From assembly GCA_030621515.1 (NCBI GenBank), contig JAUXHN010000015.1, positions 1-39,285 on the forward strand: a DNA stretch of 39,285 nt, given 5' to 3'. Shown piece by piece: positions 1-39,285 of the stretch (position 1 is the stretch's first letter; each line of letters starts with the position of its first letter). The notes below the pieces were generated by a model, which searched no databases, was not told the origin of the DNA, and saw only the letters and a list, made by a program, of their open reading frames with translations. The translations under genes and the position numbers were made by a program. The DNA is from Deltaproteobacteria bacterium. GTDB lineage: Bacteria; Myxococcota_A; Polyangia; JAAYKL01.

Positions 1-1169
1 CCGTCGAATGCCCCATCCACTGTGTGCTTTGTCCAGGCGGTTCCATCGCCTGCAGTGTTCTCCCACCAGGCGGTTTCATCTATATAATAAGCGGCGCCGA
101 GCACGTCCATGTCGCCGTCTCCGTCAACGTCCGCTGCATATACCGAACTGGCTCCATCGAATGCCCAATCCACAATATGCTCGGTCCAGGCGGTCCCATT
201 GCCCGTGGTATTCTCCCACCAGGTAACGTCATCGAAAGCGAGCGACGTGCCGAGCACGTCCATGTCGCCGTCTCCGTCCACGTCCGCCGCGTGTACCGAA
301 TGGGCGAATTCGTATGCCCCATCCACTGTGTGTTCGGTCCAGACGGTGCCGTCGCCCGCAGTGTTCTCCCACCAAGTGATGTCATATGCATATGCAGCTG
401 CGCCGAGCACATCCATGTCGCCGTCTCCGTCAACGTCCGCTGCATATACCGAATTGGCACCACTAAATGCCCCATCTACCATGTGCTCGGTCCAGGCGGT
501 GCCATCGCCTGCGGTGTTCTCCCACCAGGCAATTTCATAGAAACCACTCGATGCGCCGACCACATCGATGTCGCCGTCGCCGTCAATATCCGCCGCGTAT
601 GAAGAAACAGCGGCGAATGACCCATCCACGGTGTACTCGGTCCAGGCGGGAATCGAAGTGCAAACCGGAACGCACGTTCCCCCCGAGCATCCACCCGGAC
701 AGTCGGCACACCAGGAATTAATTGTATGGTACTTACAAATGGCGTCGGTCGTACAATCCTCCACCGTTGTCCAGCCACCCACAACCGTGCTCCCGTTGCA
801 CAGTTCGCTCGTACCACTGCAGTACTGGGTTGTGTCCTGTTCCTGGGCATCGGCTCCGCAGTCGGTACCAGTGCATGTGTATCCAGTAGTTACGACGTCG
901 CAGGGATATGTGGACGGACGGTACGTGCCGGTAGACGTATTGCAGCAAACACCGGTAGTGCAGTCTGGTACAGTGTTCGTGTCGGTGTCCGTGTCGGTGT
1001 CCGTGTCGGTGTCCGTGTCGGTGTCCGTGTCGCTGTCCGTGTCGGTGTCCGTGTCGCTGTCTGAATCGCTGTCCGAATCCGAATCACTCGATCCGCCACC
1101 GCCGCTATTACCCCCACACCCGCAGAAAACCAGCACGGTCGCAATCAACGTCAAAAGCAAGTACTTCAT
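1..1169 (-). CDS. FG-GAP/VCBS-repeat lipoprotein (3' end outside window)
   Basis: Probable surface lipoprotein; about 389 residues are visible and the C-terminus is cut by the window edge. The start at 1169 has a good ribosome site (AAGGAG, 8 nt upstream). A signal peptide ends in a lipobox-like region with Cys16 and Cys18. A Ser/Asp/Thr-Asp low-complexity tether follows, then a cysteine-rich segment, then tandem 51-residue repeats each carrying a calcium-loop-like DVDGDGDMDV motif and WWENTAGDGT. These are hallmarks of FG-GAP/VCBS repeats, which form beta-propellers in extracellular proteins. The ligand is unknown. The next gene on the same strand encodes another tethered lipoprotein. Confidence 0.85.
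   Translation of the reverse strand, partial: MKYLLLTLIATVLVFCGCGGNSGGGGSSDSDSDSDSDSDTDTDTDSDTDTDTDTDTDTDTDTDTNTVPDCTTGVCCNTSTGTYRPSTYPCDVVTTGYTCTGTDCGADAQEQDTTQYCSGTSELCNGSTVVGGWTTVEDCTTDAICKYHTINSWCADCPGGCSGGTCVPVCTSIPAWTEYTVDGSFAAVSSYAADIDGDGDIDVVGASSGFYEIAWWENTAGDGTAWTEHMVDGAFSGANSVYAADVDGDGDMDVLGAAAYAYDITWWENTAGDGTVWTEHTVDGAYEFAHSVHAADVDGDGDMDVLGTSLAFDDVTWWENTTGNGTAWTEHIVDWAFDGASSVYAADVDGDGDMDVLGAAYYIDETAWWENTAGDGTAWTKHTVDGAFD
20..630 (-). repeat. 153-bp tandem coding repeats (51-residue FG-GAP units)
   Basis: The block containing gccga-cacgtccatgtcgcc recurs at 96, 249, 402 and 555, exactly 153 bp apart each time. The copies are close to identical at DNA level in the DGDGD part and differ more in the connecting segment. 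They are in frame and encode beta-propeller repeats. The series continues past the left edge of the window. Confidence 0.9.
978..1089 (-). repeat. Low-complexity (Ser/Thr)-Asp tether repeat
   Basis: A 12-bp unit (gtgtcggtgtcc on the plus strand) repeats almost without interruption, encoding alternating Ser/Thr and Asp in the lipoprotein read on the minus strand. It forms a flexible acidic spacer between the lipid anchor and the folded domains. Such a tract is prone to slippage, so its length may vary between strains or be miscounted in assembly. Confidence 0.85.
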
Positions 1170-1252
1170 TGCTCCACTCCTTCGTTTTACACATGGGAAT
1201 ATTCTATCAGCGATCGGGGAAAGATGTTTCCCAAAACGAATCGATGGCGCCC

Positions 1253-3076
1253 CTACGGCTGGTAGTCGTACGCGCCCATGTCTACATCGACGCCCGGCAG
1301 CCCGACGCCGATGATATCATCCCAGGGGATGCCATCCGCGTCATACAGGGCCGACACGGTATCGTCCGAGACGTCGATGCACGGGGAGGAAATCTGGATA
1401 TGGTAGTCGCCGATCACCCACTGGTCGTCCGTGGGATCGAAAATCGTTCCCAGGTCGTCCCAGTGGCCCGGGCTCACGAAAACCGGATCCAGGTCGATTA
1501 TGAACGACCCCGGGTAACCGCCCATCACATCGCTGTAGCTCACAGTGGTGCTGCTGCCCGGCTCGTCCACGATCTCCGTGGAGCCGTTGTCCCAAGCAAT
1601 GCAATTGACCACATCGGTCTCGGAAAGCTCCGCGTTGAAAACAGCGCCCCCGGAATCGCTTGCCAGATTACCGTTGATGACCGTGTTGACGATCTCCGGA
1701 TCTCCGCGCGTACCGTTGTAGAACCCGCCGCCTCGCACCGCCCGGTTTCCGTTGACGCGAGTGTTCACTATCCTCGGGAAGTCCATCTCGATGGCGAACC
1801 CTCCGCCGTTGCCCTGCGCCGTGTTGCCCGCCACCAGGCAGGACGTGAAGGTTCCCTCTGACCACTCCAGGTGAACGCCGCCTCCGTTGCCGTCTGCGGT
1901 GTTGTACAAGATCTGCATCTGCTCAAAGACGGTTTCGTTGTCGTTGCTCGCCACTCCCCCGCCATCGCCACCGGCCTGGTTGTCAATGACAATGGACTGC
2001 TCGGCGAAGGTCTGTCCTCGAAAGCCGGCCAGCCCACCGCCGTCCGTGTAGGCCGTGTTATTGGAGATGAGGGTTGAGTCCATGGATGCGCTACAATTTC
2101 TGTTGTAGATGCCGCCGCCGTTCTCCCAGGCCACGTTGTCCTCGATGATCAGGCTCCTCAACGTCGGGTTGCAGGATCCGAACTGGGAATCCATGTAGAT
2201 GCCGCCGCCGTTCTGCGTTGCAATGTTGTTGGTGATGATCAGGGTATCCAGCAGGGCGAGCCCGTTGAGGACGTACATCGCGCCGCCGTTTTGCGCGTGG
2301 TTGTCCGTGAAGCGGCAATCCTGAATTTCGGGGGCGCTGTCCCAGGCGAACACGCCGCCCCCGTCCACGGCTCGATTGTGCTTGAAAACACAATTTCGAA
2401 GATCGGTGGACGCCGCGTTCAGGTACGCTCCACCTCCCCGATGATGTGGGGATGGCCCCAGAGCCTCGCCGCCGGTGACGGTGAACCCGTCAAGCCCCGC
2501 GTTCTGCGCTCCGGAAACCACATGATAGACTGCTGCCGAACCACCCTCCTGCCGCCCGTCGAGTATGGTTTCGTTGCCGACGATATCGCGCTCTTCCTTC
2601 AGCAATTCCATCCCGGCGAAACCGCCGAACACATGAACGTTCCCGCGCAGCTTGATGGTATCCATCACGTCCGACACATAGGGCCGATAGGTTCCCCTGG
2701 CCACCCACACCTCGCAGTAGTTGAGCAGCTGAGCCGCCACGTAGGCGGAGTCGATGCCGTCCTGCACGTTGTCGAACGCACTCTGCCAGGATTCGCCGCA
2801 CAAAATGGCGTTGGAGTTGAGGTTTACATATCGAATGCAGCGACCATCGTCGTCGACATAGTTGTCCACGCACGAATCCGACTCGGTGTCGGACTCGGTG
2901 TCGTCTCCCGGCGTTTCAGTGTCGGACTCCGTGTCGGAGCCTGCATCGAATTCGTAAAAAGGGTAGAGCTTATCCCTGTCGCCGCATGCCACAACTGCGT
3001 GAAGGGCAACGACCAGAACCGCATATCGGCCAATCTGGGATATCTTTACAGGCAATATTGGGTCTTTCGGTTTCAT
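1253..3076 (-). CDS. Right-handed beta-helix lipoprotein (POMP-like repeats)
   Basis: A 607-residue predicted surface lipoprotein. A basic n-region and hydrophobic stretch end in the lipobox VVAC (Cys31, followed by Gly, which favours the outer membrane). A short Asp/Thr/Ser-Glu tether follows at about 43-70. From about residue 200 to 480 it has repeated GGG-(G/A)-(V/I/F)-(Y/F) turns alternating with N-x-A and I-x-x-N runs, the pattern of parallel beta-helix proteins and chlamydial polymorphic outer-membrane repeats. The N-terminal part resembles the start of these domains (GESWQSAFDNVQDGID). No catalytic motif is recognisable, so an adhesin-like or polysaccharide-binding role is a guess. No clear Shine-Dalgarno sequence is seen; a perfect inverted repeat lies just upstream of the start. 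Confidence 0.8.
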   Translation of the reverse strand: MKPKDPILPVKISQIGRYAVLVVALHAVVACGDRDKLYPFYEFDAGSDTESDTETPGDDTESDTESDSCVDNYVDDDGRCIRYVNLNSNAILCGESWQSAFDNVQDGIDSAYVAAQLLNYCEVWVARGTYRPYVSDVMDTIKLRGNVHVFGGFAGMELLKEERDIVGNETILDGRQEGGSAAVYHVVSGAQNAGLDGFTVTGGEALGPSPHHRGGGAYLNAASTDLRNCVFKHNRAVDGGGVFAWDSAPEIQDCRFTDNHAQNGGAMYVLNGLALLDTLIITNNIATQNGGGIYMDSQFGSCNPTLRSLIIEDNVAWENGGGIYNRNCSASMDSTLISNNTAYTDGGGLAGFRGQTFAEQSIVIDNQAGGDGGGVASNDNETVFEQMQILYNTADGNGGGVHLEWSEGTFTSCLVAGNTAQGNGGGFAIEMDFPRIVNTRVNGNRAVRGGGFYNGTRGDPEIVNTVINGNLASDSGGAVFNAELSETDVVNCIAWDNGSTEIVDEPGSSTTVSYSDVMGGYPGSFIIDLDPVFVSPGHWDDLGTIFDPTDDQWVIGDYHIQISSPCIDVSDDTVSALYDADGIPWDDIIGVGLPGVDVDMGAYDYQP

Positions 3077-3083
3077 TCATGTG

Positions 3084-3098
3084 GGGATAAAATATCCC
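3084..3098. promoter_or_regulatory. Perfect inverted repeat between divergent genes
   Basis: GGGATA-AAA-TATCCC sits 7 nt upstream of the beta-helix lipoprotein start and 19 nt upstream of the GH18 start, in a 41-bp divergent intergenic gap. It could be an operator for both genes or an mRNA hairpin in the beta-helix leader. Only the symmetry and position support this. Confidence 0.4.
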
Positions 3099-3117
3099 AA
3101 CCAGAAAGTAGCAACTA

Positions 3118-4914
3118 ATGTGCCATTGGCAAAGATTGTTCGCGATCGCTTTTTTCACGGCCTGCCTGACAGCACTCGCTCCGAGCGCAAGCGCTCAGTC
3201 GTCCACACACCGTGAGCACATGATACAGTACGGTGCCACAGTGATCGACGTTCCGGAACAACCCCCGCCGCAGAAGGATTTCTCCGCGGATCCCATCGTT
3301 GAAAAAATAGTCTACGGATACTATCCCTACTGGGTCTCCGGCTACGATGAACTGAACTGGGAGCTGCTCACCCACGTGGCGTGGTTCGCCGTCTCCATGG
3401 GATCCGACGGCAGCGCCACAAATACCAACGGCTGGCCGAGCAGCTGGACCGGGCTCGTCGATACCGCCCACGCCAACAACGTGAGGGTAGATGTGACGTT
3501 CACCCTCTTTTCGGGAAGCGGCATCGACACCCTCGTCAACAGCGCGGCCAACAGGGCCAACGCCATCTCCACGATCATCGACGCAATAGATAGCGGCAAC
3601 GCGGACGGCGCGGCCATAGACTTCGAAGGTGTTCCCGCCTCGGCGGCGACCGGGTTCGAAACATTTCTTTCAGAGCTTCGAGCCGAAATGGACCTGGCCG
3701 GACTGACGGATAAACAGATCTCCGTGGCCGGGCCGGCGGTGGACTGGTCCGGAGCGTTCGATCTGGCGGCAATCCTGCCGTCAATAGACATCTATTTTAT
3801 CATGGGTTACGGCTATTTCTGGAGCGGATCCGGACACGCGGGTCCCACCGGGATCCTGCTCACGGACGATTTCTGGCGAACCTACACCGGAAACTCGCAG
3901 CTGCGCACCATGGCCGACTATGGTTCACAAGTGTCCGAGGTCGAGCGGGCCAAGATCGTCATGGGCGTTCCCTACTACGGACGTGAGTGGACAACAGATG
4001 GTGATTCACTTGGCGCCGCTACTTACGCAGACGTGGGTTCTGTAACCTACAGTTCCGCCATGAACGATCTGGCCGATCCGGGCATCTCCCGCCTGTGGGA
4101 CGATCATTCCCTCGGTCCCTGGTATGCGTTCCAGGACGGGGTGTCATGGCACCAGGTGTATTACGACGACGAGGAAAGTCTCGCCTGGAAGTACCGCCTG
4201 GTGAACGAGCAGGGGCTGGGCGGCATCGGCATATGGGCGTTGCGCTACGACGGCGATCACACGGCTCTGTGGGACGAGATAGAGGCCGCGTTCGCGGGCG
4301 ATTTCACTCCCCACGAGGGAGACAAGGATGAGCCCATACCGGTGACCGACTTTCCGTTCGACGACAACAGGGACACCTCGGACCATGCAGCAGGAGGGTG
4401 TTTCTTCAATTTCTATTCCGGGGCACAAGACGTGGATGAGTGGGGCAGGGAGTTCGTCTACCGTGTTGAGATCTGCCACGACGGCGAGCTGATGGCTACC
4501 GTCGACGGAGACGGCGGGGGGGTGGACAACGACGTGCACATTCTCACGGACCTCTCGCAGAACGCCTGTGTCGCAAGAGGAAACAACTCAGCCTCCTTCG
4601 AGGTTTCACCGGGAACCTACTACGTTGTCGTGGACACGTACGTGGACGATGCGGTCCTTCAGGGCGGCCCTTTCGATCTTTTACTCGAGGGTATCGGGAT
4701 CCCCAACCCTCAGTGCCCGGAAGGGCTCGTATGCGAAGACGGCGAGTGTATCGATCCCGACGAGGAACCGGACGGAGGCGATGACACGGACGCCGGCGAC
4801 GACTCCGGGTGCTACGAGGTGACCGAGAAAGTGAACACCTGCGGTTGCAACCTGCCCGGAAGCGAGCCGCGCCTGACAACGTTGTTTCCGCTGTTGCTTA
4901 TGACCCTGCATTAA
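3118..4914 (+). CDS. Secreted glycoside hydrolase family 18-like protein with CGC tail
   Basis: A 598-residue secreted protein. The signal peptide is residues 1-26 (ASA before Gln27). The GH18 barrel covers roughly 55-395, with the signature DGAAIDFEG at 163-171, Glu170 being the expected catalytic acid, and later conserved blocks GVPYYGREW (about 283-291) and a Trp near GIGIWALRYDGD. GH18 enzymes cleave chitin, peptidoglycan or related N-acetylglucosamine polymers; the layout recalls YaaH/SleL-type spore and cell-wall proteins as much as chitinases. Residues about 410-525 look like a PPC-type beta-sandwich. An acidic linker is followed by a tail with CGC, Gly-Ser and a hydrophobic end (LFPLLLMTLH), possibly a surface-sorting signal. 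No strong ribosome site is seen. Confidence 0.87.
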   Translation: MCHWQRLFAIAFFTACLTALAPSASAQSSTHREHMIQYGATVIDVPEQPPPQKDFSADPIVEKIVYGYYPYWVSGYDELNWELLTHVAWFAVSMGSDGSATNTNGWPSSWTGLVDTAHANNVRVDVTFTLFSGSGIDTLVNSAANRANAISTIIDAIDSGNADGAAIDFEGVPASAATGFETFLSELRAEMDLAGLTDKQISVAGPAVDWSGAFDLAAILPSIDIYFIMGYGYFWSGSGHAGPTGILLTDDFWRTYTGNSQLRTMADYGSQVSEVERAKIVMGVPYYGREWTTDGDSLGAATYADVGSVTYSSAMNDLADPGISRLWDDHSLGPWYAFQDGVSWHQVYYDDEESLAWKYRLVNEQGLGGIGIWALRYDGDHTALWDEIEAAFAGDFTPHEGDKDEPIPVTDFPFDDNRDTSDHAAGGCFFNFYSGAQDVDEWGREFVYRVEICHDGELMATVDGDGGGVDNDVHILTDLSQNACVARGNNSASFEVSPGTYYVVVDTYVDDAVLQGGPFDLLLEGIGIPNPQCPEGLVCEDGECIDPDEEPDGGDDTDAGDDSGCYEVTEKVNTCGCNLPGSEPRLTTLFPLLLMTLH

Positions 4915-5045
4915 AGTGGATATGGAAATCTCTTGACTTGAATGCCGCCCCTTTAGTACCAATTTTACCTCATCAATCGAATTTAGCTTGCCGTTTCGAA
5001 GTTAATAAATTCAAATGAATAAGAAATCCAAATGAAGGAGAAATC

Positions 5046-5432
5046 ATGAAAAAATCAATTCCGATAATCGTCCTGGCAGTTGTGTCCTGCCTGGTTCTCG
5101 GATGTGAAGAAGGGTTCACGGTAAAGAAGATCTCACCCCCCATCGGAGTGATCGCGGGCGGAGAGCCGATAGATATCTTGGGTTCCGGTTTCAACGTGGA
5201 CATGGGCATTTCCGTGTATTTCGGCAACACCAAGGTGGACAATGTGGTCATTCGCAGCTCGAAAAAGATGACCATCTCGTCTCCTGGCGCCAACGGGCCG
5301 GGCCCGGTGAACGTGAGGATTGCCACCGACGACGGCAAGGAGTTTCTTCTCAGGGATGCGTTCACCTACGTGGTCAAGTCCAACATGGACATTCGCGATC
5401 TCGGTATGCGCAAGAGCTTGAGAGAGCAATAA
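5046..5432 (+). CDS. IPT/TIG-domain lipoprotein
   Basis: A small 128-residue lipoprotein. The signal peptide ends in the lipobox LVLGC (Cys20, then Glu). Residues about 25-110 form one IPT/TIG immunoglobulin-like domain, recognised by the SPPIGVIAGGEPIDILGSGF opening, the central VYFGNTKVDNVVIRS strand, and PGANGPGPVNVRI followed by FTYV. These domains are usually structural modules of surface proteins. The start is supported by GAAGGAG 7 nt upstream. It ends 3 bp from the stop of the converging CAP gene. The short basic C-terminal tail (about 20 residues) has no recognisable motif. Confidence 0.85.
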   Translation: MKKSIPIIVLAVVSCLVLGCEEGFTVKKISPPIGVIAGGEPIDILGSGFNVDMGISVYFGNTKVDNVVIRSSKKMTISSPGANGPGPVNVRIATDDGKEFLLRDAFTYVVKSNMDIRDLGMRKSLREQ

Positions 5433-5435
5433 CCC

Positions 5436-6395
5436 CTACCTGTTCGAAACACCCAGCACTGCCCGGACACAGATGATGCGGGCTCCCATTTGCGGGTGCT
5501 CACCCTGAGTCACCGCGACCCCGATGTGAGTGTGGTCGGTTCTCAGAATTTTCTTGTTATCTTGCAGCGCCTTTTTCAATGACGCCATATCACCCGCAAG
5601 GAAGCCGATGAATGTTGTGCTCGATACAGGAGATCCATTCAGGTCGAGAGCGGGCAGCGAGCCTCCTTCGAAGCATGTTCCAATAGCTTCTTTCGCCCTC
5701 TGGTCCAGCCATCTGAGCCGCTTAAGGCGCTTGCGCTTCTTTCCCGCGCGAACCTCGTTGAGCATTTCGATGAATTGCTTTGCCGCCGCCCTGGGCTTTA
5801 TCTTTCCGGGGCGTGTCGCGAACAGCTGAGTTACCAGGATCATCTCCTGGCCGTCCTTTCGCGTCGCGGCAATGCCGACACCTACTTCCAGGACATCGGG
5901 ATCGAGGATATTGGCGCGGTGTCCCGGGGAATTCATCAATCCCTCATGAGCTTGTACCTCGTTTGCGGCGAGGGCGAGATTCTCGGTGAGATGGACGAAG
6001 GCGATTCCTGCGGCCCTGACGCGATCGCCCATTGTGCCCGAGATCTCGGATTCGTGAGCGACCTTCCCTGTGCGTGCCATTTCCGCGCAGTACTTGCGGG
6101 CCACATCGTCCAGTTCCGATGATCTCTTGACGCTCGAAAGACCGTGGTGTTTTCGAGCGCGGTTGAGTGCGACGAAGAGTAAACGTTCGATCTCCCTGGC
6201 GGAATCGTTATTCATGGCCGCTTCCCCGCTTGGCGGCACGTCGTTCCCCACGTCGGAGTCCGATGGTGAGGTTGGCGTTTTGGAATGATCCTGCGCGGTC
6301 GAGCTTGCGGTTGTGTCGCGGTCGCCGTGAGAGGATCCGCAAGCGGTGATCAGCACAAGCACGGGGAAGAGGACGCTCTTCAACCCCTGACGCAA
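5436..6395 (-). CDS. CAP (SCP/PR-1) domain lipoprotein
   Basis: A 319-residue exported lipoprotein with lipobox LITAC (Cys19, then Gly). A Ser/Thr/Asp/Pro-rich linker precedes a CAP domain at about 70-195. Recognisable pieces are VALNRARKHHG, the HESEIS segment, ENLALA and MNSPGHRANIL, which contain the conserved His and Glu residues of bacterial CAP proteins (YkwD-like). Function in bacteria is poorly defined; roles in envelope or extracellular binding are proposed. The roughly 120 C-terminal residues are not recognised. The start overlaps the end of the FHA-GGDEF gene by 16 bp, so the two are probably one transcript with coupled translation. Confidence 0.87.
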   Translation of the reverse strand: MRQGLKSVLFPVLVLITACGSSHGDRDTTASSTAQDHSKTPTSPSDSDVGNDVPPSGEAAMNNDSAREIERLLFVALNRARKHHGLSSVKRSSELDDVARKYCAEMARTGKVAHESEISGTMGDRVRAAGIAFVHLTENLALAANEVQAHEGLMNSPGHRANILDPDVLEVGVGIAATRKDGQEMILVTQLFATRPGKIKPRAAAKQFIEMLNEVRAGKKRKRLKRLRWLDQRAKEAIGTCFEGGSLPALDLNGSPVSSTTFIGFLAGDMASLKKALQDNKKILRTDHTHIGVAVTQGEHPQMGARIICVRAVLGVSNR

Positions 6396-7273
6396 TTGCG
6401 CCCCTCGGACTTGGCCAGATAGAGCTTTTCATCAACCCGGCGAACGAACTCGTTTTCTGAAATGTCTTCGGTGCTCACAGTTGCCACGCCGATGCTGACG
6501 GTGATGGGAATCTCCTCGCCCTCGAAAACGAACGTGTACGATGAGACCCGCTTCCGCAGCTGCTCGGCGAGTTCCATCGCGCCGTCGTTTGGTGTCTCGG
6601 GCAGCAGGATCACGAACTCCTCGCCACCGTAACGTGCGAAGATCTCCTCTCGCCGTGCGCGCGTGGAGATGAGTCTTCCGAGGGCCTGGAGGACATGATC
6701 ACCAGCGAGATGCCCGGCCGTGTCGTTCACCCGTTTGAAATGATCGATGTCGAACATGAGTATGGAAAGAGGTCTCCCGTATCTTTGCGCCCTGGACATC
6801 TCCCTCTCGAGTGCCTCGAGAAAGTACCGCTTATTGAACGCCTGGGTGAGACCATCGATAATGGTCATCTTGTAAATCTCCTCATGGTAGGCGGTCTCCA
6901 CGTCGCTGCCCACGAGGTACTTGAAAATGGTGTCACCGATCTTGATCTGATCGCCGTTGGTGAGAACCTCCGCGATGATCTGTTGATCGTTTACGTAGCT
7001 GCCGTTGGTGCTCTGGAGATCGGTTATCAAGCGGCGTCCCTGCTCTCTGCTCAATCGTGCATGCCGGCGGGATACGGAGTCGCTGCCTACTACGATATCG
7101 CTTGAGGGATCGCGTCCGAGGGTCATGAATCTTCCCGCGAGCAGGTGTTTTCGCCCCATATTTGGGCCGGGCGGATAGATCTGTACCAGCACGTCCTGCT
7201 CGGACTCTGCTGGCTTGAAGGCTACGGAATCAGTGACGCGTGTTTTTTCTGACGTGTCGTCAAAATCATTCAT
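6380..7273 (-). CDS. FHA-GGDEF diguanylate cyclase
   Basis: A 297-residue soluble cytoplasmic protein. The FHA domain at about 45-118 shows TLGRDPSSDIVV, SVSRRHARL and STNGSYVN, the phosphothreonine-binding surface. The GGDEF domain covers about 137-297, with FDIDHFKRVND and the active-site motif GGEEF at 216-220, so synthesis of cyclic di-GMP from two GTP is predicted. The inhibitory-site position five residues before GGEEF is RREE rather than RxxD, so product feedback may be weakened. FHA input implies control by a Ser/Thr kinase, and an intact one lies in this window near 17-18.7 kb. The start has AAGG about 8 nt upstream. It overlaps the downstream CAP lipoprotein gene. Confidence 0.92.
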   Translation of the reverse strand: MNDFDDTSEKTRVTDSVAFKPAESEQDVLVQIYPPGPNMGRKHLLAGRFMTLGRDPSSDIVVGSDSVSRRHARLSREQGRRLITDLQSTNGSYVNDQQIIAEVLTNGDQIKIGDTIFKYLVGSDVETAYHEEIYKMTIIDGLTQAFNKRYFLEALEREMSRAQRYGRPLSILMFDIDHFKRVNDTAGHLAGDHVLQALGRLISTRARREEIFARYGGEEFVILLPETPNDGAMELAEQLRKRVSSYTFVFEGEEIPITVSIGVATVSTEDISENEFVRRVDEKLYLAKSEGRNCVRG

Positions 7274-7406
7274 CTAGAGAACCTTACGAAACTTCGAAAC
7301 TTCAATTGGAGCCCTGATGACTATTCGTATCATGTAAAAAATGATAAATACCATATTTCATGCCAAAACGCACTGCACATCGAGTGAGGCCAGGGAAACC
7401 GGCACC

Positions 7407-8384
7407 ATGAGCGGATCATCACCCACGGCCGAGATTCCCGGTCACGCGTTCGGTCCGTGGTCGTTCTTGAAAGTTGCGGGTGCGAACCTCGGATTTTGCG
7501 CCATTGGGGTTGCTCGCGCCGGAGAGATTTCACAAAGGGCGAGGGACGTGTTCGGGCGGTGGTTAGGGTCGGGGCATCACGCGGGCCTCGCATACATGGA
7601 GAAGTGGTCCGACGCCAGGGCCGATACAACCCATCATGGAATAGTGGATGCTTCGACAGCGGTTGTGTGCGCGGCGCTACCGTATTCCAGGGGCGCCGTG
7701 GAGACAGGGATCTGGAAAAGCGTGGCGGCCCACGCCAGATCGAGGGACTATCACCAGGTGATGAGGGATCGCCTCGACGGGATCGTCCGGGCTATACATT
7801 CACGGTTCCCCGGAGCCATATCGCGGGTCTTCGTGGACACTGCGCCGGTGATGGAGCGATCGTGGGCTATGGCGGCGGGCCTGGGAGGCCTGGGAAACAA
7901 CGGAGCGCTCATTGTTCCGCGCGTCGGATCGAGAGTTGTGCTCGGAGAGATCGTTTGCTCCGACGTTCCGAAGCCCGAGTACACGGATGTCCCCTCGGTT
8001 CGTGGCCCTTGCCTGGAATGCGGAGCGTGCGTGGATGCGTGTCCCACCGGCGCGTTGGCGCCATCCGGGATGGTAGATTGCAACAGGTGTGTTTCCTATC
8101 ACACCATAGAGAACACGCGGGCGCCAATACCCTCTGATGTGAGTTCGGCAATGACTCTGATTTTCGGTTGCGACCTGTGCATCGACGCCTGTCCGCTCAA
8201 CCGTGCGGCGGACCGGTGTGAGCTCGACCCACCGCCTGACCGGGGGCCAGGCTCGATGACGCTGCAGGATGTGTCCGAGGCGCCGGACGAGATCCTGATC
8301 AGGATGTTTCGCGGGACGTGTATGGAGCGGACCCCAGTTGAAACGATCAGGCGCAATGCACGCCTGCTCGTCGGGAGAAATTGA
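7407..8384 (+). CDS. queG: Epoxyqueuosine reductase QueG
   Basis: Catalyses the last step of queuosine synthesis, reducing epoxyqueuosine in the tRNA wobble position with a cobalamin and two 4Fe-4S clusters. Visible family features: DYHQVMRDRL, the FVDTAPVMERSWA block holding the proposed catalytic Asp (about 144), the AGLGGLGNN loop, a first ferredoxin motif CLECGACVDACPTGAL, the NRCVSYHTIE segment, and the second cluster motif FGCDLCIDACP. At 325 residues it fits the family, which argues for this ATG over an in-frame ATG at 7341 that would add 22 unconserved residues and lacks a ribosome site. It is coupled to ybeY by near-overlap. Confidence 0.92.
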   Translation: MSGSSPTAEIPGHAFGPWSFLKVAGANLGFCAIGVARAGEISQRARDVFGRWLGSGHHAGLAYMEKWSDARADTTHHGIVDASTAVVCAALPYSRGAVETGIWKSVAAHARSRDYHQVMRDRLDGIVRAIHSRFPGAISRVFVDTAPVMERSWAMAAGLGGLGNNGALIVPRVGSRVVLGEIVCSDVPKPEYTDVPSVRGPCLECGACVDACPTGALAPSGMVDCNRCVSYHTIENTRAPIPSDVSSAMTLIFGCDLCIDACPLNRAADRCELDPPPDRGPGSMTLQDVSEAPDEILIRMFRGTCMERTPVETIRRNARLLVGRN

Positions 8385-8386
8385 CC

Positions 8387-8884
8387 ATGCGCCGAAAATC
8401 CAGAGAGTCGCCGTTGCCCAGGCCCGTGGTCGGTGTGCGATGCAGTGGAGCGGGGAGCAGCGCCGATCCTCGGACGGTGAGGAGGCGCGCGGAGAAGATC
8501 CTTCACGCTCTGGACAGGGCTCATTCGGAGCTTTCGATTCTCCTTTGTGACGATGACTTAATTCGCGATCTGAACAGGGAGCACCGCGGAGTGGACAGCG
8601 CTACCGACGTCTTGTCTTTTTCAATGCAAAACGAGGACGATCCCGCAGATCCGGCGCGGATGTTGGGCGATGTGGTCATCTCTATCGAAACCGCTGTGCG
8701 GCAGGCGAGCAGACACGGGTGCTCCGTCATCGACGAGGTGACCACGCTGCTGGTTCACGGCGTGCTTCACCTGGTGGGTTACGATCATAGTGACGACGCG
8801 GAGGAAGGTCGAATGAACGCTCTTGCCCGACACCTGAAAGGCATCGTTTCCACGCCGGAAAAGAGATTCCAGACAAGAAAATGA
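8387..8884 (+). CDS. ybeY: Endoribonuclease YbeY
   Basis: A 165-residue single-strand endoribonuclease involved in 16S rRNA 3'-end maturation and ribosome quality control. The zinc-binding signature HGVLHLVGYDH is intact at about 124-134; the upstream TDVLSF and LGDVVIS blocks are also present. The ATG at 8387 is preferred because GGGAG lies 9 nt upstream; a TTG at 8381 overlapping the queG stop is the alternative. It forms a two-gene unit with queG and is followed by an unusually long gap. Confidence 0.93.
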   Translation: MRRKSRESPLPRPVVGVRCSGAGSSADPRTVRRRAEKILHALDRAHSELSILLCDDDLIRDLNREHRGVDSATDVLSFSMQNEDDPADPARMLGDVVISIETAVRQASRHGCSVIDEVTTLLVHGVLHLVGYDHSDDAEEGRMNALARHLKGIVSTPEKRFQTRK

Positions 8885-8966
8885 AAAAAATCGCAAATAC
8901 CCACTTGACCTCCTGGAAAAACTACTCTAGAAGCCCGACCCCATTTATGCCCGTTTCTACTCGTTC

Positions 8967-8975
8967 TGTGAAAAA
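8967..8975 (-). promoter_or_regulatory. Relaxed DnaA-box match
   Basis: TGTGAAAAA fits the reverse complement of the relaxed consensus TTWTNCACA. Alone this would be chance; it is listed because it shares orientation and gap with the two perfect boxes about 190 bp away. Confidence 0.3.
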
Positions 8976-9159
8976 AACACGGTGTCAAGTATAAGCCAGG
9001 TAGGTGTCAGAATAAACACATATCGCTTGTGCAACTAACCCAGAGAATCGTCGAAAATAACTATTTGCCATGGAATACCAGCGGTTTCGAAGGATTTACC
9101 TTTCGGGGTCCAGGGTGTTTCGGCGGTTCTTTGGAAGATAATTCTTCGGGTGCCGTTTC

Positions 9160-9179
9160 TGTGGATAAATTGTGGATAA
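9160..9179 (-). promoter_or_regulatory. Two perfect DnaA boxes, 11 bp apart
   Basis: TGTGGATAA occurs at 9160-9168 and again at 9171-9179. Its reverse complement TTATCCACA is the canonical high-affinity DnaA box. The 11-bp spacing puts both on the same face of the helix, suited to cooperative binding. They lie in a gap where no gene promoter is expected. Confidence 0.65.
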
Positions 9180-9262
9180 CTCGGACGAGAAAATCACAAG
9201 ATCCCGATTTCACTGGTACTCGGTGTCACCGACAGGAATCACAAACTGATGGTTTTGGGCTG

Positions 9263-9586
9263 TTACAGGGCTAGGCAGGTCTCTACGGCCCTGTGAAAAG
9301 CCTCCAGCAGAACTTCGTGATTCTGCTGTTCCCAACAATGGGGGAAGTTCTCACGGAGCAGGTCGGGGCTGGCTGACAGAGCCTCCGAGACGTTCTTTCC
9401 CGTGAGGAACCCGGCGACATCCGAGCAACCGGTGATCTCGGTGGTGGCGTTGTTGCCAAGACCGAAGGAGACGCTGAGAATAACGCCTTCCTTGATCACT
9501 ACTGTAGCGATGACGTGGCTGTCTTTGTATTCAAACTCACCGGTTCCGGTGATTGTGCTAGAAGATGTCGGATCAGTGGAGCTCAT
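9263..9586 (-). CDS. Small IscU/NifU-like protein (divergent), hypothetical
   Basis: A 107-residue cytoplasmic protein. The middle and C-terminal half resembles the N-terminal scaffold fold of NifU/IscU: a GVILSVSF strand, a glycine-asparagine turn, a GCSDVAGFLTGKNVSEAL helix block comparable to the TELIKGKTLDEAL segment, and a final helix EAFHRAVETC. The scaffold's usual cysteine positions are not all kept: the FGCG cysteine is Asn here, and Cys appears in GCS, PHC and ETC instead. A TSCPD-like relative is the alternative. The start has AGGTG 8 nt upstream. The gene lies 45 bp downstream of the Crp/FNR-type regulator, with an FNR-like palindrome between them. Function is not established. Confidence 0.6.
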   Translation of the reverse strand: MSSTDPTSSSTITGTGEFEYKDSHVIATVVIKEGVILSVSFGLGNNATTEITGCSDVAGFLTGKNVSEALSASPDLLRENFPHCWEQQNHEVLLEAFHRAVETCLAL

Positions 9587-9621
9587 GTAACTACACCTAG
9601 CGGCACTATTGCTTTTCAGAA

Positions 9622-9635
9622 ATGATAACGATCAT
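9622..9635. promoter_or_regulatory. FNR-like palindrome ATGAT-AACG-ATCAT
   Basis: The site matches the FNR/DNR consensus TTGAT-N4-ATCAA at 8 of 10 positions, with the TGAT...ATCA core perfect and symmetric. It spans the stop codon of the Crp/FNR-family gene and is centred about 42 bp upstream of the start of the NifU-like gene. That regulator keeps Glu and Arg of the FNR recognition helix (ETAIR against ETISR), so it is a natural candidate to bind here. Confidence 0.5.
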
Positions 9636-10339
9636 ACGTGGGAAGTAATACCGGATGCGAGATCTTCGAGAGTGTCCCTGTCTCTGATGAGAATACCCCT
9701 CTTGTCGTTGGTTACGATATTCATCTTTCGCCATCTGCTCATCACCCGGATCGCCGTCTCGACAGTGGTCCCGACAAGGTCTGCGATATCCTGCCGCGAG
9801 AGCACGATAGGGATGGTTGTGCCGTCGATGGTGGGCTTCTCGCCTATCCGGTCGGCCAGTTTGAGGAGGAGGTGCGCGATGCGGTACTCCACGCCGCCCG
9901 CTGCGAGCTCTTTGATCTTTTGCATCAGCATTCGCTGCCGGCGCGCCATGCCCCTCAGGGAGCGCAGGGCCATGCCCGGCACGTTGGCGAGCAGGTCGAG
10001 AATCTGCGACCGGGGGACGCACAGAAGATTCGTGGGAGACAGGCAGATCGCCGCTGTGGTGTACGCTTCCCCCACCAGAGTTGAGGTTTCGCCGATGGCA
10101 TCCTTCGGCCCGTAGATCTCTATGATCACATCCTTGCCGGTCTCCGAGTGCTTGATGATCTTGACCCGGCCGGAGATCACGAAATACAGGCACCGACAGG
10201 TATCTCCTTCGTTCCAGATCAGGGCGTGACGATCCAGGTTGAGGCTGGTAGTCTCCCGCGCCACGAGTGCGAGACGACTGTCCGGAACTTCCGAGAAGAC
10301 CTTGAACGATTTGAGTTTTTCCAGTACGTCCGCACCCAT
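9632..10339 (-). CDS. Crp/FNR-family transcriptional regulator
   Basis: A DNA-binding regulator of 235 residues from the chosen start. The cyclic-nucleotide-binding-like barrel spans about 15-120; the usual cAMP-contact Arg-Ser pair is absent (AYTTA at that place), so cAMP is unlikely. No N-terminal FNR cysteine cluster is present either, so the signal is unknown; DNR- or haem-type sensing is possible. The winged helix-turn-helix near the C-terminus (LSRQDIADLVGTTVETAIRV) resembles FNR. The ATG at 10339 is chosen because GGGAG lies 6 nt upstream; the longer frame from 10363 has no ribosome site. It is divergent from the ECF sigma gene. Confidence 0.9.
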   Translation of the reverse strand: MGADVLEKLKSFKVFSEVPDSRLALVARETTSLNLDRHALIWNEGDTCRCLYFVISGRVKIIKHSETGKDVIIEIYGPKDAIGETSTLVGEAYTTAAICLSPTNLLCVPRSQILDLLANVPGMALRSLRGMARRQRMLMQKIKELAAGGVEYRIAHLLLKLADRIGEKPTIDGTTIPIVLSRQDIADLVGTTVETAIRVMSRWRKMNIVTNDKRGILIRDRDTLEDLASGITSHV

Positions 10340-10364
10340 AAGGGGCTCCCTTTCGCTGGACATG

Positions 10365-10393
10365 AACTAACGTGGCTTGGAACAAGTTGTCAA
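10365..10393 (-). promoter_or_regulatory. Possible promoter for the Crp/FNR gene
   Basis: Reading the minus strand, a perfect -35 TTGACA (10388-10393) is followed after 17 nt by TTAGTT (10365-10370), a poor -10. A start site here would leave a leader of about 20 nt before the preferred ATG at 10339 and would exclude the ATG at 10363. Confidence 0.35.
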
Positions 10394-10468
10394 TCCGTGA
10401 ATAGGTTCTCGGGATTGCGGACGCCAAAACGAGGTGTTAGAGTTCAGCGATGGAATAGCAGGACCGCC

Positions 10469-11200
10469 ATGACCAAACGCGCCAACATCGCGGTCTCCGC
10501 GGAAGTCTCCGGGAAAACCGCCAAAACCACGTCTGCTTCGGTGAATAAAGGCGCCCGCGGGCTGTCCATTACTAAGAAGGCAGCGGCGGCCCGAAAAGTG
10601 GAATCGCAAATCGATTTGGAGCTGGTTCGGCGCTGTCAGAAGGGCGACGATGTTGCGTTCGGCCAGCTGATAAGCCGATACCAACGAAAAGTTTTCACCA
10701 TCGCCCTGGGCATGGTGAAGACACCCGACGACGCCATGGACATCGCGCAAGAAGCGTTTATCAAGGTCCATCGCTACATCGGGAACTTTCAGGGGTCTTC
10801 GAGCTTTTATACGTGGCTCTACCGCATTATCGTCAATCTTTGCATCGATCATCTCAGGAGATCGGGCAAGTTTGCGAGTGTTGAGTTTGATGAAAGAATA
10901 TATGGAAGCGCATCGAGAGGTGGAAAAGAAGGAGTACTCTCCAAGGGACTGGACGGAGATCCTTCGCGCAACCTCGGGCGAAAGGAGTTGGCCGAACACA
11001 TCCAGGCAGCGATCGACGAGTTGCCGCCCTATCACAGGGCCGTGATCGTAATGCGCGAGATCGAGGGGATGTCGTACGCCGATATGGCAAAGGCAATGAA
11101 GGTATCAAAGGGAACAATCATGTCGCGGTTGCATCACGCAAGACAAAAGCTTCAGCGTTCCCTCAAGGATTATCTTCAGGGAGAGCTGGTGGTGAGGTAG
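10469..11200 (+). CDS. ECF-type RNA polymerase sigma factor
   Basis: A 243-residue RpoE-like sigma factor. A basic Lys/Ala-rich N-terminal extension of about 50 residues precedes region 2 (about 60-125: DAMDIAQEAFIKVHRYIGNF and the WLYRIIVNLCIDHLRR helix) and region 4 (about 180-238: ELPPYHRAVIVMREIEGMSY with helix-turn-helix VSKGTIMSRLHHAR). ATG 10469 is preferred, with AGGA 6 nt upstream; the frame is open further upstream but overlaps the divergent regulator. It is followed 16 bp later by a membrane protein that fits an anti-sigma factor. The N-terminal extension is longer than typical for ECF proteins and its role is unknown. Confidence 0.93.
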   Translation: MTKRANIAVSAEVSGKTAKTTSASVNKGARGLSITKKAAAARKVESQIDLELVRRCQKGDDVAFGQLISRYQRKVFTIALGMVKTPDDAMDIAQEAFIKVHRYIGNFQGSSSFYTWLYRIIVNLCIDHLRRSGKFASVEFDERIYGSASRGGKEGVLSKGLDGDPSRNLGRKELAEHIQAAIDELPPYHRAVIVMREIEGMSYADMAKAMKVSKGTIMSRLHHARQKLQRSLKDYLQGELVVR

Positions 11201-11216
11201 GAAGATCGGTGATGTC

Positions 11217-11765
11217 ATGAAAAGCTTGTCTGAAAAACTGCTCGCACGTTACCACGATGGGGAGATCGGCGAGAAAGATATCAAACGGGTCGAGGCGATT
11301 TTACTGGAGTCGGCGCGGGACCGGGAGTCTCTGGAAGGGATGTCCCGGATTGGAGATCTCCTCCGGTTGATGAACGAGGAGAACCTGGATTCGGTGTCCT
11401 TCGAAGGTTTCGAACAGCGCGTCCTGAACAGCCTCGATCGCGCCGAGCGCCCGGGTTTCTTCGAAAGCTTGAAGGTGTGGATGAGTGAGTTCTTCGAGCA
11501 TCGCAAGACTGTCTGGATCCCGACGGCATCACTTGTCGGGGCGGCGGCAGCCGTGTTGCTCGCGCTTCCGCTTGTAACGGGTACGGTGCCGCCGGCAACG
11601 GATCCGGGAGACGACGTTTCCTCGGGGATATGGGCGGCAGCGGCGGACAGATCGCCCGGTGGTTCCGAGGTTTTGTTGATGAACCGGGGGCAGGCTGTGG
11701 GAACGGAGTACAGTGTGCTCAACGAGCGCGGAGAAGCGATCGGGGTCGTCTGGATAAACGAATGA
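11217..11765 (+). CDS. Putative transmembrane anti-sigma factor
   Basis: A 182-residue single-pass membrane protein directly downstream of the ECF sigma gene. The N-terminal 75 residues resemble the helical anti-sigma domain (LLARYHDGEI...RRVEAILLES-like spacing) but lack the HxxxCxxC zinc motif. The membrane helix is about 100-121 and a short periplasmic domain follows, ending in a predicted small strand unit (AVGTEYSVLNERGEAIGVVW). Gene position and topology support sequestration of the sigma factor at the membrane; the signal and any protease control are unknown. Confidence 0.75.
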   Translation: MKSLSEKLLARYHDGEIGEKDIKRVEAILLESARDRESLEGMSRIGDLLRLMNEENLDSVSFEGFEQRVLNSLDRAERPGFFESLKVWMSEFFEHRKTVWIPTASLVGAAAAVLLALPLVTGTVPPATDPGDDVSSGIWAAAADRSPGGSEVLLMNRGQAVGTEYSVLNERGEAIGVVWINE

Positions 11766-11802
11766 TTGACTTTTTGAGAAAGGCAACGAGGAGTACAGAA
11801 CC

Positions 11803-12273
11803 ATGAACGCGAGGCTGCTAGCCGCAATACTCGGCCTTCTTCTTCTCTTCGGCGCGACTGCGTCGCAAGCTTCGGACAAGGTGCGATGCGAAGTGCTCAC
11901 CATCGAGGCGTCACGCAGCGGTCAGGGGATCGATCCGGCGCTTGCACAGCACGCGTCGATTTTTCAGAAGGCGCCATTCTCGGGCTTCGACACATTCAAG
12001 CTGGTTCATCGCCAGTCGTACGAGTTGACCCTGGGAGCCCCTGTTGCCCTCGCGATGCCTCAGCCTTTGACCGGAGCACTCCAGTTCAACAACCGGCTAC
12101 AGGGGAGGTTGGATCTCACCCTCTCCATCATGCGCCCGCAGCGCAGCCCGATCATCATCAACGGAAAGGCGACTCCCGGCTCTCCCTTCTTCGCGGCCGG
12201 CCTAAAGAGCGCCCATGGACGATGGGTCTTCGGCATCATCTGTGACCGGGCCAACGGCGTGGTCCATCACTGA
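11803..12273 (+). CDS. Secreted protein of unknown function, sigma operon
   Basis: A 156-residue protein with a clear Sec signal peptide (residues 1-23, cleavage after SQA). The mature part contains TIEASRSGQGIDPAL, then a KAPFSGFDTFKLV segment and two predicted beta-strand stretches; there is one Cys just after cleavage and one near the end, which could pair. I recognise the overall pattern as one that recurs beside ECF sigma factors in deltaproteobacteria, from memory only, without a named function. It follows the anti-sigma gene by 37 bp and probably belongs to the same transcript. A periplasmic stress-response or sensing role is inference. Confidence 0.75.
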   Translation: MNARLLAAILGLLLLFGATASQASDKVRCEVLTIEASRSGQGIDPALAQHASIFQKAPFSGFDTFKLVHRQSYELTLGAPVALAMPQPLTGALQFNNRLQGRLDLTLSIMRPQRSPIIINGKATPGSPFFAAGLKSAHGRWVFGIICDRANGVVHH

Positions 12274-12332
12274 TTTCTTTTTTCGTTCTCGCAAGGCCCA
12301 GCACAGCCCCGAAAACTTGACTCGCGATCTGG

Positions 12333-13709
12333 ATGTCTGGAACCTGTTTATCAATGGGCCAGTCTCTTCAAAAAAAACAAGCTGCATTGAACGGTTGGTC
12401 TACAAGACGGCTCCTGATTTTACTTGTCGGCGTTCTCATCTTCTTGAGCGCAGAGGTTCCCGTTGCGTTCGGATCTGATGACGAAGGTCCTCGTTTCTAT
12501 TCCGGGCTGGACGTCGGATACGGTTCCGTTGACGAGGATTGGTTCTTCTCGGTGATGCTGGAGCAGGGATTCTCGTTCGGTGGCCTGGATGTCGCGCTCT
12601 GGGGCCCCCTCAGGTTTCGCGTGATCGACAATGATCCTCAAGACGATGGCACGTTGCGTGAGCAGGACTGGGACGAGCCTTCAGACTTCGCACGCATAGC
12701 CCGTTCGGTAACGTATTTTCACGAGTGGGACGACGCCGTGCTCGATATCCGATTCGGCGAGCTGAATGGTGTCGGTGTGGGGCACGGCTCGGTGATGGAT
12801 TGTTATTTCAATTCCACTGACATGGATCAATACCAGGGGGGGTTGACCCTGGATGTGGACTACGGCGGCAGTGGCCTGGAGCTGGTCACCGAGAACGTTG
12901 TCGCCCCTGAGATCCTGCTGGGCCGTGTCTACATCGCTCCGCTTGCCTGGTTTCTCGAGGGAGACTGGCCCACGCGACTCGTGTTCGGATATACCCTCGG
13001 CGCCGATATCAGTGCGCCGCGTCGCACCACCGCGGATGACCCCACGACCTTGCCCGTTACGGGAGGAGACGTGTCGCTTACCTTGCTCGACAATAATGTG
13101 GTAGAGTTCACCCCCTATCTGGATATGATGGCCATGGACGGCGATCTCGGGTTGCATGCAGGCTTGGCGACTTCCTGGGCCCTGTCGCAAAAGCGAAACG
13201 TGTTCCTGCATCTGCGCGGCGAGTACCGGCGTCTTGGAGGAGACAGCCATCCGGCGATCTTCAACCCGTTTTACGAATATAATCGAAGATATTATGGCAT
13301 GGATGACGAGACCGATATGGAAAACACACTGGCCGATTCCCTCGCCAACGATGATGCAAACACGAGCGATGGGTTCATGGCCCATGCTGTTTTCGACTGG
13401 GATGAGAAGGTTCGTGTGGGAGCACGCTACGACTCGGAGGGGCGTGCCCGGCCTCACTGGGTGATGTTCAGGCTGGACGTATCACCGGTGGAGCGATTTT
13501 CCCTGGCCGGGTTCTACGCCGGTCAGGACAGGGAGCGCGGCACCGGAGTTTTCTCGGTCGATTCGTTGATCGGCGCGTCCGTGCACTATCAGATTATCGG
13601 GCCGCTGCGAGCCTTCTCCGAGTTCACTCGAAGGTGGCGGCGGGTGGGTGCGACCATGGACTGGGCCAACGAATCCGCTTTCGGTGTAGGTTTGCTCTTC
13701 TCTTATTAA
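12333..13709 (+). CDS. Predicted outer-membrane beta-barrel protein
   Basis: Up to 458 residues. The real N-terminus is uncertain: no start has a ribosome site. A TTG at 12387 would place a typical signal peptide (RRLLILLVGVLIFL... ending before GSDDEG) at the very start; ATG codons at 12333 and 12354 would add 18 or 11 residues. The mature part is rich in alternating strands with aromatic girdles, acidic loops and a final aromatic residue (GLLFSY), consistent with a porin-like barrel. Asp-rich loops around the DETDMENTLADSLANDDAN segment may bind cations. No family was recognised. It may be controlled by the upstream sigma factor. Confidence 0.7.
   Translation: MSGTCLSMGQSLQKKQAALNGWSTRRLLILLVGVLIFLSAEVPVAFGSDDEGPRFYSGLDVGYGSVDEDWFFSVMLEQGFSFGGLDVALWGPLRFRVIDNDPQDDGTLREQDWDEPSDFARIARSVTYFHEWDDAVLDIRFGELNGVGVGHGSVMDCYFNSTDMDQYQGGLTLDVDYGGSGLELVTENVVAPEILLGRVYIAPLAWFLEGDWPTRLVFGYTLGADISAPRRTTADDPTTLPVTGGDVSLTLLDNNVVEFTPYLDMMAMDGDLGLHAGLATSWALSQKRNVFLHLRGEYRRLGGDSHPAIFNPFYEYNRRYYGMDDETDMENTLADSLANDDANTSDGFMAHAVFDWDEKVRVGARYDSEGRARPHWVMFRLDVSPVERFSLAGFYAGQDRERGTGVFSVDSLIGASVHYQIIGPLRAFSEFTRRWRRVGATMDWANESAFGVGLLFSY
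12339..12366 (+). promoter_or_regulatory. Candidate ECF-type promoter before the OMP gene
   Basis: GGAAC (12339-12343) and GTCTC (12362-12366) are separated by 18 nt, the general form of extracytoplasmic-function promoters. If real, transcription would begin after both ATG candidates, which would favour the TTG start at 12387. No matching pair with this spacing was found in front of the sigma gene itself, so confidence is low. Confidence 0.25.
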
Positions 13710-13879
13710 TTGTCATTGACAAGACATCCAAAAAAAGTGAGCCGAAACATACCTTCAAAGCAACCTAATTGCAGAGCGTGCAAGATGATGACTTACTCGG
13801 TTTACACTTGAATATGAAGCTGATAACATCGCGTCCTAACTTGTTGGAATTTCTATGTTGATTGGGAGGACTGTAAGTA

Positions 13880-15673
13880 ATGAGCAGGTGTTCCCACTGC
13901 GGTGAGACTCATGGCGCGGACAACCATTTTTGCCCGGTGACAGGCAAGCCCATTGACCTCGGGCCACGCCTCGTTGGGCAGACCTTGCTGGATCACTACA
14001 AGATCGTCACTATTCTGGGAGAAGGACCCACCGGCATCGTGCTCGAAGTGGAGAATATGCAGACCGGGAAGCGCCTGGCTGCGAAACTGATCCACCCACA
14101 ACATACACGTGGCGGAAATACTGCCGATCTCCTGCTCAAGGAGGCCCACAAGGCCGGCAACCTGAATTGCCCCAATATTGCCAGGGTGATCGAGGTCGGG
14201 CGTGATACCGGCGCGGCGCCGGCCATTGTCCGGGAGTTGATGGTTGGAGAGTGCCTCGAAAATTACATTGATGATCATGGTCAGATACCACTTGGCGAAG
14301 CGGTGGGTATCACTCTCGATATTCTCAACGCGTTGAATGCCATTCACAAGGTGGGTATTCTCAACTTGGATCTATCCCCGGCGGATGTGTTTCTGGATGA
14401 ATCTACAGGAGAGAGGATCACCAAGCTCGTCGATTTCGGCGAAGGACATGTGAAATCCGGGCTCACTTCGGATGGTGGCGAAGAACCGGAGAGCTACAAG
14501 TACTACGCCCCGGAGCAACGGCGAAAAGGCTTCGAGGGCGATCCCCGAGTCGATATTTTTTCAGCGGGCGCGATCATGTATCACATGATAACAGGCCAGG
14601 AACCCGCAAGAATTCCGGCGCCGGCCAATTCGTTGCGAAAGGACACGAGTCCCAAGCTCGCGGCTGTCGTCCACAAGGCGCTGGCCGCTGCGCCGGACAA
14701 TCGTTATCAATCCGTCAAGGATTTCGAGGCTGACCTCGAGGATGCTTCGAGGGAACTTATGCCCGCCCCCGCGCCGCCCGCTCCTGCAGAACAGGCAGTC
14801 CCGGCAGATCCGATAGTTCCGGCACCTGCCCAGCCGGAACCTCAACCGGTTGCTCCTTTGGCGCCGGCGACCCCCGCTTTCGAAATGGAGCCGGAGGTGA
14901 TTGATCTGCAACCTGAATCGATGGTCGGTTACGAGGAGCCCACGGGCAGCGACGAGGAACTGGCCCAACCATCTGTCATCGTGGATATGCCCGAGGTCGA
15001 GGCGGCGGCTTCAAGACGAAAACTCGTCACGATTCTGGCGATCGTCGGGGTGCTGGGCGTAGTTGGGATCATCCTGTACTTCGCGCTGGATGTCGGCGGT
15101 GAACCCGCGAAAACGCAGCCGGACGAAGAGACGGTTGCTCCCCTGGAGAAAGTTGCGATCACGATCACGGTAATGCCCGAAAATGCGACAGTCAGCGTGG
15201 ACGGGAAACGCGTGGAGGGTAACCCGCCGGTAATCACGGTAGAAGCAAGTGATGAACTGCATACGGTTAAAGCGGTTGCGGAAGGGTATGAGTCCCTTGA
15301 GAAGGATGTGCATTTCGACAAGACCAAGGAAGTTAAATTCGACCTGATGATGATTGTTGCTCTTGAGGGTGAAACGGGCGAAAAGGACGTCAAGGAAGAT
15401 GACGTGGAAGAGATAGTGGAGCCCGAGCCTGCAGTCGTGCCGGTTCGCGAACCCGAGGCGGAACCTGTTGTAGAGCCGAAGCCCAAGCCGAAACCGATAG
15501 TAAAGCCGAAGCCGAAGCCGAAGCCCAAGCCGAAACCGATAGTAAAACCGAAGCCGAAGCCGAAGCCCAAGCCGAAGCCGATAGTAAAACCGAAACCGAA
15601 GCCGAAGCCCAAGCCGACGGGCAAGCCTAAAAAGAAAAAAGGCGGATTCGATACATCGAATCCGTATGGTTAG
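13880..15673 (+). CDS. Membrane PEGA-domain kinase homologue, probable pseudokinase
   Basis: A 597-residue protein. A short zinc-ribbon-like start (Cys4, Cys7, Cys18; the fourth Cys is replaced) precedes a Hanks-type kinase fold at about 37-290. It keeps the glycine loop (GEGPTG, 48-53), the lysine (Lys69), helix-C Glu88, DFG (185-187) and APE (210-212). The catalytic loop reads NLDLSPADV: Asp164 is kept but HRD, the following Lys and the metal-binding Asn are lost, so phosphotransfer is doubtful. A proline/acid-rich linker, one membrane helix (about 380-402), a PEGA domain (about 425-490) and a long Lys-Pro tail ending FDTSNPYG follow. The start has GGGAGGA 10 nt upstream. The downstream TPR/PEGA gene follows after 25 bp. 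Confidence 0.88.
   Translation: MSRCSHCGETHGADNHFCPVTGKPIDLGPRLVGQTLLDHYKIVTILGEGPTGIVLEVENMQTGKRLAAKLIHPQHTRGGNTADLLLKEAHKAGNLNCPNIARVIEVGRDTGAAPAIVRELMVGECLENYIDDHGQIPLGEAVGITLDILNALNAIHKVGILNLDLSPADVFLDESTGERITKLVDFGEGHVKSGLTSDGGEEPESYKYYAPEQRRKGFEGDPRVDIFSAGAIMYHMITGQEPARIPAPANSLRKDTSPKLAAVVHKALAAAPDNRYQSVKDFEADLEDASRELMPAPAPPAPAEQAVPADPIVPAPAQPEPQPVAPLAPATPAFEMEPEVIDLQPESMVGYEEPTGSDEELAQPSVIVDMPEVEAAASRRKLVTILAIVGVLGVVGIILYFALDVGGEPAKTQPDEETVAPLEKVAITITVMPENATVSVDGKRVEGNPPVITVEASDELHTVKAVAEGYESLEKDVHFDKTKEVKFDLMMIVALEGETGEKDVKEDDVEEIVEPEPAVVPVREPEAEPVVEPKPKPKPIVKPKPKPKPKPKPIVKPKPKPKPKPKPIVKPKPKPKPKPTGKPKKKKGGFDTSNPYG
15494..15620 (+). repeat. 42-bp coding repeats for a Lys-Pro tail
   Basis: The marker ccgatagtaaa recurs at 15494, 15536 and 15578, exactly 42 bp apart, encoding IVKPKPKPKPKPKP-type units. 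The tract is periplasmic by topology and resembles TonB-type rigid Pro-Lys spacers that can cross the periplasm. Confidence 0.85.
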
Positions 15674-15698
15674 TCTCATGCAAATCGGAGGGAGTTCG

Positions 15699-17021
15699 AT
15701 GAAACGTTACCTTGCATTGTTTACGGTTCTCGCGATCTTCATGACCCTGTCGTTGCCTGTTGAGGCACAAAAAGCCAAGGCGAAGAAGGCGTTCGACAAG
15801 GGTGTCGCTGCAATGGAAGATCACAACTACAAAAAGGCGTTGCAGTCTTTCGAAACTGCATACGAGGCGGCGCCTCACTGGATGGTTCTGGCACATATCG
15901 GCAATTGCCAGGCCAAGCTGAACAACCCGGTCAAATCCATCGTCGCCTATGAGCAGTTCATCAAGGATGGTGGCGATGACATTGATCCCGACGAGCGCAA
16001 TGCCGCTCGGAAGAACCTTCGGGAACAGCGAAAGAAGGTGGGAGCCCTGTTCCTGCTGGTAAAACCGAAGTCGTCAAAGGTGAACATTGATGGCGAGTCC
16101 ATCGGGAACCCGCCGTTCGAGGAGATCCTGCTCAAGGCCGGTCCTCATCACATTCTCGTGATCCGTGGAGACGAGGAAGAGGAAAAGGACATCAGCATTT
16201 ACTCGGGCAAGGAGTTGACTGTTCGGATGTATCCGAAGGACGATTCCATGGTGGCAGTCATTGCGCCGAAACCGAAACCGAAGCCCAAGACGCAGCCGAC
16301 GACAGAGCCGGAACCGGAGCCGGAACCGGAGCCGGAGCCGGAACCGGAGCCGATCGAGGCCGTGCTGATGGTATCCACAAACGTGGATCCGGCCACGGTG
16401 ATTCTCGATGGCGAGGAGCGCGGAGAAACTCCATTAGAGGAGGATTTGATGGCCGGCGCGTACAACCTCGAGGTGGGCGCCGAGGGCTACATGCCCTACG
16501 CCGAAAACGTCACGATCACCGGCGGCATGGTGAATACCTTCAACGTGTCTCTCGTTGGAGAGGACGAGAAACCGAACCCACTTTCGGTGCCTTTCTTCGT
16601 GGCGGTGGGAGTTGCCGGAGCCGGCTTGGTTATGGGCGGAATCGGGTGGGGAGTGTACGCTTCCAACAGGTCGTCCGCCGATAACTACGCTGCGCAACTC
16701 GAAGGCCTGGAAAATCCCGACGATGGTGATCCCTTCAACTGGAATGTGGATTGCCCTGACGGTGTGGTGCTTACCGAAGGTACGGCTCACGACTACTACT
16801 GCCGTAACGAGTGGGAGCGCAGGGAGTACGAGAGCAAGGCCAAGACCGGCCTGGGTCTCGGCATTGCCGGGACCTCCATATTCGTGGTCGGCGGTACCAT
16901 GGCCGCCCTCTTCTACTTCAAGCCGGAACTGTTCTTCGGTTCGGAGAGCGATGCCCAGATTATCCTTACCCCCATCGCTACAGGCGACCAGACCGCCCTC
17001 ATGTTAAGTGGTCGTTTTTAG
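15699..17021 (+). CDS. TPR/PEGA-domain membrane protein
   Basis: A 440-residue exported membrane protein. The chosen ATG has GGAGGG about 8 nt upstream and starts a clean signal peptide ending at EAQ; the frame is open 33 bp further upstream. TPR-like helices follow (about 28-115), then a PEGA domain (about 120-185), a Lys-Pro and Glu-Pro low-complexity stretch, a second PEGA domain (about 215-285), and two hydrophobic segments (about 295-320 and 385-408) separated by a Cys-containing loop. PEGA domains are thought to act in surface-layer or peptidoglycan-associated binding. It is adjacent to and cotranscribed with the PEGA pseudokinase. Its stop overlaps that of the converging kinase gene by 2 bp. 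Confidence 0.85.
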   Translation: MKRYLALFTVLAIFMTLSLPVEAQKAKAKKAFDKGVAAMEDHNYKKALQSFETAYEAAPHWMVLAHIGNCQAKLNNPVKSIVAYEQFIKDGGDDIDPDERNAARKNLREQRKKVGALFLLVKPKSSKVNIDGESIGNPPFEEILLKAGPHHILVIRGDEEEEKDISIYSGKELTVRMYPKDDSMVAVIAPKPKPKPKTQPTTEPEPEPEPEPEPEPEPIEAVLMVSTNVDPATVILDGEERGETPLEEDLMAGAYNLEVGAEGYMPYAENVTITGGMVNTFNVSLVGEDEKPNPLSVPFFVAVGVAGAGLVMGGIGWGVYASNRSSADNYAAQLEGLENPDDGDPFNWNVDCPDGVVLTEGTAHDYYCRNEWERREYESKAKTGLGLGIAGTSIFVVGGTMAALFYFKPELFFGSESDAQIILTPIATGDQTALMLSGRF

Positions 17022-18712
17022 GAGCGCCTGGGATCGTCGTTGACTTCTATGATCACGCTGCTGCGGTCGATCTCTTCGAGTTCGGTGAACAGCTCCGCGC
17101 ACTCCGCCTTATCCTTGAAGTGAGCAGCCAGAAAATCGGCTGCGTCGGCGAGGGCTGCGCTGTATGAATCCCTCTCCTGGGATTTGGCGGCGAGACGTTG
17201 CCTGCCCGCCTCCAGATCGTTGTCTACGGAGGAGGGATGGTGTTCGAGTTGTTCTCGATACTCGGACAGCTGCGCTTCGATCCGTTCGATATCATCGTTC
17301 CATTTATTGATCTTGGCATCGACCTTGGTCACCGCCTCGGCGCGACTCTGCCTGCGTGCTGCAGCGGATCCGGCCGTCTCGTACGCTTTGCGCAGCCCCT
17401 CGGTCATCTCGTCCCGGCCCTTGTCGATGGAAGCTATGATCTTTCGGGATTCGTTGAGCTCCTGGCTGGCCTTGTTGTAGTCGTCTTTGAGACGATTGAG
17501 ATCGACCGTTGCAGCCGCCACTTCTCGCCTCAGTCTGGATTGCTCGCGCGAAAGATCCTCGATCTTGCGACCGATCTGGGCAGTGAAATCCCGTCCCTTG
17601 CGCTGGAGATCGTCGTTTTGTTTGGCCTGCACCTGGAGTTCCCCGGCCAGCCTGGTGGACGCCGCGACAAGTCGCCAGATGCTTTCGATGGATTCCATGA
17701 TCTTTGAGGGTCCGCCGCCGGGGTATGAGGTGGCGACCATCCTGCCGAAGATCGTGGCCTTGAGAGCCCATGTCGCGACATCGTTGAGGCCGGCAGCCAG
17801 AATACCGAGACTCGGGCTGGCAACGGCCCTTCTTTCCGGATCGGTTATCTCCCACGGTGAGACCGGCGCGATTCTTCGCTGCAGAGTCTTGAACTCCTCG
17901 AGCAGATGATGGGCGTCTCGGAATCGCTTGGTGAGATCCTTTTCGAGCAGGGTCATGACTATCCGTTCGGCCCTCGGGTCGATATCCTTCTGGAACGTCT
18001 GCGGCGAGGGTGGGATCGACTTTTTATGGCTTTCTATGTAGCCGTCACGATCTCTTGCGAGAAACGGGAGCCGACCGGTGAGCATCTCGAAGAAGATGAC
18101 ACCGATCGAATAAAGATCGGAGGCAGGTGTCGCGTCTTCACCGTGGGCCTGTTCGGGAGACATGTATTCCGGGGTGCCGAACACCGCGCCCTTGGCCGCC
18201 AGGCGTCCGTCCTGGGACAGACGTGCCAGCCCGAAGTCGATGACCTTGACGAAGTTGCGACGACCGCTCTTGTTGATGAGAAAGATGTTGTCCGGCTTGA
18301 TGTCCCTGTGAACGACACCCAGATCGTGGCCGCGCGCAAGAGCCGCCGTCATCTGCTCCAGTATGTCAATCGAGACCGCGAGATCCATGGGTCCCCTGGC
18401 GATGAGGCTTGACAGGCTATCACCGATCAGCAACTCCATTATCAGGTACGCAAGGCCGTCTTCCGTCTCCCCGAAATCGTTGATTTCGACGATGTTGGCG
18501 TGATTGATGCGATTGGCTGCGCGCGCTTCCCTCAGGAACCAGGCCCTGAAGTGTTCCTCTCCGCGACGTTCGGGCTGGAGGATCTTGATAGCTACAACGC
18601 GGTCGATGAGCAGGTGCCTGGCCCGATACACGGCCCCCATTCCACCCACGCCCAGGCGAGATTCGAGGCGGTATCGATCAGCGACAACACGCCCCAGTAA
18701 TCGGTCCTTCAT
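17018..18712 (-). CDS. Ser/Thr protein kinase with long coiled-coil C-terminus
   Basis: A 564-residue Hanks-type kinase with a complete catalytic set: glycine loop GVGGMGAV (21-28), Lys43, HRDIKPDN (135-142), DFG (159-161) and GTPEYMSPE (179-187). It should phosphorylate Ser/Thr residues in the cytoplasm. After the kinase domain (about 14-275) come a linker of about 80 residues and a heptad-rich coiled coil at about 365-540 (many Glu/Arg/Lys/Leu), with no membrane helix. Coiled-coil dimerisation probably sets activity or location. It is the last gene of a minus-strand series with the 141-residue and TPR genes, and converges on the PEGA pair. Targets are unknown; the FHA-GGDEF protein in this window is one candidate. 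Confidence 0.95.
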   Translation of the reverse strand: MKDRLLGRVVADRYRLESRLGVGGMGAVYRARHLLIDRVVAIKILQPERRGEEHFRAWFLREARAANRINHANIVEINDFGETEDGLAYLIMELLIGDSLSSLIARGPMDLAVSIDILEQMTAALARGHDLGVVHRDIKPDNIFLINKSGRRNFVKVIDFGLARLSQDGRLAAKGAVFGTPEYMSPEQAHGEDATPASDLYSIGVIFFEMLTGRLPFLARDRDGYIESHKKSIPPSPQTFQKDIDPRAERIVMTLLEKDLTKRFRDAHHLLEEFKTLQRRIAPVSPWEITDPERRAVASPSLGILAAGLNDVATWALKATIFGRMVATSYPGGGPSKIMESIESIWRLVAASTRLAGELQVQAKQNDDLQRKGRDFTAQIGRKIEDLSREQSRLRREVAAATVDLNRLKDDYNKASQELNESRKIIASIDKGRDEMTEGLRKAYETAGSAAARRQSRAEAVTKVDAKINKWNDDIERIEAQLSEYREQLEHHPSSVDNDLEAGRQRLAAKSQERDSYSAALADAADFLAAHFKDKAECAELFTELEEIDRSSVIIEVNDDPRRS

Positions 18713-18748
18713 TGGATTCTCTCGTTTGGCAACTACAGTTTTCTCTCA

Positions 18749-19174
18749 CTAGAGATTATCGAGGAGGAACTTGGCCAACAGCTCAGTGTCCTCCGAATCT
18801 CCATCTTCCCCAGCTTGAGTCATGACGGCGCCGGATATATCAGCGCTTTTCATCGTGATCTTCGAAACTACCTCCAGAATGGGCTCCCCCGTAAACCCCG
18901 GAACGACCTCGTAGGCCGAGTCTTCTATCAGCACGGAGTCCATGTAATGCTCGGCCCCCATATCCTCAAGCGTCTCCAATTCCTTGACCCGTCCCACGAG
19001 CTTGTGGGGGTCGTTTCCGTCGCCCACGTCGGCAACGAAATGAACTGCCTGCGAGAGCTTGTAGCGATGACCCTCGTCGACAATCTTCAAGACGTCGTCT
19101 TCGATGGAGGCATTCTCTTCGACGATCCAGGTGTCCATCGTTTCTTGCGGCCAGAAAAGTCGGTTGCTGCCCAT
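18749..19174 (-). CDS. Conserved-looking protein of unknown function
   Basis: A 141-residue acidic, soluble protein without signal peptide or membrane helix. It begins with a compact hydrophobic/aromatic segment (SNRLFWPQETMDTWIVEE), then IVDEGHRYKLSQAVHFVADV and GRVKELETLEDMGAEHYMDS. The style suggests a two-domain alpha/beta fold; I believe similar sequences occur in myxobacteria but can name no family. It is 36 bp upstream of the kinase start and 93 bp downstream of the TPR gene, on the same strand, so an accessory or scaffold role for the kinase is inferred from position alone. Confidence 0.7.
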   Translation of the reverse strand: MGSNRLFWPQETMDTWIVEENASIEDDVLKIVDEGHRYKLSQAVHFVADVGDGNDPHKLVGRVKELETLEDMGAEHYMDSVLIEDSAYEVVPGFTGEPILEVVSKITMKSADISGAVMTQAGEDGDSEDTELLAKFLLDNL

Positions 19175-19267
19175 CGTTCGTTCCTCAAGACCAGTGAGTC
19201 ATTACATCTGACAATGAATGAATGTTACAGATGACTGAACCGACCGTCAAACGGCGTCGTAACGAAA

Positions 19268-20230
19268 TTATACTTCATTGGTTCGTTTGGCGTTGCCGAT
19301 CTCGTTCTCGATCAATTTTTGCAAGCCGTCTTCCATGTTTAAGGGAGAGATGATCCGCTCGAGGTTCTGGGAAAATATCCACAGAGTATCGAAGGCTCTT
19401 CGGTCAGGGTCCACACCTTGCGCGTACACTACTTCCCTCGGGTCAATCTCCTGGAGAATCAGGTCCTCCCTGGGGTATTCCTCCACCACGATGCGGGTTC
19501 CATTCAGCGTTTCGCGAAAGTTCGGTTCCATGCCTCCGATGAGGTTGCCGACAATCTTGTCGAGGGCCCCTGCTTCCAGGGCCCACGGAACTCTCGGTAG
19601 CTTGAGGTCCAGCTCTCTCGTTGCGAGGAAAGCAGTCACGGCATCTATTCTTCTTCCTTCTTCTCTCGCGATCAATCCGCTGCAATACCAGGTGTCTGAA
19701 ATGCCGGGATCCAGCTTCAGCGAGCGCTCGATAAGCGCCCTTGCCTCATCGATCTCACCGAGGTCCAGAAGTATCCGACCGAGGACCGTCTGATATACCG
19801 CAGGCAACGAATCGATCTCATCGATCTGGCCGATCCGCTCACGGGCTATCTCTTCGCGCCCCGTTAGGAGCAAGGCATCCACCTCCACCAGCGTCGCATC
19901 GGCGAGTTCCTGAGTCGAGAGGTCCATTTCGGCGGCCCGTCGGCACAGCCGGATCGCTTCATCGGGATCGGCATCGGGATGCACGAGCAACTCTGCGGCG
20001 TTGAGGATCGGCTCCAGGTACCATTCATCCAGATCGATGGCTGTTCTGTAGCTCTCCAGCGCGTTGTCAAAGTCCCCGCCCATGGCATGAACGTAGCCGA
20101 TGAGGTTGTAAACCTCCGGATTATCCGGCGAGATTTCCAGAGCCTGGTGGGCTGCGGCCAGCGCGAGGGTCACCTTTCCTCGCGTCACGAGATCCAAGCT
20201 TCTGTCCATGTGGGCGGAAAACCTGTCCAT
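19268..20230 (-). CDS. TPR protein with inactive zincin-like C-terminal domain
   Basis: A 320-residue cytoplasmic protein. The chosen ATG has AAGGAG about 10 nt upstream; 12 more codons are open upstream. Tetratricopeptide repeats run from about 5 to 200 (for example NPEVYNLIGYVHAMGGDFDNALESY-type helices). The last 100 residues resemble the MMP/zincin_1 metallopeptidase domain: FRETLNGTRIVVEEYP, a DPREVVYAQG segment and the strand IFSQNLERI. Where family members have HExGH, this protein has NEIGN, so zinc binding and catalysis are not expected. A binding or scaffold role is inferred. A good promoter lies upstream, and the 141-residue gene and kinase follow on the same strand. Confidence 0.82.
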   Translation of the reverse strand: MDRFSAHMDRSLDLVTRGKVTLALAAAHQALEISPDNPEVYNLIGYVHAMGGDFDNALESYRTAIDLDEWYLEPILNAAELLVHPDADPDEAIRLCRRAAEMDLSTQELADATLVEVDALLLTGREEIARERIGQIDEIDSLPAVYQTVLGRILLDLGEIDEARALIERSLKLDPGISDTWYCSGLIAREEGRRIDAVTAFLATRELDLKLPRVPWALEAGALDKIVGNLIGGMEPNFRETLNGTRIVVEEYPREDLILQEIDPREVVYAQGVDPDRRAFDTLWIFSQNLERIISPLNMEDGLQKLIENEIGNAKRTNEV

Positions 20231-20276
20231 TGTTACCGGTCTCCTTGGGCCTATTCCAGTGGGCACTTAGCCGGAC

Positions 20277-20305
20277 TAGATAGTGCATGGCTCGATGTCG
20301 GTCAA
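20277..20305 (-). promoter_or_regulatory. Sigma-70-like promoter of the TPR-kinase operon
   Basis: On the minus strand TTGACC (20300-20305) and TATCTA (20277-20282) are separated by 17 nt, a near-consensus vegetative promoter. The predicted start site is about 40 nt upstream of the TPR start codon. This suggests the TPR, 141-residue and kinase genes are transcribed separately from thyX. Confidence 0.6.
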
Positions 20306-20313
20306 CTCGATTG

Positions 20314-20598
20314 TCAGGCCTCACGGGCACGTTCGATGGCTACGCGGATGGCGGGGGGGAGGTAGATTTCGGAGAGATCGAGCGCGGCCAGGGCACCGGC
20401 GAGGACGTCGCAACGATCTTCGGGCCCGAGCTGATCGTGAATGATGATGATCTTGAGGTCGTGAACACGGCACAGGCCTCCTCTGGAAGAACCGATGTCG
20501 TCCCTGGAGATCAGGTCTTCGTAGCGCACTTCGATGCCCAGCTTCGCGGCCGTTCCCTCCAGCAACGACAGGAGGTTTTGCGGATCGTGGTTTTTCAC
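20314..20598 (-). CDS. 94-residue protein translationally coupled to ThyX
   Basis: The frame is open far upstream inside thyX, but a GTG at 20598 overlaps the thyX stop as GTGA, the classic coupling arrangement, and only the part after it has protein-like composition. It starts with an amphipathic helix and a GIEVRYEDL strand. The centre holds SSRGGLCR, then the hydrophobic strand LKIIIIHDQL, a helix (DRCDVLAGALAAL) and SEIYLPPAIRVAI. I recognise the pattern as a conserved small protein but cannot name its function. The order strand-helix faintly recalls ImmA/IrrE proteins with the HExxH helix lost; this is speculation. Its tight link to thyX suggests a role in nucleotide metabolism or stabilisation of ThyX. 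Confidence 0.78.
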   Translation of the reverse strand: MKNHDPQNLLSLLEGTAAKLGIEVRYEDLISRDDIGSSRGGLCRVHDLKIIIIHDQLGPEDRCDVLAGALAALDLSEIYLPPAIRVAIERAREA

Positions 20599-22088
20599 GG
20601 ATCGAGATCTGAAGGGTCCACTCGCGGTTTGCGCCCGAAAACTTTTTCGAAGCGCTCGACGAAGCGATCCTTTCCGCACAGGAGAAGCGCCCCGAGGGGC
20701 ATGACCCTGGCGACCTCCCGCCCGATACTGGTGGCGAGATCCCTGATGTCCCACTGGGCATGCGAGTCTTCCCGCAGTCTTGCAAAGTGATACAGATCCC
20801 GCAGGTTGGTGGTAAAAAGGACGCGTCGGCGATGGGAGTTCGTCAGCACGTACGGCGCAGCTTCTGGATTCATTGTGGAGAGATCGTGAAATACCACTTC
20901 GACTCTGTCCGCGAATTTTCGCAGATCGTCCTCGAAGCCGCATTCGGCAATGGAGGGCGGCACGGTGAGTCCGAGATCCGGATCGTAGGCGCATACCGAT
21001 TGGGATGTCATGCGATGGCGCTTGAGCTGGGCAAAGCAAGCGGCGCAGACCGTGAGCTCGAACGTGAGGCTCACGTGTTCGAATTCCCGTCCGGGGTTGT
21101 CGAAGAACTCCATCCGGCGCATGGCCGCCTCGAAAAGGCCTGCGAGCTTTTCCCTGTTCAGGTTGGAGGCGGCGGTCCGGCAGGCTTCGAACGAATGCCC
21201 TGACGCTCTGGCCAGCATTGCCGCCGCGACAATATCGTCGGGGTTATTTGGGCTTTCCACCAGGCGTACGGGATCTTCTTCGCCCGTGGCGCCCCTTTCC
21301 TCACCGAGGATTTGCTTCGCCAGGTCTTTCAGCTCCGCTGCCGTTTCCAGATCGAACGAAGAGGCCTTTGTGAAGAGTAACACCGAGGGAGCGATGGCGG
21401 CGGCTCGTTCATGGAGAAGCTCTCCGAGTTCACGCAGTTCGGCCAGTGGGGACGCGGCCATCCTCCTGACAATGAGTTCCAGGTTACGGGCGTTGGCGGT
21501 GAAGCCGAGCTGGCCGTTGGTCGCGAGGATCGTTACGTACCTCGCGTCTTCTTTTGCCCATCCGCTCAGGAGTCTGCGACCGGATTTCTTTGTTGTGAGC
21601 TCCGGATGGTGTTTCTCGAGGCGCTCGAGGAGAGTGTGGTTGAACTTCTTGTAGAGTTCGGATTGGTCCGCCACGATCTCGCACAATTTGGCTTCGAACG
21701 GAGTGTCCCGGATCTCGTCCGGTATCACGAAATCGTGATCCAGCGTGATGTACCGCTGGCTCTTTTCGGTGAACGAGCAGAGACGAAAGTGTTCGAGTTC
21801 TTCGATCGCCAGCCTGGATATTCCGAGTAGATCGAAGTTGAAGACCGCATGCTCCGCCACCGAGTGGTGGCCCATCCCGAAGATGATGCTACGGTTGGAT
21901 TTTCTTGCTTTCTCAACCTGTTCGAGGGCCTCGCGCCGAAGCTCGCCCACGGGTCTGGGATCGCGGCTGATCCGTGCGTAGGCGGCACAGAGCACCTCCG
22001 GGGTCAGTCGATCGGGGGAGATGCCCGCTTTCCGCGCCTCCTCGAGCACATTCGAGTCAATGTTGTATCCGGCAAGAACGACTCTCAT
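20595..22088 (-). CDS. thyX: Double-length FAD-dependent thymidylate synthase (ThyX-like tandem)
   Basis: Likely makes dTMP from dUMP with FAD, NADPH and methylene-tetrahydrofolate. At 497 residues it is about twice a normal ThyX (220-250) and has two ThyX-like halves. The N-half has GHHSVAEH (73-80), ISRLAIEELEH and the tail of the signature, S-x-T-E-x-S-x-R-Y (105-113), but HFR in place of RHR. The C-half has EHVSLTFELTV and an intact RHR (357-359) with MTSQ, but loses the SxRY end. Active sites may form between halves, as in the dimer interfaces of the normal tetramer. I recall such long versions in other deltaproteobacteria. The start has AAGGAGG 10-12 nt upstream. The next gene is coupled by a 4-bp overlap. 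Confidence 0.85.
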   Translation of the reverse strand: MRVVLAGYNIDSNVLEEARKAGISPDRLTPEVLCAAYARISRDPRPVGELRREALEQVEKARKSNRSIIFGMGHHSVAEHAVFNFDLLGISRLAIEELEHFRLCSFTEKSQRYITLDHDFVIPDEIRDTPFEAKLCEIVADQSELYKKFNHTLLERLEKHHPELTTKKSGRRLLSGWAKEDARYVTILATNGQLGFTANARNLELIVRRMAASPLAELRELGELLHERAAAIAPSVLLFTKASSFDLETAAELKDLAKQILGEERGATGEEDPVRLVESPNNPDDIVAAAMLARASGHSFEACRTAASNLNREKLAGLFEAAMRRMEFFDNPGREFEHVSLTFELTVCAACFAQLKRHRMTSQSVCAYDPDLGLTVPPSIAECGFEDDLRKFADRVEVVFHDLSTMNPEAAPYVLTNSHRRRVLFTTNLRDLYHFARLREDSHAQWDIRDLATSIGREVARVMPLGALLLCGKDRFVERFEKVFGRKPRVDPSDLDP

Positions 22089-22124
22089 GTCAGCTGTGCC
22101 TCCTTCAAGAATAGATCCTGGGAA

Positions 22125-22153
22125 ACTCTAGCCAACCTGACGGTTCACCGCAA
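22125..22153 (-). promoter_or_regulatory. Possible thyX promoter
   Basis: On the minus strand TTGCGG (22148-22153) and TAGAGT (22125-22130) with a 17-nt spacer. Each hexamer matches consensus at four of six positions. The start site would give a leader of about 30 nt containing the AAGGAGG ribosome site. Confidence 0.4.
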
Positions 22154-22175
22154 CAGCGCGATTCACGCGACAGAA

Positions 22176-22181
22176 TATAAT
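22176..22181 (+). promoter_or_regulatory. -10 box of the Sua5-like gene
   Basis: A perfect TATAAT lies 36 bp upstream of the Sua5-like start in the thyX divergent gap. The expected -35 region (near 22153-22158, ACAGCG) is poor and touches the thyX -35, so the two divergent promoters may interfere or need an activator. Confidence 0.4.
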
Positions 22182-22217
22182 CAATGTGTTAAGGGCTCTT
22201 TTTTTCGGAGGAATGGA

Positions 22218-22835
22218 ATGTTGCTGCCGATAAATCCTGTGCACCCGGAGCCGCGCAAGATACGCATGGCGGTGGATACCCTCATGCGCGGCGGGGTAAT
22301 CGCGTATCCAACCGGAACCGTCTTCGGCTTCGGCGCCGATCTGCTCAACAAGAAAGCGGTGGAGAAGGTTTACCGGATCAAGGGCGCCAGGAAAGACAAA
22401 CCGTTCTCGTTTCTCTGCGCGGATCTGTCGCAGATAGCCCGATACGCTAGCGTCTCCGACGGTGCATACCGCATCATGCGTCGGCTGGTTCCCGGCCCGT
22501 ACACCTTTGTGCTCGAGGCCACCAGGGAAGTACCTCGGCTCTGCATGAGCAAGCGCAAGACCGTGGGAATAAGGGTCCCAGATCACCCCGTCGCCCTGGC
22601 AATCCTCACGGAGTTCGGGCGTCCGATCATCTCCACTTCGGCCAGGCGCGATGACGACGACGACGACTGGATACCGAACGACCCCGAGGAGATCAGCCTC
22701 AAGTTCAAGCAGCTCGACATGGTGATCGACGCGGGAATGGGCGGCCTCAACCCGTCCACAGTACTCTCGTTCAACGACCAGGGTGGGATCGAAGTGCTCA
22801 GAGAAGGCGCCGGTTCGGTTGACGGGATTTTGTAG
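22218..22835 (+). CDS. Sua5/YciO/YrdC-family protein (threonylcarbamoyl-AMP synthase-like)
   Basis: A 205-residue YrdC-fold protein. Members make threonylcarbamoyl-AMP from threonine, bicarbonate and ATP for the t6A modification of ANN-decoding tRNAs; this copy is closest in look to the YciO branch, whose exact role is less certain. Visible blocks: GGVIAYPTGTVFGFGAD, the KVYRIKGARKDKPFSFL nucleotide/threonine-site segment, TVGIRVPDHP, IISTSA and the PSTVLSF strand. An unusual run of seven Asp (with one Trp after) sits in the loop after the STSA block. ATG 22218 is chosen with GGAGGA 5 nt upstream, although the frame is open further upstream through the thyX region. Confidence 0.88.
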   Translation: MLLPINPVHPEPRKIRMAVDTLMRGGVIAYPTGTVFGFGADLLNKKAVEKVYRIKGARKDKPFSFLCADLSQIARYASVSDGAYRIMRRLVPGPYTFVLEATREVPRLCMSKRKTVGIRVPDHPVALAILTEFGRPIISTSARRDDDDDDWIPNDPEEISLKFKQLDMVIDAGMGGLNPSTVLSFNDQGGIEVLREGAGSVDGIL

Positions 22836-22840
22836 ATCCC

Positions 22841-23773
22841 TCAGGGATTGAGTTCGTCGAGGTCGAGGTTTCCCATCTTCGTGCGCGGCACGCGAAATAC
22901 CACGGTCACGTCGCTCTGGGTATCTCCGTGAGTCCAGTAGTAAGCCACGTACCCGGTCAACAGCCGCTGTTTGATCGGCGGCGGCCCCTCGATGGACGAC
23001 AGATCGGCTCCGAGCGGAACGGCCAACACCGTGCGGGCGATCGCTTCGCGCCCGGTGACAGGCGGAAGGGGAAACGAAAGAGTTCTCATTCCGTCCTTTT
23101 TCTCCTCTGGAAGATCGCTGCGCGCGGTCAGGGTGGCGGCTGCTACGGCTCCTACCGGGACGGACTGTCTCAACGAGGTGTCGACCCGGGTTCCCTGATA
23201 TCCATGGGCGGTCTTGCGCGCCAGGGCGACCCTGTCTACCGATGCCGAGACACACAGATCCGTCGTCTGGAGTGTTTTCTTTCCGGGGAACCAGAATCGA
23301 ATCGAATCGAGCCACATTGTTCCCTGGACCTTTTGTTGTTTGTGAACCTTTATCCAATCCAGATCGACCTCATATACGGTCACAGCGACCTTGGGGGTCG
23401 TATGCTTTTTATCGGGAGAGGTGACCTTCCCCTCTGTGGCGGGGCATATGGGAGTCGGGGCGATTTTTTCACCGAACGCGGACAGGGGGCGCCAGGGCAC
23501 ACCTGCGTCTATTTGCGCCATGATATCGTCGCGCCACATACCCAGGTGCTCATCGGAGAGCATCACCAGGCACCCTCCTGCGGCACACATACTTCCGCGC
23601 GCGCAGTCACCGTTGGATTCACACCTGTGTGCCTTGTCAGCCGTGGGTTCGTCATGTCGCAACATAACAATCACGACAATCACGACCACCACAACCGCTG
23701 AAATTAAAAATATCAGCAGTTTAAGTGTTGGGAAATTACGTTGTTTCCCCATTCGAACGGTATCTCGACCCAT
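22841..23773 (-). CDS. Membrane-anchored protein with four-Cys motif, unknown function
   Basis: A 310-residue protein. The chosen ATG has GAGGAGG 6-7 nt upstream; 42 further codons are open upstream but unlikely. One N-terminal membrane helix (about 17-38, Val/Ile-rich) anchors a large periplasmic domain. Just after the helix lies a compact cysteine motif (Cys51, 57, 63, 68: C-x5-C-x5-C-x4-C), of the kind seen in many secreted proteins of myxobacteria. The rest is a beta-rich domain with no recognised family; a VEGTMWLDSIRFWFPGK-like strand set and a TGYVAYYWTHGD segment suggest a binding sandwich. It converges on the Sua5-like gene with a 5-bp gap and is divergent from the OMP operon. Confidence 0.72.
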   Translation of the reverse strand: MGRDTVRMGKQRNFPTLKLLIFLISAVVVVVIVVIVMLRHDEPTADKAHRCESNGDCARGSMCAAGGCLVMLSDEHLGMWRDDIMAQIDAGVPWRPLSAFGEKIAPTPICPATEGKVTSPDKKHTTPKVAVTVYEVDLDWIKVHKQQKVQGTMWLDSIRFWFPGKKTLQTTDLCVSASVDRVALARKTAHGYQGTRVDTSLRQSVPVGAVAAATLTARSDLPEEKKDGMRTLSFPLPPVTGREAIARTVLAVPLGADLSSIEGPPPIKQRLLTGYVAYYWTHGDTQSDVTVVFRVPRTKMGNLDLDELNP

Positions 23774-23875
23774 CGGGCGGCCTCCTCTTCGTGGCCAAGA
23801 TTTGTCATTGTCCCTTTCCTTATTCCAATACTTTCGGTAAATAGTGTCAATTCGGATGTTGGTAGAAAGGCCATC

Positions 23876-25249
23876 ATGAAGGAAATACCAAACAGGCACT
23901 TCTTTATTGCGTTGATCATGCTGGCAGTACTTCTTCCGAGCTGGACCGTGTTTGCGCAGGATCCGGCGCCGAAGGATGACTCAACGCCACCGGTACCACC
24001 GCCGTCCGATGAGCCTTCCGACGTTCCGCTCCCGCCGGCTCCTGCCGGCGCTCCACCGGCGAAGTACAAGTCGGACAAGACCGCGACATGGGGGGCCACG
24101 AAGATCGCGCCCACGGAACAAACCTCGCCCACGGTATTAACATCGCCTGCCGAAGAGGCCAGAAAGAAAGAAGCGGCCGAACTCGAGAAAAAAAAAGCAG
24201 CCGAGCTCAAGAAAAAATGCGACGACCTGAAGCAGGCCGGCAAGGAGCTGACCGACGATTGCAAGGCCGCCGATCTGGAGATAGTTTTTCAGGGCGCCGT
24301 CAGAAGACCGACAAAACCGTTGAAGTCCGTTGTCCAGGCAAAGGATGTCGAATCCGACAAACTGCACGAGAAGAATATAAAGTACTCAAAGGATCCGTAT
24401 CTCCAGAGCGACGATGGGGTCAGCGTCTGGGAGATAGCCCGCAGGGAGCCGCTACTCTTGCCGGAGTCCAGGGCCGGTTTCTTCTCGGTGGGGGTCAACG
24501 CAGGGTACCCGATGATGTTCGCCCGGGGATCGGTGGTGAGCAGCGTCTACCAGCCGGTGATCGATTTCGCGGCCGAGGCGCGATACCAGATGTTCCGGAT
24601 GCTGCAGCTCGCCATCGTCGCCGATTTCCATGTGCTCAAGGGCGGATCGGTAGCCACCAAGGAGATAACGCCGTCAACACTGTATCCCGATCAGGATTCG
24701 GCCAGCACGGTACCATTGAGGCACCCCCGCGATGTGGGCGCCATCGTCGAAAACTATGTGGGTTTCGGGCTGCGACCGACCGTGCGGTTCGACGTGGAGT
24801 ACAGAGGGTTCGAGTTGGTTACGGGCGTCGGCTTCGGCTGGCACCTGTTCCATACGTCCGGCAAGTGGCGAACCAAGCTGCCCGAAGAAGATCGGGCGAA
24901 TGAATATGATATCGACATGCAAGCAAAATGGCTCGGGGACGACGAGGCGTTTTACGAGTTCGAGGCAACCGACAGCGGTGTCTATTCCGTATTCGAGTTG
25001 GCCATACTCCGCCGCTGGCTCGACGGGAAGTTGGGGGCGGGCATCCTCATGAAATACACCTTGCCCCTCCACGGAACGGTGGAGCCCGACGTCAAGGTCA
25101 AGGGGAGCTACGGGATAGAGCCCCCCGCATATTCCTCTGACTGGAAGGGATACACTGTCGAGGAGAACGATTACGGGGACACATTCATACGGAACTTGAG
25201 CACCATGAGCTTTCTTTCCTTCGGTCTGATCGCCGACTGGAGGTTTTAG
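23876..25249 (+). CDS. Outer-membrane protein with Pro-rich and coiled-coil N-terminus
   Basis: A 457-residue exported protein. ATG 23876 is preferred, with GAAAGG 6 nt upstream and a signal peptide ending at VFA-Q (about 27). The mature N-terminus is Pro/Asp-rich, followed by an Ala/Glu/Lys-rich helix that probably forms a coiled coil (about 100-150), then from about 190 a strand-rich part with aromatic residues ending LSFGLIADWRF, typical of an outer-membrane barrel with terminal Phe. No family is recognised. It is the first gene of a tight three-gene operon (gaps 2 and 3 bp) with a second barrel protein and YihY. The periplasmic helix could contact peptidoglycan or partner proteins. Confidence 0.78.
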   Translation: MKEIPNRHFFIALIMLAVLLPSWTVFAQDPAPKDDSTPPVPPPSDEPSDVPLPPAPAGAPPAKYKSDKTATWGATKIAPTEQTSPTVLTSPAEEARKKEAAELEKKKAAELKKKCDDLKQAGKELTDDCKAADLEIVFQGAVRRPTKPLKSVVQAKDVESDKLHEKNIKYSKDPYLQSDDGVSVWEIARREPLLLPESRAGFFSVGVNAGYPMMFARGSVVSSVYQPVIDFAAEARYQMFRMLQLAIVADFHVLKGGSVATKEITPSTLYPDQDSASTVPLRHPRDVGAIVENYVGFGLRPTVRFDVEYRGFELVTGVGFGWHLFHTSGKWRTKLPEEDRANEYDIDMQAKWLGDDEAFYEFEATDSGVYSVFELAILRRWLDGKLGAGILMKYTLPLHGTVEPDVKVKGSYGIEPPAYSSDWKGYTVEENDYGDTFIRNLSTMSFLSFGLIADWRF

Positions 25250-25251
25250 AG

Positions 25252-26049
25252 ATGAACGCGATAAAAGAATACAATCGGTTGGGAAAACCAACGATCACCG
25301 CCGCGATCATCATCATTGCATTCGGTGTTGTCCTTCATGCGCAAGAAGTAAGAGCTCAGGACGATCCGGATGTTCAGGTGATTACCAGGCGAGACGGAGA
25401 TCCGGGATTCAGAACTGATCTGGGGTTTCATGTGGCCATCGGCGGAAACAGTTGTATCGGCGGCGGCACCGGCTACGCCAGTTGTTATGGCGCCGACAAT
25501 GCGTGGGACACGAGCATCGGAGTCGGCGGCGGTGTTCTGCTCAGACCGCTCAAGATGTTCTCGGTGGGTATCGACATCAACTACGGGAGAATGCGTTACC
25601 ACCAGATGACGGTCAACAAGTGGTCCGACCTGACGTTCGGGCCGGTCGCGCGTTTCCATTTTCCGATTCATTTCAAGGGCCTTTACTTCGAGCCGAACGT
25701 GGGCCTCCAGGTAGGGTTCGTCAAGGGGGTAATGTACGAGAACGAGAACGCCAGCCAGGATTCGCTCGATCGCGAGCACGTCCACATGGGCGCGTTTTTT
25801 GCACTTCCATTCGGCCTGGATTTCTTCCCGCTTCCCAAGCTGGGATTCGGCCTGGAGTTCAGACTTATCAGAACCATTTACACGGAAGTCTGTTTCGAAT
25901 CATCGGGAGGCGTTGCCTGTCGGGGTATCAAAGACGAGGCGTTGACAGACCGGTGGGACCTTCCGTACGGCGGCGTTCCCGCGGACAAGGGGATCGAGAA
26001 ATTTCCCATGAAACTTTTCTGGGGAGTCCATGGGTTGTACTATTTCTAG
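25252..26049 (+). CDS. Predicted outer-membrane beta-barrel protein
   Basis: A 265-residue exported protein with a long signal peptide (cleavage near EVRA-Q, about 35). The mature chain is made of alternating strands (VGGGVLLRPLKMFSVGIDIN, FGPVARFHFPIHFKGLYFEP) and ends GVHGLYYF, a barrel-type C-terminal aromatic. Four cysteines occur in loops. The size fits an eight- to ten-stranded barrel; OmpA/OmpW-type folds are possible but no family signature is seen. The start follows the upstream stop by 2 bp with GGAGG within the preceding gene's last codons, so the two are translationally linked. Function is unknown. Confidence 0.78.
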   Translation: MNAIKEYNRLGKPTITAAIIIIAFGVVLHAQEVRAQDDPDVQVITRRDGDPGFRTDLGFHVAIGGNSCIGGGTGYASCYGADNAWDTSIGVGGGVLLRPLKMFSVGIDINYGRMRYHQMTVNKWSDLTFGPVARFHFPIHFKGLYFEPNVGLQVGFVKGVMYENENASQDSLDREHVHMGAFFALPFGLDFFPLPKLGFGLEFRLIRTIYTEVCFESSGGVACRGIKDEALTDRWDLPYGGVPADKGIEKFPMKLFWGVHGLYYF

Positions 26050-26052
26050 TCG

Positions 26053-26946
26053 ATGCAACCCGAGAAAAACTCGTTCTTAAAGACACTCAGCAACATCGCC
26101 CGGGCAACTGTTTTCCCCGGGGATATGGTCATCTCCAAAAGGCGTTTCGTCGGGATATATTCCATTCGCCTGATGTTCCTGGTGGGCCATCGACTCTGGA
26201 AGGATCGCTGCATGCGCCAGGCAGCCGCCCTCGCGTATCAGACCTTCCTTTCCCTGGTTCCACTCCTGGCCATCGCTCTCGCCGTGGCCTCGACTCTTGA
26301 ACTCGAACCATACATGGACAGGGTGAGCAGCGCACTGGAGGGCATCCTCCTGCCCGCCGCCGCCGCCGACGCCGGACAGCACATCCGCGATCTGGTCACC
26401 TCCATCAAGCCGAAGACGCTGACCATTTTTGGAGGCATCACGCTGGTGTTTCTGGCAATGACCCTGTTGTTCAACGTGGAACAGATCACCAACGACATCT
26501 TCCGGTGCTCCAAGTCTCGCAAGTTCTGGCTGAGAATTCTGACCGGGCTCGCCTTGCTCATCTTCGCCCCCCTCGCGGTGGGGCTCTCGTTCTATTTCAC
26601 CGGAAAGTTGTTCTTTCTTCCCCATGCGGCCGCCGTCGTGCTCCCGTTCATCTTCACCGTGACGGCCCTTTTCCTTTGCTACTGGAGGCTTCCCCACAGG
26701 AAAATCCTGATACGTCACTCCCTGGTCTCGGCCCTGACGGCCGGGTTGATCTTCGAGGCGGTGAAGATGGGCTTCGCCCTTTACGCGCGACATCTGGGGG
26801 TCACCCTTTCCTATGTCTACGGTACGATGGCCATCCTGCCCCTGTTCATGATCTGGGTATACCTGGCCTGGCTCATCTTCCTGTTCGGCGCGGAGTTGAA
26901 CGCCGCTCTCCACGAGGTCAAGAGGCACGACACCTTCGAAAGCTGA
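26053..26946 (+). CDS. YihY/BrkB-family inner-membrane protein
   Basis: A 297-residue polytopic membrane protein. Six hydrophobic segments are visible. Family blocks include AALAYQTFLSLVPLLAIALAV, the SIKPKTLTIFGGITLVFLAM region, YVYGTMAILPLFMIWVYL and FGAELNAAL near the end. The family was once named RNase BN by mistake; later proposals include transport or membrane-integrity roles, none settled. The N-terminal cytoplasmic segment (about 45 residues) is longer than usual. It is the third gene of the OMP operon, starting 3 bp after the previous stop, an arrangement that suggests a link between inner-membrane YihY and outer-membrane proteins. Confidence 0.92.
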   Translation: MQPEKNSFLKTLSNIARATVFPGDMVISKRRFVGIYSIRLMFLVGHRLWKDRCMRQAAALAYQTFLSLVPLLAIALAVASTLELEPYMDRVSSALEGILLPAAAADAGQHIRDLVTSIKPKTLTIFGGITLVFLAMTLLFNVEQITNDIFRCSKSRKFWLRILTGLALLIFAPLAVGLSFYFTGKLFFLPHAAAVVLPFIFTVTALFLCYWRLPHRKILIRHSLVSALTAGLIFEAVKMGFALYARHLGVTLSYVYGTMAILPLFMIWVYLAWLIFLFGAELNAALHEVKRHDTFES

Positions 26947-26970
26947 ACGGTTACGTGAAGTAGTGGAGCG

Positions 26971-28161
26971 TCAAATAAGGCTGAAGGCGTGATCGAAATC
27001 GGCGAGAATATCCTCGATATCCTCGCATCCTATGGAGACGCGAACAAGTCCGTCAGTGATGCCGGCTGCGACTCTCGACTCGCGGGGCATCGTCGCGTGG
27101 GTCATGCTCGATGGATGCTGTATGAGGGTTTCGATCCCCCCTAAGGAGACCGCCAGGGTCATGATGTCGACGTTGTCCAGGAGCTTTGTGCCGGCCTCTA
27201 TTCCACCCTTGACCTCGAAGGAGATCAGCGCGCCGGGACCGTCCATCTGGCGCAATGCGAGCTCGTGCTGAGGATGGCTCTTCAACCCGGGGTAGCGAAC
27301 CCACTCCACCTTGGGGTGTGACTCCAGGTACGCGGCGGCCTTGATCGCATTCTCCTGGCAGGCCTTCACGCGCAGTGAGAGGGTTTTCAGTCCTCGAAGC
27401 ACCAGCCATGCCTGATGGGGATCCATGCACGCGCCCAGGAAATTGGCGACCGGCTTGATCCTCGCGTACAGCTCCTTTGTGGAGGTCACGATCATGCCGG
27501 ACACCACGTCGGTATGCCCGTTGATGAACTTGGTCATGCTGTGGAAGACCACATCGGCGCCGAACTCGAAAGGGCGCTGCAATATGGGGCTTGCGAATGT
27601 GTTGTCCACTATCAGTATGGCCCCGTGATCGTGAGCGATGTCCGCGATCTCTTTGATGTCCGTCATTACAATAGTCGGGTTTGCCGGGGTCTCCACGAAG
27701 ATGGCTTTCGTTTCGGGCTTCAGCGCCGCCTTGACCTCATCGGCTTTGGATGTGTCCACGAACGTGGCGCCCACGCCGAACCTGGACCAGTCCCGTTCGA
27801 TCACCATGCGGGACGGGCCGTACTGAGAGCTCGTTCCGACCAGATGATCTCCCGCGTTCATCAGGGCGAACACCAGGTTGCAGATGCAGGCCATTCCCGA
27901 GCCCGTGGCGATGGCGCCCTGTCCGCCCTCGAGGGCGCAGACAGCTTCTTCGAGACGCCCGATGGTCGGGTTGCCCATTCGCGTGTAGATATGCCCCTCG
28001 CCCTCGCCGGAGAAGAGCGCCGCCCCGTGTGCGCAGTTATCGAAACAGAACGTGGACGACTGGATGATCGGAGGCGCAACCGCCATCGTGGCAGGGTCGG
28101 AGTACTGGCCCGCGTGGATGTTTCTGGTTGCGAGGCCCTTGTTTTTCAGATCGTGGCTCAT
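26971..28161 (-). CDS. PLP-dependent Cys/Met-metabolism lyase (methionine gamma-lyase-like)
   Basis: A 396-residue fold-type I PLP enzyme of the transsulfuration family. The PLP lysine is Lys211 in SMTKFINGHTDV; Asp186 (VDNTF) pairs with the pyridine nitrogen and YTRMGNPT (59-66) gives the phosphate-binding Tyr/Arg of the neighbouring subunit. The C-terminal block with LIQHPSSMTHATM resembles methionine gamma-lyase and O-acyl-homoserine sulfhydrylase. At the place of the MGL-specific cysteine (YGCT) this protein has YGPS, so substrate choice between methionine, cystathionine and acyl-homoserine is open. The start has AAAGGAG 8 nt upstream. It converges on the YihY gene and stands alone. No SAM-riboswitch-like leader was seen. 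Confidence 0.9.
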   Translation of the reverse strand: MSHDLKNKGLATRNIHAGQYSDPATMAVAPPIIQSSTFCFDNCAHGAALFSGEGEGHIYTRMGNPTIGRLEEAVCALEGGQGAIATGSGMACICNLVFALMNAGDHLVGTSSQYGPSRMVIERDWSRFGVGATFVDTSKADEVKAALKPETKAIFVETPANPTIVMTDIKEIADIAHDHGAILIVDNTFASPILQRPFEFGADVVFHSMTKFINGHTDVVSGMIVTSTKELYARIKPVANFLGACMDPHQAWLVLRGLKTLSLRVKACQENAIKAAAYLESHPKVEWVRYPGLKSHPQHELALRQMDGPGALISFEVKGGIEAGTKLLDNVDIMTLAVSLGGIETLIQHPSSMTHATMPRESRVAAGITDGLVRVSIGCEDIEDILADFDHAFSLI

Positions 28162-28346
28162 TGACTGCGCTCCTTTCGGTGGGAAGCAAAGGTGTACTAC
28201 TGAGTAGACTTAAAACCCATTGTGACGAAATTGTCGAGAGGAGATCGATCGGCACTGCCGGAGTGTCCTCACCTTTTTTTGTTAATAATCCGACTCGCAG
28301 CAACTAACAATACTGAATACAATAAAGTTTAACCAGGCAAAGAGCC

Positions 28347-29291
28347 ATGAGCACAAAACCAGTTAGAGCCGGCCGCCATCATCTTCCCCTTCCCCTCGCA
28401 GGGGAAGGCCGGAATGGGGTTGTCGTAGTTATCGTGGCCGTTTTCCTGCTTTTCGCGGGGACGGCCGAGGCCCAGATCGTTCTCACTGCCCCGTCGGCCA
28501 GGGGCCAGAGCAATCGGTCGGTCACCGGCACTACCTGGGCAAACTCAAATTCCATCAAAGTGGCACGTCAATCCGAGGTTTCTGAAACCTATCCAAACTC
28601 CTACTTGATACAATGGTATTTAGACGGGCAGGGTGTCCTCGAGTTCAATCTGGGCTGGCTCCCCCATCCGGCCATGACTCCCAATAACTTCACGGCGCGC
28701 CTGAACAGTTTGACCGTGGTGGATGACGGTTCGGGCGGCAACTCAATTCAAATAGGTCTCCACGATCTGAACGATCTTCAGGAAGACAACGCGATTACGA
28801 CGGCGGATTACAACGCCCATGCCGGCACGACTATTGTCTCGTCGACTCATCAATTCAGCGGCACAGCGGCCTCTTTCGACAACATCGACGTCACCGACGC
28901 GTTGCGCGAGGACATCTTCGGTGGCGGCACGGGACAACCGACCACTGGGTTTATCCTCCGCAGCACAAGCCCGTTCGACTTCAGTGTGTGGGTCAAATTC
29001 GGCCACATTTGGCCGAACATAGTAATCAACCTCTTCAACCCCGATGGCGGTCCGATGGGTATAGACGGAGGAACGATCGGCCCGTTGCCACACTCCGATA
29101 CCGATTCTGACAGCGACACCGATTCTGACAGCGACGCCGATATTGACGCAGATACCGACACGGATACGGACACAGGTACCGGCACGTCTTCGGATGACGA
29201 CGCGGACGGGAACGACAGCTGCGGCTGCCATACCACCGGATCCCGATCACCGGTTTCCCTCTTGAAAACGCTGATCGAATCTTTTTTCTGA
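28347..29291 (+). CDS. Secreted protein with Asp tether and CGC tail
   Basis: A 314-residue exported protein. The n-region is unusual: residues 11-23 (HHLPLPLAGEGRN and neighbours) are encoded by a GC-rich palindrome; the hydrophobic core then ends at AEA-Q (about 43). The mature domain (about 44-245) is beta-rich with a DNA-wide Asn/Thr/Ser bias, of unknown fold, possibly a jelly-roll. An alternating Asp-Ser/Thr tether (about 250-285) leads to a tail with SCGCHTTGSRSP and a weakly hydrophobic end. The tail resembles that of the GH18 protein (CGC, three residues, Gly-Ser). The ribosome site is weak. Function unknown; surface exposure is inferred. Confidence 0.72.
   Translation: MSTKPVRAGRHHLPLPLAGEGRNGVVVVIVAVFLLFAGTAEAQIVLTAPSARGQSNRSVTGTTWANSNSIKVARQSEVSETYPNSYLIQWYLDGQGVLEFNLGWLPHPAMTPNNFTARLNSLTVVDDGSGGNSIQIGLHDLNDLQEDNAITTADYNAHAGTTIVSSTHQFSGTAASFDNIDVTDALREDIFGGGTGQPTTGFILRSTSPFDFSVWVKFGHIWPNIVINLFNPDGGPMGIDGGTIGPLPHSDTDSDSDTDSDSDADIDADTDTDTDTGTGTSSDDDADGNDSCGCHTTGSRSPVSLLKTLIESFF
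28388..28408. repeat. REP-like GC palindrome inside a signal-peptide region
   Basis: CCTTCCCC and GGGGAAGG form a perfect 8-bp stem with loop TCGCA, followed by GCCGGAATGGGG. From memory, the translated form (PLPLAGEG) appears in many proteobacterial proteins as the read-through of dispersed palindromic repeats. Only one copy was noticed in this window. Confidence 0.5.
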
Positions 29292-29313
29292 ACCGGGACT
29301 GGGCAAATATTCT

Positions 29314-30699
29314 CTACGGGCAGTTACTCGGAACGGGCGTGCAAGAATCATCAAGGTTGTTGTTGGCATATATTGTTTGAGGGAGGCTTGTGAACTGGTC
29401 CAGCAAGTCGCACACCTCACAGTCGGGAAGAATACCGTTGTTGTTGATCCCCAAATCACCCCCTATCGATGTGATCCCGCTCAGCCCGTCAATGTTCTCG
29501 AGGGAGGGGTTGTGCTGAATGATCAGATCCGCGCTCACCGAGATGATCCCGTCAAGGCCGTCCAGGTTGGTGAGATTGGGATTTGCAACGATTGTCATGT
29601 GATCGTACGAGGAATCCTCCCCCACCCAGCCGCTGATCCCGCTCAGGCCATCCAGATTGGAAAGAGCGGCGTTGCCGGCGATTTCCAACGCGCCACCCAC
29701 CGAAGTAATATCGACCAGGCCGTCAAGGTCGGTGATAAGGTCATTGCCGAGTATAGACAAATCCCAGCCCAACGGGCCGATGATCCCGCCAAGCCCGTCC
29801 AGGTTCTCCAGGGAGGGGTTATGCTGAATGAGCAGGCCCGCGCTCACCGAGGTAACGGCGCTCAGCCCGTCCAGGTTCTCGAGGGCATCGTTTTCCCAGA
29901 TTACCAACCCGCCACCATACACTGCGGTGAGGGCGCTCAGGGCAGAAAGGTCAACGATGGCGTCGTTTCCGGTGATTACTAAACTATCAACCGAAGTGAG
30001 CCCACTCAAACCGTCCAGATTGGTAAGAGCGTCATTGTCGGAGATTTCCACCGAGAAACCACCCGAGGCGGGGGTGAGGGCGCTCAGCCCGTCCAGGTTG
30101 GTGAGGGCGGGGTTTTCGGAAACTCTCAATTGATAACCCACCGAGGTGATCCCACTCAGTCCGTCTAAATTGGTAAGGACAGGGTTTCCGGAAACTGTCA
30201 ATCTATAACCCACCGAGGTGATTCCACCCAGCCCGTCCAGATTGGTGAGGACGGGGTTTTCTGCTATTCCCAGGTCACTAGTCACCGAGGTGATTCCACT
30301 CAGACCGTTCAAGTCGGTGAGGGTGTCGTTGTCATTGAGCCACAAGTCCTCGCCCACTGAAGTGAGGGCGCTCAGGCCGGCCAGGTTGGTAAGGGCGTAA
30401 TTGTTTCTAATCATAAGGGTCTCGCCCACCGACGTGAGGCAAATCAGGTCGTTCAAGTCTTCGCACGATGAATATTCGATTCTGAGATCTCCCGATATAG
30501 ATGTGTATCCTGCGAGAGTAGCAACATCCGATTGCGTGTCGGTCGTAAAATCGCCGCTGTATTCTCCCAGATTGCACTCGATCGGACCGGTATCGGTATC
30601 GGTCGTTCCGCCGTCTTCGCCACTCGACGAGATGTCCGAACAGCCGACAGCTGCCACGGCAAGCACCAGACCCAGGATAAGATTCTTGATATAGGTCAT
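29314..30699 (-). CDS. Leucine-rich-repeat-like lipoprotein
   Basis: A 461-residue lipoprotein with lipobox AAVGC (Cys20, then Ser). After a short Thr/Asp tether, about fifteen repeats of 22-25 residues follow from about 60 to 440, with the core LTNLDGLSGITSVG and an I-x-x-NP or I-x-x-ND strand. The repeat DNA is similar between copies with a spacing of about 66-75 bp. The pattern resembles receptor-L/LRR-type solenoids of secreted bacterial proteins that bind protein or glycan. Paired Cys near the start and at the end (about 42, 79, 86 and the last 30 residues) probably cap the solenoid. Ligand unknown. It ends 22 bp from the converging secreted-protein gene. Confidence 0.85.
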   Translation of the reverse strand: MTYIKNLILGLVLAVAAVGCSDISSSGEDGGTTDTDTGPIECNLGEYSGDFTTDTQSDVATLAGYTSISGDLRIEYSSCEDLNDLICLTSVGETLMIRNNYALTNLAGLSALTSVGEDLWLNDNDTLTDLNGLSGITSVTSDLGIAENPVLTNLDGLGGITSVGYRLTVSGNPVLTNLDGLSGITSVGYQLRVSENPALTNLDGLSALTPASGGFSVEISDNDALTNLDGLSGLTSVDSLVITGNDAIVDLSALSALTAVYGGGLVIWENDALENLDGLSAVTSVSAGLLIQHNPSLENLDGLGGIIGPLGWDLSILGNDLITDLDGLVDITSVGGALEIAGNAALSNLDGLSGISGWVGEDSSYDHMTIVANPNLTNLDGLDGIISVSADLIIQHNPSLENIDGLSGITSIGGDLGINNNGILPDCEVCDLLDQFTSLPQTIYANNNLDDSCTPVPSNCP

Positions 30700-30819
30700 C
30701 GTAGCCCACCTCCATTTGCTGAGGATACTATACCATCCTTGTGAGACGTCTGTCCGCCTCCGCAGACTACGGCGCGATCTTGGACTTTGGAGTTCAAAAT
30801 TGAGCGAACCCGTGACGCG

Positions 30820-31362
30820 CTACTGCTGTTTCTCGGCGTCTTCCTGGATCTGCTTGAGGAGTTTCTCCAGCTCGGCCATGTCACCGGGGTTTCCCCAGGG
30901 ATTCTGGTTCGCCTCGGGAAACATGGGATCATCATCCACGTACGCGGGTGGCTGGTAGAGATACGAATCGTCGAGGGTCGGGTATGCGTCGGCCTGGAGC
31001 CAGACGGACGCGAACATCGCGACGTACACGATGCCGACATGGAAGGCCGCGCCGATGGAGGAGTAGGCCATCGCCTTGTTTCCCGGTCGGTTCTTGAATT
31101 TGCCGGCATTGATCGAGGCGAATATTCCGATGAGCAAACCCAAAGGCGGGATGATGCACGCCAGGATGACCGCCGCCCAGGACAGGCCCGAAATCCGCCA
31201 CCTCTTCATCTCCCAGGATGCCATCCCGTAGGAACCGGGCACGTCGTCCCCGATATCGAGGGAACCCGGCGGGGAGTATTCGTCCGACCGAAGGCTTTCG
31301 CCGCATGTTCGACAGGCGTCGTAGCCGTCAATGTTGTTCGTGCCGCATTTGGTGCAAATCAT
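30820..31362 (-). CDS. Zinc-ribbon membrane protein, DUF4190-like
   Basis: A 180-residue protein from the chosen start. The first residues form a complete zinc ribbon (Cys3, Cys6, Cys17, Cys20). After an acidic linker, two membrane helices (about 57-80 and 100-125) are separated by a short loop, GKFKNRPGNKAM, in the style of DUF4190 proteins. The C-terminal 50 residues are acidic, with a Pro/Tyr-rich part and an amphipathic helix rich in Lys/Glu/Gln. The frame is open for 21 more codons, but the zinc ribbon normally begins at the start, so ATG 31362 is preferred. Function unknown; such proteins often occur as membrane adaptors. Confidence 0.75.
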   Translation of the reverse strand: MICTKCGTNNIDGYDACRTCGESLRSDEYSPPGSLDIGDDVPGSYGMASWEMKRWRISGLSWAAVILACIIPPLGLLIGIFASINAGKFKNRPGNKAMAYSSIGAAFHVGIVYVAMFASVWLQADAYPTLDDSYLYQPPAYVDDDPMFPEANQNPWGNPGDMAELEKLLKQIQEDAEKQQ

Positions 31363-31470
31363 TTCGTGACCCCACAGTTGACTCCCAGTTTCATTAGAAT
31401 CGACATCGATAAGAATATTCAACATTCATTTTTTTGGAAACTCCAGCGAGAAACGACCGATATAGAATGT

Positions 31471-32034
31471 ATGACGTTTTTACCGAATCGCATCGCAATC
31501 GGAGTTCTTGTCGTTATCGCCGGAGTGTGCAGCGCAGTCGCCAGGTTTCCGGAGGTCTTTCCGGTGGGGGCCGCCCCCACGCCACGGGTCGACGCAGCCG
31601 GCGGGATCTGCGTGGAGATCGCCCACCCCTCCATCGTACCGGGGCTGGTCTGCGCGCCGACACGGCGGGAGCTCGCGGCCATGGGAATAGCTCATCTGGG
31701 GCTCCCTTCCGACTGCGCGCACGTGTGGCCCGATGGTTCTTTTTCGAAGTGCTCCCGGCTGGTTTTCAAGGACGGTAAGAATGGGAAGTGTTCCTCTGTG
31801 AGGGTCGAGCCCATGGTCGGGGCTGCTCGCCTGGTGTGCGGGGTGGGGCTGGATCTGAACCGGGCGACGCAGGAGGATCTGATCCTGCTCCCGGGGATCG
31901 GACCGAAGAGGGCGAGGCAGATCGTCGAGTCCCGTGAGGCCGACGGGCCGTACTCGGAGCCTGGCGATCTTGTTCGGATAAGGGGAATCGGGGAGAAGAC
32001 GGTGGAGCGAATCAGGCCGTGGCTCGTCTGGTGA
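31471..32034 (+). CDS. ComEA-like helix-hairpin-helix protein
   Basis: A 187-residue protein with an N-terminal hydrophobic segment (about 7-24) that is a signal peptide or anchor. The C-terminal 60 residues hold a double helix-hairpin-helix (LDLNRATQEDLILLPGIGPKR and IRGIGEKTVERIRPWL, split in the middle by a PYSEPGDL turn), the non-specific DNA-binding module of ComEA. The middle (about 45-120) contains five cysteines and no known fold, unusual for ComEA-type proteins of about 100 residues. A role in DNA uptake is suggested by the module, but no other competence gene is nearby. The frame is open further upstream; ATG 31471 is preferred. It ends directly against the converging cytochrome gene. 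Confidence 0.8.
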   Translation: MTFLPNRIAIGVLVVIAGVCSAVARFPEVFPVGAAPTPRVDAAGGICVEIAHPSIVPGLVCAPTRRELAAMGIAHLGLPSDCAHVWPDGSFSKCSRLVFKDGKNGKCSSVRVEPMVGAARLVCGVGLDLNRATQEDLILLPGIGPKRARQIVESREADGPYSEPGDLVRIRGIGEKTVERIRPWLVW

Positions 32035-32589
32035 CTATTCCTTGGGCTTGTGGCAGTAGTCGCAGCCTCCCGAGAGCTTCTTCTTCTTGTGGCATGGAAT
32101 ACAGGCCGTGTGGTAGGCGGTCCGTGCGGACGGAGCGTTCACCTCCCTGAATTTGTGGCAATCCGCGCCCTTTCCACAAGTTTTCCTGCCGGCGCCCTTG
32201 TGATGGCATTTATAGCACTTGACTCCCAACTCCTGGTGCTTCCAGTGATCGAAATCCGTCGGGCCCTTCTTGCCCTTCACGGTGCCGAGCACTCCTTTAT
32301 GGATTCCCTTGCCCACGAACCCGGAATCGGCGGGTTTTTCCTCGGCGGGAGCCGGAGCGCTTGCGGTCCCATCGGCAGGTTTTTCGCCCGTGAGTTCATC
32401 GGCAGGTTTTTCGTCGGCCGCCGCTCCACCGTCCGTGGCATCGGCCTCGGTGGTGTCGTCCAGATCCTGCGGCTCCACATCGACCGGCGGCGGTGTCGGT
32501 TCACTCACCGGCTGTTCCGTTGCCCCACCGCACGCCCATACGAGTCCGGCCAGGGCGCAACCAAGAATCAGTGAAAAGGCTATTCTCAT
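32035..32589 (-). CDS. Multihaem c-type cytochrome lipoprotein (class III-like)
   Basis: A 184-residue outer-membrane or periplasm-facing lipoprotein; lipobox LVWAC (Cys20, then Gly). A long Pro/Glu/Ala/Lys linker (about 25-95, with KPAD repeats) leads to a C-terminal haem domain (about 105-184). It has three CxxCH motifs (CYKCH, CIPCH, CDYCH), one non-standard site (CGKGADCH, five residues between the cysteines), and the paired axial-ligand histidines DHWKH and AYH. The arrangement is that of cytochrome c3/c7. Likely role: electron transfer between periplasm and the surface. No reductase partner gene is in this window. Confidence 0.88.
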   Translation of the reverse strand: MRIAFSLILGCALAGLVWACGGATEQPVSEPTPPPVDVEPQDLDDTTEADATDGGAAADEKPADELTGEKPADGTASAPAPAEEKPADSGFVGKGIHKGVLGTVKGKKGPTDFDHWKHQELGVKCYKCHHKGAGRKTCGKGADCHKFREVNAPSARTAYHTACIPCHKKKKLSGGCDYCHKPKE

Positions 32590-32729
32590 GTGGCTCCTCC
32601 TTGGTGAATCACTATGTCAGTAAGTTTGGAATATATCGTCTGGTGATCACGGACACAAGAACTACCGGCGGGCGCCCGTCGAAGCCCGGGGTTGCAACCG
32701 GGACCGGACCGCAAGTAGACTCCACCATC

Positions 32730-33638
32730 ATGGATCTCCTCATCCCAACATTCGATGGCTACGAGCTCCTCGATTCCGGTGGCGAAAGGAAGCTGGAGCG
32801 ATTCGGCGACGTGGTAGTGGATCGCCCCTGTCCGCAGGCCATCTGGACCGCAGGTGATGCGGCCAGATGGAAACAGGCCGGGGCGGCATTCCAGCGCGGC
32901 GAGGGCGGGACGGGCGATTGGGAACGGTTGGGCGGCGATTTTTCGGAATCGTGGGTTGCAAGATGGAACGACCTTGCCTTCCTGATCCGGCTCACGGGGT
33001 TCGGGAACGTGGGGCTCTTTCCCGAGCACACGGGACACTGGGGGTGGATGGCCGACATCATCTCCGCCAACGGCGGGGGGCGCGTGCTCAACCTGTTCGC
33101 GTACACCGGTGGAGCGTCCATGGCTTGTGCGCGCGCAGGGGCGGAGGTCACCCACGTGGACTCGGCGAAATCGGTGAATGGATGGGCCCAGGAAAACGCG
33201 AAGCGCTCGGGTATTGCGGACGGCTCCGTGAGATATCTGGCGGACGACGCGCTGAAGTTTACCGGACGGGAGATCCGACGCGAACGAAAGTACGAGGGGA
33301 TCATCCTGGACCCGCCCACCTTCGGACGCGGGCCGAAGGGGGAGGTGTGGAAGATCGAGCGGGATTTTTACAATCTGGTGCGCGATTGCGCGGAGCTCCT
33401 GGCGGACGATCCGCTCTTTGTCCTTGTGACCTCTCATTCACCCGGGGTCACGCCCTCGGTCCTTCGGGCCTTGCTCTCGCCCCTCGATGGGTGTGTGGAG
33501 TCCGGTGAGATGCTTTTAAAGGGTGGCGGACACGGCCTGGCGGCGGGAGTTTACGCCCGCTGGACCCCCGAACCCCATCCCGGCCAGATCAGGGCTGATC
33601 CGGATCCTGAATATGGACGGGCGCGCACTCGCCCTTGA
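32730..33638 (+). CDS. Class I SAM-dependent methyltransferase (RlmI-like)
   Basis: A 302-residue methyltransferase. The SAM fold covers about 110-260, with FPEHTGHWGWM preceding the glycine-rich strand VLNLFAYTGGASMACARAGAEV, the acidic VDSAKS and the motif-IV-like ILDPPTFGRGPKG. This series is typical of the RlmI/RlmK-type rRNA (cytosine-C5) methyltransferases, though the substrate cannot be fixed here and the N-terminal PUA domain of RlmI is absent. The frame is open upstream; ATG 32730 is the first with conserved sequence but has no ribosome site. Its last 50 bp overlap the end of the converging M48 peptidase gene. Confidence 0.85.
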   Translation: MDLLIPTFDGYELLDSGGERKLERFGDVVVDRPCPQAIWTAGDAARWKQAGAAFQRGEGGTGDWERLGGDFSESWVARWNDLAFLIRLTGFGNVGLFPEHTGHWGWMADIISANGGGRVLNLFAYTGGASMACARAGAEVTHVDSAKSVNGWAQENAKRSGIADGSVRYLADDALKFTGREIRRERKYEGIILDPPTFGRGPKGEVWKIERDFYNLVRDCAELLADDPLFVLVTSHSPGVTPSVLRALLSPLDGCVESGEMLLKGGGHGLAAGVYARWTPEPHPGQIRADPDPEYGRARTRP

Positions 33639-34740
33639 CCGCGCTCCAGTCGGCGGCCAGGGGACGGACGACGGGCTGCCCCCAGCTTCGCACGAGCGCT
33701 TCCAGTTCGGCCGCGCGGTCATCCGACGCCGGGTGAGTGGACAGTATGGTGGGGATGGACCCGGCGAACCCCTCTTCTTTTGAGAGAATCTCCATGAACC
33801 GCATCAGCCCGGAGGGTTCCAGGCCCGCCTTGTATATTAGCTCCATCCCGTGGAGATCGGCTTCCGTCTCCTGGTCACGGCTGAAGGACATGGACGCCAG
33901 GTTGGCCGCGTTGCCCACGAGGAAACTCTCGATCTCGCCCGTATTGCCCACGACCGCGTACACGATGATCATCAGACCGATCTGCCGCACCATGTTCTTG
34001 ATCCCGTGTCTGTGGAGCACGTGCTGGAATTCGTGGGCGAGCACCCCGGCAACCTGGTGGCCGTCTTCAGACCGTTCGAGCAGCCCACGATTGATGAATA
34101 CATACCCCCCCGGCAGGGCGAACGCGTTGACCTCCTCGTCGTCGATGATCCGGATTTGCCACCGGTAGGGGGTCATTCCCAGTCCCATCACCAGCCGGCT
34201 GCCCAGCTCCTGTACCGCCTTGTTCATGGCCGGATCGGAGCAGATCGCGTGCTGTTTCAGGATGTCCATGGCCGCCGACCTGCCGATCTCCACCTCCCAC
34301 TGCGGGGGGATTTCTTCCACGATACTGCCCACCGCCCATCCGAAGCCCAGCCACAACAGCAGGATGATCGCGGCGAGAATCCCGGCGAGCACGGCCATCA
34401 AGGAGAGCCTTCCCACCTTCCTGCGCGCACGGGTCGATGCGGCTTTTTCCAGTTGATCGGTAACGGTCCGCGGTGCTCCGACGGCAACCATGTGGCTCGC
34501 GATTTCCCTGTCCGAAATGAGGAGGCGGACGCGCTCACCGTCGATGCCATCGCCCTCCATGCAGATGTACTTGTCATCCATCCCCACAACAGAGATTTTG
34601 ATACCGCTGTACGAGATGATCGCCTTGACCTCGCTGCCCACCAGCGCCTCAATGGAGTCGCCTCTTACAAAAACGCTGCAAGTAAGTCCGGAATTGCTCT
34701 GGGGGCCGAAAAGAATTCCTATGTAGCCCTCGTTCTTCAT
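33589..34740 (-). CDS. M48-family metallopeptidase with PH-like N-terminal domain
   Basis: A 383-residue membrane zinc protease. The N-terminal 90 residues form a beta-rich domain like the PH-type domain (DUF7092) of many M48 proteins. One membrane helix lies at about 113-135. The peptidase domain has VNAFALPGGYVFINRGLL, HEFQH (236-240) with the catalytic Glu237, and the downstream ETEAD motif giving the third zinc ligand, followed by STHPASDDRAAEL. This places it with Oma1/BepA-type proteases, which degrade misfolded envelope proteins. It is divergent from the Cys-rich lipoprotein gene. The 50-bp overlap of its 3' end with the methyltransferase gene is unusual but both tails look natural. 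Confidence 0.92.
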   Translation of the reverse strand: MKNEGYIGILFGPQSNSGLTCSVFVRGDSIEALVGSEVKAIISYSGIKISVVGMDDKYICMEGDGIDGERVRLLISDREIASHMVAVGAPRTVTDQLEKAASTRARRKVGRLSLMAVLAGILAAIILLLWLGFGWAVGSIVEEIPPQWEVEIGRSAAMDILKQHAICSDPAMNKAVQELGSRLVMGLGMTPYRWQIRIIDDEEVNAFALPGGYVFINRGLLERSEDGHQVAGVLAHEFQHVLHRHGIKNMVRQIGLMIIVYAVVGNTGEIESFLVGNAANLASMSFSRDQETEADLHGMELIYKAGLEPSGLMRFMEILSKEEGFAGSIPTILSTHPASDDRAAELEALVRSWGQPVVRPLAADWSAVKGECAPVHIQDPDQP

Positions 34741-34808
34741 CTTGCCAGATCATTCCATAACGCCATCATTTTCAAGTAAAAAACCCAAACCGGGCCGGCG
34801 CCCGAACC

Positions 34809-34837
34809 TTGACTTCGATTATCAAACGTAATAAGGA
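34809..34837 (+). promoter_or_regulatory. Possible promoter of the Cys-rich lipoprotein gene
   Basis: TTGACT (34809-34814) and TAAGGA (34832-34837) have a 17-nt spacer. The predicted leader is about 45 nt and holds AAAGGAT before the start. A GGGC-CGGC-GCCC palindrome lies just upstream, between the two divergent genes. Confidence 0.4.
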
Positions 34838-34891
34838 AAAAGGCCGCTACGCAAATAGAAGGCACCACGTTCGTCGAAAGGATTACGTGTC

Positions 34892-35458
34892 ATGAAAAAA
34901 CGGATTGCAGCAGCTTGTTGCCTGGTTCTTGTCACTGGAATCATGGGGCTCGGTTGCAAGGAAGAGCTGGTCGGCGCCCCCTGCATTCCGGAGACCGACA
35001 AGGGCGAGTTCAATCCTACCCTTTCGGGAACCACCTGGTCCATCGAGACGCGCTCGGTTCAGTGCGAGTCGCGCGGCGCGCAGATGGTCTGCCTGACCAA
35101 GACTCAGGGCAACCAGTATTTCTCGGGTATCCAGTCGGATTGCGAGATCGACAAGGATCTGGATGCCTGCTGGGACGAAGATCGGATCCAGCACAAGTTC
35201 TCCTTCTGCTCGTGCCGTTGCAAGGACGTGGATGAAAACACGTACAACACCAACCCCGATAAATACGATTATCTCTGCGAGTGTCCTCCAAACACCAAGT
35301 GCGAGGATGTGCTCGGTGATATCGAAGAGGCGCCCGAGAAGATCAAGGGCTCCTACTGCGTTCCCAACTGCATCGCGCGTCCCTGTGAGGCGGAGAAGGT
35401 CTGCAGTCCGTCCAAGGACAGCGAGAAACCCTGGGAGTGGGCCTGCAAGGAATACTAG
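34892..35458 (+). CDS. Cysteine-rich lipoprotein, unknown function
   Basis: A 188-residue lipoprotein with lipobox MGLGC (Cys22). The mature part carries about 15 cysteines, in clusters such as FCSCRCKD and LCECPPNTKC and a C-terminal PCEAEKVC, so it is likely held by several disulfides. The mature part opens with GTTWSIETRSVQCESR. I can assign no family. Asp/Glu-rich loops suggest metal binding but this is a guess. A good ribosome site (AAAGGAT) supports the start. The neighbours (M48 protease upstream, YraN downstream) do not suggest a function. Confidence 0.82.
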   Translation: MKKRIAAACCLVLVTGIMGLGCKEELVGAPCIPETDKGEFNPTLSGTTWSIETRSVQCESRGAQMVCLTKTQGNQYFSGIQSDCEIDKDLDACWDEDRIQHKFSFCSCRCKDVDENTYNTNPDKYDYLCECPPNTKCEDVLGDIEEAPEKIKGSYCVPNCIARPCEAEKVCSPSKDSEKPWEWACKEY

Positions 35459-35514
35459 ACCGCCTTTTTTACTAACCCCCCTGGTCGGCATTCATAAATC
35501 CGGAAACAACGCCA

Positions 35515-35874
35515 TTGTCAGTACGAGAGAATACCTGTGAATCCGGTCGGCGCGGCGAGGATTACGTGTGCGACCGGATCACCGAGAACGGTTTCAAGAT
35601 CATCGATCGCAACTTCCGGGAGAAGTTCGCCGAGATCGACATCATCGCGCAGGATGGCGAGACGCTCTGCTTCATAGAGGTCAGGACGAGGGCGGACGAC
35701 ACACTGGGTCATCCGGCCGAGACGGTGACGCCCAAGAAGCAGCGAATCATCCGACGGGCTGCCGAGGCGTACCTGGCGCGGAAGAATATCCAGCCGAGGC
35801 CCATGAGGTTCGACGTGGCGACCATCATCTGGTCCACCGGGGAGTACCAGTATTTCGAGAATGCCTTTTACTAA
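35515..35874 (+). CDS. yraN: YraN/UPF0102-family putative endonuclease
   Basis: A 119-residue small nuclease-fold protein. The family pattern is complete: GRRGEDYVCDRITENGFKII, RNFREKFAEIDIIAQDG with the Glu/Asp of the restriction-endonuclease-like site, CFIEVRTRADD and TPKKQRIIRRAAEAYL. Its function is not settled; Holliday-junction or repair roles are discussed for the family. The start is a TTG at 35515, since no in-frame ATG precedes the conserved part; the ribosome site is weak. Its stop overlaps the stop of the converging HAMP gene. Confidence 0.9.
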   Translation: MSVRENTCESGRRGEDYVCDRITENGFKIIDRNFREKFAEIDIIAQDGETLCFIEVRTRADDTLGHPAETVTPKKQRIIRRAAEAYLARKNIQPRPMRFDVATIIWSTGEYQYFENAFY

Positions 35875-36491
35875 CCCATCTTCACGCTACTGCGATAGCC
35901 GTCCAGGAGCTTGTCCAGGCGCTCCAGGGTTTCGGTCGAGGCTCCGCCGGCTAAAAGCTCGCCGCGAATGGACTCGAGCTCTTTCACGTCCTGATGCCTG
36001 GCCTCTCTCAGGCGCTGCACCATGTCGTCGAATTCCTGGAATACCTGGTGGAGTTCGTCCCCTTTTCTGAGCTTTGCCCACAACTGAAGGTGAGCGCCGT
36101 CGATACCGGAGAGCAATCTTCTTATCTTGTAGGCGGGTCCGGCGATCTTGTGCGTCGCCACAATGGTCATCAGGCCGAGAAGTATCACCAGACCCACGAG
36201 CCCACCTCCGAGGGTGAGCAGGGTATGCGTCTTGTCCGAATCCGCCTGCTTGATGAAAGCCTCCTGGGCTGCCGGCGACATACCCTCCTGTGCCATCGCC
36301 TGCATGACCATCAGCTCGGTGGATTCCGCCAGCGTGCCGTACAGGAAATACCCCATTATCCCAACGATGACGGCGGTCACCAGGGTCACACGCAGAACCC
36401 AGCCCAGCTGAAAATTCTTGTCGATCAGGTAGTTTCGAATGTGTCGCTTCGGCTTGGGGCCGGCTGGTGAACCCTGCGCGCTCGCATTCAT
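35871..36491 (-). CDS. HAMP-domain membrane protein without output domain
   Basis: A 206-residue membrane protein. A cytoplasmic N-terminus with RNYLIDKNFQLGW leads into membrane helix 1 (about 30-53), a periplasmic loop of about 40 residues, helix 2 (about 90-112), and a HAMP-like unit (ATHKIAGPAYKIRRLL... RKGDELHQVFQEFDDMV). After it only a short amphipathic coiled helix follows; no kinase, cyclase or chemoreceptor output domain exists. Such stand-alone HAMP proteins are common in deltaproteobacteria, function unknown. The start has GGAGG 8-9 nt upstream. It lies 42 bp downstream of the HEAT gene on the same strand, so they may be cotranscribed. Confidence 0.85.
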   Translation of the reverse strand: MNASAQGSPAGPKPKRHIRNYLIDKNFQLGWVLRVTLVTAVIVGIMGYFLYGTLAESTELMVMQAMAQEGMSPAAQEAFIKQADSDKTHTLLTLGGGLVGLVILLGLMTIVATHKIAGPAYKIRRLLSGIDGAHLQLWAKLRKGDELHQVFQEFDDMVQRLREARHQDVKELESIRGELLAGGASTETLERLDKLLDGYRSSVKMG

Positions 36492-36533
36492 CGAGTGTCC
36501 TCCATAGAGTGTCTGAAACTAACGGATTTGGTT

Positions 36534-37358
36534 TCAATCCTCCAGAGTATGCAGCGTTTTGAAGACGTTGCCAATCAAAGCTTCGGCAACAGCCTTGAGA
36601 GCTTTCGCCTGGGCTGCCTGCTCGGTCTTGCGGGTCATGGGTCCGGCGATCACCGGCACGGCGCCCTCTGCGGACGGTATGATGAGGAGGTTGTAACCCG
36701 GGTTGGTGAATACGTTCAGGCTTATCTTGACGATCAACTGATCGCCCGAGTGATCCATTTTCAGGATGGAACCCGAGAGTATATAACCGCGCAGTTTTTC
36801 CTTCTTGAGCTTCCTGGTGACGTTCTTGGCCGTCATACCGGGCTCCTGAATGATCACGCCGGGCTCACGACGCAGTCGCTTGATGACCACGTTTCGGAGC
36901 ATATCGGTCAGTTCGTCCCGCTGTACTTCCGAAGAATTGCCCATGGCGTCGACATGGATCAGAAACTCCGGCCTGGCTGCTTGTGCATCTTCCACCGCAC
37001 CTTCGCCGCTCAAAGCCTTGAGAACCCTCAAAGTGGCCTGTAGTTGTGATCTTGCGGCCTTGGTGGAGCTGGATTTCAACGCGGCGGCCACCTTGGGAAT
37101 CACCGAGGTGTCCGCGATCTGGCCCAGAGCGGTGGCGGCGGAGATGACAACCAGTTCGTGATTGTCGTCGAGGGCGCGGACGAGCGCCGGGACACTGTCC
37201 TGGCAGCGGATCTTCCCCAGGGTGTTGGCAGCTTGCACACGAACACGATAGCTTCCCCCGTTTTGAAGCATGTTTATCAGGTACTCGCTTCTGGCGTCCG
37301 CGAAGGCGTTGCCACCAAGAAGGAAAATCACGACGAATATTCCCGTCGCCGCTCTCAT
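36534..37358 (-). CDS. Secreted HEAT-repeat protein
   Basis: About 274 residues from the chosen start. MRAATGIFVVIFLLGG forms a signal peptide, cleavage near AFA-D. Two or three HEAT-type repeats follow (about 25-120: RVRVQAANTLGKIR, DSVPALVRALDDNHELVVISAATALGQI). The C-terminal half is a separate alpha/beta domain (FLIHVDAMGN..., KLRGYILSGSILKMD, DQLIVKISLNVFTNP), similar in style to CsgG/LpoB-like or TolB-N-like periplasmic folds. Two other in-frame ATGs upstream (37382, 37451) exist; neither has a strong ribosome site. A periplasmic scaffold role is inferred. Confidence 0.8.
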   Translation of the reverse strand: MRAATGIFVVIFLLGGNAFADARSEYLINMLQNGGSYRVRVQAANTLGKIRCQDSVPALVRALDDNHELVVISAATALGQIADTSVIPKVAAALKSSSTKAARSQLQATLRVLKALSGEGAVEDAQAARPEFLIHVDAMGNSSEVQRDELTDMLRNVVIKRLRREPGVIIQEPGMTAKNVTRKLKKEKLRGYILSGSILKMDHSGDQLIVKISLNVFTNPGYNLLIIPSAEGAVPVIAGPMTRKTEQAAQAKALKAVAEALIGNVFKTLHTLED

Positions 37359-37580
37359 TTTCTGCCGGGTTCCCAATGGCATCAGCAATATTCCAGGGGT
37401 GTTTATATCCACTATCGTTTTGACGTGTCGAATTTCAAAAACATCAAACAATAGCCAATTAAATTCAAATTATTCCATGTGCAAACTTCCATTTCACATG
37501 TTGTCCATTATCCATTCTCAATAACAAGCTTGTAAAGCCCCCGCGCGTGTTTCTTGAGTTATCGGTGGCTCCCGCAGGGG

Positions 37581-37609
37581 TTGACTTTTCTCAAGTCAAC
37601 ATGCCTAAT
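37581..37609 (+). promoter_or_regulatory. Possible ftsY promoter overlapped by a dyad
   Basis: TTGACT (37581-37586) and CCTAAT (37604-37609) have a 17-nt spacer. The -35 box lies in a perfect dyad, GTTGACTT (37580-37587) and AAGTCAAC (37593-37600), with a 5-nt loop, so a protein binding the dyad would cover the promoter. Confidence 0.45.
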
Positions 37610-37640
37610 ACGCCGGTATTCGCCAGGTAAAGATGATCCA

Positions 37641-37664
37641 AAAGTGCCAAAAGTTCGGCACTTT
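37641..37664 (+). promoter_or_regulatory. Leader hairpin before the ftsY ribosome site
   Basis: AAAGTGCC (37641-37648) and GGCACTTT (37657-37664) form a perfect 8-bp stem with an 8-nt loop. It ends only a few bases before the GGGAGG ribosome site (37671-37676) and 18 nt before the start codon. No U-tract follows, so it is not a terminator; control of translation or mRNA stability is possible. Confidence 0.5.
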
Positions 37665-37682
37665 ACATTCGGGAGGCCACGG

Positions 37683-38936
37683 ATGAGCCCAACAGTCCTC
37701 GCGGGACTAATCGTCGCAGCCATTGTCGTAATTGTCATCATCGTGATCGTCATGCGCCGGCGCAAGGATGAGCAGGGGGAGTCCCTTCCCGAATCCGATG
37801 TCGACCGCGAACTTCCACCCTCGCAGGAGGAACCCGCGCAGGAGCCCGAAGCTGCGCCCGAGGAGAAGGTGCCCGAAGCAGCCGAGGAGCAAGAGGTCAA
37901 GGCTGCGGAACCCATCGAAAAACGCGTGACGGCGCCGGGTGTTCGCCTCGACGAATCCGAGGAGGCGGTGGCGGCCCAGAAATTGCTCGATGCCAAGCGG
38001 GAACGCAAGCTCAAGAAACTTCGCAAGGGCCTCGCGCCGACCCGCGGAGGGTTCATTGCCAAGATCGGCGCCATTTTCAAGGAGAAGAAAACAATTGACC
38101 CGGCGCTCCTGGACAAACTCGAGGAAGCTCTCATCACGGCCGACGTGGGGGCGAAGACCACCGAATGGTTCATCACTCTTCTCAAGGAAGCACTCGAAAA
38201 GGACGAGCTTGCGAATCCGGATGCTGTATGGAGCCTATTGCGTTCGGAGGTCGAACGGGTTCTGGCCATCGAGGCGGAGCCGTGGGATTTTTCGAAGAGC
38301 AAGCCGTTCACGATCATGGTCGTGGGAGTAAACGGCGTCGGCAAGACCACAACCATCGGCAAGCTCGCATCCCAGTACTCCGGACAGGGTCACAAAGTTG
38401 TTCTGGCTGCCGCCGACACATTCCGGGCCGCCGCCGTGAACCAGCTGGAGATATGGGGACGGCGCACCAAGTGTGAGGTTATCAAGTCCAAGGAAGGCGC
38501 GGATCCTTCATCGGTGGTGTTCGATGCAATCAATTACGCGAAGGAGAACGGCGCGGACGTGGTCATCGCGGACACCGCAGGACGGCTTCACACCAAGGCG
38601 CCGCTCATGGAGGAGATCAAGAAGGTGTCCAGGGTCATGGAGAAAGCGCTGGACGGTGCTCCATATCAGATTCTGCTCGTTCTCGACGCGACCACCGGAC
38701 AGAACGCGTTGCAACAGGTCAAGGAGTTCGGCGACGCGATTGGCCTGACCGGCATCGCGCTCACCAAACTGGACGGAACGGCAAAAGGTGGGGTCATCAT
38801 AGGCATCTGCCACGAGTACAAGATCCCGGTGAGGTTCATCGGAATCGGCGAGGCCAAGGATGACCTTCGCGAGTTCGACGTCAAGGACTTTGTCGAAGCG
38901 TTGTTCTATAAAGAAAAGGATGTTGAGGAAGAGTGA
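37683..38936 (+). CDS. ftsY: Signal recognition particle receptor FtsY
   Basis: A 417-residue SRP-receptor GTPase that docks SRP-ribosome complexes at the membrane for co-translational insertion. The N-terminus has a true membrane helix (about 5-23), then an acidic Pro/Glu/Ala-rich A-domain (about 28-120), unlike the helix-free E. coli version. The NG domain follows (about 120-410): GVNGVGKTTTIGKLA (215 onward, G1), DTFRAAAVNQL (G2), DTAGR (G3), TKLDGTAKGG (G4) and GIGE near the end. GGGAGG 7-8 nt upstream fixes this ATG; the frame is open upstream. No ffh is in this window. Confidence 0.96.
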   Translation: MSPTVLAGLIVAAIVVIVIIVIVMRRRKDEQGESLPESDVDRELPPSQEEPAQEPEAAPEEKVPEAAEEQEVKAAEPIEKRVTAPGVRLDESEEAVAAQKLLDAKRERKLKKLRKGLAPTRGGFIAKIGAIFKEKKTIDPALLDKLEEALITADVGAKTTEWFITLLKEALEKDELANPDAVWSLLRSEVERVLAIEAEPWDFSKSKPFTIMVVGVNGVGKTTTIGKLASQYSGQGHKVVLAAADTFRAAAVNQLEIWGRRTKCEVIKSKEGADPSSVVFDAINYAKENGADVVIADTAGRLHTKAPLMEEIKKVSRVMEKALDGAPYQILLVLDATTGQNALQQVKEFGDAIGLTGIALTKLDGTAKGGVIIGICHEYKIPVRFIGIGEAKDDLREFDVKDFVEALFYKEKDVEEE

Positions 38937-39035
38937 ACGAGTTGCCCCGGTGGCGATTCCAACAGGACTGGACAGGGTTTGCCGGTGGGCGATGCAAGCG
39001 CCCAATCTGATAAACATATGAAACAACAATAAATA

Positions 39036-39065
39036 TTGATTACGAAATGGACGTTGTGTTATAGT
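39036..39065 (+). promoter_or_regulatory. Possible promoter of the last gene
   Basis: TTGATT (39036-39041) and TATAGT (39060-39065) with an 18-nt spacer, in an AT-rich gap, 98 nt upstream of the last start codon. Confidence 0.4.
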
Positions 39066-39162
39066 TGTCCACCAATAATGACAGATTGAAAAAGCTCAAT
39101 TATTTTAAATAGTTACACGCGGAAAAAGCGAAGCTACAAATCGATCGCAAAAGGAATAGGCG

Positions 39163-39285
39163 ATGAAAAGAACACGCATCGAGCTGGCCATATTGTTCGT
39201 TGCTCTCCTCCTTGGGCCGACGGCAGTGTTTGCGCAGGACGAAGATACGATGTCGTTCGGCGAAGAGGACGTCAAGGCAGCTCCG
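39163..39285 (+). CDS. Secreted protein, N-terminal fragment
   Basis: Only 41 residues are visible. It begins with a signal peptide (RTRIELAILFVALLLGP, cleavage near VFA-Q, residue 24) and continues with an acidic mature start (QDEDTMSFGEEDV). AAAGGAA lies about 8 nt upstream of the ATG. The rest lies beyond the window, so no function can be given. Confidence 0.75.
   Translation, partial: MKRTRIELAILFVALLLGPTAVFAQDEDTMSFGEEDVKAAP

Follow-up and report, generated by a model that had tools for sequence, protein, structure and literature searches.

A DnaA-box locus of conserved spacing downstream of ybeY, a candidate DnaA control site outside oriC in a family of Polyangia

Results

Anatomy of the gap after ybeY

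The window, i.e. the whole stretch of 39,285 nucleotides analysed here, is contig C263 of a metagenome-assembled genome of 4.64 Mb in 346 contigs (G000, own genome in the following). A gap of 378 bp (8885-9262) separates the end of ybeY at 8884 from the end of a small reverse-strand open reading frame at 9263, which confirmed the converging arrangement given in a preliminary description of this DNA. Of the two neighbours named there, ybeY was borne out by domain matches, whereas the label "NifU-like" for the small reading frame was not: Pfam gave nothing for it, and NCBIfam nothing meaningful. The features of the region are the following:

8384-8884, plus strand: ybeY (rRNA maturation RNase; PF02130 with E=8e-35, TIGR00043), which precedes the element in two families
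8905-8933, plus strand: tentative promoter, TTGACC-N17-TAGAAG, directed into the element; likeness in g1 and g4, −35-like part in g5
8967-8975, plus strand: DnaA box 1, TGTGAAAAA, from sequence match and conservation; several relatives have a perfect TGTGGATAA
9053-9068, no strand: place where most other genera have a central AT-rich stretch (75-92% AT over 24 bp), which is weak in the own genus
9160-9168, plus strand: DnaA box 2, a perfect TGTGGATAA that starts 193 bp after box 1, from sequence match and spacing
9171-9179, plus strand: DnaA box 3, 11 bp past box 2; a perfect copy in the own genome, while some relatives have a degenerate one
9180-9216, no strand: block after the pair with AAATCACAAGATCCCGATTTCACTGG, the same in all three genus members by comparison
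9263-9586, minus strand: small reading frame converging on the gap, without assigned family (ORF list, Pfam, NCBIfam)

TGTGGATAA is the canonical high-affinity DnaA site. Its two perfect copies begin 11 bp from each other, close to one turn of the helix, and box 1 (TGTGAAAAA, i.e. TTTTTCACA), which matches the E. coli consensus TTWTNCACA, starts 193 bp upstream of box 2. All three share one orientation. The perfect pair and the relaxed site of the preliminary description were both found again. By eye, the recognition residues in domain IV of the own genome's DnaA are the canonical ones known from E. coli (DHTT motif). Elsewhere in the window, a repeat-rich reading frame on the minus strand (29314-30699) encodes NLDGLSGITSV-like leucine-rich repeats and has many partial matches in the syntenic contig G002:C85.

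Conservation and locked spacing

In the relatives, ybeY was located and the sequence 3' of it was read. Box 1, followed by the pair in helical phase, was present in 11 genomes from seven genera of the family (g1-g6, g8), in every genus in the orientation of ybeY, although YbeY identity outside the own genus was only 41-55%. The spacing between box 1 and the pair was 193 bp in six genomes (G000, G001, G002, G003, G013, G006), 192 bp in three (G012, G005, G004), 191 bp in G009, where the boxes are degenerate, and 188 bp in G007. The distance from the ybeY stop codon to box 1, however, varied from −8 bp (G004, where the box overlaps the stop codon) to 162 bp; the constrained quantity is thus the spacing between the boxes. 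Between them, the sequence diverges widely, with an AT-rich centre kept in most genera. The three members of the own genus have no indel between the boxes, yet the gap is 83% identical among them, like other spacers, and we conclude that boxes and spacing are conserved rather than each base. In other genera a weak (g)GA-TT-A-T motif stands at the place of the AAATCACAAGATCCCGATTTCACTGG block, and in G003, G006, G007 and G009 the element is apparently followed by a comparable coding end on the reverse strand. A small conserved reading frame between the boxes was rejected in an informal check, since the spacing shifts by 1-5 bp (193, 192, 191, 188) and not in threes. In G011 (g10) box 1 alone was seen, the contig ending there, and boxes were absent from the sequence downstream of ybeY in G008 and G010. 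When ybeY was scanned against public sequences, the only matches were two members of the own genus (MAGs CSMAG_220 and CSMAG_306) and two records of Clostridia type that are unrelated.

The spacing was also searched as a pattern, TGTGRAWAA-N(179-184)-TGTGRAWAA, with the reversed pattern as control. Among 14 family genomes it matched eight times, in all eight cases after ybeY; the reversed pattern did not match. Over 193 genomes of the class there were 11 matches. Ten of them adjoin ybeY or lie just downstream of it, namely the eight of the family and two in a second family (G034 and G017); the eleventh is in G153. In G034 the match lies directly after ybeY and is accompanied by a separate tandem pair, TGTGGAAAA-CG-GGTGGAGAA, and an AT-rich centre; in G017 it lies about 1 kb after ybeY. 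The match in G153, without ybeY nearby, is of the sort that chance would give. The comparison of the gap in relatives, proposed in the preliminary description, thus found the boxes conserved in seven genera of the family and in a second family.

Within the own genome, single boxes are just slightly above the control. Allowing up to one mismatch, TTATCCACA occurred seven times in the window for 4.5 expected, which is no enrichment, and exact copies numbered only 24 in the genome, with 15 for the reversed control. A direct TTATCCACA pair within 25 bp, however, occurred a single time, at the ybeY gap, as did the spacing class of box 1 to pair, for which the control gave 0 matches. TTATCCACA at similar density all over the chromosome, named in the preliminary description as a refuting outcome, was not what the genome showed, and this and the conservation in relatives speak for a DnaA locus.

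GC skew and the origin of replication

A sharp flip of GC skew was found on another contig of the own genome, C292, at about 32.8 kb (−0.084 to the left, +0.076 to the right, over 20 kb). It falls inside a divergent gap, with uvrB starting at C292:32630 and dnaN at 32941, followed by recF. Corresponding flips occurred in G002 (C173, about 22.8 kb; −0.088/+0.075) and near parS in G012 (−0.084/+0.106), G005 (−0.097/+0.108) and G008 (−0.086/+0.074), so that in the own genome and these four relatives the flip lies about 10 kb from parS. In G002, G012 and G005 it is again at the uvrB-dnaN gap, and in G008 close to that position. The uvrB-dnaN gap itself (G000:C292:32631-32940; L205 12631-12940) is AT-rich and holds trio-like repeats; dnaA is on another contig, C118. 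By eye, AAGAAGTAGTAATACC adjoins TGTGAATTTGTGAAAAC in the own genome, as AAGTAGTCGTAGG adjoins TGTGAAAATGTGGATAAC in G012. An automated trio search with a strict box rule placed a run at uvrB-dnaN in G005, ranked other runs in G000 and G002, and found none in G012. Since it agreed only in G005, the trio call is suggestive and not proven. From skew, gene content and parS, the uvrB-dnaN gap on C292 is likely the true oriC of the own genome.

Two other places were considered and rejected. Beside dnaA no skew flip occurred in G000, G002 or G012, and beside mnmG (gidA) there were no notable boxes and no consistent flip. The region upstream of dnaA on C118 is AT-rich with two TTTTCCACA sites, which stand inverted about 366 bp apart (2333 and 2699 of L001) and flank the AT-rich stretch. 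This arrangement is kept in three genus members (L072, L075), one of the sites being TTATCCACA in L075, and likely serves dnaA autoregulation.

At the ybeY gap, the skew had one and the same sign to the left and right in G012, G005 and G004, read over 15-20 kb to either side. G009 also had the same sign on both sides, and in the own genus the skew changed by a few percent at most. The skew minimum, which had been looked for at the gap, therefore lies elsewhere, and this speaks against an origin. Within the window, skew is negative over 1-4000 and positive over 4001-17000; the turn at about 4 kb, 5 kb from the boxes, is probably driven by gene strand, since the syntenic contig G002:C85 has no negative arm. 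Neither dnaN nor recF nor parS was found near the ybeY gap in the window, all three being on C292. Beside the ybeY boxes, no trio run was detected in ten of the 11 elements, and the run in the eleventh (L005) was not unusual when compared with shuffled sequences.

DnaA boxes beside parS

Each genome has one cluster of parS sites, located in the gap between queC and dnaJ. Those of the own genome are at C292:22999 and 23048 (cluster G000:C292:22999-23061; L180-L188), about 10 kb from the likely oriC. A DnaA-box pair with a fixed spacing of 103-105 bp adjoins parS in seven family genomes. Six were found by pattern (spacing 101-107 bp), all at parS; in the seventh, G012, the first box is a variant. 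The boxes beside parS are degenerate in the own genus (TGTTAATAA and TGTTGATAA). G008 and G010, boxless at ybeY, retain DnaA boxes beside parS.

Discussion

Downstream of ybeY, and linked to it, stand DnaA boxes that are unique in their arrangement, uniform in orientation and conserved in spacing, with oriC lying elsewhere. The preliminary description had offered an origin or a DnaA reservoir: skew and the signature on C292 refuted the former, and the reading as a secondary DnaA locus is supported by the unique and conserved architecture. We consider the gap to be probably a cis-acting, DnaA-binding control locus outside oriC, with a probability of about 60%. DnaA would occupy box 1 at 8967 and would bind cooperatively to the pair at 9160/9171, which is in helical phase and whose separation of 11 bp would suit such binding on a single face of the helix. 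The fixed interval of about 193 bp (about 18 turns), with its AT-richer middle in most genera, would let both ends meet in a looped complex, and this complex would lower, reset or titrate active DnaA once the locus has been replicated. By analogy with datA, DARS1/2 and DnaA titration, which serve this end in E. coli, such an action on active DnaA appears the most likely one. DnaA occupancy, looping and an effect on the timing of initiation are what we infer from the architecture of the sites. Several observations weigh against this reading. The clear boxes number three, fewer than in datA (five) or DARS2 (six), and G008 and G010 have none after ybeY. No IHF-type site was consistent across the elements, a one-mismatch match at the same central place occurring only in L012 and L013, and the remaining IHF-like matches overlap the box pair itself. 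In some genera a promoter-like sequence points into the element. Moreover, the element keeps to ybeY and not to a known distance from oriC, which could reflect a local gene-regulatory role.

The main rival is a transcribed unit, in which a promoter just 3' of ybeY would produce a non-coding RNA or leader of about 250 nt that the DnaA boxes repress or pause. TTGAC(A/C/T) indeed stands 52-62 bp before box 1 in g1, g4 and g5, and a TA-rich −10-like hexamer follows 17 bp on in g1 and g4, which gives these two genera a TTGAC-N17-TA(g)A-like sequence and g5 the −35-like part only. A conserved block follows the box pair, and one window fold had a z-score of −2.6. The promoter-like sequence is, however, missing in g2, g3, g6 and g8, scans for canonical promoters and terminators (standard sigma-70) were empty, and the fold z-scores of the 11 elements were spread about zero for either strand. 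Rfam gave no match even at E<=5; a known or structured RNA at the gap was rejected on this ground and because fold energies were not consistently low. Moreover, the DnaA boxes themselves are the most conserved letters. We therefore regard a transcribed unit as unlikely. If the promoter is real, the element may be a transcribed unit under the control of DnaA, or, conversely, the DnaA complex may be regulated by transcription.

The gap could also be a secondary or relic origin, ancestral or auxiliary, to which DnaA still binds but from which replication starts seldom if at all; its architecture of a box, an AT-rich centre and tandem boxes recalls bipartite origins. We judge it decidedly unlikely: the gap has no unwinding element of the BUS type, and a spacing of 193 bp held across two families is not expected of a relic. 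The second spacing-locked DnaA-box pair, which adjoins parS in six family genomes, brings to mind a site for chromosome organisation or segregation with a DnaA anchor; this is quite improbable for the ybeY gap, where a parS-like site is missing. That the gap is the chromosome origin itself is highly improbable. It has DnaA boxes with a tandem pair, an AT-richer centre and an intergenic position, and the cumulative skew of the window is weakly negative to about 4 kb and positive beyond, but skew does not change sign at the gap and trio-like repeats are missing at its boxes, while it is the uvrB-dnaN gap, about 10 kb from parS, that shows the flip and the origin signature. Chance matches are practically negligible, for although single TTATCCACA copies are just slightly above the control in the own genome, the pair is unique, conserved and locked in spacing, with zero control matches.

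Dedicated DnaA loci outside the origin are understood chiefly from E. coli (datA, DARS1/2), next to box clusters in B. subtilis, and to our knowledge extra-origin sites for DnaA control or storage have been proven in only a few model bacteria. Of the E. coli loci, datA promotes the hydrolysis of DnaA-ATP, and the DARS loci, with a defined core of boxes, promote the exchange of ADP for ATP on DnaA. Like datA, the ybeY-gap element is non-coding, intergenic, away from oriC and conserved in the spacing of its boxes. The activity of datA in E. coli depends on particular boxes that are set at particular distances about an IHF site (PMC4585315). It has five boxes and the IHF site is essential, whereas the ybeY element has three clear boxes, an interval of about 193 bp and no consistent IHF-like site, in a lineage far from Enterobacteria. 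DARS1, with three boxes, and DARS2, with six boxes plus IHF and Fis sites (PMC4585315), are likewise conserved intergenic control loci of DnaA boxes outside oriC; the ybeY element differs in its direct-repeat boxes split by about 193 bp.

In slowly growing E. coli, much of the DnaA is held, and so titrated, by datA, DARS1 and DARS2 (PMC12371093). As in titration clusters, be it the origin-proximal density in E. coli or the clusters of B. subtilis, the extra boxes of predicted high affinity could hold DnaA off oriC (PMC12371093), but pure titration does not explain a spacing that is fixed across genera. The tandem boxes of the same sequence also resemble a BUS-type oriC. BUS, however, requires DnaA-trios beside the boxes (PMC8287927), and these are absent at the ybeY gap, the trio-like repeats being at uvrB-dnaN. 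We tentatively raise the possibility of a new type of locus, in which two DnaA docking ends at a fixed distance of about 193 bp would be closed into a loop by DnaA, beside ybeY in at least two families and with the parS pair in addition.

The locus in the ybeY gap offers a precise and testable geometry for DnaA complexes away from oriC. If our reading is true, dedicated extra-origin DnaA control loci have evolved well beyond Enterobacteria, with a geometry of their own. Found in genomes of a distant and uncultured lineage where oriC can be located independently, a spacing-locked locus would mean that such switches are more widespread.

Follow-up and report, generated by a model that had tools for sequence, protein, structure and literature searches.

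The locus studied here raises the question of how a thymidylate synthase of the ThyX family could work when its signature motif is divided between two halves of one chain. The gene lies in a window of 39,285 nucleotides, the whole stretch of DNA that was analysed (contig JAUXHN010000015.1 of a Deltaproteobacteria bacterium), and occupies positions 20595..22088 of the minus strand, from an ATG start and with the stop included, encoding 497 amino acids. The Pfam profile PF02511 (Thy1) matches the open reading frame twice against a cut-off of 24.8 bits, at 21384-22004 in the N-half (108.1 bits) and at 20697-21266 in the C-half (100.9 bits), with 209.9 bits for the whole protein. The tandem protein also scores 151.5 bits against TIGR02170, the profile of FAD-dependent thymidylate synthase (cut-off 87.9). 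On the same minus strand as all parts described below, the N-half corresponds to residues 1-247 (21348..22088) and the C-half to residues 268-497 (20598..21287). They are joined by a link of residues 248-267 (21288..21347), whose boundaries, taken from the Thy1 matches and fold alignment, are approximate.

Both halves are under purifying selection, with dN/dS values of 0.08 for the N-half and 0.18 for the faster-evolving C-half in comparison with the relative L005. A pseudogene is ruled out by the open frame and by dN/dS values of 0.05 to 0.18. The neighbouring genes encode a Sua5/YrdC protein, a TPR protein and a kinase, and this gene context provides no functional clue. The gene of the Sua5/YciO/YrdC family (22116-22835, plus strand) adjoins the tandem gene and is divergently oriented.

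Folds and active-site residues of the two halves

A structure prediction for the monomer had been proposed in an earlier note on this DNA, which would have counted the lack of a ThyX fold in either half against its interpretation. The AlphaFold2 model of the tandem chain, built from 40 aligned tandem proteins, has a mean pLDDT of 88.8 and a pTM of 0.87, and both halves are predicted to be ThyX-like, with Z values of about 16 each. The N-half (model residues 1-244) aligns to the ThyX structure 3ge9 with a Z-score of 16.6 and 3.3 Å over 199 residues; the C-half (model residues 270-478) aligns to Thermotoga maritima ThyX (5chp) with a Z-score of 16.5 and 2.5 Å over 192 residues. ThyX chains occupy the top ranks returned by Foldseek. 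By its title, 3ge9 is the Corynebacterium glutamicum ThyX, not required for thymidylate synthesis, and the N-half Z values for active ThyX enzymes tie with it. PolB, by title a UMP/dUMP methylase, is also among the fold matches. No solved chain that matches by sequence in the PDB sequence set is longer than 270 amino acids.

The earlier note had described an N-half that carries SxTExSxRY with HFR in the place of RHR, and a C-half that carries RHR and lacks SxRY. This description holds residue for residue, and its numbering of R357/H358 and R112/Y113 is exact. In the N-half, the segment HFRLCSFTEKSQRY (residues 100-113; 21750..21791) has H100-F101-R102 where RHR is expected, followed by S105, T107-E108, S110, R112 and Y113, so that SxRY is retained and RHR is lost. 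The same half retains a GHxS motif (GHHS, residues 73-76; 21861..21872) and EDAR (residues 180-183; 21540..21551). The C-half retains QxxRHR (QLKRHR, residues 354-359; 21012..21029), including R357-H358-R359, and a distal NxR...R motif within NLRDLYHFARLREDSHAQW (residues 428-446; 20751..20807), and has A367, D369 and P370 in place of the S, R and Y of SxRY. The whole signature, RHRxxSxNExSxRY, is absent from either single half.

Residue equivalences to Mycobacterium tuberculosis ThyX were counted along the rows of phmmer alignments. In the N-half, S71 corresponds to S76, R87 to R92, R95/H96/R97 to H100/F101/R102, S105 to S110, R107 to R112 and Y108 to Y113; in the C-half, R172 corresponds to P412, R190 to R430 and R199 to R439. 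The N-half equivalent of R172 is R183, and Q354 of the C-half occupies the Q75-like position. Alignment of one half with the other pairs H100 with R357, R102 with R359, S110 with A367, R112 with D369, Y113 with P370 and R183 with P412. It also pairs S76 with D330, in place of which R334 was used for the counts below; neither is a serine or threonine in the window protein. Further aligned ThyX positions carry the labels H53, E58, E144, R147, N163 and H178, which we take to follow T. maritima numbering.

According to the site description in PMC6514825, one ThyX active site is built from residues of three subunits. Subunit A gives RHR, which contacts FAD and dUMP, and R199, which contacts dUMP; subunit B gives the FAD contacts S71 and R190; and subunit C gives R87, S105 and R107 for dUMP together with the lid residue Y108 (PMC6514825). 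For PBCV-1 ThyX, the account in PMC3498832 assigns Q75 and R182 to monomer A and S88 and Q89 to monomer B, and in the T. maritima enzyme S88, Y91 and R174 are described as acting in the chemistry (PMC8316439). When the FAD and dUMP contacts are mapped onto the two halves by alignment, as had been suggested, the full set is present and divided between them: the equivalents of S71, R87, R95, H96, R97, S105, R107, Y108, R190 and R199 can each be found in one or both halves of the window protein.

Conservation of the division and its history

The division is conserved among 149 distinct tandem proteins. RHR is found in the C-half of all 149 and in the N-half of 4, and SxRY in the N-half of 148 and in no C-half. 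The R199 equivalent follows RHR (C-half 149/149, N-half 0/149), as does that of Q75 (138 C-halves, 1 N-half). The S71 equivalent, counted as S or T, is present in every N-half and absent from every C-half; the R87 equivalent occurs in 141 N-halves and no C-half, and that of R172 in 149 N-halves and one C-half. The R190 equivalent is kept at similar rates in the two halves (128/149 and 119/149 for N and C, respectively), and is lost from both in the 21 proteins of clade III. Many of the 149 proteins were found with N-half peptide patterns, which biases the counts towards N-half motifs; for the 58 tandems found by Pfam or with the full-length protein, the corresponding figures are RHR in 58 C-halves and 4 N-halves, SxRY in 57 N-halves and no C-half, R199 in 58 C-halves and no N-half, and R172 in 58 N-halves and no C-half.

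The counted set includes 35 of 40 regions from the phylum, four having been missed by the phmmer step (L063, L075, L093 and L094) and a fifth (L096) dropped as apparently intein-split. From viral contigs, 21 loci were matched and 17 were taken as tandems, leaving out L198-L200 and L202; the 149 are what remained once seven repeats had been taken out. In L096 (genome G123), an intein seems to split the signature of a single ThyX, with an intein-like end abutting SVNEYSGRY, and L075 (G150), from the same genus, is perhaps another intein-interrupted single ThyX.

Every half-specific loss follows the subunit roles of the solved ThyX enzymes, with the residues of role A kept in the C-half and those of role C plus S71 in the N-half. 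Because S71 is kept in N-halves only, the N-halves would take on role B in addition to role C; as R190 occurs at similar rates in both halves, it is S71 that points to them for role B. The division of labour between halves that had been suggested in the earlier note is strongly supported. The split is not complete everywhere, since the N-halves of four class-mates (L021-L024, families f8 and f19) still carry the full RHR and the whole signature; these N-halves are without the R199 equivalent. Their RHR is possibly a relic of the route to the split, or else a reversal.

These patterns bear on the possibility of a pseudoenzyme pair, in which catalysis would be left to one half and the other would survive as a structural or regulatory remnant. 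Each half alone does lack part of the signature, and the C-half evolves faster, as such a remnant might; against this, each half keeps residues that serve only the site, nearly without exception in the 149 proteins. What the C-half retains (RHR and R199) and what the N-half retains (the equivalents of S105, R107 and R172) form an exact complement, which would be unexpected for a remnant, and we regard this explanation as improbable.

A full-length tandem is present in 12 of the 13 genomes searched within the genus or family, the one miss being in a genome that is 71% complete (G011). Near relatives among named genomes come from Deltaproteobacteria or Myxococcota MAGs. The best 80 of at least 562 relatives in named genomes all match across both halves, and include members of Myxococcota, Omnitrophota, Aminicenantes, Latescibacterota, Elusimicrobia and Fibrobacterota, as well as Auribacterota, Margulisiibacteriota, WOR-3, Syntrophales and Bacillota. 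With the same full-length tandem in 12 of 13 close genomes and in named assemblies, an assembly artefact is ruled out. More broadly, the idea that two ordinary thyX genes have been joined by assembly error or chance read-through has to contend with a stop-free single frame in independent genomes and in named assemblies of many phyla, and with the fact that neither half of the window protein bears the whole signature, as an ordinary ThyX would; nothing was found in its favour, and it deserves almost no weight.

Mobile elements carry related proteins. Full-length clade I tandems with 44-45% identity are encoded on three viral contigs of 340-470 kb (L182, L183 and L184), which may be either huge phages or misfiled genome pieces. 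Phage records returned partial matches only, covering 26-32% of the query. Plasmid records gave 24 matches, 10 of them covering at least 80% of the query, the latter from Bacillus, Paenibacillus, Euzebya, Miltoncostaea and Parabacteroides. In four plasmid proteins (L203-L206) the C-half carries RHR, with an extra residue (RHN-R) in two of the four, and the N-half carries SxRY. RHN-R is seen in the C-half motif of L203 and L204, on plasmid records of 205-229 kb from Paenibacillus and Bacillus.

Three clades of tandem proteins are separable by motif. In a tree of 86 halves and single ThyX sequences, the N-halves are separated from the C-halves, with support values of 62 and 89. A constraint holding the N- and C-halves of clade III together gave a tree 3.9 log units higher (p-AU 0.62), and the same constraint on clades I and II gave one 7.0 log units higher (p-AU 0.72); with the motif columns removed, the N-halves need two changes on the tree. 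From these comparisons, clades I and II look like the outcome of one duplication. A more tentative proposal, to which we give somewhat less than even odds, is that the fusion arose at least twice, once in clades I and II and once in clade III, and that every fusion ended with the dUMP side in the first domain and RHR and R199 in the second.

Thymidylate synthesis in carrier genomes

The earlier note had taken a second ThyA or ThyX in the same genome to speak against its interpretation, and such a gene was looked for in the source genome (4.64 Mb, 96% complete). No ThyA match and no Thy1 outside the tandem gene was found there, nor any match to DHFR (PF00186) or thymidine kinase (PF00265). Since the genome is 96% complete, a second synthase gene lying in its unseen part is conceivable.

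Across 282 genomes of the phylum, Thy1 is found in 140 and a ThyA match in 115. Full ThyA is present in 2 of 78 tandem carriers, in 1 of 62 genomes with single ThyX and in 108 of 142 genomes without Thy1. The 78 carriers are the genomes with at least two Thy1 matches minus four (two with pairs of separate genes and two taken for intein-split), and part of them were read individually. Four further carriers (G063, G130, G314 and G319) have a weak ThyA-like match (30 to 48 bits), which was not counted as full ThyA. The two carriers with full ThyA, G061 and G292, belong to one genus, and each of their tandems has lost one near-invariant N-half residue, by a change of Y108 to P in L085 and of R172 to Q in L207; the latter protein, without the R172 equivalent, stands outside the 149 counted. 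Loss of an N-half residue beside ThyA would fit relaxed constraint, on the thin evidence of two genomes from one genus.

In other phyla, 50 carriers were assessed through named contigs, and full ThyA was found in 2, weak matches (25 to 39 bits) in 6 and a Thy1 beyond the tandem in 2 (G329 and G364). In 145 genomes of Omnitrophota, the phylum of G339, 15 tandem carriers are among the matches listed, of which 2 have full ThyA and 2 have a separate single ThyX (G390 and G463). Many Omnitrophota genomes without full ThyA, G504 and G396 among them, show a weak ThyA-like match of 33-52 bits, which perhaps represents a distant type of thymidylate synthase.

The tandem could instead have another job, in making a modified pyrimidine or as a sensor, with dTMP coming from an enzyme that was not recognised. 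There are precedents among relatives of ThyX that are, by title, not the thymidylate synthase of the cell (PolB and the C. glutamicum protein), and the named-contig carriers with full ThyA or an extra Thy1, 2 of 50 in each case, agree with it. It is an unlikely explanation nonetheless, given that the tandem is the sole thymidylate synthase found in the source genome and that tandem and ThyA are near-exclusive in the phylum (2/78), as is the case for single ThyX (1/62). The evidence for the role of the tandem in thymidylate synthesis is this absence of other thymidylate synthases, in the source genome and in the phylum. The tandem is a real, conserved and widespread ThyX variant with a divided active site, and very likely serves as the thymidylate synthase of its cell.

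Proposed assembly and relation to known enzymes

The reading we favour, with a probability of about 0.86, is that the tandem would act as the thymidylate synthase of the cell, as an active ThyX of pseudo-heterotetrameric build in which each pair of chains forms two composite sites. The C-half would bind FAD and polarise dUMP through Q354, the RHR residues 357-359 and R439. The N-half would supply the residues that solved enzymes take from neighbouring subunits: S76 and R201 for FAD; R92, S110 and R112 for dUMP; Y113 as the lid; and R183. As the sites of solved ThyX use three subunits, a complete site probably comprises one C-half and two N-halves, and hence two chains. Two chains would be expected to pair as a pseudo-222 tetramer containing four ThyX domains, in which two of the four sites are complete. 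The remaining two places should be dead, because one side is without RHR and R199 and the other without SxRY. In the earlier note, one composite site had been proposed for each pseudo-dimer; the count agrees with two sites per chain pair, but a lone chain is probably insufficient to form one.

The tandem resembles the homotetrameric ThyX (FDTS) enzymes of T. maritima, M. tuberculosis, Helicobacter pylori and PBCV-1 in its predicted fold, in having every contact residue for FAD and dUMP, and in its genomic role as the thymidylate synthase of genomes without ThyA. They differ in having one domain per chain, whereas the tandem has two, with the contacts divided between them, and in forming four sites per four domains where two are predicted here. 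A domain-duplicated ThyX was described in 2009 as present in most sequenced Chloroflexi and a few other species, and as uncharacterised at that time (PMC3224940). Like the tandem, it has two ThyX domains and is the only thymidylate synthase where it occurs; unlike the split shown here, the remark on it in PMC3224940 has no word on motifs or sites. Compared by description only, it is very likely this form or a sister of it. The existence of long ThyX versions, mentioned in the earlier note, has thus been in print since 2009 as a duplication; the open-licence papers searched yielded that remark alone, and no description of the motif split.

The ThyX of Chlamydia trachomatis, which we take to be a long form of about 530 amino acids, was reportedly the subject of a 2005 study of catalytic mechanism. 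In a thyA complementation it is described as the positive control. If this protein is a tandem of the present kind, activity of the kind would already have been shown.

Either half of the tandem would be judged defective in a search with the standard signature. ThyX attracts study as a target for antibacterials. In the tandem, the sharing of sites between subunits is fixed in the sequence, so that each site role could be mutated alone in one gene, with no mixing of subunits. If the fusion did arise more than once with the same outcome, the part of the site left to each copy would be set by the geometry of the linked pair, and a symmetric tetramer with four sites would repeatedly have evolved into an asymmetric one with two. 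The tandem ThyX raises the question of whether four sites are ever needed.
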